NCBI RefSeq assembly: GCF_004025965.2 | Contig: NZ_SAYU02000038.1 | Location: forward strand, 1-41,788 | From: Phycicoccus flavus | GTDB lineage: Bacteria > Actinomycetota > Actinomycetes > Actinomycetales > Dermatophilaceae | DNA length: 41,788 bases | Reading direction: 5' to 3' | Shown: positions 1-41,788 of the stretch, piece by piece | How positions within the stretch are numbered: position 1 is the stretch's first letter | How the letters are laid out: the number at the start of each line of letters is the position of its first letter | Program-made: the position numbers and the translations under genes | Notes under the pieces: model-generated | Databases searched by the model: none | What the model was told of the DNA's origin: nothing | The model's input: only the letters and a program-made list of their open reading frames with translations

Positions 1-830
1 GCGGCCGCGTAGTCCGCCCACATCGCGCGCGCCGCCCCCACGTCGAGCGCCGGTGGGTCCTCCCCGACGACGAGCGTCTCACCGGCCAGGGCGAGCTCGA
101 CCCGCCCCGGCCACACCGCGGCGGCCTGGGCCCGACAGACCTCGGCGTCGTTCCAGGCCGGGATGTGGGTGAGCACGAGCCGGCGCACTCCCCCGGCGCG
201 GACGGCCGCCGCCGCCGCCCGCGAGCCGGTGAGGTGGATGCCGCGGACGGGGTCGCGGCCGTCGACGAAGGCGGAGTCCAGCAGCGCGACGTCGGCCCCC
301 GCGAGCAGGAGGTCGAGGTTCGGGCAGTCGTCGGTGTCCCCGGTGAAGGCGAGCACCCGGCCGCCGGCCTCGACGCGGTAGCCGTAGGCCTCGACCGGGT
401 GCTCCACGGCGACCGGCCCCACCGTGAAGGGGCCGACGACGAAGGGCTCCCCGTGGCGGACCACTCTCACGTCGAGCTCGGCGTCCATGCCGCCGGGCCC
501 GATGCCGTGGTACATGTGCGCCAGCCGTTCCGCGGTCCCCGACGGTCCGTGGACCGCCAGGCGCCCCCCGAGCGGGCCCTGCGGCCGGTACTTGCGGGTG
601 ACGTAGAGGCCGAGGACGTCCGCGCAGTGGTCCGGGTGGAGGTGGCTGAGGACGACGGCGTCGAGGTCGGCGGGGTCGAGGTGGCGCTGGAGCGCCCCGA
701 GCGCCCCGCTGCCGAGGTCGAGGAGCAGGTTCCACGTCCGGCCCTCGTGCTCGGCCCGAACGAGGTAGCAGGACGCGGGCGAGCCGGGGCCCGGGAACGA
801 GCCGGAGCAGCCGACGACGGTGAGCCTCAT
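1..830 (-). CDS. MBL-fold metallohydrolase, Rv1339-like (partial, C-terminus outside window)
   Basis: A metallo-beta-lactamase-fold hydrolase whose last codons lie beyond base 1; about 276 codons are present with no stop. The zinc signature HxHxDH is visible as SHLHPDH at residues 62-68, after an N-terminal strand [12 protein letters not shown] later TGDTDDCPN segment carries the expected metal-bridging Asp. Its ATG overlaps the murI stop in an ATGA, so the two are co-transcribed. The murI-MBL pairing matches M. tuberculosis Rv1338-Rv1339, where Rv1339 has been described as an atypical cAMP phosphodiesterase; the same activity here is inference. An RNase Z-like or other phosphodiesterase role is the alternative. 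Confidence 0.9.
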
Positions 831-1654
831 CCGATCCCCACCCGCTGCACGACCGGCGGCGACGTGAAGACCGGGCCCACCGAGGAGCCGACGCCGAGGA
901 AGCGGACGGCCAGCCGGCGGAACTCGTCGGGGTCGCCCGTGGTCGTGAACCCGTGGCTGGGCTCGGGCAGGCCGTCCGGCCGCAGCAGCCCACCGTCGGC
1001 CAGCACCCGGTAGACGTCCTTGGCCGTCTCCTCGGCCGACGACACGAGGGTCACGGCCTCGCCCATGACGTAGGAGATGACGCCGGTGAGCAGCGGGTAG
1101 TGGGTGCACCCGAGGACGACCGTGTCGACGCCGCGCTCCCGCAGCGGGTCGAGGTACTCGTGCGCTACGCCGACGATCTCCGGCCCGCCGGTGACGCCCG
1201 CCTCGACGAACTCGACGAAGCGGGGGCAGGGGGTGGAGGTGACGTCGAGGTGCGGGGCGGCGGCGAAGGCGTCGAGGTAGGCCCCGGACTGGTGGGTCCC
1301 CCGGGTCGAGATGACGCCCACCCGACCGGTGCGGGTGGCCGCGGCAGCCCGCCGCACCGCGGGTCGGATGACCTCGACCACCGGCACGTCGTAGCGCTCG
1401 CGCGCGTCGTGCAGCACCGCGGCACTGGCGGTGTTGCAGGCGATGACCAGGGCCTTCACCCCGTGGTCGACGAGCCGGTCGAGGCACTGCAGCGCGAACT
1501 CGCGGGTCTGGGCGATGGGTCGGGGGCCGTAGGGGGCGCGCGCGGTGTCACCGAAGTACGCCACCGACTCGTGGGGCAGCTGGTCGAGGATCGCCCGCAT
1601 GACGGTCAGCCCGCCGTAGCCGGAGTCGAAGACCCCGATGGGTGAGTCGGTCAC
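827..1654 (-). CDS. murI: glutamate racemase
   Basis: Converts L-glutamate to D-glutamate for peptidoglycan in the cytoplasm. It has 275 aa, the usual family length. The N-terminal [10 protein letters not shown] carries the conserved Asp10-Ser11. The two catalytic cysteines are Cys73 in IACNTASA and Cys183 in [20 protein letters not shown] is also family-typical. The start is GTG at 1652-1654, supported by a -10-like TAGCCT only 6 nt upstream, which implies a leaderless mRNA. The stop overlaps the start of the downstream MBL hydrolase. It is divergent from the glycan operon across 120 bp. Confidence 0.97.
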
Positions 1655-1660
1655 GCTGAC

Positions 1661-1666
1661 AGGCTA
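1661..1666 (-). promoter_or_regulatory. -10 element for leaderless murI
   Basis: TAGCCT on the minus strand ends 6 nt before the murI GTG, which places the transcription start at or next to the start codon. No Shine-Dalgarno is present. Inferred from sequence only. Confidence 0.5.
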
Positions 1667-1723
1667 GAGGCGCGGCGCGCCGCGAGTGGTCGCGGATGGA
1701 CGTCGGGCCCGTCACGTCCCGCC

Positions 1724-1729
1724 TACGAT
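1724..1729 (+). promoter_or_regulatory. -10 element of the glycan operon
   Basis: TACGAT lies about 45 nt upstream of the GTG at 1775, which would give a leader of roughly 40 nt. That leader contains a strong Shine-Dalgarno, AGGAGG at 1763-1768. No good -35 hexamer is seen. It is the only clear promoter candidate before the 14-gene run. Confidence 0.45.
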
Positions 1730-1774
1730 GGTCGCGTTCCGGCCTCTCCCCGGGAACGCACCAGGAGGACTCAC

Positions 1775-3598
1775 GTGTTCGGCATCCCGCGCGGGATCGC
1801 GGTCCTGTTCTCCCCGGAGAACCGGGTCCGGCTGCTCCTCGCGGTCGTCGGCTCGGTCGTCACGGCGTTCCTCGAGGTCGTCGGCGTCGCGAGCGTCGTG
1901 CCCCTCATGCAGCTGCTCACCGGCGCCGACACCGGGACCGGGCTCCTCGGACGGTTCGCCGACGTCTTCGGGAACCCGCCGCGCGACCGGCTGGCCCTCG
2001 TCATCGCGGTCCTCGTCTTCGCCTCGTTCATCCTCAAGGCGGTCATCGGCGTCGCGTTCCGGTGGTGGATGGCCGGCTTCCTCGCCCGTCAGGAGGCCGA
2101 CACCTCCCAGTCGCTGCTGCGTCGCTACCTGGCCGCCCCGTACTGGGTCCACCTGTCGAGGCACACGAGCGAGTTCAACCGGACGATGACCGAGTCGGCG
2201 GGACAGACCTACGCCATGGTCGTCACCGGCGCCATCATCGTCGCGACCGAGGCGGTCACCGTCCTCGCGCTGACCGTCGTCATCCTCGTCCTCGACCCCG
2301 TCCCCGCCGTCGTGGCCATCGTGTACTTCTCGGTGGTCGCCGTCCTCTTCCAGCGCACGGTCGGGCCCCGCGCCGAGAACGTCGGCCGGGTCTTCCAGGA
2401 GGCGTCGCTCGACATGTCGATGACGGCGTGGGAGACGATCCAGGGCATCAAGGAGATCCGGGTCCGCCGCACCTCGGACCAGTTCCTCGCCCGCTACCGC
2501 GAGGCGCGCCTGCGCTACGCCGGGGCCCGCCGCGCCAACGCCTTCCTCGCGGACCTGCCCAAGAGCATCTTCGAGCTCGTCTTCATCGGCGGGGTCGCGG
2601 TGCTCGTCGTCGTCGCCTTCTCCACCGGCAACTCCTCGACGACGCTGACCACCCTGTCGCTCTTCGTGGCCGCCGGCTTCCGGCTGCTGCCGAGCCTCAC
2701 GAGGATCATGGCCTCGCTCCAGCTCATCCGGACCGGGCGCGCGGGCCTGACGCTCGTCCTCGCGGACCTCACCGACCCCGACCTGCCCGACGTGCCCGGC
2801 GACGACCCCACCGCGACGGGCCGGATGCCGCTGACGGAGAGCCTCGTGGTCCGCGACGCCATCCACCGGTACCGGGACGGCACGACGAACGTCCTGGACG
2901 GGGTGTCCGTGGTCGTCCCGGCCGGCACCTCGGTCGCGTTCGTCGGCACGAGCGGCGCCGGCAAGACCACCCTCGTCGACACCGTCCTGGGTCTGCACGA
3001 ACCGGTCTCCGGCGAGGTCCTGGCCGACGGCCGGCCGATCACCGACGACCTCCCGGGCTGGCAGCGCAACGTCGGTCTCGTGCCGCAGGACGTCTTCATC
3101 CCCGACGACACCGTCCGCGCCAACATCGCCCTCGGCGAGCCCCCGGAGATCATCGACGAGGAGCGGGTCCTCGCCGCCGTCCGCGACGCGGAGCTGGAAC
3201 CCCTCATCGCCGCGCTGCCGGACGGTCTGGACAGCCGCGTCGGCGAGCGCGGCTCGCGGCTGTCCGGGGGTCAGCGCCAACGGCTGGGCATCGCCCGGGC
3301 CCTCTACCGCAAACCGGCCCTCCTCGTCCTGGACGAGGCCACCTCCGCCCTCGACAACGAGACCGAGCGGCGGGTCGCCGAGACCGTGGCGGCCCTGCGC
3401 GGACGGATGACCGTCATCATCGTCGCGCACCGCCTGTCGACGGTCCGCGACTGCGACCAGGTGGTCTTCCTCAAGGCCGGCCAGGTCGAGGCGGCGGGGA
3501 CCTTCGAGGAGGTCCGTCGTGCGAGCCCGGACTTCGCCCACCTGGTCCGCCTCGGGCGCCTCGAGCCGGTCCCCGCGGGGGGCGACCGTGCCGAGTGA
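1775..3598 (+). CDS. ABC exporter, fused membrane and ATPase domains (lipid-linked glycan flippase type)
   Basis: A 607-aa half-transporter, expected to work as a homodimer. Residues 1-320 form the six-helix exporter domain with hydrophobic stretches such as LLLAVVGSVVTAFLEVVGVA. The ATPase domain follows: Walker A VGTSGAGKTT near residue 390, signature LSGGQRQRLGIARAL near 495, Walker B LLVLDEATSALD near 518 and H-loop IIVAHRLSTV near 549. The GTG start has AGGAGG at ideal spacing. As first gene of a glycan operon, and with no Wzx-type gene visible, a PglK-like role in flipping an undecaprenyl-linked oligosaccharide is the best inference; lipid or peptide export is less likely. Confidence 0.9.
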   Translation: MFGIPRGIAVLFSPENRVRLLLAVVGSVVTAFLEVVGVASVVPLMQLLTGADTGTGLLGRFADVFGNPPRDRLALVIAVLVFASFILKAVIGVAFRWWMAGFLARQEADTSQSLLRRYLAAPYWVHLSRHTSEFNRTMTESAGQTYAMVVTGAIIVATEAVTVLALTVVILVLDPVPAVVAIVYFSVVAVLFQRTVGPRAENVGRVFQEASLDMSMTAWETIQGIKEIRVRRTSDQFLARYREARLRYAGARRANAFLADLPKSIFELVFIGGVAVLVVVAFSTGNSSTTLTTLSLFVAAGFRLLPSLTRIMASLQLIRTGRAGLTLVLADLTDPDLPDVPGDDPTATGRMPLTESLVVRDAIHRYRDGTTNVLDGVSVVVPAGTSVAFVGTSGAGKTTLVDTVLGLHEPVSGEVLADGRPITDDLPGWQRNVGLVPQDVFIPDDTVRANIALGEPPEIIDEERVLAAVRDAELEPLIAALPDGLDSRVGERGSRLSGGQRQRLGIARALYRKPALLVLDEATSALDNETERRVAETVAALRGRMTVIIVAHRLSTVRDCDQVVFLKAGQVEAAGTFEEVRRASPDFAHLVRLGRLEPVPAGGDRAE

Positions 3599-4490
3599 GG
3601 TGCCCGGGCTCGCAGTCGTCGTCCCGCACTACGGGGACCCGGCGCCGACGTCCGCCCTGCTCGACGCGTTGCGCGCCCAGACCGCGCCGCCGGTGCAGGT
3701 CGTCGTCGTCGACGACTGCTCCCCGGAGCCGTTCCCGGACCGGCCGGGGGTGCAGGTGGTCCGGCGCGCCGTGAACGGCGGGTTCGGGTCGGCCGTCAAC
3801 ACCGGGGTGGAGCAGGTCCGGGCCCCGATGCTGCTCGTGCTCAACAGCGACGTCTCCCTCGGCCCGACGTTCCTCGCCGACCTGCTCGCGGCCGCCCGGC
3901 CCTGGCTGCCCGCCGTCGTGGGTCCCCTCGTGCGGGACTCCCGTGGCGCACCGACCCCGACCGCGCGCCACTTCCCCACCGTCGGCCACCAGGTGGTCGA
4001 GTGGCTGACGCCCCTGGCACGCTTCCGGCACCACCGGGTCCTGCACGAGGCCGTGGGTCACGACACCCGCGCCGTGCCCGGCGTGGTCCTGCCCGTAGAC
4101 TGGGTGGTGGGGGCCGCCCTGCTCCTGCGCACCGAGGACTTCCGGGCGGTCGGCGGCTTCGACGAGCGGTACTACATGAACTCCGAGGAGATCGACCTGC
4201 AGCGACGGCTGCGCCGACGCGGGGTCCCGGCGGTCTTCGTCGGCACCGTCGAATTGGCCCACACCGGGGGCGGGTCGTCCGATCCCCTGCGGCGCCGGGC
4301 CTGGCTCGTGACCTCCCGGATGCGGTACGCGGAGCGGTGGGGTGGTCGCCGCCGGCTCGCCACCGCACTCACGGTCGCGACGGCCGCCAACGTCGCCGTC
4401 AACGGGGTCCGGCGCCTGGCCGGGCGCGACGTCGCCCCGATTGCCACCGCCCGCGAGGAGCTGCGGCTGATCCACGGGGGCCGGCGATGA
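3588..4490 (+). CDS. glycosyltransferase family 2 (rhamnosyltransferase-like)
   Basis: A 300-aa GT-A fold transferase. The fold is marked by VVVPHYGDP near the N-terminus, VVVDDCSPE at 39-47, NGGFGSAVNTG at 63-73 and the DxD-type LNSDV at 85-89. The acceptor-side signature GGFDERYYMNSEEIDL follows and is typical of dTDP-rhamnosyltransferase-like GT2 proteins. The GTG at 3588 overlaps the exporter stop by 11 nt. An open frame extends further upstream but lacks family similarity, so the start here is set by the first GT2 strand. Donor and acceptor are unknown. Confidence 0.88.
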   Translation: MPSEVPGLAVVVPHYGDPAPTSALLDALRAQTAPPVQVVVVDDCSPEPFPDRPGVQVVRRAVNGGFGSAVNTGVEQVRAPMLLVLNSDVSLGPTFLADLLAAARPWLPAVVGPLVRDSRGAPTPTARHFPTVGHQVVEWLTPLARFRHHRVLHEAVGHDTRAVPGVVLPVDWVVGAALLLRTEDFRAVGGFDERYYMNSEEIDLQRRLRRRGVPAVFVGTVELAHTGGGSSDPLRRRAWLVTSRMRYAERWGGRRRLATALTVATAANVAVNGVRRLAGRDVAPIATAREELRLIHGGRR

Positions 4491-5029
4491 GCACGGCGCG
4501 TCGCGTCGTCGAGGCCGCCCCCGGCCTCCGCTGGCACCTCGCCCGGGCCCGCGGGCCGCTCTACCGGCGAGCGTTCGCGGGCTTCGGTCCGGGGTCGGTC
4601 ATCGTCGCCCCGCTCGCCCTGCGCGGTGTCGAGCGGATCACCGTCGGGGCGGGGTGCGCGATCTACGAGCGCGTGTGGCTGCAGGCGGAGGCCGGCGGCT
4701 CGATCACCCTCGGCGACCGCGTCTACGTCGGCCACGACGTGCACCTGCACTCCATCGACCCGGTCGGCGTCGGGAGCGACACCGTGCTCGCCGACGGCGT
4801 GTTCGTCGCCTCCACCGACCACGACCGCAGCGACCGCTCGCGGGTGCACGGGACCGGCCCGGTGCACATCGGCGACCGCGTCTTCCTCGGCCAGCGGGCC
4901 GTCGTGCTCGGCGGGGTGACCATCGGCGACGGCGCCACGGTGGGCGCCGGTGCCGTCGTCACCCGCGACGTACCCGCCGGCGCAACGGTGGCCGGCGTGC
5001 CCGCCCGGCCCGTGGGGTCGCGGCGATGA
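4487..5029 (+). CDS. hexapeptide-repeat acyltransferase (LbH fold)
   Basis: A 180-aa protein of the left-handed beta-helix acetyltransferase class. Isoleucine-patch repeats run from about residue 45 to the C-terminus (ITVGAGCAIYERVWL, ITLGDRVYVGHDVHL, VHIGDRVFLGQRAVVLGG, VTIGDGATVGAGAVV). It ends in VPAGATVAGVPARPVG, the usual close of WbbJ/MaaA-like O-acetyltransferases. It probably O- or N-acetylates a sugar in the glycan. It starts in an ATGA overlap with the GT2 gene and ends in an ATGA overlap with the epimerase. Confidence 0.88.
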   Translation: MSTARRVVEAAPGLRWHLARARGPLYRRAFAGFGPGSVIVAPLALRGVERITVGAGCAIYERVWLQAEAGGSITLGDRVYVGHDVHLHSIDPVGVGSDTVLADGVFVASTDHDRSDRSRVHGTGPVHIGDRVFLGQRAVVLGGVTIGDGATVGAGAVVTRDVPAGATVAGVPARPVGSRR

Positions 5030-6093
5030 GGGTCCTCGTCACGGGGGGCGCCGGGTTCATCGGCCAGCACCTGGCCCGCCGCCTGCACGCCGGCGGCCAC
5101 GACGTGCTCGCCCTGGACTCGCTGCTGCCCCAGGTACACGCCGACGCGGGCGCGGCCCGCGCGGCCTTCCCCGGCCCGGTCGTCGTCGGGGACGTGGCCG
5201 ACCCCGCCGCGTGGGCCGCCCTGCCCGAGGGCACGGTCGACGCCGTCGTGCACCTGGCCGCGGAGACCGGGACCGGGCAGTCGATGTACGAGGTCGAGCG
5301 CTACCACCGGGTCAACGTCGAGGGCACCCGCCTGGCGGCGCGGTGGGCCCGCGAGCACGGCGCCGCGCTGGTCTCGCTCAGCTCGCGCGCCGTCTACGGC
5401 GAGGGCGGGTACACCTGCCCCGAGCACGGCTCCACCTTCGGCCCCCGCTGCTGCCGGCACGGGCAGCCGGTGGCCTCCACCGAGGACGACCCGCACCGCC
5501 CGGTGTCGGTCTACGGCGAGACGAAGTCGCTGGCCGAGCAGGCCGCGGCCGACGAGGGCGAGGGCGTCGTGCCGCTCACCGTGATCCGCCCGCAGAACGT
5601 CGTCGGACCGGGCCAGGCCCTGCACAACCCGTACACCGGGGTCCTCGCGGCGTTCCTCGCCATGCTGCGCGAGGGCCGGCCGCTCACGGTCTACGGCGAC
5701 GGCCACCAGACCCGCGACGTCGTGCACGTCGAGGACCTCGTGGCCCTCGTCGCCTGGGCCCTCGACCGCCCGCCCGCACCCGGCGAGGCACGGGTCGTCA
5801 ACTGCGGCAGCGGGGTCCGCACCACCCTCGTCGGCCTCGCCGAGGCCGCGGCGGCGGGCGCCCCCGTCCCCTCCCCCGGCGTCACCCACCTCGACGTCCA
5901 CCGGGCCGGCGACATCGAGCACGCCTGCGCCGACCTCACCCGGCTGCGCTCGCTCGGGGCCCCGCCGCCGCGCTGGTCCGCCGCCGACGCCGTGGCCGAC
6001 TTCGTCCGTCGCTCCTGGCAGCAGCCCGGCGCGGACGCGGCCGCGTGGGACGACGCCCTCGACGAGCTCGCCCGCCGCGGCCTCACCTCGTGA
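5026..6093 (+). CDS. NAD-dependent epimerase/dehydratase (extended SDR) with Cys/His insertion
   Basis: A 355-aa extended short-chain dehydrogenase acting on a nucleotide sugar. The Rossmann motif GGAGFIG is at 7-13 and the catalytic YxxxK is Tyr163-Lys167 (YGETK). RPQNVVGPGQ and a DVVHVEDL segment fit sugar epimerases. Between the Ser strand and the Tyr lies an insertion with Cys131, His134, Cys142, Cys143 and His145 that could bind a metal. From memory, dTDP-L-rhamnose 4-epimerases (WbiB/Tll type) carry a YGEG...CPEHG segment like this, so that reaction is my first guess; UDP-sugar 4-epimerase is the alternative. Overlaps both neighbours by 4 nt. Confidence 0.88.
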   Translation: MRVLVTGGAGFIGQHLARRLHAGGHDVLALDSLLPQVHADAGAARAAFPGPVVVGDVADPAAWAALPEGTVDAVVHLAAETGTGQSMYEVERYHRVNVEGTRLAARWAREHGAALVSLSSRAVYGEGGYTCPEHGSTFGPRCCRHGQPVASTEDDPHRPVSVYGETKSLAEQAAADEGEGVVPLTVIRPQNVVGPGQALHNPYTGVLAAFLAMLREGRPLTVYGDGHQTRDVVHVEDLVALVAWALDRPPAPGEARVVNCGSGVRTTLVGLAEAAAAGAPVPSPGVTHLDVHRAGDIEHACADLTRLRSLGAPPPRWSAADAVADFVRRSWQQPGADAAAWDDALDELARRGLTS

Positions 6094-7100
6094 CGCCGCG
6101 CTCACGGGTCCTCGTCCTCAGCCCCGCCTTCCACGGCTACTGGCGCTCCCTGGAGCGCGCGCTGGCGGGGCGGGGCCACGAGGTACGAACCGTGCGCTAC
6201 GACGAGCGCGGGCCGGCCGGCCGCCTCGGCGCCAAGGCCCTGCACGAGCTGCCGGAGCGTCTCGGCGCCTCCGACGCGCGGCGCCGGGCGGCCCTCGGTC
6301 GCCGGGCGAGGAACGCGGTCACCGCCCACGACCCCGACGTGCTGGTCGTCGTCAAGGGCGACGCCTTCGACGACGACTTCTGGGACCTGCTCGCCGCCCG
6401 CCGGCAGCGCCGGGTGCTCTGGCTCTACGACGAGCTGCGGCGCACGGGGCACACCGCCCTGTCCCTGGCCCTCGCCGGCCCCGTCGCCTCGTACTCGCCC
6501 CTGGACGTCGAGGCCCTGCGGGCCCGCGGGCTGCGGGCCGAGCACGTCCCCCTCGCCCACGACCCGCACGAACCGGTCACCCCCTACCCGCCCCGCGACG
6601 AGGTCGTCTTCGTCGGGGCGCGCTACCCCGGCCGCGAGGCCCTGCTGCGCTCCCTCGCCGACGCCGGTCTCCCGGTCCGCGCCCACGGACGCGACTGGTC
6701 CGAGCACCCGGTGGACCGCGCGCGCACCTGGCGCCTCGGCACACCGGGACTGCCGGCCGGACGTGACCTGGCCCGCCCGGACGCCTACGGTGTCATGGCG
6801 GCGGCGACCGCCACGCTCAACATCCACGGGGACCAGGACGGCTTCACGATGCGGACCTTCGAGGCGTGCGGGGTCGGCGCGGTCCAGCTGGTCGACCGGG
6901 CCGACGTCGCGCGGCACTACGAGCCGGGCACCGAGGTCGCCGTCTTCTCGGGCGCCGACGAGGCGCGCGACCTCGCCCGACGGGCCCACACCGACCGGCC
7001 CTGGGCCGACGCCCTCCGTCGGGCCGGCCGCGCCCGCACCCTGGCCGAGCACACCTTCGACGTCCGCGCGCGGTCCCTGGAGGCGCTGTGGACGGCCTGA
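6090..7100 (+). CDS. CgeB-like glycosyltransferase
   Basis: A 336-aa protein resembling the CgeB/spore-maturation glycosyltransferase group (GT-B fold). The N-terminal Rossmann strand is VLVLSPAFHGYW. The C-terminal half has the hallmark segment ATLNIHGDQDGFTMRTFEACG followed by GAVQLVDR, comparable to the NIHR...S..RTFEA.ACG motif of CgeB proteins. GTG start, GTGA overlap with the epimerase. Donor sugar not predictable. Probably cytoplasmic and peripheral. Confidence 0.8.
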   Translation: MTPRSRVLVLSPAFHGYWRSLERALAGRGHEVRTVRYDERGPAGRLGAKALHELPERLGASDARRRAALGRRARNAVTAHDPDVLVVVKGDAFDDDFWDLLAARRQRRVLWLYDELRRTGHTALSLALAGPVASYSPLDVEALRARGLRAEHVPLAHDPHEPVTPYPPRDEVVFVGARYPGREALLRSLADAGLPVRAHGRDWSEHPVDRARTWRLGTPGLPAGRDLARPDAYGVMAAATATLNIHGDQDGFTMRTFEACGVGAVQLVDRADVARHYEPGTEVAVFSGADEARDLARRAHTDRPWADALRRAGRARTLAEHTFDVRARSLEALWTA

Positions 7101-8146
7101 CCCACCCGCGCGACCTCGAGGCGTGGCACCGGTGGCAGCTGGGCCGGCAGCCGCTCGCCCGGCGGGTCCGCCGGGTCGCGGGGGTCCTCGCGGAGATCGC
7201 CCGCCCGTCCCGTCGACCCGGCGGCGTCGTCGTCACCCGAGGCGGCACCGGCCCCGTACGCCTGCTCGTGGTCCTCGACGCCACCTCGCCGACCTCCCTG
7301 GCCGCCCTCCTGCGGCCGCTGGGCCACCTGCCGCTCGGGGACGTCGCCGTCGTCTCGCGCGACGCCGTCAAGCCCCTGCTCCCGCCGTGGGTGTGGCGCG
7401 AGAGCCAGGGCGTCGCGCACGAGGACCTGCCACGCCTGGCGTCCGGCGCCCCCGCGGTGCTCTCCGTCGGGCACTTCCTGCCCCTCGGCGCCGCGGCCCG
7501 CACGGCCGTCACCGACCCGTCGCGGTTCGTCACGGTGCAGCACGGCCTCCTCACCCCGCACGCCCCTCCCCTGGCCGAGGGCACCACCCTGCTGGCCTGG
7601 AGCGCCGGCGACGCCGACTTCTGGCGCTCCGGCCGCGACGACGTGAGCGCCCACGTCGTCGGCTCCCAGCTGCTGTGGGACGCCGCCGACCACCCCGCGA
7701 CACCGGACCCCGCCGCGCCGCCGGTCTTCCTCGGCCAGCTGCACAGCGCCGAGCTCGGCCGCGAGACCGCCGAGCGGGCCGCCGAGGAGTTCTGCCGCAC
7801 CCACGGGGCGCGCTATCGGCCGCACCCCTCCGAGACCGACCGCCGGTCCCGCGCCACGCACGCGCGCTGGGAGGCCGAGGGGATCGTCCTGGACCGGTCC
7901 GGCACCCCGCTGCGCGAGCTCGGGGCGCCGGTGGCGAGCGTGTTCTCGACCGGAGTGCTCGAGGCCGCCGCGGCCGGGCTGCCGAGCGGCGTCTTCCTCC
8001 CCGACCCGCCGTCCTGGGTGGCCGGGTTCTGGTCCCGCTACGGCCTGCGTCCCTGGGACGAGCGCCCCACCCCCTCGCCCGAACGGCCCGCCACCGAGCC
8101 GTCCCGCGCAGCGGCCACGGTGCTGGAGGGGATGATGGGGCGGTGA
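7088..8146 (+). CDS. uncharacterised GT-B-like protein, candidate nonulosonate transferase
   Basis: A 352-aa protein I do not assign to a named family. It has features of GT-B glycan enzymes: VTVQHGLLTPH in mid-protein (a VQHG motif as in capsule and CDP-glycerol transferases), RYRPHPSE, and a late VFSTGVLEAAAAGLPSGVF resembling the donor-site ST..EA..G.P pattern. It has no transmembrane helix or signal peptide. It lies directly before the CMP-nonulosonate synthetase and overlaps it in GTGA, which suggests it may use the CMP-sugar; that is inference from position only. GTG start overlaps the CgeB-like gene by 13 nt. Confidence 0.7.
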   Translation: MDGLTHPRDLEAWHRWQLGRQPLARRVRRVAGVLAEIARPSRRPGGVVVTRGGTGPVRLLVVLDATSPTSLAALLRPLGHLPLGDVAVVSRDAVKPLLPPWVWRESQGVAHEDLPRLASGAPAVLSVGHFLPLGAAARTAVTDPSRFVTVQHGLLTPHAPPLAEGTTLLAWSAGDADFWRSGRDDVSAHVVGSQLLWDAADHPATPDPAAPPVFLGQLHSAELGRETAERAAEEFCRTHGARYRPHPSETDRRSRATHARWEAEGIVLDRSGTPLRELGAPVASVFSTGVLEAAAAGLPSGVFLPDPPSWVAGFWSRYGLRPWDERPTPSPERPATEPSRAAATVLEGMMGR

Positions 8147-8841
8147 GGATCCTCTGCGTCGTGCCCGCCCGGGGCGGGTCCAAGGGCGTCCCGCGCAAGA
8201 ACGTCCGCGAGGTCGCCGGCCGGCCGCTGCTCGCGTGGACCGTCGAGCAGGCGCTCGCGGCCCGGCCGGCCATGGACGTCGTGGTCTCCACCGACGACGA
8301 CGAGATCGCCGAGGTCGCGCGGGCCGCCGGCGCCCTCGTCCCCTTCCGCCGTCCGGCCGGGCTCGCCCGGGACGACACGCCGACCGAGCCGGTCGTCCGG
8401 CACGCCATCGAGGCCGCCCGCGCCGCCGACGCCGCCCCCGACGCCGTGATGCTGCTGCAGGCCACCTCCCCCGTGCGGCTGCCGGGCACGGTGTCGCGGG
8501 CCGTCGCGCAGTTCACCGCGACCGGCGTCGACAGCCTCGTCGGCGTCGTGCCGCAGGCGCCGTTCATCTGGACCGACGGCCCCGAGCCGTCCGCCGCCTA
8601 CGACGTCACCGCCCGCCCCCGCCGCCAGGACCTCACCCCCGCGACCCTGCGCTACCGCGAGACCGGGTCGCTGTACCTCACCCGCACCTGGGTCTACGAC
8701 GAGCTCGACAACCGCATCGGCGGTCGCGTGGGGCTCTTCGTCATGGACGAGTCCGAGGGCGTCGACATCGACACCGTCCTCGACCTCGCCGTCGCGGAGC
8801 AGCGCCTGCTCGCCGCCACCGTCACCGGAGCCTCCACATGA
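8143..8841 (+). CDS. neuA: acylneuraminate cytidylyltransferase (CMP-nonulosonate synthetase)
   Basis: Activates a nonulosonic acid (sialic, legionaminic or pseudaminic type) with CTP to give the CMP-sugar donor. It has 232 aa, the usual length. The P-loop signature ARGGSKGVPRKN sits at 9-20, VVVSTDDDEIAEVA follows, then LLQATSPVR (substrate site). The metal-binding end is EGVDIDTVLDLAVAE. GTG start overlaps the previous stop, and its stop overlaps the neuB fusion start. Which nonulosonate is used cannot be decided; the symbol denotes the family. Confidence 0.93.
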   Translation: MRILCVVPARGGSKGVPRKNVREVAGRPLLAWTVEQALAARPAMDVVVSTDDDEIAEVARAAGALVPFRRPAGLARDDTPTEPVVRHAIEAARAADAAPDAVMLLQATSPVRLPGTVSRAVAQFTATGVDSLVGVVPQAPFIWTDGPEPSAAYDVTARPRRQDLTPATLRYRETGSLYLTRTWVYDELDNRIGGRVGLFVMDESEGVDIDTVLDLAVAEQRLLAATVTGAST

Positions 8842-11081
8842 TCATCGAACGCACCGTCACCCCCTACGTCGTCTACGGCGAGGACCCGGTCCTGCGCGCC
8901 CTGGAGAAGATCACGGCCAACAAGGCCCGGATCGTCTTCTGCGTCTCCGAGCACGGCCACCTGCTCGGCTCGATCTCCGACGGCGACGTCCGCCGCTGGA
9001 TCGCCGCCCAGGACGACGTCGACCTCTCCCGCCCGTGCGCCGACGTCGCGAACACCGGCGCCGTCCGGGCCCCGGCCACCGCCGCCCCGAGCGAGGTGCG
9101 GACGCTCTTCACCCCCAGCGTCGACCACGTCCCGCTCCTGGACGACCAGGGCCACCTCGTCGCGGTCGCCGTCAACCGCAGCGACGTCTTCCGGGTGGGC
9201 CGGCACGAGGTCGGCAAGGACCGGCCGGTCTTCGTCATCTCCGAGATCGGCATCAACCACAACGGGTCGGTCGACCTGGCCAAGCACCTGGTCGACCTCT
9301 CGGCCGCGGCCGGCGCCGACGCCGTGAAGTTCCAGCTGCGGGACATGGCCGCGCTCTACCGCGGCGGCTCGGGCAGCAGCGCCGGGGAGGACCTCGGCCC
9401 GCAGTACACCCTCGACCTGCTCTCCCGGTTCAACCTCCCCGCCGAGCGGCTCTTCGAGGTCTTCGACCACGCGGCGGGCCTGGGCGTCGACGTCATGTGC
9501 ACCCCCTGGGACCTGCCGAGCGTCGACGCCCTCGTCGAGTACGGCGTCCCCGCGCTGAAGATCGCCTCCGCGGACCTCACCAACCACACGCTGCTGCGGC
9601 ACGCCGCCGCCTCCGGCACCCCGCTCGTCGTCTCGACCGGGATGTCCACCGAGGCCGAGATCCGCGAGAGCGTCGCCCTCCTGCGCGCCACGGGGACCCC
9701 CTACGCCCTCCTGCACTGCCAGTCGACGTACCCGGCGCCCTTCAAGGACGTCAACCTCTCCTACCTCCCGCGGCTGGCCGAGCTCGGCGACTGCCCGGTG
9801 GGCTACTCGGGGCACGAGCGCGGCTTCCACGTGCCGCTGGCCGCCGTCGCCCTCGGCGCGACCATCGTCGAGAAGCACTTCACGGTCGACCGCTCGATGG
9901 AGGGCAACGACCACAAGGTCTCGCTGCTGCCCGAGGAGATGCGCGAGATGGTCCAGCGGATCCGCGAGGTCGAGGAGGCGCTCGGCGGCACCGGCCCGCG
10001 GCAGGTGTCCACCGGCGAGATGATGAACCGGGTCAACCTGGCCAAGAGCCTCGTCGCCGCCCGCGACATCGCACCGGGCGAGGTCATCGACGCCGGTGCC
10101 GTCGACGTCAAGAGTCCCGGCCGCGGCCTGCAGCCGAACGCCCTGCCGAAGCTCGTCGGGCGCACCGCGAACCGGGCCCTGGCCGCCGGCGAGTTCTTCT
10201 ACGCCTCCGACCTCGCCGACGGCGTGCCGAAGGGCCGCGACCACACCTTCCGGCGGCCCTGGGGGCTGCCGGTGCGCTACCACGACGTCGAGGCCCTCAC
10301 CGCCGACTGCACGCCGGGCTTCCTAGAGTTCCACTTCTCCTACAAGGACCTCGAGATCGACCCCGCCACCGCGATCCGCGGGCCGCTGCCGATGGGCTAC
10401 GCCTGCCACGCGCCGGACCTGTTCGCGGGCGACTTCATCCTCAACCTCGCGAGCGAGGACGACGCGCACTGGGAGCGCTCGGTCGAGGAGCTCCAGCGGG
10501 TCATCGAGACGACCCGCTCGATGCGGGGCCTGTTCACCCAGGACGCCGACCCGGTCGTCATCTCCAGCGTCGGCGGGTTCACCTCCGACCGGCACGTGCC
10601 GGTGGACGAGATCCCGGACATGTACGCCCGGGTGGCGGCCGGCCTGGACCGCGTCGACGACTCCGGGGTCCGCCTGGCCTGCCAGACCCTGCCGCCCTTC
10701 CCCTGGTACATGGGCGGCCAGCTGTACTGCAACCTCTTCGTCCGGCCCGACGACACCGCCGCCTTCGCCGAGCGCTACGGCCGCCGCCTGTGCCTCGACG
10801 TGTCCCACACCAAGCTCGCGTCCACCTTCCTCGGCATCCCCTTCTCCGAGGCCGTCGACGCGCTCGCGCCGCACGCGGAGCACCTGCACCTCGTCGACGC
10901 CGTCGGGGTCGACGGCGAGGGCGTCCAGGTCGGCGACGGCGAGGTCGACTGGGCGGTGCTCGCGGAGCAGCTGGACGCGCTCGCCCCCGACGCCGGGTTC
11001 ATCCCGGAGATCTGGCAGGGCCACGTCAACGGCGGCGAGGGGTTCTGGGTGGCCCTCGAGCGGCTGGAGCAGTGGTTCTGA
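8838..11081 (+). CDS. CBS - NeuB - SAF - TIM-barrel isomerase fusion (nonulosonate synthase)
   Basis: A 747-aa multidomain protein; plain NeuB proteins are about 340-360 aa. Residues 1-125 are a CBS pair (GSISDGDVRRW; HVPLLDDQGHLVAV). Residues 130-390 form the NeuB TIM barrel that condenses an N-acyl sugar with PEP (EIGINHNG from Glu136, KIASADLTN, STGMSTEAE, EKHFTVDRSMEGNDHKVSL from Glu345). Residues 395-462 are an SAF/antifreeze-like domain. Residues 485-747 resemble AP-endonuclease-2/xylose-isomerase-like sugar isomerases (LEFHFSYKD, LCLDVSHTKLAS, HLHLVDAVG, FIPEIWQGH). There is no stop or frameshift, so this is a true fusion. The C-terminal domain could supply or adjust the hexose substrate, and the CBS pair could sense nucleotides; both are inference. 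Confidence 0.93.
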   Translation: MIIERTVTPYVVYGEDPVLRALEKITANKARIVFCVSEHGHLLGSISDGDVRRWIAAQDDVDLSRPCADVANTGAVRAPATAAPSEVRTLFTPSVDHVPLLDDQGHLVAVAVNRSDVFRVGRHEVGKDRPVFVISEIGINHNGSVDLAKHLVDLSAAAGADAVKFQLRDMAALYRGGSGSSAGEDLGPQYTLDLLSRFNLPAERLFEVFDHAAGLGVDVMCTPWDLPSVDALVEYGVPALKIASADLTNHTLLRHAAASGTPLVVSTGMSTEAEIRESVALLRATGTPYALLHCQSTYPAPFKDVNLSYLPRLAELGDCPVGYSGHERGFHVPLAAVALGATIVEKHFTVDRSMEGNDHKVSLLPEEMREMVQRIREVEEALGGTGPRQVSTGEMMNRVNLAKSLVAARDIAPGEVIDAGAVDVKSPGRGLQPNALPKLVGRTANRALAAGEFFYASDLADGVPKGRDHTFRRPWGLPVRYHDVEALTADCTPGFLEFHFSYKDLEIDPATAIRGPLPMGYACHAPDLFAGDFILNLASEDDAHWERSVEELQRVIETTRSMRGLFTQDADPVVISSVGGFTSDRHVPVDEIPDMYARVAAGLDRVDDSGVRLACQTLPPFPWYMGGQLYCNLFVRPDDTAAFAERYGRRLCLDVSHTKLASTFLGIPFSEAVDALAPHAEHLHLVDAVGVDGEGVQVGDGEVDWAVLAEQLDALAPDAGFIPEIWQGHVNGGEGFWVALERLEQWF

Positions 11082-12151
11082 GCGCTCGCCCGCTCGCCCT
11101 CTGGGTCCTGCCGGTCTCCGACCTCGGCGGGGTCGCCCGGCACGTCCTCGACGTCGCCGAGGTCGGCGTCCCCGGGTGGCGGCTCGCCGTGCTCTGCCCG
11201 CCCGGGCCGCTCGCCGACCGGCTCCGGGCCCTCGGCGCCGACGTCCGCACCGCACCGGTCGGACCGGACGACGGGGTCCGCGCGTCCGTGGCCGCGGTCC
11301 GGCGGGCCGTCCGGGAGCTCGCGCCGGCGGTCGTCCACTCGCACCTGTCCTGGGCCGACGTCGTGGCCGCCGCGGCGACCCTTGGCTCGCCCGCCGCGCT
11401 CGTCACCACCGAGCACGGCATCGCCGACGACGACCTCGTCTACCACGGCACCGCGTGGCGGGCGCGGCTGAAGGAGGCGCTGCACACCGCGCGCCTGCGC
11501 CGCGCCGACGCGGTGGTCGCGGTGTCCGGGGCGACCGCCCGCAGCATCACCCGCAAGTGGCACCCGGGCGCCCGGACCCCGCTGCACGTCGTCCGCAACG
11601 GCCTGGACCGGCCGGCCACGCCTCCGGTCCGCGAGCCCGGGCTGCACGTGGTCTCGGTGAGCCGGCTCGCGCCGGAGAAGCGGCTCGACGCGCTGCTCCA
11701 TGGGTTCGCCGTGCTGCACCGGGAGCACCCGCGGGCGCGGCTCACCCTGGCCGGCACCGGACCGGACGAGGCGGCCCTGCGCTCCCAGGCCGACACCCTC
11801 GACGTCGCCGGGGCGGTGACCTTCCCCGGCCACGTCGAGGCCGCCGACCTGCTGGCCCGCGCCGACGTCCTCGTCCAGCTGTCGGTGTGGGAGAACTGCT
11901 CGTACGCGCTGCTCGAGGCCCTCGGCCACGGCTGCGGCGTCCTCGCCTCCCCCGTCGGCGGCAACCCCGAGATCCTCCCCCGTGCCGCCCTCGTCGACCC
12001 CCGCGACCCCGCGGCGGTGGCGGCCGGCGTCGTCCGCCAGGGCCTGGACCCGACCACCCGCCCACGCCTGGACCCCGCCTGGCCCACCCGCGCGGACATG
12101 ACGGCGGCGGTCTCGGCCGTCTACGCGGGCGCCGTGGAGCCCCGGCGATGA
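11072..12151 (+). CDS. glycosyltransferase family 4
   Basis: A 359-aa GT-B retaining glycosyltransferase. The glycine-rich N-terminal region is VLPVSDLGGVARHV. The GT4 domain has VSRLAPEKRLDALL, LTLAGTGPDEAAL, FPGHVEAADLLARADVLVQLS and the donor-site WENCSYALLEALGHGCGVLAS. The start is uncertain: GTG at 11072 overlaps the neuB fusion by 10 nt; a CTG at 11078 would give the usual 4-nt overlap. Acts on the cytoplasmic face on a lipid-linked intermediate. Confidence 0.88.
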   Translation: MVLSARPLALWVLPVSDLGGVARHVLDVAEVGVPGWRLAVLCPPGPLADRLRALGADVRTAPVGPDDGVRASVAAVRRAVRELAPAVVHSHLSWADVVAAAATLGSPAALVTTEHGIADDDLVYHGTAWRARLKEALHTARLRRADAVVAVSGATARSITRKWHPGARTPLHVVRNGLDRPATPPVREPGLHVVSVSRLAPEKRLDALLHGFAVLHREHPRARLTLAGTGPDEAALRSQADTLDVAGAVTFPGHVEAADLLARADVLVQLSVWENCSYALLEALGHGCGVLASPVGGNPEILPRAALVDPRDPAAVAAGVVRQGLDPTTRPRLDPAWPTRADMTAAVSAVYAGAVEPRR

Positions 12152-13200
12152 CCCGGGTCCTCCTCGCGGCCAACAACGCCGAGGTCGGCGGCGGTGAGGT
12201 CATGCTGCTCGCCACCGCCGAGGTGCTGCGCGACCTCGGCGTCGAGACCGCGGTCGCCGGCCCGGTCCTCGCCGAGGGGGCCACCGGCGGCGTCGTCGAC
12301 CAGGCCGAGCAGCGGGGGTTCCCCGTCCTCCGCCTGCCCGCGCAGCGGCGCGCCGCGATGGCCGCGCTGCGCTCGGCGGCCCGCGGGAGCGAGGACTGGC
12401 TGTGGTGCCACGGGCTCGCGCCCGCCCTCGCGACGGCGGGCCGCCAGCGCCGGGTCGTCCACGTGCACCAGGCGCCGTCGGCCACCCACCGCGCCGCCAT
12501 CGGGGTCTCCCGGCTGCGGGCCGAGGCCGTCCTCGTGCCCAGCCACGCGATGACCGCCGCCGTGCCCGGCGCCACGGTCGTGCCCAACTGGACCGACGCG
12601 CTGCCCGTGCGGGACGCGGACGGCGCGCCGGACCGGCCGGTGCGGGTGGGCTTCATCGGCCGGCACTCCGCCGACAAGGGCCTCGACGTGCTGGCCCGGG
12701 CCGTCGAGCGGCTGGCCGCCGCCGAGCCCGACGGCTGGCGCCTCGTCCTCGCCGGGGACGGCCGCTTCGTCCCGGCGGAGCAGACCGCCCGGGTCGACGC
12801 CGCGCTGGCTCGGGTCGGGGCGGTGACCGACCGCCTCGGCTGGTGCGAGCGGGCCGACTTCTTCGGCGCCGTCGACCTCGCCGTGTTCCCCTCGACGTGG
12901 GCCGAGCCGTTCGGGCTCGTCGCCGCGGAGGCGATGAGCGCCGGGGTCCCCCTCGTGGTGTCGGACGCCGGCGCGCTGCCGGAGGTCGTCGGAGCCGGCC
13001 ACCCGTGGGTGGTGCCGGCGGGCGACGACGCGGCCCTGGCCGCCGTGGTCCGCGCGTGCGCCACGGCCCCGCCAGAGGTGCGCAGGGCCGCGACCGCCGC
13101 GGCCCGCGAGCGCTGGCAGGAGCACTACTCGCCCGCCGCCGGACGCGCCCACGTGGCCCACCTCCTGCGCCGCCTCGGGATCGGCACGTCCGCCCCCTGA
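12148..13200 (+). CDS. glycosyltransferase family 4
   Basis: A 350-aa GT-B enzyme. N-terminal LLAANNAEVGGGEVMLL carries the Gly-rich loop. The C-terminal donor domain shows VGFIGRHSADKGLDVLARA, LVLAGDGR, LGWCERADFFGAVDLAVFPS and the EX7E-type AEPFGLVAAEAMSAGVPLVVSD. ATGA overlap with the preceding GT4. The next gene follows after 57 bp, the widest gap in the operon. Sugar specificity unknown. Confidence 0.88.
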   Translation: MTRVLLAANNAEVGGGEVMLLATAEVLRDLGVETAVAGPVLAEGATGGVVDQAEQRGFPVLRLPAQRRAAMAALRSAARGSEDWLWCHGLAPALATAGRQRRVVHVHQAPSATHRAAIGVSRLRAEAVLVPSHAMTAAVPGATVVPNWTDALPVRDADGAPDRPVRVGFIGRHSADKGLDVLARAVERLAAAEPDGWRLVLAGDGRFVPAEQTARVDAALARVGAVTDRLGWCERADFFGAVDLAVFPSTWAEPFGLVAAEAMSAGVPLVVSDAGALPEVVGAGHPWVVPAGDDAALAAVVRACATAPPEVRRAATAAARERWQEHYSPAAGRAHVAHLLRRLGIGTSAP

Positions 13201-13257
13201 CGTCCGCCGTCTGCGAGGATGACGGGCGACCCCGACGACGAGAGCGAGCGTTGCCCC

Positions 13258-14238
13258 ATGCCCACAGCCCTGATCACCGGCATCACCGGTCAGGACGGCC
13301 TGTACCTCGCCGAGCTGCTGCTCGGCAAGGGCTACGAGGTGCACGGCATCGTCCGCGGCCAGAACAACCCCAAGCGCGACCTCGTGGCCGAGGTCGTCCC
13401 GGAAGTCACCCTGCACACCGGCGACCTCACCGACCTGTCCTCGCTCATGCGGGCGATGTCGGCCACCCAGCCCGACGAGGTCTACAACCTCGGGGCGGTC
13501 TCCTTCGTCGCCTACTCGTGGGACAACGCGCGGGTCACCACCGACGTCACGGGCAACGGCGTCCTCAACATGCTCGAGGCCGTCCGCCTCTTCTGCGGCT
13601 CCGACCCCACCCGCACGCGCTTCTACCAGGCGTCCAGCTCGGAGATGTTCGGCAAGGTCCAGGAGGTGCCGCAGCGCGAGACCACCCTGCTGTGGCCGCG
13701 CTCGCCCTACGGCGTCGCCAAGGTCTTCGGCCACTACATGACGATCAACTACCGCGAGTCCTACGGGATGCACGCGTCCTCGGGCATCCTCTTCAACCAC
13801 GAGTCGCCGCGGCGCGGACCGGAGTTCGTCACCCGCAAGGTCTCGATGGCCGTCGCGCGCATCGCCCTCGGCCTCCAGGACCGCATCGTCATGGGCAACC
13901 TCGACGCGCAGCGGGACTGGGGCTTCGCCGGAGACTACGTCGAGGGCATGTGGAGGATGCTGCAGCAGCCGGCCGGCGACGACTACGTCCTCGCCACCGG
14001 CGAGACCCACTCCATCCGCGAGCTGCTCGACATCGCCTTCTCCCACGTCGGCATCGAGGACTGGTCCGACCGGGTCGGCCAGGACCCGCGCTTCATGCGG
14101 CCGGCCGAGGTCGACCAGCTCATCGGCGACGCGAGCAAGGCCCGCGACCGGCTGGGCTGGCGGCCCACCGTCGGCTTCGACGAGCTCGTGCACATGATGG
14201 TCGACCACGACCTCTCGGTCCTGCGCGCGGCCCGGTGA
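13258..14238 (+). CDS. gmd: GDP-mannose 4,6-dehydratase
   Basis: Makes GDP-4-keto-6-deoxy-D-mannose from GDP-mannose. It has 326 aa, slightly shorter than most family members (about 340-370). Rossmann motif TGITGQDG at 7-14. Catalytic set Ser127, Glu129 (SSSEMFG), Tyr151 and Lys155 (SPYGVAK). Family signatures NHESPRRGPEFVTRK, NLDAQRDWGFAGDYVEGM and RPAEVDQLIGDASKA are all present. ATG at 13258 matches the conserved N-terminus; an in-frame ATG at 13219 would add 13 residues. Directly followed, with GTGA overlap, by a paralogue. Confidence 0.93.
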   Translation: MPTALITGITGQDGLYLAELLLGKGYEVHGIVRGQNNPKRDLVAEVVPEVTLHTGDLTDLSSLMRAMSATQPDEVYNLGAVSFVAYSWDNARVTTDVTGNGVLNMLEAVRLFCGSDPTRTRFYQASSSEMFGKVQEVPQRETTLLWPRSPYGVAKVFGHYMTINYRESYGMHASSGILFNHESPRRGPEFVTRKVSMAVARIALGLQDRIVMGNLDAQRDWGFAGDYVEGMWRMLQQPAGDDYVLATGETHSIRELLDIAFSHVGIEDWSDRVGQDPRFMRPAEVDQLIGDASKARDRLGWRPTVGFDELVHMMVDHDLSVLRAAR

Positions 14239-15188
14239 CCGTCGCCCTCGTCACCGGAGCCACCGGCCAGGACGGGGGCTACCTCGTCGAGCGCCTGCTC
14301 GCCGAGGGCACCGAGGTGCACGGCCTGGTCCGCGGCGAGGACCTCGGCGGCGGCCCGGTGCCCGACGGGCTCGTCGTCCACGAGTGCGACCTCGGCGGGC
14401 CGGCGGCCGACGTCGCCGCCGTCGTCGACCGGGTCGCGCCCGACGAGCTGTACAACCTCGGCGGCGTCAGCTCGGTGGCCCAGTCCTGGGCCGAGCCGCT
14501 GCTGACCACGACGGTCAACGGCACCGCGGCGGTCGTCCTGCTCGAGGCCGCCCGCAGCACGCAGGAGCGCACCGGCCGCCCGGTGCGGGTGGTGCAGGCC
14601 GCGAGCGCGGAGATCTTCGGGGAGCCAGAGCACTCACCGCAGGACGAGCGGACCGCGATCCGGCCGGTGAGCCCGTACGGCGCGGCCAAGGCCCTCGCCC
14701 ACCACGCCGTCGGCATCGCCCGGGCCCGGGGGCAGCACGCCACCTCCCTCGTCCTCTACAACCACGAGTCTCCGCGCCGCCCGCCGAGCTTCGTCACCCG
14801 CAAGATCACCTCGACCGTCGCGGCCATCGCCGCCGGCCGCGCCGACCGGATCGTCCTCGGCAACCTCGACGCCCGCCGCGACTGGGGGTGGGCGCCGGAC
14901 TACGTCGACGCCATGGTGCGGGCGGTCCGGCACGACACCCCCGGGGACTACGTCGTCGCCACGGGCGAGGCGCACACCGTCCGCGACTTCGTGGCCGCCG
15001 CCTTCGCGCGGGCGGGGGTCGAGGACTGGGAGCGGCTCGTCACCGTCGACCAGGCGCTGGTCCGCCCGGCCGACCCCAGCCTGCTCGTCGGCGACGCGAG
15101 CCGGGCCCGCGAGGAGCTCGGCTGGGCGCCCACCGTCGGCTTCGCCGAGCTCGTGGCGCGGATGGTCGACGCCGAGGAGCCCTCGTGA
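14235..15188 (+). CDS. second Gmd-like SDR (GDP-mannose dehydratase/GDP-ketosugar reductase family)
   Basis: A 317-aa paralogue of the adjacent gmd. Rossmann motif TGATGQDG at 7-14. Catalytic residues Ser124, Glu126 (ASAEIFG), Tyr148 and Lys152 (SPYGAAK) are kept. It retains NHESPRRPPSFVTRKI and NLDARRDWGWAPDYVDAM, but the conserved RP-EVD-GD segment is changed to RPADPSLLVGD. It could be a second dehydratase or have become the Rmd-type 4-reductase giving GDP-D-rhamnose; the pairing favours the latter, but sequence alone does not decide. Overlaps both neighbours in GTGA. Confidence 0.85.
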   Translation: MTVALVTGATGQDGGYLVERLLAEGTEVHGLVRGEDLGGGPVPDGLVVHECDLGGPAADVAAVVDRVAPDELYNLGGVSSVAQSWAEPLLTTTVNGTAAVVLLEAARSTQERTGRPVRVVQAASAEIFGEPEHSPQDERTAIRPVSPYGAAKALAHHAVGIARARGQHATSLVLYNHESPRRPPSFVTRKITSTVAAIAAGRADRIVLGNLDARRDWGWAPDYVDAMVRAVRHDTPGDYVVATGEAHTVRDFVAAAFARAGVEDWERLVTVDQALVRPADPSLLVGDASRAREELGWAPTVGFAELVARMVDAEEPS

Positions 15189-16312
15189 CCCACCGGCGGC
15201 CCGACGGGCGCACCGTGGCCATCGCGCACGACTACCTCACCCAGCGCGGCGGGGCGGAGCGGGTCGTCCTCGCGATGACCCGGGCCTTCCCCGGGGCCCC
15301 GGTGCACACCCTGCTCCACGAGCCCGGGTCGATCTACCCCGAGTTCGCCGGGCAGGACGTGCGCCCCTCGCCGCTCAACCGGGTCGGGCCGGTGCGGCGC
15401 GACCACCGGGCCGGGCTGCCGCTCTACGCCCCGGCGGCCTCGGCGACGCGGGTCGAGGCCGACGTCACCGTCGTGTCCTCCAGCGGCTGGGCGCACGGCT
15501 TCCGGCACACCGGCCGGTCGGTCGTCTACTGCTACTCCCCCGCCCGCTGGCTCTACCAGACCGACACCTACCTCGGTGGTCCCGCGCGGCGCTCGCCCAA
15601 GGGTGTCGCCCTGCTCGCGCTGCGACCGGCCCTGCGCCGCTGGGACGCCGCGGCCGCCCGCCGCCACGACCGCTACCTCGCCATCTCCCGCGTGGTGCGC
15701 GACCGGATCCGCGACACCTACGGCCTCGACGCCGCCGTCGTGCCCGCCCCGCACGCCATGGACGCCGGGGCCGAGCGGGAGCCGGTGCCGGAGCTCGCCG
15801 ACTGGGCCGGCGAGCGCTACCTCCTCGTCGTCTCGCGCCTCCTGCCCTACAAGAACGTCGGGGCCGTGGTCGAGGCCGTCCGCGGGACCTCCGAGCGGCT
15901 CGTCGTCGTCGGGGACGGCCCGCTGCGGCGCGCCCTGGTCGCCGGGGCGCCGGACACCGTCCGCCTCGTGTCCGGCCTCACCGACGCGCAGGTCCGCTGG
16001 GTCTACGCCCACGCCGGTCTCCTCGTGGCGCCGAGCGTCGAGGACTACGGCCTCTCACCACTGGAGGCCGCCGCCTTCGGGGTGCCCGCCCTCACCCTCG
16101 GCGCCGGCGGCTACCTCGACACCGTGGTCGAGGGCACGACCGGGCTGCACGTCCGGGCGCCCGAGCCCGCGCTGCTGCGCGACGGCATCGCCCGCGCCCG
16201 GGCCCACCCCTTCGACGCCGGCGCCCTGCGCGCCCACGCCGAGACCTTCACCGAGCCCCGCTTCCACGAGCGGCTGCGGGCCGAGGTCGACGCCCTCGGG
16301 GCGGCGTCGTGA
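15185..16312 (+). CDS. glycosyltransferase family 4 (mannosyltransferase-like)
   Basis: A 375-aa GT-B enzyme. N-terminal AIAHDYLTQRGGAERVVLAM is typical of WbaZ/mannosyltransferase-type GT4 proteins. YCYSPARWLYQTDTYL fits the same group. The donor domain has LLVVSRLLPYKNVGAVVEA, LVVVGDGPLR, VSGLTDAQVRWVYAHAGLLVAPS and EDYGLSPLEAAAFGVPAL. GTG start overlaps the Gmd paralogue. A GDP-mannose or GDP-deoxyhexose donor would fit the neighbours, but this is inference. Confidence 0.88.
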   Translation: MTHRRPDGRTVAIAHDYLTQRGGAERVVLAMTRAFPGAPVHTLLHEPGSIYPEFAGQDVRPSPLNRVGPVRRDHRAGLPLYAPAASATRVEADVTVVSSSGWAHGFRHTGRSVVYCYSPARWLYQTDTYLGGPARRSPKGVALLALRPALRRWDAAAARRHDRYLAISRVVRDRIRDTYGLDAAVVPAPHAMDAGAEREPVPELADWAGERYLLVVSRLLPYKNVGAVVEAVRGTSERLVVVGDGPLRRALVAGAPDTVRLVSGLTDAQVRWVYAHAGLLVAPSVEDYGLSPLEAAAFGVPALTLGAGGYLDTVVEGTTGLHVRAPEPALLRDGIARARAHPFDAGALRAHAETFTEPRFHERLRAEVDALGAAS

Positions 16313-16325
16313 CCGCGGGGCGACC

Positions 16326-17918
16326 GTGAGCGGGCCCGGGGCGGTGCCGGACCCCGGGGGTCGTCCGAACGGACCGAAGCGCGCCGCGGCCGCCACGCCG
16401 GCGCCGGGCCCGGGTGATGATGCCGGGACGCCCCCCGTCCCCGACGCCACGACCCCGATGACGGTTCACGAGCTGCTGGCCCCGACGCTCGACCGACGCT
16501 CCACCCGGTGGAACCGCCGGGCGCCGGTCGTGGCCGCGATGCTCGTCGACCTCCTCCTGCTCGTCGTCGTCACCCTCTCCGCGGGCTTCGGCCGGGCGGT
16601 CCTGCCGGTCTTCCGGGAGGCCGGGGACGTCCCCGAGCTCGTGGCCGCCGCCGGTCCGCCGATCGTCCTCGGCTGGTTCGCCGTCATCGCCCTCTCCGGC
16701 GGCTACGCCCCGCACCTGCTCGGCGCCGGCACCCAGGAGTACAAGCTCGTCGTGCGGGCCTCCCTCGTCGCCGCCGGCGCCATCGGGGTCGTGAGCTTCC
16801 TCGGCAAGGTGCCGCTCTCGCGCGGGTTCTTCTTCCTCCTCATCATCATCGGCGTCCCGCTGCTGCTGCTCGGCCGTCACCTGCTGCGCCGGGTCGTCCA
16901 CCTCCTGCGGCGACGCGGCCTGCTGTGCCACCGGGTCGTCGTCGCCGGCTCCGCGGCCTCGGTCGACGAGGTGACCACCGTGCTGCGCCGCGAGCCGTGG
17001 CTGGGGTTCACCGTCGTCGGCGCCCTCGTCCCCCCGTCGGAGCACACCGACGTCACGCCCGGCGGCATCCCCGTCCTCGGCACGACGGCCCGCACCGCCG
17101 CGGTCGTCGGCGACGCCGACTGCGACATCGTCCTGTTCGCCGGCGGTGCCGTCTCCTCCGCCCGGGCGATGCGCCGCGCGGCCTGGGACCTCGAGGACAC
17201 GAACGTGCAGATCATGCTCGTCCCGAGCCTCACCGACGTCTCCACCGACCGGGTCCGCGCCCGCCCGGCCGCGGGGCTGCACCTCATGGAGCTCGAGGGC
17301 CCGCGCGCGCACCGCGCCAGCCGGGTCTCCAAGCGCGCGTTCGACATCGTCGGCGCCGGGCTGTGCCTCGTCCTCGCGAGCCCGGTGCTCCTGGCGACGG
17401 CGGTGGCCATCCGCCGGTACGACGGCGGCCCGGTGATCTTCCGGCAGCGCCGGGTCGGGCGGCACGGCGACTTCTTCGACTGCCTGAAGTTCCGCTCGAT
17501 GGTGGTCGACGCCGACCGGCTGCGCCCCGAGGTGGCCGAGAACATGCACGGCGAGGACCACGTCCTCTTCAAGGACGCCCACGACCCGCGGGTCACCCCG
17601 CCGGGCCGGGTCATCCGCCGCTTCTCGGTCGACGAGACCCCGCAGTTCCTCAACGTGCTGCGCGGCGAGATGAGCCTCGTCGGCCCGCGACCCCCGCTGC
17701 CCGGCGAGGTCGAGCAGTACACCGACGAGGTGCGCACCCGGCTCGCCGTCCGCCCCGGGATGACCGGCCTCTGGCAGGTCTCCGGGCGCTCGGACCTGTC
17801 CTGGGAGGACTCGGTGCGCCTCGACCTGTACTACGTCGACAACTGGTCGCTGGTCCAGGACCTCGCGATCCTGTGGCGCACCGTGTCCGCGGTGCTCACC
17901 GGCCGCGGCGCCTACTGA
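16326..17918 (+). CDS. polyprenyl-phosphate sugar-1-phosphate transferase (WbaP/WcaJ type)
   Basis: Begins lipid-linked glycan assembly by moving a sugar-1-phosphate to undecaprenyl phosphate. It has 530 aa. A Pro/Gly-rich, probably disordered N-terminal tail (about 45 aa) precedes four N-terminal membrane segments (AAMLVDLLLLVVVTLSAG, PPIVLGWFAVIALSGG, ASLVAAGAIGVVSFL, FFFLLIIIGVPLLLLG). A CoA-binding-like linker follows, then the bacterial sugar transferase domain from about residue 334 with FRQRRVGRHGDFFDCLKFRS, SLVGPRPPLPGEVE and RPGMTGLWQVSGRSDLSWED. GTG 16326 is chosen; ATG 16458 would remove the tail. Last gene of the operon. Confidence 0.92.
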   Translation: MSGPGAVPDPGGRPNGPKRAAAATPAPGPGDDAGTPPVPDATTPMTVHELLAPTLDRRSTRWNRRAPVVAAMLVDLLLLVVVTLSAGFGRAVLPVFREAGDVPELVAAAGPPIVLGWFAVIALSGGYAPHLLGAGTQEYKLVVRASLVAAGAIGVVSFLGKVPLSRGFFFLLIIIGVPLLLLGRHLLRRVVHLLRRRGLLCHRVVVAGSAASVDEVTTVLRREPWLGFTVVGALVPPSEHTDVTPGGIPVLGTTARTAAVVGDADCDIVLFAGGAVSSARAMRRAAWDLEDTNVQIMLVPSLTDVSTDRVRARPAAGLHLMELEGPRAHRASRVSKRAFDIVGAGLCLVLASPVLLATAVAIRRYDGGPVIFRQRRVGRHGDFFDCLKFRSMVVDADRLRPEVAENMHGEDHVLFKDAHDPRVTPPGRVIRRFSVDETPQFLNVLRGEMSLVGPRPPLPGEVEQYTDEVRTRLAVRPGMTGLWQVSGRSDLSWEDSVRLDLYYVDNWSLVQDLAILWRTVSAVLTGRGAY

Positions 17919-17960
17919 CCGGCCCCGCCGGCCTCCGGTCGCCCCGGCGCCCGGCCCGGC

Positions 17961-19382
17961 TCACTCGGCGTGCTTGCCGCGCGAGGCCGCCTTCGCGTAG
18001 TCCTTGCGGGTCTTGGTGTCCGAGGCGTACGAGGCGTAGCCGCCGTAGCCGTACCCGTACATGACCCCGCCGGCCCGCCGCTTCGGGGCCATGTTGAGCA
18101 CGACGCCGAGGACCCGGCCCCCGACCTGACCCATCATCCGGGCCGCGAGCTCGGCCTGCTCCTTGTGCGTCCGTCCGACGGCGAAGACGAGCAGCGAGCC
18201 GTCGCAGGACGCCGACAGCACCCCCGCGTCGGTGACCGGCAGCAGGGGCGGGGCGTCGAGGATGACGATGTTGTCGACCGTCAGCTCGCGCACGAGCTCG
18301 TGCATCCGCGCCGAGCCGAGCAGCTCACTGGGGTTCGGCGGGGTGCGGCCCGAGGTGATGAGCCGGACGTTCTCCTGGTCGGTGGGCTGGAACGCGTCCT
18401 CGAGGTCGACCTGGTCGGTGAGCACGTGCGAGAGCCCGATCGACCCCGGGGCCTCGAAGACCTTGGCCAGCGTGGGCCGGCGCAGGTCGGCGTCGACGAT
18501 GACGACCCGCTGGCCGGCCTCGCCGAGCACCCGGGCCAGCGTCGAGGAGACCGTCGACTTGCCCTCGTGGGCGTTGGCGCTGGTGACGACGATGCTCCGC
18601 GGCGGGTCGTCGACGCCGACGAAGCGCAGGTTGGTGCGGATCTGCCGGAAGGACTCCGAGGCGATGCCGAGGTGGTCCAGCCGCCCCCGCCCGCCCTGCA
18701 CGCGCAGCTCGCTCGTCACCGGGACGACGCCGAGGACGCTGGCGCCCGTGGCCGCCTCGACGTCCTGGGCGCTGCGCAGCCGGGTGTCGAGCTGCCGGCG
18801 GACGAAGACGAGCAGGTAGGCGACGAGCAGGCCCAGGCCGATCCCGATGAGGACGTTGCGCGGCGGGTCCGGGGCGATCCGGCGTCCGGGCAGGGCGGAC
18901 TCGATGGGCACGATGGTGACGATGTTCTTGGCGTTCGAGCCGGTCGTCTCGATCCGGTTGGCCTCCTGCGCGGTGGCCTTGATGACGGCGTCGGCCAGGC
19001 GGCGGCTCTCGTCCGGCGTGGGTCCGGTGGCCGTGACCTGCATGATCACCGAGTTCTCGGCGACGGTGCCGGTGACCCGTCGGGCGACGTCCTCGGGCGA
19101 GGCGTCGATGCCCGTCGCGGTGATCGCGCGCTGGGCGACGGCCCGGCTCGTGACGAGCGGCAGGTAGGAGTCGGCCTTGGAGCCACCGAGGGAGTTCGCG
19201 GCGATGCTCTCGCCCGTGCTCGCGCCCGCCCCGTCGATGCGGACGTAGCCGCTGGCGTCGGCGAGGTAGACCGAGGGCATCCTCAGGGTCAGGCCGTAGG
19301 CGGCGGCCCCGCCGGCGAGGGTGAGGACGACGAGGAAGAGCAGATGGGTCCGGGTGAGGCGGACGAAGTCGAGCAGGGTCAC
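17961..19382 (-). CDS. Wzc-like chain-length determinant / bacterial tyrosine autokinase
   Basis: A 473-aa fused polysaccharide co-polymerase and BY-kinase controlling glycan export or length. TM1 is near residues 12-33, an extracytoplasmic Wzz-type loop follows, and TM2 lies near 179-198 (NVLIGIGLGLLVAYLLVFV). The kinase has Walker A ANAHEGKSTVSSTLA near 264, Walker A' VVIVDADLRRP near 294 and Walker B IVILDAPPLLPVTD near 374. The C-terminal cluster has six tyrosines (GVMYGYGYGGYASYAS and DYAKA), the autophosphorylation sites. GTG start with GAGGAC about 6 nt upstream. Convergent with the sugar transferase (42 bp gap). Confidence 0.94.
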   Translation of the reverse strand: MTLLDFVRLTRTHLLFLVVLTLAGGAAAYGLTLRMPSVYLADASGYVRIDGAGASTGESIAANSLGGSKADSYLPLVTSRAVAQRAITATGIDASPEDVARRVTGTVAENSVIMQVTATGPTPDESRRLADAVIKATAQEANRIETTGSNAKNIVTIVPIESALPGRRIAPDPPRNVLIGIGLGLLVAYLLVFVRRQLDTRLRSAQDVEAATGASVLGVVPVTSELRVQGGRGRLDHLGIASESFRQIRTNLRFVGVDDPPRSIVVTSANAHEGKSTVSSTLARVLGEAGQRVVIVDADLRRPTLAKVFEAPGSIGLSHVLTDQVDLEDAFQPTDQENVRLITSGRTPPNPSELLGSARMHELVRELTVDNIVILDAPPLLPVTDAGVLSASCDGSLLVFAVGRTHKEQAELAARMMGQVGGRVLGVVLNMAPKRRAGGVMYGYGYGGYASYASDTKTRKDYAKAASRGKHAE

Positions 19383-19434
19383 GAGACGTCCTCGGCGGTG
19401 GACGGCGCCGGGTGTGGCGGCAGGGTCGCGCTCG

Positions 19435-19440
19435 ATGCTA
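19435..19440 (-). promoter_or_regulatory. -10 element of the tyrosine autokinase gene
   Basis: TAGCAT on the minus strand, about 52 nt before the GTG at 19382, giving a leader of roughly 45 nt that contains the GAGGAC ribosome-binding site. It shares the 134-bp divergent region with the nucleotidyltransferase promoter. Confidence 0.4.
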
Positions 19441-19503
19441 CCCGCGGGGCGTCGCCGGGCGCGGAGCCTCGGGCGGTTCCCGTGTCGTGACTCCCTCCGG
19501 ACC

Positions 19504-19509
19504 TACAGT
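19504..19509 (+). promoter_or_regulatory. -10 element of leaderless nucleotidyltransferase gene
   Basis: TACAGT ends 7 nt before the GTG at 19517. No Shine-Dalgarno is present, so a leaderless message is inferred. Confidence 0.45.
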
Positions 19510-19516
19510 GGGGGCC

Positions 19517-20395
19517 GTGTCGGAGGCCGTGACGGAGGGGCAGCTGGTCCCCCTGCGGGTGCGCGTCGAGCTCGCCCACGCCGCCGTCCAGCGTCTCGCC
19601 GAGTCCTGCGGCGTCGACCTGCTCCACGTGAAGGGACCGGCCGTCGACCCCGGGCTGCGCGGCCACGACGGCCGCGGCACCGACGCCGACGTGCTCGTCC
19701 GGCCGGCCCACGTGCGCCGGTTCCTCGCCGCGCTGCACGCGCACGGCTGGCGGACCGAGACGACCTTCGGCGCCGGCTCCGCCTTCGACCACGCCGCGAA
19801 CCTGTACCACTCCTCGTGGGGGCTCCTCGACGTCCACCGGCTCTTCCCCGGGATGGACCGTGACCCCGCGGCGGCGTTCGAGGTGCTGTGGGCCGAGCGG
19901 GTCTGCCGCGACCTCGGGCACGTGCCCTGCCCGGTCCCGAGCCCGCTCGGCCAGTCACTGCTCCTCCTGCTGCACGCCGCCCGGACCCGCACGGGCGGGG
20001 TCCACCCCGACGTCGGACCCAACTGGACGCTGCGGACCGAGGACGAGCGACGTCACCTGCGCACCCTGGCCGAGCGCACGGGGGCCACCGTCGGCCTGGC
20101 GGCGGCCACCGGTGAGCTCGGCGTCCACGCCGGCTCCCGCGAGGCCGCGCTGTGGGAGGTCTTCGCCGGGGACGACGACCGGCTGGGCGAGTGGCGGGCC
20201 CGGTGGCGCTCCGCCCGAGGCCCGGCGGCCAAGGCGTCGGTGGCGGTCCGCTCGCTCGGGGTCAACCGCTACTACCTGCGTCAGCGCCTCGGCCGCGAGC
20301 CGCGGGGAGCCGACGTCGCGCTCGCCTTCGTCCACCGCCTCGGCACCGGCACCCGGGCCCTCGTCGTCCGCGGCGCCCGGCGGGTGCGCCGGTGA
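19517..20395 (+). CDS. nucleotidyltransferase family protein (NTP_transf_5-like)
   Basis: A 292-aa protein of the uncharacterised nucleotidyltransferase group often found with PqqD-like proteins and glycan loci. The nucleotidyltransferase core is seen as LHVKGPAVDPGLRG followed by GTDADVLVRPAHVRRFL, where the Asp residues would bind metal, then HRLFPGM. The C-terminal part has no recognisable domain. The GTG at 19517 is supported by the -10 hexamer 7 nt upstream; GTG 19529 is an alternative. GTGA overlap with the PqqD-like gene. Substrate unknown. Confidence 0.8.
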   Translation: MSEAVTEGQLVPLRVRVELAHAAVQRLAESCGVDLLHVKGPAVDPGLRGHDGRGTDADVLVRPAHVRRFLAALHAHGWRTETTFGAGSAFDHAANLYHSSWGLLDVHRLFPGMDRDPAAAFEVLWAERVCRDLGHVPCPVPSPLGQSLLLLLHAARTRTGGVHPDVGPNWTLRTEDERRHLRTLAERTGATVGLAAATGELGVHAGSREAALWEVFAGDDDRLGEWRARWRSARGPAAKASVAVRSLGVNRYYLRQRLGREPRGADVALAFVHRLGTGTRALVVRGARRVRR

Positions 20396-20658
20396 CCGGG
20401 CCCCTCGTCCTCGCCGCGCAGGCCGGGTGGGTGGAGGCCGACGAGGTCGTCTACGCCGCGGTGCTGCCGGACGGCCCGCCGCTCGTGCTCCAGGGCTCCG
20501 GGGCCCTCGTCTGGCACGCCGCCCTCCCGGGCGGGAGCCTCGAGGAGGTCGTCGGGCGGGTCGCCGCGGCGGCCGGCACCTCAGCCGACGTCGTCGCCGC
20601 GGACGTCGCGGCGTTCGTCGACGCCCTCGTCACCGTGGGGCTGCTGGTCCGCTCGTGA
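20392..20658 (+). CDS. PqqD-like small protein (RiPP recognition element fold)
   Basis: An 88-aa protein with the PqqD layout: an N-terminal beta region (YAAVLPDGPPLVLQGSGALVWHA) and a helical C-terminus (LEEVVGRVAAAAG, VVAADVAAFVDALVTVGLLV). PqqD-type domains bind precursor peptides in RiPP systems and also occur beside polysaccharide genes as presumed chaperones. GTGA overlap with the nucleotidyltransferase shows the pair acts together. No radical SAM, HprK-like kinase or obvious precursor peptide is near. Its last 78 bp overlap the convergent VanZ-like gene. Confidence 0.75.
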   Translation: MTGPLVLAAQAGWVEADEVVYAAVLPDGPPLVLQGSGALVWHAALPGGSLEEVVGRVAAAAGTSADVVAADVAAFVDALVTVGLLVRS

Positions 20659-21042
20659 CGCGACCAGGGCGCCGACCAGCGCGCCGCCGGTGTTGCAGGC
20701 GACGTCCAGCAGGCTCGCCTCGCGCTGGAGGACCGGGAGCAGCTGGACCAGCTCGACGAGCACGCTCAGCGCGCCGAGGCCGAGGGTGACGGCGAGGACG
20801 CCGCGACGCAGCAGCACGACCCCGAGCCAGCCGAGCGGCACGAAGCCGAGGACGTTGAGCACCGCCGCGTAGTGCTCCGGGAGCACCGCCTGCGGCATCC
20901 CGCGCTGGAGGAAGAAGACGTAGACGGCGACGACGCCGCGGTTGACCAGGGACCCGTCGGGCCAGAGGACCGCCAGGCCGAGGACCACCGCGGCCACCGC
21001 GGCCAGGACGACGCCGGCGCGCCGCCGCCGCTGCGCGCTCAT
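20581..21042 (-). CDS. VanZ-like membrane protein
   Basis: A 153-aa integral membrane protein with four predicted helices (VVLAAVAAVVLGLAVLW; AVLNVLGFVPLGWLGVVLL; VLAVTLGLGALSVLVELVQL; LVGALVAS). It carries the VanZ-family pattern NVLGFVPLG, ...VELVQL..., DVACNTGGALVGA. VanZ confers teicoplanin resistance in enterococci; most family members have no known function. ATGA overlap with DUF2017 upstream. The polar C-terminal tail overlaps the convergent PqqD-like gene by 78 bp. Confidence 0.8.
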   Translation of the reverse strand: MSAQRRRRAGVVLAAVAAVVLGLAVLWPDGSLVNRGVVAVYVFFLQRGMPQAVLPEHYAAVLNVLGFVPLGWLGVVLLRRGVLAVTLGLGALSVLVELVQLLPVLQREASLLDVACNTGGALVGALVASRADQQPHGDEGVDERRDVRGDDVG

Positions 21043-21656
21043 GCCCGCAGCAGGGCGGACGCCAGCGTCTCCTGGAGCCAGGTGAGGAAGTCGTAGAGGG
21101 CCAGCGCGTGACCGAGCGGGTCGGCGGGGTCCAGGCGGGCCGCGCGCGCCTCGAGCGCGTCCAGGTCCTCGTCGGACTCCAGCCCGAGCCGCGAGCCGAG
21201 CACGAGCCGGACGTCGGTGAGCGCCGTTAGGAAGGTCCCCGCCGCGGGGGCGTCGAGCGCGAGGTCGCCGCCCGGGGTCCGCAACGCGGCGACCGCGCGC
21301 TGGAGGCCGTCGGCTTTGCGGTGTCGCAGGCCGCCCTCGGTGAGGCGGCGGAACTCCCGCGACGCCTCGGCGTCCTCGCGGTGCGCGGCCGGCAGCAGCC
21401 GGTCCAGCGCCGGGTCGCGGTCCCCGGGGCGCTCCTGCGCCGGACCGGCGTCGCCGGCGCCGGGGTCGCCGTCCAGCGAGATGCCCGCGACGAGGGCGTC
21501 GAACGCCTCGTCACCGGTGGCGGTCTGCTCCGGCGGCTCCAGGAGGCCGGCGACCTGCTCCATGAGCGAGGCGACGACGTCGCGCTCGTCGGCGTCGAGC
21601 GAGGCGACGTAGCGCAAGTCCTCGCCGCGCCCCTTGCGGCGGAAGGCGCGCGCCAT
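21039..21656 (-). CDS. DUF2017 family protein
   Basis: A 205-aa cytoplasmic protein of the actinobacterial DUF2017 family, recognised from its start (MARAFRRKG), the EFRRLTEGGLRHRKADGL segment, and the LVLGSRLGLESDEDLDAL and YDFLTWLQETLASALL stretches, together with its place directly after clpS. In M. tuberculosis the equivalent is Rv1332 after clpS Rv1331. Function unknown. The ATG overlaps the clpS stop in ATGA. A longer upstream frame exists but is clpS read out of frame. Confidence 0.88.
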   Translation of the reverse strand: MARAFRRKGRGEDLRYVASLDADERDVVASLMEQVAGLLEPPEQTATGDEAFDALVAGISLDGDPGAGDAGPAQERPGDRDPALDRLLPAAHREDAEASREFRRLTEGGLRHRKADGLQRAVAALRTPGGDLALDAPAAGTFLTALTDVRLVLGSRLGLESDEDLDALEARAARLDPADPLGHALALYDFLTWLQETLASALLRA

Positions 21657-21946
21657 CAGGAGTCCTTCTGGAAGGTGGCCCACAGGCCGTAGCCGTGGAG
21701 GGCCTCGGTGTCGGCCTCCATCGACTCGCGCGGGCCGTTGGAGACGACCGCCCGACCCTCCTCGTGGACCTGCATCATGAGCTTCTCGGCCTTGGCCCGC
21801 CCGTAGCCGAAGTGCTGCTGCAGCACGAAGGTCACGTAGGACATGAGGTTCACCGGGTCGTTCCACACGATCGTCACCCACGGGACGTCGGGGGACACGT
21901 CCTCGGCGGGCCGGACGACCTCCTCGGTCACGGGCGCGAGCGACAC
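21656..21946 (-). CDS. clpS: ATP-dependent Clp protease adaptor
   Basis: Delivers N-degron substrates to ClpA/ClpC-ClpP. It has 96 aa, the usual size. Signatures: [18 protein letters not shown] (the WNDP substrate pocket with Asn-Asp), [23 protein letters not shown] and [20 protein letters not shown] start is preceded at 7 nt by a -10-like TATCCT, so the mRNA is probably leaderless. Heads the clpS-DUF2017-VanZ operon through ATGA overlaps. Confidence 0.96.
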
Positions 21947-21953
21947 GGTGCCC

Positions 21954-21959
21954 AGGATA
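21954..21959 (-). promoter_or_regulatory. -10 element of leaderless clpS
   Basis: TATCCT on the minus strand, 7 nt before the clpS GTG; no ribosome-binding site seen. Confidence 0.5.
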
Positions 21960-21983
21960 GGTGGGTGGCGGCGGTGCGCACGT

Positions 21984-22015
21984 CCGCGGGGCCGGGGCGG
22001 GCGCCCGTCCCGCGG
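21984..22015 (-). terminator. possible hairpin after hmgA
   Basis: Arms CCGCGGG (21984-21990) and CCCGCGG (22009-22015) enclose a GC-rich stretch that holds a further CGGGCGCCCG palindrome. It lies just past the hmgA stop, with no T-tract. Such GC-only hairpins can terminate in actinobacteria, but in this composition chance is possible. Confidence 0.3.
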
Positions 22016-22022
22016 CCGGGGG

Positions 22023-23261
22023 TCAGCCGCGCCCGCGGTTCCAGGAGTCGGCGTACACGCCGTCGTCGACCGCCCGGCCGGCCTCGCCGAGCTCGAGCGG
22101 GCGGAAGGTGTCGACCATGACGGCGAGCTCGTCGAAGTACTCGGTGCCGATCGAGGCCTCGGAGGCCCCGGGCTGCGGACCGTGCGCGTGCCCGCCGGGG
22201 TGCACCGAGACCGAGCCCTTGCCGATGCCGGAGCCCTTGCGGGCCTCGTAGTCCCCGTCGACGTAGAACATGATCTCGTCGCTGTCGACGTTGGAGTGGT
22301 AGTACGGCACCGGGATCGACAGGGGGTGGTAGTCGACCTTGCGCGGCACGAAGTTGCAGATGACGAAGTTCCAGCCCTCGAAGACCTGGTGCACGGGCGG
22401 CGGCTGGTGCACCCGCCCGGTGATCGGCTCGAAGTCGCGCACGTTGAAGACGTACGGGTACAGGCAGCCGTCCCAGCCGACGACGTCGAGCGGGTGGAAG
22501 GGCAGCTCGTGGACGGTGCCCGCGATCCCGCCCGGGCCGTTGCCGCGGTGCTTGAGGTAGACCTCGGACTCCTCGCCGGCCGAGGCGCCGACGTCCTCCG
22601 CGAGCAGCGGGCCCTCCGGGACGCGCAGGTCGCGCTCGCAGTACGGGGCGTGCTCGAGCAGCTGCCCGTACTTGCTGAGGTAGCGCTTGGGCGGCGCGAT
22701 GTGGCTGTTGGCCTCGATGCAGTACGCGCGCAGCGGGTCCTTGGTCGAGCGGCGCGGCACCCAGCGGTGCGTCGTGGCCCGCGGCACGACGACGTAGTCG
22801 CCCTCCGCGACGTCGAACGCCCCGAACACGGTCTCGACCCGGGCCCTGCCGCGCTCGACGTAGACGCACTCGTCGCCGACGCCGTTGCGGTACCAGGGGC
22901 TGGGCTCGCCGGCCACGACGTAGGAGATGCGCACGTCGCCGTTGCCGAGCACGAGCCGCCGCCCGGTGACGACGTCGGTGGTCTTGACGTCCTTGGCCGC
23001 GAACAGGTCGTGCAGCCGCAGGTGCCGCGGGGTCAGCGGGTGGTTGGGCGTCGTCGACAGGTCACCGGGCGTCCACTCCCGCGCCCCGGTGATCGTCGAC
23101 GGGATGTTGCGGTGGTAGAGCAGGCTGGAGTCGCTGCTGAAGCCCTCCTCGCCCATGAGCTCCTCGTAGTACAGCTCGCCCTGGCCGGCCCGGCCCGCGG
23201 GCCGGCGGTGCTGGGTGTGCCGCTTCGGGGGGATGCTGCCCATCGCCTGGTAGTGCGCCAC
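22023..23261 (-). CDS. hmgA: homogentisate 1,2-dioxygenase
   Basis: Opens the ring of homogentisate to maleylacetoacetate, using Fe(II), in tyrosine/phenylalanine breakdown. It has 412 aa. The cupin-like C-terminal part holds the metal set: [18 protein letters not shown] near residues 322-339 and [19 protein letters not shown], followed by [16 protein letters not shown], all diagnostic of the family. The start is GTG at 23261 with GAGGTGGAG 7 nt upstream; an ATG six codons in is the alternative. It stands alone: fahA is 5.7 kb and hpd 8.2 kb away. Confidence 0.93.
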
Positions 23262-23340
23262 GGTCGGACTCCACCTCGCTGTGGTCGGGGCTCCGCGGTC
23301 CGTCCGGTGGGTGCCCGGGCGTCCGCGCCTGCTGGTGGCC

Positions 23341-23346
23341 ACCCTA
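23341..23346 (-). promoter_or_regulatory. -10 element of hmgA
   Basis: TAGGGT on the minus strand, about 80 nt before the GTG at 23261; with the Shine-Dalgarno it suggests a leader of about 70 nt. No clear -35. Confidence 0.35.
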
Positions 23347-23514
23347 GGACGTGGGTCCGTCACCGGCACCCCTCCCCCGCGGCCCGCCGCAGCGTGCCCA
23401 GGTCCGTCCCGGCCCGCCCCCGGCGGACCCCACAATCTGCCCGTCCGTGCTCGCGGGCGGTGCCGGCGCGGCGTCCCGGCGGCGGATGTCGGACCGGTCC
23501 GCCACGATGGCCCG

Positions 23515-23877
23515 ATGGACTGGGTGGTCGCGGTGCTCGCGTTCGCCGGCGCGCTCGCCGGGTCGGGCGGGGCGGCCTGGGTCGCCCTGCGCGGCCAGCG
23601 CCAGCAGGGACGCGGCGAGTGGCGGCAGCGGCTCGACGAGGCCATCGCGCTCGTGACCGCCGACGACCCCGCGAAGCAGCAGATCGGCGACGAACTGCTC
23701 GCCGACCTCATCGGCTCCGACCTCGGCAGCGACGACGACCGGGACCTGGCCCGGCGGATCGCCCGGATCCGCCTCGGCGACGAGCTGTCGCACCGCGAGC
23801 GCGGCGACGGGGAGGAGGTGGACCTCACGGGCCCGCCGGGTGACAATGGGGAGGTCGACCAGGAGGAGGCGCCATGA
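23515..23877 (+). CDS. small membrane-anchored protein of unknown function
   Basis: 120 aa. One N-terminal membrane helix (VVAVLAFAGALAGSGGAAWVAL) is followed by a charged cytoplasmic tail with likely helices (QRLDEAIALVTADD, QQIGDELLADLIGSDLGS, ARRIARIRLGDEL). Not recognised as a named family; similar short anchored proteins of unknown function are common in Micrococcales. A -10-like CACGAT lies 6 nt before the ATG, implying a leaderless message. ATGA overlap with the next small gene. Confidence 0.7.
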   Translation: MDWVVAVLAFAGALAGSGGAAWVALRGQRQQGRGEWRQRLDEAIALVTADDPAKQQIGDELLADLIGSDLGSDDDRDLARRIARIRLGDELSHRERGDGEEVDLTGPPGDNGEVDQEEAP

Positions 23878-24035
23878 CCGCGACGACCGGACCGCAGGGG
23901 ACCTTCCGCATCCCGTCGTCCACGGTGCGGCTCGCCCGCGCGCTCGTGAAAGACGCCCGTCGCCGGGGGACCCGCGAGAACCCGCGCGTCGAGGACGCGG
24001 CCCGCACCCCGCTGCCCGAGGACCCGCGGCGCTGA
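23874..24035 (+). CDS. 53-aa basic hypothetical protein
   Basis: Short frame, too small for usual gene calling. Supported by a strong GGAGGAGG Shine-Dalgarno about 4 nt upstream of ATG 23874, by an ATGA overlap with the previous gene, and by 34 bp spacing to dinB. The product starts MTATTGPQGTFRIPSSTVRL and has a central basic stretch (KDARRRGTR). No known domain. It may be a genuine small protein or a translation-coupling element. Confidence 0.5.
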   Translation: MTATTGPQGTFRIPSSTVRLARALVKDARRRGTRENPRVEDAARTPLPEDPRR

Positions 24036-24069
24036 CCCACCCGGCCGGACCGCGACCCGCGAGCTGACC

Positions 24070-25155
24070 GTGGCGCGCTCCTACCCGTACGTCCTGCACG
24101 TCGACCTCGACCAGTTCATCGCGGCCGTCGAGGTGCTCCGTCACCCCGAGCTGGCCGGACGCGAGGTCGTCGTCGGGGGCCGGGGCGACCCCACCGAGCG
24201 GGCCGTCGTCTCCACCGCGTCCTACGAGGCCCGCGAGCACGGCGTGCGCTCCGGGATGCCGCTGCGCGTCGCGGCCCGCAAGGCACCGGACGCCGTGTTC
24301 CTCCCGGTCGACGCGCCGCACTACCTCGAGGCCTCCGAGCGCGTCGTCGCCGCCGTCCGTGGGCTCGACCTCGTCGTCGAGGTCCTCGGCTGGGACGAGA
24401 TGTTCGTCGGGGGTGACACGCAGGACCCCGAGGGGCTCGCCCACCGCATCCGCGCGGCGGTGCTCGACGCGACCCGGCTGCACTGCTCGGTCGGCGTCGG
24501 CGACACCCGGGTACGCGCGAAGATCGCGACCGACTTCGGCAAGCCGCGCGGGGTCTTCCGCCTGACCGCGGAGAACTGGCGAGAGGTCATGGGCGCGCGG
24601 CCGACGTCGGCGCTCTGGGGCGTCGGCTCCCGGGTGGCGGGACGGCTCGACGCCCTCGGCATCCGGACCGTCGACGAGCTGGCCGGCGCCGACGAGGCCG
24701 ACCTCGTCACCGAGTTCGGGCCGCGGATGGGCCCCTGGTACGCCTCCCTCGGGCGCGGGGAGGGCAGCGCCGAGGTCGACGACGCGCCCTGGGTCGCGCG
24801 CAGCCACAGCCGCGAGACGACCTACCAGGAGAACCTCACGACCCCGGAGCAGGTGCGCGACGCCGTCCGGGTGCTCACCGCGCAGGCCCTGGAGGACGTC
24901 GCCCGCGAGGGGCGGCCGGTGCAGCGGGTCGGCCTGAAGATCCGCTACGCGCCGTTCTTCACCGTCAACCGCAGCCGGAAGCTGCCCGCGGCCACCTCGG
25001 ACGCCGCGCCGGTGCACGAGACCGTGCAGGCGCTGCTCGCCGACCACCTCGAGGAGGGGCGCGAAGTCCGGCTGCTCGGGGTCCGCGCCGAGATGACGAT
25101 GCCGGACGACGGGGCGGACGACATCGAGCGCACTCCGGTCCGCGGCCGGGTCTGA
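24070..25155 (+). CDS. Y-family DNA polymerase, DinB2-like, with isoleucine steric gate
   Basis: A 361-aa translesion polymerase. The first catalytic motif is HVDLDQFIAAVE (Asp12, steric-gate position Ile17) and the second is LGWDEMFVGG (Asp109, Glu110). SVGVGDTRVRAKIATDFGKP and the HhH-like TSALWGVGSRVAGRLDALGI follow, then a little-finger domain. Canonical DinB has Phe/Tyr at the steric gate; mycobacterial DinB2 has Leu and is known to insert ribonucleotides readily. The LDQF-aliphatic pattern places this protein with DinB2. No QLxLF-type sliding-clamp motif is seen at the C-terminus. GTG start, 34 bp after the small ORF. Confidence 0.92.
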   Translation: MARSYPYVLHVDLDQFIAAVEVLRHPELAGREVVVGGRGDPTERAVVSTASYEAREHGVRSGMPLRVAARKAPDAVFLPVDAPHYLEASERVVAAVRGLDLVVEVLGWDEMFVGGDTQDPEGLAHRIRAAVLDATRLHCSVGVGDTRVRAKIATDFGKPRGVFRLTAENWREVMGARPTSALWGVGSRVAGRLDALGIRTVDELAGADEADLVTEFGPRMGPWYASLGRGEGSAEVDDAPWVARSHSRETTYQENLTTPEQVRDAVRVLTAQALEDVAREGRPVQRVGLKIRYAPFFTVNRSRKLPAATSDAAPVHETVQALLADHLEEGREVRLLGVRAEMTMPDDGADDIERTPVRGRV

Positions 25156-25298
25156 CCGCTCCCGCACCCGGACCCGCACCGGACCGCTCCGTCGAGCCCC
25201 GCCCCCCTGGACAGTCTCGACGTCGAGCGGCACGTCGCCCAGGTCTTGCGTGGCGCGCTGGCCGGCTGACCCGAGCCGGCGGGGGCGTGGTTGGCGGG

Positions 25299-25496
25299 CT
25301 ACTCGCGGACCTCGGGGTGCTCGTCGTCGGCGCCCGGCACCTTGGCGTTCGGGCCGGCCGGGCCCTCCTGCACCTCACCGGAGTCGGAGTCCGGCTGGCC
25401 GTTCACGGACTGGCTGTCACTGATGGGCGTGTCGGCCTCGGCGGTGTCCATCTGCTGCACCTCGGAGACCTGGCCCTCGTCGTCGTCACGGCTCAT
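25299..25496 (-). CDS. 65-aa acidic, probably disordered protein
   Basis: Very acidic and Ser/Asp/Glu/Pro-rich, with no hydrophobic core (MSRDDDEGQVSEVQQ ... GADDEHPEVRE), so probably unstructured. No family recognised. Its reality is supported by a -10-like TAGGGT exactly 6 nt before the ATG, the same layout as many genes in this window. Divergent from the GH9 gene and convergent with dinB. Confidence 0.65.
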   Translation of the reverse strand: MSRDDDEGQVSEVQQMDTAEADTPISDSQSVNGQPDSDSGEVQEGPAGPNAKVPGADDEHPEVRE

Positions 25497-25502
25497 GGGG
25501 CC

Positions 25503-25508
25503 ACCCTA
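25503..25508 (-). promoter_or_regulatory. -10 element of leaderless 65-aa gene
   Basis: TAGGGT on the minus strand with 6 nt to the ATG at 25494-25496. Confidence 0.45.
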
Positions 25509-25574
25509 GGTCGGCGACGGGCAGGATCCCCGCGAGATCCGCCCACGCCACCGGTGGTGTCGAAGGCCGTGCGC

Positions 25575-25588
25575 CGATACCGTTATCG
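25575..25588 (+). promoter_or_regulatory. inverted repeat / probable operator and -10 of the GH9 gene
   Basis: CGATA (25575-25579) and TATCG (25584-25588) are perfect inverted arms around CCGT, in a GC-rich region. Inside is TACCGT, which fits a -10 hexamer. A repressor binding here would block polymerase. LacI-type regulators of cellulase genes use such palindromes, though this is not the CebR sequence I know. About 88 nt upstream of the ATG. Confidence 0.4.
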
Positions 25589-25675
25589 CTGCACGCCGCC
25601 GGGACCGGTCCGACCCCCGTCGAGCCCGGCGCCGGCGGCGGCCCCTCCCTCGACTCCCGACCCAAGGAACCCGCC

Positions 25676-28024
25676 ATGGCACAACGACGTGTCCCCACCG
25701 CGGCGCCCGTCCGGCGACCACTCGTCCTCGCGGCGGCCGGTCTGGCCGCCGCCGCTCTCACCGTCGCCCTCCCGGCGACGCCCGCGGGCGCCGCCGGACC
25801 CGAGCAGGTCGTCAACGGCACCTTCGACGACGGCCTCACCGGCTGGAACGCCTACCCCACCGCGGCGGTCGTCGACGGCCGCGGCTGCGTGGACGTCCCG
25901 GCCGGCACCGGCGCCTACGGCGCGGCCATCGAGCAGAAGATCCCCATGGTGGAGGGCGAGACGTACGCCTTCTCCGCGACGATCCTCAGCGAGCCGGCGA
26001 CCGCGGCCAACATCCGCATCGTCATCCAGGGCGGCCCGGACATCAACTACGCGGAGTTCCTCACCGCCCGCAAGGTGCCGCTGACCCCCGAGCCCCGGGC
26101 CGTCACCGCGACCTTCACCGCCGACCGAGACTACGCGCAGGCCAACCTCACCTTCCAGCAGGACATCACCAACGACGCCGCCTACCGGTTCTGCGTCGAC
26201 GACGTGTCGGTGACCGGAGGCGCCGAGCCCGAGGTCTACCGGCCGGACATCCACTCCGCCGTGCGGGTGAACCAGGTCGGCTACCTGCCCGACGGCACCA
26301 AGGAGGCGACGATCGTCACCGACGCCACCGAGCCCCAGCGCTGGCTGCTCCGGAACGCCGACGGCACCGTCGTGCGGCGCGGCACGACGAGGCCTGAGGG
26401 CGTCGAGGACAGCGCCGGCGTCGCCGTGCACGTCGCCGACTTCTCGGCCTACCGCACGCCCGGACGCGGGTACACCCTGAGCGTCGGGGACCAGACGAGC
26501 TTCCCGTTCGACATCGCGTCCGACCTCTACGCCGGACTGCGCACCGACAGCAAGACCTTCTACTACACCAACCGCAGCGGCATCGCGATCGACGACGCCC
26601 TCGCGCCGGGCTACGGGCGCCGGGCCGGTCACGTCGGCGTCGCGCCGAACCGGGGCGACACCGCCGTGCCCTGCCTGCCGCTGGGCGACGACAAGCAGCG
26701 GCTCTACGCGACGCCGTGGACCTGCTCGGGCACCCACGACGTCACCGGAGGCTGGTACGACGCCGGCGACATGGGCAAGTACGTCGTCAACGGCGGGATC
26801 TCGGTCGCCCAGCTCATGCAGGAGTTCGAGCGGACGAGAACCGGCGCCGCCGACCCGGCCGCCTACGCCGACGGCACGCTGTCCATCCCCGAGGCGGGCA
26901 ACGGCGTCCCGGACCTGCTCGACGAGGTCCGCTGGGAGCTGGACTGGATGCTGCGGATGCAGGTCCCGGCCGGCGAGCAGTACGCGGGCATGGCCTACCA
27001 CAAGGTCGCCGACGCCGACTGGACCGGACTCCCCCTGCTGCCGGCCGACGACCCGCAGCCGCGGGTCCTGCACCGGCCGTCGACGGCGGCGACGCTCAAC
27101 CTGGCCGCCGCGGCCGCGCAGGGCGCCCGGCTGTTCCGGCCCTACGACGCCGCGTTCGCCGACCGGCTGCTGGCCGCCGCCCGGTCCTCCTACGCCGCCG
27201 CCGAGCGGACCCCGGACCTCCTGGAGCCGGCCGCGGACCCCGCGCTCGACCCCAACCCGGGCAGCGGCCCCTACGAGGACGACGACGTGTCCGACGAGTT
27301 CTACTGGGCCGCGGCAGAGCTGTACCTGACCACCGGTGACGCGCGGTACCGCACCGCCGTCCTCGCCTCGCCGCATCACACCTCGCGCGACCTGGCCGAC
27401 GGCTTCTGGTGGCAGGACGTGGCCGGCATGGGCCGGCTCGACCTCGCGACCGTCGACAGCCGCCTGCCCGGCCGCAAGGCCGTCCAGCGCTCGGTCCTGC
27501 GGGCCGCCGACAGCCTCCTGCGGACCGAGCGGGACGAGCCGTTCGGCCAGCCCTACGACCCGGCCGACGGCGACTGGGTGTGGGGCTCCAACTCGGCCGT
27601 CCTCAACAACCTGCAGGTCGTCGGGACCGCCTACGACCTCTCCGGGAAGCGGAGGTACGCCGACGGCGTCGCGAGCGGGATGGACTACCTCCTCGGCCGC
27701 AACGCCCTGGACCGGTCCTACGTCACGGGCTACGGCGACGTCTCGTCCCACCAGCAGCACAGCCGCTGGTACGCGCACTCGCTCGACCCGCGCCTGCCCT
27801 CGCCGCCGGACGGCACGGTGGCCGGTGGTCCGAACTCCACGGCGACGAGCACCGGCGACCCGGTGGCCGCGGCGAACCTCGCAGGCTGCGTCGACCAGTT
27901 CTGCTACATCGACGAGATCGGCTCGTGGTCGACGAACGAGATCACGGTGAACTGGAACGCCCCGCTGTCCTGGGTCTCCGGCTTCCTCGCCGGGTACGAG
28001 GGGACCGGCCCGGGCCGGTCCTGA
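25676..28024 (+). CDS. secreted glycoside hydrolase family 9 (cellulase-type) with N-terminal CBM
   Basis: 782 aa. A Sec signal peptide ends near residue 39 (LPATPAGAAG). Residues 41-182 look like a CBM4/9-type carbohydrate-binding module (VVNGTFDDGLTGWNAY ... FCVDDVSVTGG). Residues 190-280 are the Ig-like cellulase N-domain (VRVNQVGYLPDGTKEA). The GH9 catalytic domain follows: GGWYDAGDMGKYV with Asp362 and Asp365, HSRWYAHSLDPRLPSPPDG, and STNEITVNWNAPLSW with Glu755 as the proton donor. Likely endo- or exo-beta-1,4-glucanase. AAGGAA lies upstream of the ATG. A strong hairpin follows the stop, so it is a single-gene unit. Confidence 0.93.
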   Translation: MAQRRVPTAAPVRRPLVLAAAGLAAAALTVALPATPAGAAGPEQVVNGTFDDGLTGWNAYPTAAVVDGRGCVDVPAGTGAYGAAIEQKIPMVEGETYAFSATILSEPATAANIRIVIQGGPDINYAEFLTARKVPLTPEPRAVTATFTADRDYAQANLTFQQDITNDAAYRFCVDDVSVTGGAEPEVYRPDIHSAVRVNQVGYLPDGTKEATIVTDATEPQRWLLRNADGTVVRRGTTRPEGVEDSAGVAVHVADFSAYRTPGRGYTLSVGDQTSFPFDIASDLYAGLRTDSKTFYYTNRSGIAIDDALAPGYGRRAGHVGVAPNRGDTAVPCLPLGDDKQRLYATPWTCSGTHDVTGGWYDAGDMGKYVVNGGISVAQLMQEFERTRTGAADPAAYADGTLSIPEAGNGVPDLLDEVRWELDWMLRMQVPAGEQYAGMAYHKVADADWTGLPLLPADDPQPRVLHRPSTAATLNLAAAAAQGARLFRPYDAAFADRLLAAARSSYAAAERTPDLLEPAADPALDPNPGSGPYEDDDVSDEFYWAAAELYLTTGDARYRTAVLASPHHTSRDLADGFWWQDVAGMGRLDLATVDSRLPGRKAVQRSVLRAADSLLRTERDEPFGQPYDPADGDWVWGSNSAVLNNLQVVGTAYDLSGKRRYADGVASGMDYLLGRNALDRSYVTGYGDVSSHQQHSRWYAHSLDPRLPSPPDGTVAGGPNSTATSTGDPVAAANLAGCVDQFCYIDEIGSWSTNEITVNWNAPLSWVSGFLAGYEGTGPGRS

Positions 28025-28033
28025 CCGCGACGT

Positions 28034-28072
28034 CCCGGGCGCGGGCGGCGGCCTCCGCCGCCCGCGCCCGGG
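28034..28072 (+). terminator. 18-bp perfect hairpin terminator after GH9 gene
   Basis: Arms 28034-28051 and 28055-28072 pair perfectly over 18 bp around a CCT loop, 9 nt past the stop codon. There is no T-tract, as is common in very GC-rich actinobacteria. By far the strongest hairpin noticed in the window. Confidence 0.7.
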
Positions 28073-28110
28073 CCCGACCGGGGTCGCGTCGTGCCCCCGT
28101 CCCCCCGCGA

Positions 28111-28116
28111 TAGGTT
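28111..28116 (+). promoter_or_regulatory. -10 element of leaderless gene upstream of fahA
   Basis: TAGGTT with 6 nt (GACGGC) to ATG 28123. It probably drives both this gene and fahA. Confidence 0.5.
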
Positions 28117-28122
28117 GACGGC

Positions 28123-28977
28123 ATGTCGTCGACGACCCCGGGGCTGCTCCACGCCCTCGTCGACGACGCCGCCGTCTTCCCGCCCGGCAACAGCCCCCTG
28201 CGGGACGCCGTCGCCGCCCACGGGCGGCACCGCGCCGCGGCCTACTCCCCCGCCGTCGGTCCCCTGCTCGTGCCGGCCGCGGCCGCCCCCGACCTCCTCG
28301 TCCTGCTGGAGCGCGGGACGCAGGACGCGGCCCCGCTCGACGTCGCCGTCGTCGCCCGCCCGGGCACCGACCCCGCGGTGCTCGACGGCGCACTGACCCT
28401 GCTGGGCGCCGACCCGCGCGTCGACCTCCGCGGCGCCGAGCTCGCCTGGGCCCCGGGAACGGGTGTCCCCGACCTGCCCGGCGACCCGCCGCTCGCCCTC
28501 GAGGTGCCCCGCGAGGGCCCCGCGCAGGAGGCGGCCCTCGCGCAGGTCCGGGCGGCCGTCGCCGCGGGCCGGTCCGTCGTGGCCAAGTTCCGCACCGGCC
28601 CGACGCCGACCTGGCCCTGGCCGGACGAGGCCGTGCTCGCCGGCTTCCTCGTCGGCGCCGCCGCCGCGGCCGTGCCGTTCCGGCTCACCGGCGGCCTGCA
28701 CCACGCCGTGCGCGGCTCCTACCCCGTGGACGGGGTCCCCGAGGAGAACCACGGGCTGCTCGACGTCCTCGTGGCGACGGCCGCCGCGCTGGACGGCGGC
28801 TGCCCCGACGAGGTGGCGGGACTGCTGGCCGTCCGCGACGCGCGAGCCGTCGCGGACCTCGTCGCGGCCTGGACCGACGACACCGTCCGCCGGGTGCGGG
28901 CCGCGTTCACCGCCTACGGCTGCTGCACCGTCACCGACCCGCTCGGCGAGCTCGCCGACCTCGGCCTCACCCCCTGA
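28123..28977 (+). CDS. conserved protein of unknown function, fahA partner
   Basis: 284 aa, cytoplasmic, Ala-rich, not assigned to a named family. Visible motifs: VVAKFRTGPTPTWPWPDEAV, then AAVPFRLTGGLHHAVRG, and near the C-terminus YGCCTVTDPLGELADLGL. The K-R-G ... LTGGLHH pattern could be a TIM-barrel-like active site with His residues, but this is a guess. It ends 19 bp before fahA, and no other promoter is seen between, so the two form an operon. A role in the lower homogentisate pathway is inferred from this alone. The start is fixed by the -10 hexamer 6 nt upstream. Confidence 0.8.
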   Translation: MSSTTPGLLHALVDDAAVFPPGNSPLRDAVAAHGRHRAAAYSPAVGPLLVPAAAAPDLLVLLERGTQDAAPLDVAVVARPGTDPAVLDGALTLLGADPRVDLRGAELAWAPGTGVPDLPGDPPLALEVPREGPAQEAALAQVRAAVAAGRSVVAKFRTGPTPTWPWPDEAVLAGFLVGAAAAAVPFRLTGGLHHAVRGSYPVDGVPEENHGLLDVLVATAAALDGGCPDEVAGLLAVRDARAVADLVAAWTDDTVRRVRAAFTAYGCCTVTDPLGELADLGLTP

Positions 28978-28996
28978 CCGCACCGGAAGGACCGCC

Positions 28997-30235
28997 ATGA
29001 CCTGGCTCGACCTGCCCGCCGACCACCCCTTCGGCCTCCACAACCTCCCCTACGGCGTCTTCTCCACCGGCGGCCCGGACGGCGAGCGCCGGGTCGGGGT
29101 CCGGGTCGGCGACCACGTGCTCGACCTCGCCGCCTGCGCCGAGCGGGCGGGCATGGAGTCGGCGGTGGTGTGGCGCGGCGGCAGCCTCGACGCCTTCCTG
29201 GCCGAGGGCCGCCCGGCGTGGACCGCGGCCCGCGCCTGGCTGCAGGACCACCTCTCCGACGACGCCGCGCGCGACTGCGTCGAGCCGAACCTCGTCCCCG
29301 TCGGCGAGGTGACGATGCACCTGCCGTTCACCGTCGCCGACTACGTCGACTTCTACGCCAGCGAGCACCACGCCACCAACGTCGGCCGCATCTTCCGGCC
29401 GGACTCCGAGCCGCTCACCCCGAACTGGAAGCACCTGCCCATCGGGTACCACGGCCGGGCGGGGACGGTCGTCGTCTCGGGCACCGACGTCGTGCGCCCC
29501 ACCGGCCAGCGCCGGCCCCCGACGCAGGAGGCGCCGGTCTTCGGCCCCAGCGTCCGCCTGGACATCGAGGCCGAGCTCGGTTTCGTCGTCGGCGGCCCGG
29601 CCACCGGGCTCGGGCGGCGCGTCGACCTCGACGACGCCGACGACCACCTCTTCGGCGTCGTGCTGCTCAACGACTGGTCCGCCCGCGACCTCCAGGCCTG
29701 GGAGTACGTGCCGCTCGGGCCGTTCCTCGGCAAGTCCTTCGCGACGACGGTCGGCCCGTGGGTGGTCACCACCGACGCCCTCCGCGCCGCCCGGGTGCCG
29801 TTGCCCGGCCAGGATCCGGAGCCCCTGCCCTACCTGCGCGGCCGGGACGGCGCCGACGGCGGGCCGGGCACCGCCTACGGCCTCGACGTCCACGTCGAGG
29901 TCGAGTGGAACGGCACCGCCGTCTCCCGGCCCGAGTACCGCGACATGTACTGGTCCCCGGTCCAGATGCTCACCCACCTGACGGTGAACGGGGCGACGAT
30001 CCGGCCCGGGGACCTCTTCGGCTCCGGCACCATCAGCGGCGCCGACCCCGGCACCCGCGGCTCCTTCCTCGAGCTGTCCTGGAGCGGCCAGGAGCCGCTG
30101 ACCCTCGACGACGGCTCGCAGCGCTCCTTCCTCGAGGACGGGGACACCGTGACGCTGCGGGCCACCGCCCCCGGCCCGGACGGCAGCGTCGTCGGGTTCG
30201 GGGAGTGCACGGGGACGGTCCGTCCGGCGGTCTGA
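28997..30235 (+). CDS. fahA: fumarylacetoacetase
   Basis: Hydrolyses fumarylacetoacetate to fumarate and acetoacetate, the last step of tyrosine catabolism. It has 412 aa, the usual length. N-terminal FGLHNLPYGVFS is diagnostic. The catalytic His region is DYVDFYASEHHATNVGRIF. Metal ligands lie in DIEAELGFVVG and LNDWSARDLQAWEYVPLGPF. MYWSPVQMLTHLTVNG and LFGSGTISG complete the signature. GGAAGG is 6 nt before the ATG. Second gene of the operon after the unknown partner. Confidence 0.96.
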   Translation: MTWLDLPADHPFGLHNLPYGVFSTGGPDGERRVGVRVGDHVLDLAACAERAGMESAVVWRGGSLDAFLAEGRPAWTAARAWLQDHLSDDAARDCVEPNLVPVGEVTMHLPFTVADYVDFYASEHHATNVGRIFRPDSEPLTPNWKHLPIGYHGRAGTVVVSGTDVVRPTGQRRPPTQEAPVFGPSVRLDIEAELGFVVGGPATGLGRRVDLDDADDHLFGVVLLNDWSARDLQAWEYVPLGPFLGKSFATTVGPWVVTTDALRAARVPLPGQDPEPLPYLRGRDGADGGPGTAYGLDVHVEVEWNGTAVSRPEYRDMYWSPVQMLTHLTVNGATIRPGDLFGSGTISGADPGTRGSFLELSWSGQEPLTLDDGSQRSFLEDGDTVTLRATAPGPDGSVVGFGECTGTVRPAV

Positions 30236-30262
30236 GCCGGCCCGGCCGCGCCGGTGCCGGGG

Positions 30263-30652
30263 TCAGCGGGGCGGGGGCAGGAGGTCGGCCAGGGTCGAGG
30301 AGAACATCGCCGCGGCGTCCCGCGCGCTCGGGGTCCCGGCGTCGGGGTCGGCGCCACCGGCCACGAGGGCCTCGACCACCGCCCGCTCGTCCTTGAAGAC
30401 CGCCCCGGCCAGCGGCGTCTGACCGCGCAGGTTGGCGCGGTCGGCGTCGGCCCCACGCTCCAGCAAGCCGCTCACCAGCGCGGCGTGCCCGTGGTAGGCG
30501 GCGAGCATGACGAGGGTGTCGCCCGAGCCGTTCGCGAGGTCGGCCGGCGCCCCGGCGTTGACGTAGGCCAGCAGGTCGGCGGACCCGGACCGGGCGAGGT
30601 CGAACAGCCGCCCGGCGAGCTCGACGACCTCGGGCGGCGGCCCGTCGGTCAC
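30263..30652 (-). CDS. small ankyrin-repeat protein
   Basis: 129 aa with about three ankyrin repeats: GDTLVMLAAYHGHAALVSGLLERGAD, ANLRGQTPLAGAVFKDERAVVEALVAGGADPD and a shorter N-terminal unit. A cytoplasmic protein-binding module, partner unknown. The GTG overlaps the stop of the RDD gene in GTGA, so the two are co-expressed. Ends 27 bp from the convergent fahA stop. Confidence 0.82.
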   Translation of the reverse strand: MTDGPPPEVVELAGRLFDLARSGSADLLAYVNAGAPADLANGSGDTLVMLAAYHGHAALVSGLLERGADADRANLRGQTPLAGAVFKDERAVVEALVAGGADPDAGTPSARDAAAMFSSTLADLLPPPR

Positions 30653-31434
30653 GATCGCAGGACGACGACGGTGCCGGCCACCTTGTCGTGCAGGCACTGG
30701 CGGCGCGGGTCCCACAGCAGCCAGGCGGGGTCGAGCAGCTCGAGGATCGCGCCGAGGTAGCCGAGGAGGACGTTGAGCCCGAGGGCGGCCGTGAGGAGGG
30801 CGATGGCCTGGCGCCGCAGCGCGACGACCAGCGACACCCCGCCCGGGGCGTCGACCGGCCGCACGACGGTCCCGAGCGCCATCTTGCCCGGGGTGGCGGA
30901 CCGCCAGACGAGGAAGCCGACCTCGTAGAGGAGCCCGACGAGGGAGGTGACGAGGGTGACCGGCAGCACGATGTCGGCCACCGCCGCCTGGAACGCGGCC
31001 TCGCCCCCGGTCCGGCCGGCGAGGACGTCGTCGAAGTACTGCTGGGCGGCGGTGGCGAAGGAGCCGAGGAACGGGGTGAGGAGCACCGCCGAGACGACCG
31101 TCGTCAGCAGCCAGTCGACGGCCCGGCCGAGCAGCCGGCGCCACCACTGCGCGAGCACCGCCCCGTCGGGGAGGGTCGGGGCGGCTGTGCCGCTGGGCAC
31201 CGGCGGTGCGCTCCAGGACGAGCTCCCGCCCCGCCGGGCGGCGGTCTCGCGCTCGGCCCGGGCCGCCCGCTCGGCGGCGCTCTCGACCGTCGGGGCGTGC
31301 CCGATCGTCGAGCTCGCCGCCGTCGGCGAGCGCAGCGGTGTCGTGTGCGCGCTCCAGACGACGCCGTCGAAGTAGCGCAGCTGGTCGGCGTCCTCGGGGT
31401 CCTCGTACCAGCCGGGCGAGGTGGGCGTGCTCAT
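30649..31434 (-). CDS. DUF2510 - RDD family membrane protein
   Basis: 261 aa. The N-terminal DUF2510 motif is GWYEDPEDADQLRYFDGVVW at about 8-27, followed by a low-complexity linker. The RDD domain begins with WWRRLLGRAVDWLLTTVVSAV. Further helices include VTLVTSLVGLLYEVGFLVW and IALLTAALGLNVLLGYLGAIL, and the typical SATPGKMALGTVV and RRQCLHDKVAGTVVV are present. Transport or scaffolding role unknown. Start ATG 31434 is chosen because of DUF2510 and a GACGAT hexamer 6 nt upstream, although the frame is open further. Confidence 0.85.
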   Translation of the reverse strand: MSTPTSPGWYEDPEDADQLRYFDGVVWSAHTTPLRSPTAASSTIGHAPTVESAAERAARAERETAARRGGSSSWSAPPVPSGTAAPTLPDGAVLAQWWRRLLGRAVDWLLTTVVSAVLLTPFLGSFATAAQQYFDDVLAGRTGGEAAFQAAVADIVLPVTLVTSLVGLLYEVGFLVWRSATPGKMALGTVVRPVDAPGGVSLVVALRRQAIALLTAALGLNVLLGYLGAILELLDPAWLLWDPRRQCLHDKVAGTVVVLRS

Positions 31435-31440
31435 GTCGGC

Positions 31441-31446
31441 ATCGTC
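31441..31446 (-). promoter_or_regulatory. -10 element of leaderless RDD gene
   Basis: GACGAT on the minus strand, 6 nt before ATG 31434. It matches the spacing seen at other genes here but has G at the first position. Confidence 0.35.
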
Positions 31447-31504
31447 CCACGCGGCACCGGCGCCGCCCGCATCGCCGCGGGCGGGCGCCGGAGGCATGCC
31501 GACC

Positions 31505-33353
<1,849 letters not shown>

Positions 33354-33366
33354 GCCCGCGGGCCGG

Positions 33367-35217
33367 TCAGTCGGTGATGACGACCGGGGTGCCGTTCGCG
33401 GTGAGCCTCCAGTCGACCGAGAAGAAGCTCGGCGGGTCGATCTGGCCCTGGGCGCTCACCCAGTCGATGAGCAGCTGACGGATCTCGACCTGCCGGTTGT
33501 AGACCACCGGGGCGTCCTTGACGTGCGGGAAGTTGCCGCCGCCGGACTGCCGGTAGTTGTTGATGGCGATGACGAACGAGTCGCCGGCGGCCACCGGCGC
33601 CCCGCCGTAGGCGAGTCCGGTGATCCGCGACCCGGGGGCGGCGGCGATGTCGATGTCGTAGGTGAGGTCGGCGTCGAGGCCGCCCATGATGTCGTAGTTG
33701 TAGTCCGGCGTGCCGTTGGGCGCGGTCGGGGTGACGGCGTTGGTCACCTGGTCCGGGGTGAACGGTCCGGCCGAGGAGACCTGCCGGAAGTAGGTCGCCG
33801 ACTTCTCCAGGTAGTCCTTGACCTGGGCGCCCGTGAGCGTGACGCCGATGAGCGTGTTGTCGTAGATGTACAGGCCGGCGACGTCGCGGACGGTGACCTC
33901 GCCCGCAGGGATCGCGGCGTCCTTGTTGAACGGCGCCGCGATGGACAGGACCGGGGTCCCCTCCTGCGGGGTGCCGGCCAGGGCGTCCTTGACCGCCTGC
34001 GCCTGCACGAGGTTGATGAAGTCCATCGCCGCCGTGTCCTCGTAGCGCGAGGTCGCGGCCGACATCGCCTGGGTGCAGGTGCCGATGACGGAGTTCACGT
34101 AGGCCAGCACCTTCTCGTGCGCCGGCCGGACGAGGGCGGCCACCTGCGCGTCCTCCGGGACGGTGTTGGCGTTGAGCACGGTCGCGCCGGCCGAGGCCAC
34201 CGACCAGCGGCCGCGGACCTTGACCAGGTCGAGGTCCATGACGCTCACCCGCATGCCCCAGTACAGCGGCTCGCTGAGCAGGACGTCCTTGCCGGTGACC
34301 TTGTTCGTCACGAAGCGCTGCGGGATCTCGACGTGCGCGTGCCCGACGAGGATCGCGTCGATGTCCGCGACCTCCTCGGCCAGCTGCTGGCTCGCGTTCT
34401 CCGGGTAGGGCAGGGCGTCGCCGTAGCTCGAGGACGGGGTCGCGCCGGAGTGGCAGGAGACGACGACGACGTCGGCGCCCCCGGCCTTCATCCGCGGCAC
34501 CATGACCTTCGCCTGCTCGACGATGCCGGGGAAGCGCACCTTGCCTTCGACGTTCGCGGCGTCCCAGATGGCGACGCCGGGGGTGACCAGGCCGAGGATG
34601 CCGACCGTGACCGTCTTGTCGTTGGGGATCTTCACCCGCTTGAGGACGTAGGGCGGGAAGACCGGCTCACCGGTGTCCCAGTCCACCGAGTTCGCGGACA
34701 GCAGCGGGTGGTCGCACTGGTCCTCGAACGCCCGCAGGACGTCCATGCCGTAGTTGTACTCGTGGTTGCCGAGGGCGGCGGCGTCGTAGCCGAGGGCGTT
34801 CATCGCCGTGGCCATCGGGTGCTCCGCGCCCTCGGTGATCGGCTCGATCTTCGCGTAGTAGTACGCGAGCGGCGTGCCCTGGATGGTGTCGCCGGCGTCG
34901 AGGGTGAGGCAGGACGCGGCGCCGCGCTCCTCGCGGACGGCCTTGACGAGCGTGGCGGCCTTGGCGACGCCGATGTCGTTGCCGCTCCGGTCGTCGTACT
35001 CCTTGTTGCCGAAGTAGTCCCAGTTGTAGACGTGGCCGTGCAGGTCGGTGGTCCCGAGGACGGTGAGCCGGAACGGCTTGTCCGGGCCGGCCTTGGCCCC
35101 GGCGGAGCGGGGGGAGGTGGCGTGGGCGGGCTGGGCGGCGAAGAGGCCGGCGCCGCCGACGGCTGCCATCGTGAGGAGCTGTCGGCGGGACGCGGTGCTG
35201 TGGGTCGTGTCGGTCAC
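33367..35217 (-). CDS. Tat-exported 5'-nucleotidase / 2',3'-cyclic-nucleotide phosphodiesterase
   Basis: 616 aa. Twin-arginine signal SRRQLLTMAAVGGAGLFAA at 10-28 with cleavage likely after QPAHA. The calcineurin-like phosphoesterase domain carries TTDLHGHVYNWDY, LDAGDTIQG, GNHEYNYG, CHSGA and VGHAHVEIP, which bind two metals. The 5'-nucleotidase C-terminal domain follows from about 370, with the substrate-binding INNYRQSGGGNFP near the end. It would hydrolyse extracellular nucleotides or 2',3'-cyclic nucleotides for phosphate and nucleoside scavenging. GTG start with a -10-like TAGGGT 8 nt upstream. Confidence 0.93.
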   Translation of the reverse strand: MTDTTHSTASRRQLLTMAAVGGAGLFAAQPAHATSPRSAGAKAGPDKPFRLTVLGTTDLHGHVYNWDYFGNKEYDDRSGNDIGVAKAATLVKAVREERGAASCLTLDAGDTIQGTPLAYYYAKIEPITEGAEHPMATAMNALGYDAAALGNHEYNYGMDVLRAFEDQCDHPLLSANSVDWDTGEPVFPPYVLKRVKIPNDKTVTVGILGLVTPGVAIWDAANVEGKVRFPGIVEQAKVMVPRMKAGGADVVVVSCHSGATPSSSYGDALPYPENASQQLAEEVADIDAILVGHAHVEIPQRFVTNKVTGKDVLLSEPLYWGMRVSVMDLDLVKVRGRWSVASAGATVLNANTVPEDAQVAALVRPAHEKVLAYVNSVIGTCTQAMSAATSRYEDTAAMDFINLVQAQAVKDALAGTPQEGTPVLSIAAPFNKDAAIPAGEVTVRDVAGLYIYDNTLIGVTLTGAQVKDYLEKSATYFRQVSSAGPFTPDQVTNAVTPTAPNGTPDYNYDIMGGLDADLTYDIDIAAAPGSRITGLAYGGAPVAAGDSFVIAINNYRQSGGGNFPHVKDAPVVYNRQVEIRQLLIDWVSAQGQIDPPSFFSVDWRLTANGTPVVITD

Positions 35218-35225
35218 GGGGTGGG

Positions 35226-35231
35226 ACCCTA
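35226..35231 (-). promoter_or_regulatory. -10 element of the phosphoesterase gene
   Basis: TAGGGT on the minus strand, 8 nt before the GTG at 35217; leaderless or near-leaderless transcript inferred. Confidence 0.4.
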
Positions 35232-35306
35232 GCCCGGTCGACAGTCCTGCAGGTCACGGGCGTGTGACGGATCGTCGACGCGTCGGGGTCCGTCCTCAGC
35301 GTCCGC

Positions 35307-37073
35307 TCAGCGACGGCCGACGAACCACCGGCGGATGGTCGCGATGCGCTCCTGGACCTCGTCCCCGGTGGCCGCGGCGAGCTCGGGTCCGCCGCAGGTG
35401 CGCCGCAGCTCCAGGTGCACGGTGGCGTGCGCCGCCCCGGTCTTGCTCGCGTACGCCGCCACGAGCTTGTTCAGCTCCTTGCGCTGCGACGCCAGCGCCC
35501 GGTGGGCCGCCACCGGCGAGGGGCCGGCGGGCTCCGGGCGGGCGCCGCCGCTCCTGGCCTGCCGGGCCTGCCGTTCGCCGAGCAGCAGGGCCACCTGGTC
35601 CGGCTCCAGCAGCCCGGGCAGGCCGAGGTAGTCCTGCTCCTCCTCGGAGCCGGCCTCCGCGTGCTGGCCGTACTGCTTGGCGTCGAAGAGCACGTGGTCG
35701 AAGTGCGCGTCGGACTCCAGGGCCTCGAAGCGGGTGCCGTCCTCGGGCCCGAGCGCCTGCTCGGTCCTGTTCGCCGCGGCGAGCAGCCCCTCCTCCTCGG
35801 CCCAGATCGAGGCCTCTGACTCGGCGTCGGAGCGCCGGTCGAGGGCGTGGTCGCGCTCCTCCTCCATCGTGGCCGCCAGCCCGAGGATCACCGGGACCGA
35901 GGGGAGGAACACCGACGCCGTCTCGCCGCGCCGGCGGGCCCGCACGAAGCGGCCGACGGCCTGGGCGAAGAACAGCGGCGTCGAGGTCGAGGTCGCGTAG
36001 ACCCCGACCGCCAGCCGGGGCACGTCCACACCCTCGGACACCATCCGGACGGCGACCATCCAGCGCGACTCGTCGGCCGCGAACGACTCGATCCGGGCGC
36101 TGGCGCCGGCGTCGTCGGAGAGCACGACGGTGGCGGGCTCCCCGGTCACGGCCTCGAGGGTGCGGGCGTAGGCCCGGGCGGCGGTCCGGTTCGAGGCGAT
36201 GACGAGCCCGCCGGCGTCCGGCACGTGCCGGCGGACCTCGGTGAGGCGCCGGTCGGCCGCGGCGAGGACGGCGGGGATCCACTCCCCCTTGGGGTCCAGC
36301 GCGGTGCGCCAGGCGTGGGCGGTCTGGTCCTTGGTCAGGGGCTCGCCGAGCCGGGCCGCGACCTCGTCGCCGGCCTTGGTGCGCCAGCGCATCGCGCCGC
36401 CGTAGGCGAGGAAGAGCACCGGCCGCACGACCCCGTCGCGCAGCGCGGCCGAGTAGCCGTAGGTGTAGTCCGACGCCGAGCGCAGGATGCCGGCCTCGTC
36501 CATCTCGTAGCGGACGAACGGGATGGGGTGGGTGTCGGAGCGGAAGGGGGTCCCGGTGAGCGACAGGCGGCGGGTCGCGCCGCTGAACGCCTCCCGGATG
36601 CCGTCGCCCCACGAGCGGGAGTCCCCGCCGTGGTGGATCTCGTCGAGGACGACGAGGGTCGGGACGGTCTCGGTGCGGCGCCGGTGCAGGCCGGGGTTGG
36701 CGCCGACCTGGGCGTAGGTGAGCGCGACGCCGTCGTACTCGCCGGACTGGACGCCGACCGAGTTCGAGAACGACGGGTTGAGCTGGATGCCGACCCGGCC
36801 CGCGGCGTCGGCCCACTGGGTCTTCAGGTGCTCGGTCGGGGCGACGACGGTGACGGCCCGCACGACCCCGCGGTCGAGCAGCTCGGTGGCGATCCGCAGG
36901 GCGTACGTCGTCTTGCCGGCGCCCGGCGTGGCGACGGCCAGGAAGTCTCTCCGCTCGCCCTCCAGGTAGGCCGCGAGGGCCTCCTCCTGCCAGGCCCGCA
37001 GCTTCGCCGCGGTACCCCAGGCGGCCCGCTCGGGATAGGCGGGGGGCAGGTGGCCGGCGGCGGAGGTACTCAT
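35307..37073 (-). CDS. superfamily 2 DNA/RNA helicase (DEIH box)
   Basis: 588 aa. Walker A TPGAGKT at 49-55, VVAPTEHLKTQW, DEIH box (LVVLDEIHHGGDS), motif III LTGTPFRSD, then the second RecA domain with GLVIASNRTAARAYA, VRMVSEGVDVPRL and motif VI QAVGRFVRARR. This is the layout of type-III-restriction-like or XPB-like helicases. The C-terminal 180 aa are acidic then helical and not assigned. It stands alone, with no methylase or nuclease next to it, so a repair or RNA role is likelier than restriction. ATG 37073; TATCGT lies 11 nt upstream. Confidence 0.9.
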   Translation of the reverse strand: MSTSAAGHLPPAYPERAAWGTAAKLRAWQEEALAAYLEGERRDFLAVATPGAGKTTYALRIATELLDRGVVRAVTVVAPTEHLKTQWADAAGRVGIQLNPSFSNSVGVQSGEYDGVALTYAQVGANPGLHRRRTETVPTLVVLDEIHHGGDSRSWGDGIREAFSGATRRLSLTGTPFRSDTHPIPFVRYEMDEAGILRSASDYTYGYSAALRDGVVRPVLFLAYGGAMRWRTKAGDEVAARLGEPLTKDQTAHAWRTALDPKGEWIPAVLAAADRRLTEVRRHVPDAGGLVIASNRTAARAYARTLEAVTGEPATVVLSDDAGASARIESFAADESRWMVAVRMVSEGVDVPRLAVGVYATSTSTPLFFAQAVGRFVRARRRGETASVFLPSVPVILGLAATMEEERDHALDRRSDAESEASIWAEEEGLLAAANRTEQALGPEDGTRFEALESDAHFDHVLFDAKQYGQHAEAGSEEEQDYLGLPGLLEPDQVALLLGERQARQARSGGARPEPAGPSPVAAHRALASQRKELNKLVAAYASKTGAAHATVHLELRRTCGGPELAAATGDEVQERIATIRRWFVGRR

Positions 37074-37111
37074 GGGCGGACGCCACGATATGCGGCCGGT
37101 CGGCGACATGC

Positions 37112-37144
37112 CGAAGGCCCCGGCGGAACTCGCCGGGGCCCTCG
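37112..37144 (-). terminator. hairpin terminator of the metalloprotease gene
   Basis: GGCCCCGGCG (37116-37125) pairs with CGCCGGGGCC (37131-37140) over a 5-nt loop, extended by CGA/TCG outside one mismatch. It lies about 40 bp past the protease stop on the minus strand and upstream of the helicase, insulating the two. Confidence 0.6.
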
Positions 37145-37181
37145 GGACGTGCTAGTGGACGACGTCGTCGCCGACCGGAGG

Positions 37182-38159
37182 TCAGCTCGCGCGGTAGGTG
37201 ACCCAGGCGCTCTGCATCCGGGTCGTCTGGCCGGCGGAGAACCGGTCCATGCACGAGTCGTAGGTGTAGTCCATGAAGTTGTGGATCGGGTCCAGGCCGG
37301 CCGAGCGGGCGCAGGAGTCACGGCCCGTCGGGCAGGCGTAGGCCGGGGAGGCCTCGGCCGGGGTGTCGTCGACGTAGTCGCCCTTGCCGTTGCACCCGCC
37401 CTGGAAGGTGTGGTAGAGCCCGAGCCAGTGACCGACCTCGTGGGTGCCGGTGTCGCCCTGGTTGTAGTTCGCCGCGCTGCCGTTCGGGAGGCTCTCGTCG
37501 AGGAGGACGACGCCGTCCATCGGGTCGACCGTCGACTTCGGGAAGGTCGCCCAGCCGAGGAGGCTGTCGCCGAGGTCCGCGGTGTACACGTTGAGGGCGT
37601 TCTTGCCGCCCTTGTGCAGCGCGGTCTTCATCTCGCGCTCGGCCGTGGAGCCGTTGGTGATGCCGTTGTACCAGCTCGGGTTGTTGGTCGTGTCGGTGGA
37701 GACGAGCGAGAAGGTGAACTGGCTGTTGCCGTAGGCGCTGTTGAGCACGCTGATCTGCGCGCTGATCTCCGAGGAGGACAGCTGGCCCTTGGCGCCGTCG
37801 GTGATGGTGTGCCAGTAGACCGGGATCGTCGCGCCGGCGAACGTCCCGCCACCGCCGCCGCCGCCCGGCTTGCCCCTCGTCGCGACCGCGCCGCTCTCGG
37901 TGACGCGCACGCCCTTGGCCTTCATGGCCTGCGTGAGGGCGCGGTCCATGGCCGCGGCCTTGGCGTCGCTGAGCTCGTGGGGGTCCCGACGCTCGCCCGC
38001 GGAGCGACCGCCGACGGCGTCCGTGTGCGTGACGCACTCGGCGGCGGCGACCGAGTCCACGCCGGCGGTCGGCACGGCCTGGGCGGAGGTGATCGGGAGG
38101 GCGACCCCCGCGGCGCCCAGGGTGAGGGCGGCGAGGGTGGAGAGGCTGCGTGAACGCAT
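37182..38159 (-). CDS. secreted M43-type zinc metalloprotease
   Basis: 325 aa. Signal peptide 1-28 (LPITSAQA), a propeptide to about residue 97, a seven-glycine run, then the protease domain. The zinc site [11 protein letters not shown] covers 240-250 and the Met-turn is [11 protein letters not shown] with Met296, as in pappalysin-type (M43) metzincins. The segment [12 protein letters not shown] and paired cysteines (256, 276, 283, 302) fit the family's disulfides. The GAAAGG ribosome-binding site is about 5 nt before ATG 38159. Substrates unknown. Its leader is about 50 nt from a TATGTT -10. Confidence 0.93.
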
Positions 38160-38213
38160 GACGACCTTTCGAGGGGTGGTCCGGCCCGCACCGTCGCGGT
38201 GCGGCTCCACGGC

Positions 38214-38219
38214 AACATA
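38214..38219 (-). promoter_or_regulatory. -10 element of the metalloprotease gene
   Basis: TATGTT on the minus strand about 54 nt before the ATG. Close to a bank of phased repeats at 38250-38290, which would lie just upstream of this promoter. Confidence 0.4.
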
Positions 38220-38249
38220 GGGCGTGGGTGGTCAGCCCTGGGTCCCGTT

Positions 38250-38290
38250 CGGGCAAAGAAGCGGTAAGCCGGGCAAAGGCCGCGTAAAGC
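38250..38290. repeat. tandem 20-bp repeat with helically phased AAAG motifs
   Basis: Two near copies, 38250-38269 and 38270-38290, both beginning CGGGCAAAG and ending with GTAAGC or GTAAAGC. The AAAG/TAAG cores end at 38258, 38268, 38278 and 38289, that is every 10-11 bp on one helix face. It lies between the divergent metalloprotease and HTH_42 genes. Likely a binding site for a multimeric activator such as an OmpR/PhoB-type regulator. Confidence 0.5.
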
Positions 38291-38334
38291 ACCGCCGGGG
38301 TGACCGGGGCCGGCCGGTGTGCCACCCTGCCCGC

Positions 38335-39441
38335 GTGGGCGGACTCGCGGTGACCCGGCCCCAGGCGCTGGCCTGGCGGCTCGCGCGGCACCTCCTCGAC
38401 CCCGTCGGGGACGCCTCTGTGGTCGAGGTCGTCCGGCGGCTCGGCGCCGTGCCGACGATGGACGGGGCGAAGGCGGAGCTCGCCGTGCGGACGCGCCGCC
38501 GCGACTCCGCGCCGGGCGAGCTCGCGGCCGCCGTCGACGCCGGTGACCTCGTCCAGGTCTTCGCCTTCCGCGGGGCCGTCCACGTGCTCGCGCCCGACGA
38601 CGCCGGCGCCTACCTCGCGCTGCGCGGCGCGGGACGGCAGTGGGAGCTGAGGAGCTGGCAGGAGCACTACCGGCTCGGCCCCGCCGACTGGCCGCCCCTG
38701 CTCGACGCCGTCCACGACGCGCTGGCGGACGGGCCGCTGACCCTCCCCGAGCTCGGGGCCGCCGTCACCCGTCACCGCCGCTTCCGGCACCTCCGGCCCA
38801 CCTTCGAGGACGGCGCGGGCACGCTGATGAAGCCGCTCACCTGGCAGGGCGCGATGGGCTTCGGTCCGCGGCGGGCGGGACGGCCGACGTTTCAGCGGCT
38901 CGACCGGGCGACGGGCTGGGCCGGGATCTGGGACGTGGAGGAGGCCGGCCGGTACTGCGTCACGGCCTACCTCGGGGCCTACGGGCCCGCGACCGCGCAG
39001 CACGTGCGGTCCTGGCTCGGCGGCGGGCTCTCCGCCGGGAGCCGCCGCATCGAGCGCTGGCTCGACGAGGTGTCCGACCGGCTGGTCACGGTCGAGGTGG
39101 GGGGCGAGCCGGCGCTGGTCCTGGCGGAGCACGCCGACGCCCTGGCCCGCGCCGAGCCGTCGGAGGCGGTGCGCCTGCTGCCCGGGCACGACCAGTGGGT
39201 CATGGGGCCGGGCACCAAGGACGAGCACGTCGTGCCGCCCGGACTGCGGCAGGCCGTGACCCGCAAGGCGGACCTCGTCGTCGTCGGTGGCGTCGTCCGC
39301 GGGACGTGGGCGGTGCGCGGCGGGTCGCTCGTCGTCACCTGGGGGCCGGACGGCGGTCGGGCACCCGAGGACGCGCTGGCGGAGCAGGTGGAGCGGCTGT
39401 CCGGGCTGCTGGACCGGCCGCTGACCCTGTCCGTGGAGTGA
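38335..39441 (+). CDS. winged-helix DNA-binding protein, HTH_42 (AlkZ/YcaQ superfamily)
   Basis: 368 aa. Matches the HTH_42 winged-helix family by its opening LAWRLARHLLDPVG, the LVQVFAFRGAVHVLAPDDAGAYL segment, and a C-terminal LLPGHDQWVMGPG ... WAVRGGSLVVTWG. The superfamily includes the AlkZ and YcaQ DNA glycosylases; the catalytic QxD/QxQ motif is not evident, so this is probably one of the uncharacterised actinobacterial members. GTG 38335 has CACCCT 6 nt upstream. Convergent with the secreted hydrolase (12 bp). Confidence 0.85.
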   Translation: MGGLAVTRPQALAWRLARHLLDPVGDASVVEVVRRLGAVPTMDGAKAELAVRTRRRDSAPGELAAAVDAGDLVQVFAFRGAVHVLAPDDAGAYLALRGAGRQWELRSWQEHYRLGPADWPPLLDAVHDALADGPLTLPELGAAVTRHRRFRHLRPTFEDGAGTLMKPLTWQGAMGFGPRRAGRPTFQRLDRATGWAGIWDVEEAGRYCVTAYLGAYGPATAQHVRSWLGGGLSAGSRRIERWLDEVSDRLVTVEVGGEPALVLAEHADALARAEPSEAVRLLPGHDQWVMGPGTKDEHVVPPGLRQAVTRKADLVVVGGVVRGTWAVRGGSLVVTWGPDGGRAPEDALAEQVERLSGLLDRPLTLSVE

Positions 39442-39453
39442 CGGGCTCCCGCG

Positions 39454-41082
39454 TCAGCGGGCCCGCGCGGGGCGCAGCACGGTCGGCGCGGTCGACGGCT
39501 CGTACACGGGCCAGCTGGCCGCGACCGCGTCCTGGAGGTCGGCGTAGCGGCGCTGGGTCACCGGGCGGCCCCGGACGGCGTCGGTGGCGAAGTCGACCAT
39601 CCGGGCCCGGACGCGCGCGATGATTGCGTCGCCCCACTGCACCTCCGAGTGCGGGCCGCGGACGAGGAACAGCTGCGCGTCGTCGCCCGCGCGCCGGTGG
39701 GCGTCGTAGACCGAGAAGGTGCCGTCGGGCAGGTCGTCCCACAGGCCCTTGACGTTGAGGACGGCCGGCCACCGGCCGATGCTCGCGAGGGGCTCGGAGG
39801 TGGGGTACCGCATGATGTGGTTGCGCAGCGCGCCGGCGGCGATGGAGGGCAGCAGGCCGGGCGCGCCGTACGAGCCCGGGCTGTAGATGGCCGAGAGCAT
39901 GATCGCGCCCCGGACGTTCTCGTGGCCCCACGGCGCGTGGCACGGGGCGCCGGGCTCGTCGTAGCGGCACCAGCGCGCGGTGTTGGCCCACATCGCGAAC
40001 TCGGTGGTCTCCGAGCCCTGGCTCGACCCGCCGAGGACCGTCGGGACGGTGCGCGCCTCCTGCGCCGTGGGGATGAGGGCCCGGGCGGCCGCCGTCCCCG
40101 CGCGCTCGGCGCCGTCCGGTCCGAGCACCCGCAGGCCGTCGCCGTCGTCGAGCGCGTCGAGGAGCCGGAGCATGTCCAGGCCCTGGTTGAGCAGGTCGTC
40201 GGGGGTCCGCCCCCCGGAGATGCCGTGGCCGCGCTTGTCGACGGTGAGGACGTCGAAGCCGGCCCGCCACATCGTGTCGAGGTAGCCGCGCCAGACGTGC
40301 GCGCCGAGCCCCTCCCCGCGGGCGGCGGTGTTGTAGACGTAGCGGCCGTCGGCGGTGCGCACGTACGTGGGGTCGCGCGGGTCGTCGGTGGCGGTGGTCT
40401 CGACCGTCCGCCCGCCGATGAGGACGACGAGGGCCCGCTGGCGCGACCCGTCCGGACCGCGGACGCCGGCGCCCCGGAGGTACCAGCCGCGCAGGTGGGT
40501 GTCGGCGGTCTCGCCGCGCACCAGTCGGTCGTAGGGGTCCGCGGGGACGGCCAGGTCGAGGGTCCAGGTGCTGTCCTCGGCGGCGGCGATCGGCTCGGCG
40601 TAGGGCGCCTGGGCGAAGTAGGCGGGGCGGCGGATGTCGGCGAGGTCGACGTCGGGGGCGAACGGGTCGATGAGCCCGACCGGGTCCTTGGTGCCCGTCT
40701 TGCGGAACGAGCTCGGGACGTACGCGGCGGCGGCGGCCTCGGCCGCGCAGGGACCGGCGGCCCGGCACGCCTCCAGCGCCGCGACGGCGGCCGGGAAGGT
40801 CGCCCGGTCGATGCGGGGGTCCTCACCCTTGGCGGCGTCCACCCGGGGGATCTCGCGGATCGGGACGCAGACGACCTCGCCACCCTGCTGACGGACGCGG
40901 TAGCCGGTGAGCTCGCCGTTCTGGGGGTAGCCGACCTGCGCCACGCAGTCGGTGGGCGGCATGGTGCGGGTCTCGTCCGGCAGGTCCCGCGCACCCGCGG
41001 GCGCCGCGGTCCCGGCCGCCAGCACCCCCGCCGCCAGCAGGGCGAGCGCCCCTGCGGCCCGTCCGCTCCACGCACCGGTCAT
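39454..41082 (-). CDS. secreted alpha/beta hydrolase
   Basis: 542 aa. Sec signal peptide 1-31 (ALALLAAGVLAAGTAAPAGA). The hydrolase core has VVLIGGRTVE, FDVLTVDKRGHGISGGR, a nucleophile elbow LGGSSQGSETTEF with Ser near residue 353, and a late LVRGPHSEVQWGD with the likely catalytic His. About 150 N-terminal residues precede the core and hold several cysteines. It could be an esterase, peptidase or lipase. The AGGGAGG ribosome-binding site is 5-6 nt before ATG 41082, which was preferred to an upstream in-frame start lacking a signal peptide. Confidence 0.87.
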   Translation of the reverse strand: MTGAWSGRAAGALALLAAGVLAAGTAAPAGARDLPDETRTMPPTDCVAQVGYPQNGELTGYRVRQQGGEVVCVPIREIPRVDAAKGEDPRIDRATFPAAVAALEACRAAGPCAAEAAAAAYVPSSFRKTGTKDPVGLIDPFAPDVDLADIRRPAYFAQAPYAEPIAAAEDSTWTLDLAVPADPYDRLVRGETADTHLRGWYLRGAGVRGPDGSRQRALVVLIGGRTVETTATDDPRDPTYVRTADGRYVYNTAARGEGLGAHVWRGYLDTMWRAGFDVLTVDKRGHGISGGRTPDDLLNQGLDMLRLLDALDDGDGLRVLGPDGAERAGTAAARALIPTAQEARTVPTVLGGSSQGSETTEFAMWANTARWCRYDEPGAPCHAPWGHENVRGAIMLSAIYSPGSYGAPGLLPSIAAGALRNHIMRYPTSEPLASIGRWPAVLNVKGLWDDLPDGTFSVYDAHRRAGDDAQLFLVRGPHSEVQWGDAIIARVRARMVDFATDAVRGRPVTQRRYADLQDAVAASWPVYEPSTAPTVLRPARAR

Positions 41083-41196
41083 GTCGGCCTCCCTCGACGT
41101 CGCTGGCGGACATCCTGGCAGCGGCACGACGTCGTCGGGGGTCTGCGCGACACCCGGATCCACGGCGCGCGTCGGCGTCGCGCCGCGGTGGCCGGC

Positions 41197-41520
41197 TCAG
41201 TCGTCGCCGCCGTCCTGCGGGGCGCGCAGGCCCTCGTAGATCTCCTTGCAGGTGGGGCAGACCGGGAAGCGGTCGGGGTTGCGGCCCGGGATCCAGACCT
41301 TGCCGCACAGGGCGGTGACCGGCTCGCCGGTGACCGCGCTCTCGACGATCTTCTCCTTGCGGACGTAGTGCGCGAACCGCTCGTGGTCGCCGGGCTCGGC
41401 GACCTCGGGGACGGTCTCGGTGCGCTCGAGCACCGCCGTCTGGGTCTGCGGCCCGTCGGGACCGTCCGGGCCGCCCGGCGCTCCGGGGGCGTTCGGGTCC
41501 TGGGGCGTCGTCTCGCTCAT
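41197..41520 (-). CDS. DUF3039 family protein
   Basis: 107 aa. A Pro/Gly-rich tail of about 40 residues is followed by the highly conserved actinobacterial DUF3039 domain: DHERFAHYVRKEKIVESAV, VTALCGKVWIPGRNPDRFP and VCPTCKEIYEGL. The three cysteines (CGK and CPTC) suggest a zinc ribbon. Function unknown; soluble. A -10-like TAGGCT lies 6 nt before the ATG, so translation is probably leaderless. Confidence 0.93.
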   Translation of the reverse strand: MSETTPQDPNAPGAPGGPDGPDGPQTQTAVLERTETVPEVAEPGDHERFAHYVRKEKIVESAVTGEPVTALCGKVWIPGRNPDRFPVCPTCKEIYEGLRAPQDGGDD

Positions 41521-41526
41521 GGCTCC

Positions 41527-41532
41527 AGCCTA
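41527..41532 (-). promoter_or_regulatory. -10 element of leaderless DUF3039 gene
   Basis: TAGGCT on the minus strand with 6 nt to ATG 41520. Confidence 0.5.
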
Positions 41533-41569
41533 CGTCGGGGCGCCCGGCACGCTCCGGGCCCGACGGGGC

Positions 41570-41788
41570 TCAGTTCTGCTCGGGGTCCTTGGGGAACCAG
41601 GCGACCCAGCGCAGCGGCTCGGGCTGGCGGCGCAGCACCCGGCGCCAGAGGCCGGCCGGGCTGTCGGTGAAGACGTCCTCGTGCTCGGACTCCACGACGT
41701 ACCAGGACCCGGTGTCGATCTCCCCCTCGAGCTGGCCGGGCGACCAGCCGGCGTAGCCCGCGAAGATGCGCAGGCCCGCGACCTCGGG
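41570..41788 (-). CDS. YqgE/AlgH family protein (partial, N-terminus outside window)
   Basis: The last 72 codons of a UPF0301 (YqgE/AlgH) protein. Diagnostic segments are LRIFAGYAGWSPGQLEGEI, SWYVVESEHEDVFTD, GLWRRVLRRQ and the C-terminal WFPKDPEQN. The family is widespread and its function is unclear; AlgH was first linked to alginate regulation in Pseudomonas. Upstream of DUF3039 on the same strand, with 49 bp between. Confidence 0.92.
   Translation of the reverse strand, partial: PEVAGLRIFAGYAGWSPGQLEGEIDTGSWYVVESEHEDVFTDSPAGLWRRVLRRQPEPLRWVAWFPKDPEQN

Follow-up and report, generated by a model that had tools for sequence, protein, structure and literature searches.

Kdn (3-deoxy-D-glycero-D-galacto-nonulosonic acid) is an amine-free sialic acid whose synthesis is poorly known for most bacteria. 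Our literature searches for fused or CBS-bearing NeuB proteins returned, among the matches listed, one relevant case, the NeuB of Serratia marcescens KL1/KL2, which carries an extra isomerase/epimerase domain in a single open reading frame (ORF) near-identical in length to the 747-residue protein described here. Deletion of this NeuB leads to loss of both sialic acid and capsule; the capsule contains mainly Kdn (~20:1), with Neu5Ac at about 5%, and the sialic-acid genes named in the available text are neuA and neuB only (PMC9000132). The Serratia study identified both the product and the unusual domain, with no reason for the domain given in the available text of the report. The Kdn routes of Bacteroides and Prymnesium proceed via mannose-6-phosphate and require a phosphatase (PMC6200933), and in the NeuB of Neisseria meningitidis Arg314 binds ManNAc (PMC6795526).

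Here we describe a fused gene in a window of 41,788 nucleotides from Phycicoccus flavus, the whole stretch of DNA that was analysed. Our results suggest that its product serves a surface-polysaccharide cluster as nonulosonate synthase and works without the usual helper enzymes. The best explanation as a whole, to which we assign a probability of about 0.5, is a Kdn synthase with an acceptor-supplying barrel and feedback through a CBS pair.

A four-part frame in a surface-polysaccharide cluster

The fused gene and its cluster are listed below, with neighbour counts taken from 88 loci, many ending at contig ends, by blastp at fixed thresholds on genes called by a codon-usage script:

8838..11081, + strand, whole fused gene, CBS pair - NeuB - SAF - xylose-isomerase-like barrel (747 aa)
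8143..8841, + strand, CMP-nonulosonate synthetase (CTP_transf_3), overlapping the fused gene at its start; present in the cluster in 71 of 88 loci
7088..8146, + strand, conserved gene, candidate transferase with GT-B-like motifs by eye; 62 of 88 loci
6090..7100, + strand, glycosyltransferase (Glyco_trans_1_2), conserved neighbour; 65 of 88 loci
11072..12151, + strand, family 4 glycosyltransferase, conserved neighbour; 67 of 88 loci
16458..17918, + strand, exopolysaccharide polyprenyl glycosylphosphotransferase (TIGR03025 above cut-off)

The 747-residue frame is intact, starting with M, ending in F and a stop codon, and containing 0 internal stops; its start at 8838 is supported by the four bases that it shares with the CMP-sugar synthetase gene upstream and by relatives which start alike. 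Pfam-A searches of the protein identified CBS (residues 9-56, 28.9 bits, cut-off 24), NeuB (PF03102, residues 151-384, 265.5 bits, cut-off 22.1), SAF (residues 403-459, 48.2 bits) and the AP_endonuc_2/xylose-isomerase-like barrel (PF01261, residues 521-731, 66.7 bits), all above their own cut-offs, which together with the intact frame confirms the four-part architecture described in a prior sequence-only reading. This frame occurs far beyond chance, being whole in 12 of 98 genomes (own included, identity 59-100%) and in 76 of 80 loci from a bacterial genome scan, of which the best 80 of 447 matching stretches were kept; such sharing rules out a fusion artefact or frame error. Because only those 80 were kept, the spread outside Actinomycetota is under-sampled; it is represented by one Ensifer (rhizobial) plasmid and six viral contigs. 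A CBS-free form of the fused protein occurs in viral contigs beside a GT29 sialyltransferase. Phage records contained plain NeuB pieces only (3 records). In a tree of 62 NeuB domains, all 49 barrel-fused ones fell into one group.

The architecture had been supposed to be rare and without an assigned role. The first part did not hold, since many Actinomycetota have the architecture and, in Serratia, a NeuB carrying an extra isomerase/epimerase domain has been reported together with a Kdn capsule; the second stood, in that the available text of that report assigns no role to the barrel (PMC9000132).

The TIGR03025 glycosylphosphotransferase marks the cluster as one that assembles a surface polysaccharide on a lipid carrier. 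The gene at 7088-8146 matched no Pfam family above cut-off and no PDB relative. Across the 88 loci, a NeuD-like acyltransferase match was present in 5 and generic dehydratase (SDR) matches of low identity to a LegB-like query in 32 to 33; both count against the Kdn reading.

Conserved residues of the NeuB domain and the C-terminal barrel

Residues were compared in an alignment of 46 fused proteins, the window's own and those of 45 of 86 loci, selected for their length and for identity below 82% across the C-terminal 270 residues (loci L045, L106 and L109 were left out). The relevant features are:

9288..9989, + strand, NeuB condensing domain, residues 151-384 (Pfam match, alignment to solved NeuB)
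10044..10214, + strand, SAF/antifreeze-like cap, residues 403-459 (Pfam match)
10113..10115, + strand, Ser426, aligned with Arg314 of N. meningitidis NeuB, which binds ManNAc (alignment)
10203..11078, + strand, C-terminal barrel, stretch modelled (pLDDT 89.6, pTM 0.89)
10683..10685, + strand, Gln616, Glu in MJ1311 and early-branching fused proteins (alignment)
10797..11009, + strand, span of the invariant polar barrel residues Asp654, His657, His684, Asp687, Asp692, Glu694 and Glu724 (46 of 46)

The PF03102 profile was matched by all 46 members, and the metal- and PEP-site residues Glu136, Lys164, Gln166, Lys241, His326, Glu345 and His347, whose numbering was mapped by eye from a solved NeuB on printed alignments, are identical throughout. 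The place of Arg314, compared with plain NeuBs by MAFFT, is occupied by arginine in 0 of 46 fused proteins, whereas related genomes have it in all 24 of their plain NeuBs with a SAF domain that were compared.

The C-terminal barrel matches the PF01261 profile and has a TIM fold in the structure model. Pfam, alignment to MJ1311 and the structure model bear out the isomerase-family assignment made from the sequence, and rule out membership of a different, non-isomerase family, an outcome named beforehand; a literature search found no paper naming MJ1311. All 46 proteins, bacterial and viral-contig members alike, share 19 identical polar barrel residues. Ketose 3-epimerases of the D-tagatose 3-epimerase type bind metal through Glu-Asp-His-Glu, with two catalytic Glu. 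In the fused protein Gln616, Asp654, His684 and Glu724 lie at the ends of successive strands, as mapped by eye through MJ1311 and the strands of the model, and position 616, where the usual ligand is Glu, is Gln in 44 of 46 proteins. Equivalents of His577 and Glu616 are missing from 44 of the 46, and early-branching members retain both. These positions lean against an epimerase-type ligand set and against the full zinc-ligand set of endonuclease IV. The site appears, from these alignments, to have been remodelled yet strongly conserved, with two probable metal-ligand positions changed.

Making the hexose substrate is the most likely of the roles predicted for the barrel, which, as a relative of ketose-epimerase/isomerase barrels, may work next to the synthase and isomerise fructose or its 6-phosphate, giving mannose or mannose-6-phosphate; that it is catalytic on the acceptor side by such an isomerisation we would put at somewhat below even odds. 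This reading is weakened if the acceptor is mannose-6-phosphate, because ordinary mannose-6-phosphate isomerase makes that sugar and the missing step would be a phosphatase.

The barrel has a short stretch in common with endonuclease IV by alignment, and early-branching members keep His577 plus Glu616, which correspond to metal ligands of that enzyme. These features would fit a metal-dependent phosphoesterase that removes phosphate from mannose-6-phosphate or Kdn-9-phosphate, as would the phosphatase needed by the Bacteroides and Prymnesium routes (PMC6200933) and the lack of any phosphatase recognised by eye among the commonest neighbour clusters of the 88 loci; we nevertheless consider a phosphoesterase unlikely. 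We also regard as improbable a former enzyme that now serves as a scaffold or sensor positioning or regulating the synthase. The two changed ligand positions agree with such a role, and the pathway would not strictly need another catalytic function with mannose-6-phosphate provided by housekeeping enzymes, but a scaffold would hardly need 19 invariant polar residues.

Acceptor, partner enzymes and feedback

With its catalytic residues kept and the N-acetyl-binding arginine lost, the NeuB domain would condense PEP with a mannose-type acceptor, while the SAF domain, like that of other NeuBs, would cap the active site of its partner. The product is probably Kdn rather than an N-acetylated sialic acid. 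The UDP-GlcNAc- or GlcNAc-derived acceptors proposed in the sequence-only reading found no support, the arginine being gone and NeuC being found neither near the 88 fused loci, nor above cut-off in any of 15 barrel-carrying genomes, nor as a NeuC-family match in the window's own genome. We think it very improbable that the barrel provides ManNAc, or a different acceptor derived from GlcNAc, for Neu5Ac or a relative: N-acetylneuraminate synthase TIGR03569 is the best NCBIfam match and the Serratia capsule does contain some Neu5Ac, but the score of 308.5 bits is under the 399.65-bit cut-off, arginine is absent from the Arg314 place in the whole family, and Kdn dominates in Serratia (PMC9000132). 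The fused enzyme may still tolerate ManNAc, since Serratia also makes its small share of Neu5Ac.

Candidate partners encoded elsewhere were also considered. In the window's genome ManNAc or mannose could come from a PF07221 (AGE-family) protein, and 11 of the 14 fused genomes searched have this family; it is not tied to the fusion, however, because it is common in the group (60 of 98 genomes overall, and 12 of 12 of the window's genus, fusion or not) and three genomes with the fusion (G014, G058 and G059) lack it, and it was ruled out as a dedicated partner. NanE gave matches at E 0.001 in 10 of the 14 fused genomes, six of them above the 27-bit cut-off; the four weaker of these, own genome included (34 bits), scored 27 to 34 bits. 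With clear matches (at least 172 bits) in only G058 and G087, NanE was rejected as the ManNAc source. A di-amino nonulosonate of the legionaminic or pseudaminic type, built from sugars made elsewhere in the genome with the fusion incidental, is suggested by two strong DegT aminotransferase matches in the own genome (286 and 195 bits, one adjoining a polysaccharide-type dehydratase gene by eye), but is highly unlikely given the missing NeuC-family match, a score for pseudaminic acid synthase TIGR03586 (PseI) of 237.9 bits (cut-off 340.25), and the amino-sugar operons of relatives, which accompany plain NeuBs with the arginine kept.

The N-terminal region bears on regulation of the synthase:

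8838..9191, + strand, N-terminal CBS pair, similar to the KpsF/GutQ CBS pair (Pfam CBS residues 9-56; second repeat weaker)

Pfam detects the first repeat only, the second being below detection in this protein; evidence for a second repeat comes from a profile of 30 N-terminal sequences of the family, which matched the CBS pair of arabinose-5-phosphate isomerase 4o9k over positions 12-111 (E 6.1e-12, 49.1 bits). The profile matched 2yzq (PH1780) almost equally well (48.2 bits, E 1.1e-11). All 30 family N-termini matched TIGR00393 kpsF at scores beneath its whole-protein cut-off, and the best NCBIfam match of the window's own pair is HhpR, not KpsF. We take the 4o9k structure to contain CMP-Kdo, for which a literature search found nothing direct. 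Because the pair resembles that of KpsF, it may plausibly sense CMP-Kdn made by the enzyme of the upstream overlapping gene and shut the synthase off. The nucleotide feedback first suggested for the CBS pair thus survives as plausible, in a nucleotide-sugar form; the near tie with another CBS protein reduces our confidence, and we offer CMP-sugar feedback, by analogy, only tentatively.

More doubtful is the most complete version of the Kdn synthase reading, in which a single gene would draw fructose or fructose-6-phosphate from central metabolism, isomerise it in a barrel remodelled from a two-metal ancestor, condense the mannose product with PEP and be shut off by CMP-Kdn via the CBS pair. 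If true, the fused gene and one CMP-synthetase gene would constitute a complete sialic-acid pathway, present in Actinomycetota, on a rhizobial plasmid and, CBS-free, in viral contigs. Loss of the arginine together with the fused barrel offers a sequence rule for reading Kdn makers from genomes, and flags several hundred genomic stretches (447 in a single scan), including some in Rothia and Nocardioides species. Should the barrel supply the acceptor, one compact enzyme could turn cheap sugar into Kdn and labelled sialic acids.

Comparison with known systems

In both the Serratia and the Phycicoccus protein, NeuB and an isomerase/epimerase domain share a single ORF of ~2.24 kb next to a CMP-sialate synthetase; the Serratia protein differs in serving a Gram-negative capsule, and CBS has 0 occurrences in the paper's main text (PMC9000132). 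Kinship to the Serratia UMH9 NeuB is proposed from the published domain description and matching length. The N. meningitidis NeuB/SiaC (1xuu) likewise has NeuB and SAF with the catalytic residues kept, but is without CBS or barrel, uses ManNAc and requires Arg314 (Ser426 here). The Kdn-9-phosphate synthases of Bacteroides thetaiotaomicron and Prymnesium parvum share the proposed Kdn product class and PEP chemistry, whereas they follow the mannose-6-phosphate route with a separate phosphatase, and a fused barrel or CBS is not described in the available text of that report (PMC6200933).

The D-tagatose 3-epimerase-like barrel MJ1311 (3wqo) stands alone, with His and Glu where most fused proteins have Ser/Thr and Gln. 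A CBS module also occurs in the nonulosonate pathway of legionaminic operons (genes in L157 and L158), fused there to a nucleotidyltransferase, not a synthase, in proteins we take to be PtmE-type. KpsF/KdsD of the Kdo pathway likewise links an isomerase with a CBS pair and acts before a 3-deoxy-ulosonate synthase that depends on PEP, and the 4o9k pair is the best-scoring solved relative of the pair described here, by a small margin; that isomerase, however, has the SIS fold and is a separate chain from KdsA. In the fused protein one chain would combine the Kdo-pathway roles of KpsF (isomerase and CBS) and KdsA (PEP condensation).

A fused NeuB variant and its spread

A single open frame at 8838-11081 (+), the only NeuB match in its own genome, encodes 747 residues and lies in a surface-polysaccharide cluster. 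The protein is best read as a Kdn synthase in which the barrel would be an acceptor-side enzyme built into the synthase chain and the CBS pair would provide end-product control. Kdn as the product is moderately well supported; what the barrel does on the acceptor side and what the CBS pair binds are predicted.

Parts of the fused protein (Pfam-A, all above curated cut-offs) and members of its cluster
Residues 9-56: CBS
Residues 151-384: NeuB
Residues 403-459: SAF
Residues 521-731: AP_endonuc_2, xylose-isomerase-like barrel
8143-8841: CMP-sugar synthetase, overlapping the fused gene by 4 bases
7088-8146: conserved gene, unassigned
Other members: ABC transporter, glycosyltransferases, hexapeptide-repeat transferase, NAD epimerase, family 4 glycosyltransferases, two GDP-mannose dehydratase-like genes, polyprenyl glycosylphosphotransferase

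The fused NeuB is a real and widespread variant. The whole four-part frame was found in 12 of 98 genomes, its own included; with genomes G010 (frame split in two places), G059 (fusion lacking CBS) and G056 (barrel part alone), barrel carriers numbered 15. An even sample of the phylum gave barrel matches in 27 of 396 genomes, strong in the window's own and in G412, G431 and G428, and weak (E 1.2e-6 to 4.3e-4) in the remaining 23. Scanning a species-genome collection with the barrel returned 447 stretches; the best 80, which were kept, came by record title from Actinomycetota throughout (Phycicoccus, Nocardioides, Micrococcus, Rothia, Sinomonas, Microbacterium and others), and in 76 of these one frame began no later than query residue 3 and reached residue 746 or beyond. 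Among the other four, locus L104 lacks CBS, a contig end cuts the gene in L109, and the frame breaks in L045 (Phycicoccus sp. HDW14, around 8616-10852) and L106 (Rothia aeria, around 8604-10843) may reflect sequencing error or loss. All four parts were also present on an Ensifer canadensis plasmid (48% identity), and six viral contigs carried NeuB-SAF-barrel without CBS.

The fusion is probably of single origin. A maximum-likelihood tree built from 62 NeuB domains put all 49 that are fused on one side of a branch (98/96), and Phycicoccus was the closest named relative both there and among the best 80 of 447 stretches. Under midpoint rooting the earliest-branching fused loci (L016, L127 and L128) were all CBS-free, a suggestion that NeuB-SAF-barrel arose first and CBS joined later; it is only a suggestion because the tree tool warned of long branches there. 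In Janibacter massiliensis (L104, 8963-10852) the fusion lacks CBS, probably through secondary loss, since it is placed among four-part relatives. The plain kin closest to the fused clade were short NeuBs without SAF; eight such proteins (L153-L156 and L159-L162, four of them in the tree) came from order and family relatives and, having no cap, likewise have no Arg314 position.

Acceptor site and CBS pair

Site residues were mapped by eye through alignment with Neisseria NeuB, with Asn74 left out. Wherever a PEP, metal or catalytic residue could be placed, it was identical in all 46 aligned fused proteins, in which Phe112 corresponds to Trp224 (Phe in 2), Asn184 to Ser296, Phe288 to Asn400 in most, and Arg314 to Ser426 (Ser in 44, Gly in 1, Cys in 1). 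According to the available text of PMC6795526, Arg314 is the sole SAF residue reported at the active site, touches ManNAc, and is essential in that R314A is inactive. Among all 32 plain NeuB matches (lacking the fused barrel) from the 98 genomes, fetched and aligned as controls, Arg occupied this position in 24 of 24 with SAF, the other 8 being SAF-less, and it is also present in the solved PseI 8h2c. Since Arg is gone from the fused proteins and kept in plain SAF-bearing NeuBs, their site looks suited to an acceptor that lacks the N-acetyl group.

The CBS-pair profile scored highest against 4o9k (E 6.1e-12, 49.1 bits), a CBS pair taken from an arabinose-5-phosphate isomerase; 2yzq was a near-equal second (1.1e-11, 48.2 bits). 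KpsF/GutQ models matched 30 of 30 CBS-pair members at E 0.01, below whole-protein cut-offs; HhpR also matched 23 of 30 and was the best match of the window protein itself. KpsF is the isomerase preceding PEP condensation in the Kdo pathway, and on this analogy CMP-Kdn would be the expected ligand of the present protein; the 4o9k structure presumably contains CMP-Kdo.

Helper genes and neighbours

Four of the 98 genomes (G025, G031, G038, G049) had a NeuC (TIGR03568) match above the cut-off, always no more than 100 bases from a plain NeuB. No such match occurred among the 15 barrel carriers; at E 0.001 eight of them, the own genome included, had no match, and the other seven had sub-threshold ones. 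Two NeuC-linked plain NeuB clusters of relatives (L157, L158) hold an amino-sugar set that includes a CBS-nucleotidyltransferase, dehydratase and aminotransferase, the genes being named by eye, and likewise by eye resemble legionaminic-type operons.

Within up to 10 kb of 88 fused loci (the window, Ensifer, the best 80 of 447 and six viral), the search found no NeuC-like genes, one DegT aminotransferase (L113), one CBS-nucleotidyltransferase (L076), five NeuD-like acyltransferases and low-identity dehydratase (SDR) matches at 32 to 33 loci. The commonest neighbour was the CMP-sugar synthetase (71/88; by Pfam also at L126 and L128), followed by glycosyltransferases (67/88, 65/88) and the 7088-8146 family (62/88). 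The 7088-8146 product, a candidate Kdn transferase, had no Pfam match above cut-off and no PDB relative; by eye, the QHG, RPHP and STGVLE motifs that are invariant in its family resemble those of GT-B enzymes. GT29 sialyltransferase genes (PF00777) on viral contigs L123 (8340-8969, E 3.1e-19) and L126 (7751-8350, E 6.5e-20) lie near the CBS-free fused gene and a CMP-sugar synthetase, possibly a virus-borne sialylation set.

Genome G014, which has the four-part enzyme, matched neither NeuC, NanE nor PF07221 and therefore shows no sign of the three ManNAc routes searched for. ManNAc may be available in the own genome, which encodes a PF07221 protein and matches NanE weakly.

Comparison with published Kdn systems

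Kdn has been described in Streptomyces walls, according to the available text of PMC11481543 and PMC7831098. The architecture is partly known already from the Serratia marcescens capsule NeuB, whose report (PMC9000132, as far as its available text goes) describes an extra domain of the COG1082 sugar-phosphate isomerase/epimerase kind and suggests that the protein may possess additional functional properties. There, neuB mutation lowered sialic acid fourfold and abolished the capsule, complementation restored both, and the capsule held Kdn plus Neu5Ac at about one twentieth. The likeness is one of domain description and ORF length (2241 bp versus 2244 here); that text is silent on CBS, whereas the four-part protein here carries it.

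Follow-up and report, generated by a model that had tools for sequence, protein, structure and literature searches.

The window, a 41,788-nucleotide stretch of DNA from Phycicoccus flavus, a soil-type actinobacterium, contains a run of plus-strand polysaccharide genes from about position 1775 to 17918, encoding an ABC exporter, glycosyltransferases, an acetyltransferase, epimerase/dehydratases and a polyprenyl glycosylphosphotransferase. Within this run lies an open, intact frame whose translation comprises 747 residues and which encodes a fusion protein (Table 1). Along this protein, Pfam recognizes, in order, CBS (residues 9-56, E = 1.4e-6), NeuB (PF03102; residues 151-384, E = 5.5e-79, 265.5 bits), SAF (E = 1.6e-12, 48.2 bits) and AP_endonuc_2, a xylose-isomerase-like barrel (residues 521-731, E = 3.4e-18), with NeuB and SAF both scoring above cut-off. 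Pfam detects the first CBS repeat only. Evidence for the second repeat, and thus for both repeats expected of a Bateman module, comes from the predicted structure of the whole protein (mean pLDDT 89.6) and from arabinose-5-phosphate isomerase (4o9k), with whose CBS pair residues 14-119 align. The original prediction of a single intact frame joining a CBS pair, NeuB, SAF and a xylose-isomerase-like barrel is therefore borne out.

Table 1. Features of the fusion gene and its conserved neighbours in the window
Feature	Position	Strand	Basis
Glycosyltransferase (Glyco_trans_1_2) of conserved cassette	6090..7100	+	
Conserved protein, probable nonulosonate transferase	7088..8146	+	No Pfam/NCBIfam match; QHG, YRPHP, FSTG motifs
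CMP-sugar (nonulosonate) synthetase	8143..8841	+	CTP_transf_3; nearest NCBIfam PseF, 132.4 bits vs cut-off 205.7
Four-domain fused nonulosonate (probably Kdn-type) synthase	8838..11081	+	747 aa; Pfam domains, relatives' alignment
CBS pair, residues 1-112	8838..9173	+	Pfam (first repeat), 4o9k alignment, predicted structure
NeuB PEP-condensing domain, residues 131-384	9228..9989	+	Pfam, alignment to N. meningitidis NeuB
SAF cap, residues 403-459	10044..10214	+	Pfam; Ser426 at Arg314 position of N. meningitidis NeuB
AP_endonuc_2 / D-tagatose-3-epimerase-like barrel, residues 475-747	10260..11078	+	Pfam, alignment, structure
GT4 glycosyltransferase of conserved cassette	11072..12151	+	

The ATG of the fusion gene overlaps the stop codon of the upstream CMP-sugar synthetase gene. 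A longer mechanical open reading frame starting at position 8235 was rejected as the gene, since 112 of the 120 listed relatives are 745-769 aa long and the relatives' starts that were compared are similar.

A genome scan yielded 212 stretches encoding a relative. The best 80 of these, at 54-88% identity over the best segment, come mostly from Nocardioides, Rothia, Kocuria, Micrococcus, Microbacterium, Sinomonas and Phycicoccus; one comes from a cyanobacterium, Moorena. Among named relatives, the closest belong to Phycicoccus (87-88% identity). Because all 80 loci extend into the barrel, and because residues of catalytic type are invariant in 60 aligned relatives, a chance origin of the four-domain frame is excluded. 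When the last 288 residues (460-747) were used as query, at least 1827 proteins matched at E ≤ 1e-3 among 7996 candidates scored, and all 120 matches listed carry NeuB, SAF and AP_endonuc_2, most of them with a CBS match as well. Among 102 matching plasmid records, one, from Ensifer, encodes the fusion (47.8% identity over the full length), and a partial relative of 608 aa (P0261) is recorded under the name Klebsiella pneumoniae. Of 394 genomes drawn evenly from the class, six, our genome included, contain the barrel, each time in a frame of at least 712 aa; the fusion is thus sporadic, and no barrel in this sample is found alone. In a search for stand-alone barrels, many of the proteins found (120 listed of 385) lie on contigs of 1-3 kb. 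Some barrel-only proteins on long contigs, among them P0134 (271 aa, 3.88 Mb) and P0148 (283 aa, 8.7 Mb), may be free-standing or broken genes, and an NCBIfam scan of the barrel-only proteins gave nothing informative on function. The taxonomic survey proposed along with the original prediction hence reveals an architecture that is common.

Conservation of the neighbouring genes was evaluated in 81 loci, namely the best 80 of the 212 stretches and the window. A homologue of the CMP-sugar synthetase is present in 71 loci and in 65 of those is located directly upstream of the fusion, on the same strand and within 200 bases; in five of the ten loci without it, fewer than 900 bases precede the fusion. 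The probable nonulosonate transferase has a homologue in 65 loci, and the glycosyltransferases upstream and downstream are found in 68 and 70, respectively. Only 14 and 17 loci have homologues of the window's two dehydratase-type genes. Neighbour clusters present in at least 10 of the 81 loci, 26 in all, were each scanned against Pfam and NCBIfam via the window gene or one representative; among the 26, no phosphatase, aminotransferase or NeuC was found. The conserved sugar-making set consists of the CMP-sugar synthetase and the fusion protein. Together with the lack of aminotransferase, NeuC and phosphatase clusters, this suggests that the two genes probably turn a housekeeping sugar into the nonulosonate.

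Related fusions are already in print for Serratia and Leptospira, with their function partly assigned. According to the available passages of PMC9000132, NeuB of Serratia marcescens (UMH9 / gn773) possesses a further domain, the sugar phosphate isomerase/epimerase COG1082. The KL1/KL2 neuB gene described there (NeuB family domain, pfam03102, plus COG1082) is an open reading frame of 2241 bp, against 2244 bp here, and in both systems neuA is adjacent and the context is a surface polysaccharide. The same passages name two sialic acid genes, neuA and neuB; deletion of neuB lowers sialic acid fourfold in a thiobarbituric assay and abolishes the cell-associated capsule, while complementation restores both. 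The polysaccharide contains Kdn and Neu5Ac at about 20:1, both of which disappear on deletion of the capsule variable region, and the authors of the study suggest that the added domain may confer further properties (PMC9000132). Serratia belongs to another phylum, however, the main text of PMC9000132 makes no mention of CBS, and the two proteins are compared here by description. In Leptospira interrogans, in which Neu5Ac is documented, the passages available from PMC3438082 describe a nonulosonate synthase (YP_002104 / NP_711794) with a C-terminal endonuclease-like domain, for which a combined synthase-phosphatase role in Neu5Ac synthesis was proposed. Unlike the window protein, likewise compared by description, it is read as a legionaminic or neuraminic acid synthase, and its cluster holds the full legionaminic pathway (PMC3438082). 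By domain content, that is NeuB with a C-terminal AP_endonuc_2 / COG1082-like domain, the window protein fits the type that these papers describe. PMC3765264 (SfmA, 290 aa) and PMC7371886 were also considered as reports on the fusion and set aside, as their available passages concern something else. Among the papers listed by our searches of the open-licence PMC library, we found no experimental activity for the fused barrel and no treatment of a CBS pair on NeuB. An architecture already common with an assigned role would speak against the original prediction, and this is largely the case: it is common, and its role is partly in print (PMC9000132, PMC3438082).

The condensing and SAF domains place the protein within the NeuB / sialic acid synthase superfamily, as both domains score above cut-off and the catalytic residues are kept. 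Aligned to NeuB of Neisseria meningitidis (1xuu, 4ipi, 4ipj), which has the same two domains and lacks the CBS pair and the barrel, it retains the PEP, metal and catalytic residues E25, K53, Q55, T110, K129, S132, S154, H215, E234, H236 and D247, and also Y186. By contrast, N74, N184 and F288 are replaced by Leu, Ser and Asn. The equivalog cut-offs are not reached for either N-acetylneuraminate synthase (TIGR03569, 308.5 vs 399.65) or PseI (TIGR03586, 237.9 vs 340.25). A further difference concerns the position of Arg314, which presumably contacts the N-acetyl group of the substrate and which is mutated in 4ipi (R314A) and 4ipj (R314K) according to their PDB titles. At this position the window protein has Ser426 and therefore lacks the arginine expected of a NeuB that uses N-acetylhexosamines; the 60 aligned relatives have Ser in 55 cases, Gly in 3 and a gap in 2. 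Arginine is found in Campylobacter jejuni PseI and in seven of eight unfused NeuBs from plasmid records, five of these seven lying among recognisable sets of Leg, neuC or Pse genes. The remaining one, encoded on a Streptomyces plasmid, has Ser, and its neighbours are dioxygenase-type, FMN dehydrogenase, transketolase and HAD hydrolase genes. As this unfused protein (L090) has Ser as well, the residue would appear to mark a lost contact rather than the fusion itself, and does not prove Kdn as product. In available passages on Caulobacter crescentus NeuB, R322 of the antifreeze-like domain is described as substrate-binding and R322A as inactive (PMC7591256); R322 probably occupies the same position as R314. 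At position 184, Ser, the residue of the window protein, is reported for Pse enzymes in the passages seen of PMC7371886.

Genes for substrate supply were compared in 31 genomes, our own and 30 selected from the 80 loci. Our genome (98.4% complete) encodes no protein of the NeuC family (PF02350), so that a NeuC-like supply was rejected for it, and no second, ordinary NeuB, leaving the fusion as the sole one. PF02350 is absent from 11 of the 31. A NanE match is present in 21, strong in 10 (at least 120.9 bits) and weak in 11 (19-34 bits), four of the latter being above cut-off (G000, G014, G017 and G026), and an AGE-family match is present in 15, including our own. Three genomes (G010, G013 and G022) have no above-cut-off match to PF02350, NanE or AGE, and in G017 a NanE match of 28.1 bits is the only one to any of the three. 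These three or four genomes argue against a fixed need for ManNAc, yet most carriers have some possible source of it. Type I phosphomannose isomerase is encoded in 26 of the 31, including our own and all four genomes just named.

On this evidence we consider it likely that the fusion makes a Kdn-type nonulosonate, i.e., one with no 5-N-acyl group. This reading rests on the loss of Arg314 in the relatives (of 58 with a residue there, 55 have Ser and 3 have Gly), on the lack of PF02350 in our genome and of PF02350, NanE and AGE in three others that do have phosphomannose isomerase, and on the Ensifer locus, where a PMI/GMP-type gene and the genes for the synthetase and the fusion are consecutive. 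It further rests on the Serratia protein with NeuB and COG1082, which is needed for both sialic acid and the capsule in an organism whose main sialic acid is Kdn, and by that likeness Kdn is the most likely product (PMC9000132, available passages). UDP-GlcNAc and GlcNAc derivatives, suggested earlier for an assay of the barrel, are probably the wrong sugars for this enzyme.

Passages of PMC6200933 and PMC13214540 describe mammalian, algal and Bacteroides routes that lead from mannose 6-phosphate via Kdn-9-phosphate to Kdn. The chemistry we propose is that of the Bacteroides thetaiotaomicron synthase and phosphatase, with the difference that the phosphatase is a separate protein there (PMC6200933, in the passages available). 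The NeuB and SAF domains would form Kdn-9-phosphate by condensing mannose 6-phosphate and PEP, and the fused barrel, as a metal-dependent hydrolase on an endonuclease IV / sugar isomerase fold, would remove the 9-phosphate. The B. thetaiotaomicron phosphatase, by comparison, is presumably a member of the HAD family and not an AP_endonuc_2 barrel. The product of the overlapping upstream gene would then form CMP-Kdn, destined for a cell-surface polysaccharide.

In the barrel, H524, Q616, D654, H657, H684, E694, E724 and H729 are identical in all 60 aligned relatives. All 38 invariant columns of this 60-row alignment (47-88% identity to the first row) fall within the barrel; because fragment rows leave gaps in the other domains, this count does not place those domains lower. 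Endonuclease IV-type trinuclear phosphoesterases have nine metal ligands. His524, D654, H657, H684 and E724 fit this pattern, but the strand-5 residue is Gln and there is no strand-4 His, so the full set is not present. His524 lines up with a His of a protein assigned by NCBIfam to deoxyribonuclease IV (L095; 355.4 bits, cut-off 244). Structure comparison puts epimerases and endonuclease IV about equally close, and a search of a viral structure library gave no usable match. Provided that the product is Kdn, a phosphatase role for the barrel, suggested by the His524 alignment and by the lack of a phosphatase among the 26 neighbour clusters, comes near to an even chance; the combination of a Kdn-type synthase with a phosphatase barrel is accordingly put forward as a tentative reading.

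The main rival, that the barrel is an isomerase or epimerase making the hexose for NeuB (e.g., fructose or fructose 6-phosphate to mannose or mannose 6-phosphate) and channelling it to the condensation, corresponds to the original prediction with mannose in place of HexNAc and is only somewhat less probable than the phosphatase reading. Although the fold is that of a D-tagatose 3-epimerase-type enzyme, ketose 3-epimerases use a Glu on strand 5 and another on strand 8 as catalytic metal-binding residues, and replacing the former by Gln would be expected to stop epimerase chemistry. Here the strand-8 Glu724 is kept and strand 5 carries Gln616, as in 60 of 60 relatives, whereas 11 of the 13 other family members in our genome have Glu (two have His), as does MJ1311. 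The barrel keeps the metal-type residues D654, H684 and E724 but not the strand-5 Glu. Moreover, phosphomannose isomerase is already available in 26 of the 31 genomes, and the role proposed for the Leptospira domain is that of a phosphatase (PMC3438082, in the passages available).

Less probable is an animal-like pathway as proposed for L. interrogans, in which a Neu5Ac-type synthase would act on ManNAc-6-phosphate and the barrel would be a Neu5Ac-9-phosphate phosphatase. The documented Neu5Ac of that species (PMC3438082, available passages) and the 10 genomes with strong NanE matches are consistent with it, but Arg314 is lost, the dominant Serratia sugar is Kdn (PMC9000132, available passages) and 3 of the 31 genomes have no above-cut-off ManNAc or ManNAc-6-phosphate epimerase in the three families tested. 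Least probable is a barrel that is no pathway enzyme, being a structural, oligomerising or sensing part or acting on another polysaccharide sugar: Gln at the usual catalytic position and the lack of any activity reported in the open-licence literature would suit it, but not the 38 invariant columns with their metal-type residues at such divergence, nor the long frames in six of six positive genomes among the 394.

In the preferred reading, a Kdn-type synthase with a phosphatase barrel, the CBS pair would sense CMP-Kdn or another nucleotide and throttle the enzyme. Its best PDB match, 4o9k (E = 5.5e-4, a weak likeness), is followed by 3k2v (E = 0.042), also an arabinose-5-phosphate isomerase CBS pair, and they have a DGDxRR motif in common with the pair, which reads SDGDVRRW at residues 47-54. 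In arabinose-5-phosphate isomerase the CBS pair accompanies a sugar isomerase domain with a different fold, and the likeness suggests feedback by a nucleotide sugar. 4o9k was reportedly solved with CMP-Kdo; if so, CMP-Kdn sensing is a natural guess. By this analogy nucleotide-linked control is plausible, while feedback specifically by a CMP-sugar is a possibility we rate below even. A far bolder view, and an improbable one, is that the barrel is a new Kdn-9-phosphate phosphatase of the endonuclease IV / xylose isomerase fold, with Gln substituted in its metal site, and the CBS pair a CMP-Kdn sensor. A whole regulated pathway from mannose 6-phosphate to Kdn would then reside in one polypeptide, spread as a cassette with the CMP-sugar synthetase through actinobacteria and into at least individual members of the cyanobacteria and proteobacteria.

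New in this work are the replacement of Arg314 by Ser or Gly with the catalytic residues kept, the lack of a NeuC-family gene in our genome, the conserved set of synthetase and fusion, the interpretation of the whole family as Kdn-type and the strand-5 Gln of the barrel. The teichulosonic region of Streptomyces coelicolor is reportedly placed at SCO4873-SCO4882 by one study. Kdn polymers are described in Streptomyces walls in the passages available from PMC11481543. The relatives of the fusion are commonly named N-acetylneuraminate synthase, even though the usual substrate-site arginine is gone. If the family does make Kdn, Kdn coats would be more widespread in bacteria than the small number of known reports suggests, and checking a single residue for Ser at the R314 position could help to flag Kdn makers.

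In the Ensifer locus L082, the domain search assigned NTP_transferase and MannoseP_isomer domains to the ManC/AlgA-type gene that adjoins the genes of the CMP-sugar synthetase and fused synthase; the table of the plasmid has zero genes entered for this interval. In the genome of Phycicoccus sp. HDW14, the NeuB match is split into two overlapping pieces and the locus match (L064) spans 2237 bases, which is not divisible by three; the fusion gene there is likely to be frameshifted, or else misassembled.

The Streptomyces locus L090 carries an unfused NeuB, which, like the window protein, has serine at the position of Arg314 of Neisseria meningitidis NeuB. It lies in a natural-product-like run of genes, in which Pfam recognises domains of the glyoxalase/dioxygenase, FMN dehydrogenase, transketolase and HAD types; the remaining genes were judged from their start sequence only.

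Coordinates of the features discussed
Feature	Location	Strand	Source
352-aa protein	7088-8146	+	window
Two adjoining GDP-mannose 4,6-dehydratase family genes	13219-15188	+	window
Consecutive genes for ManC/AlgA-type protein, CMP-sugar synthetase and fused synthase	L082 9756-14313		Ensifer canadensis plasmid pT173e
Unfused NeuB, 355 aa	L090 5953-7020		Streptomyces sp. NBC_01237 plasmid

In the window, the second dehydratase-type gene scores below the TIGR01472 cut-off (266.3 versus 415) and may encode a reductase or another dehydratase.

The 352-aa protein has no match in Pfam or NCBIfam and has a homologue at 65 of 81 loci (the window and the best 80 of 212 related stretches). Its family retains QHG, LGQxH, YRPHP and FSTG motifs. 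The protein probably represents an undescribed family of CMP-nonulosonate transferases; HP and S/T motifs are a feature of bacterial sialyltransferases.
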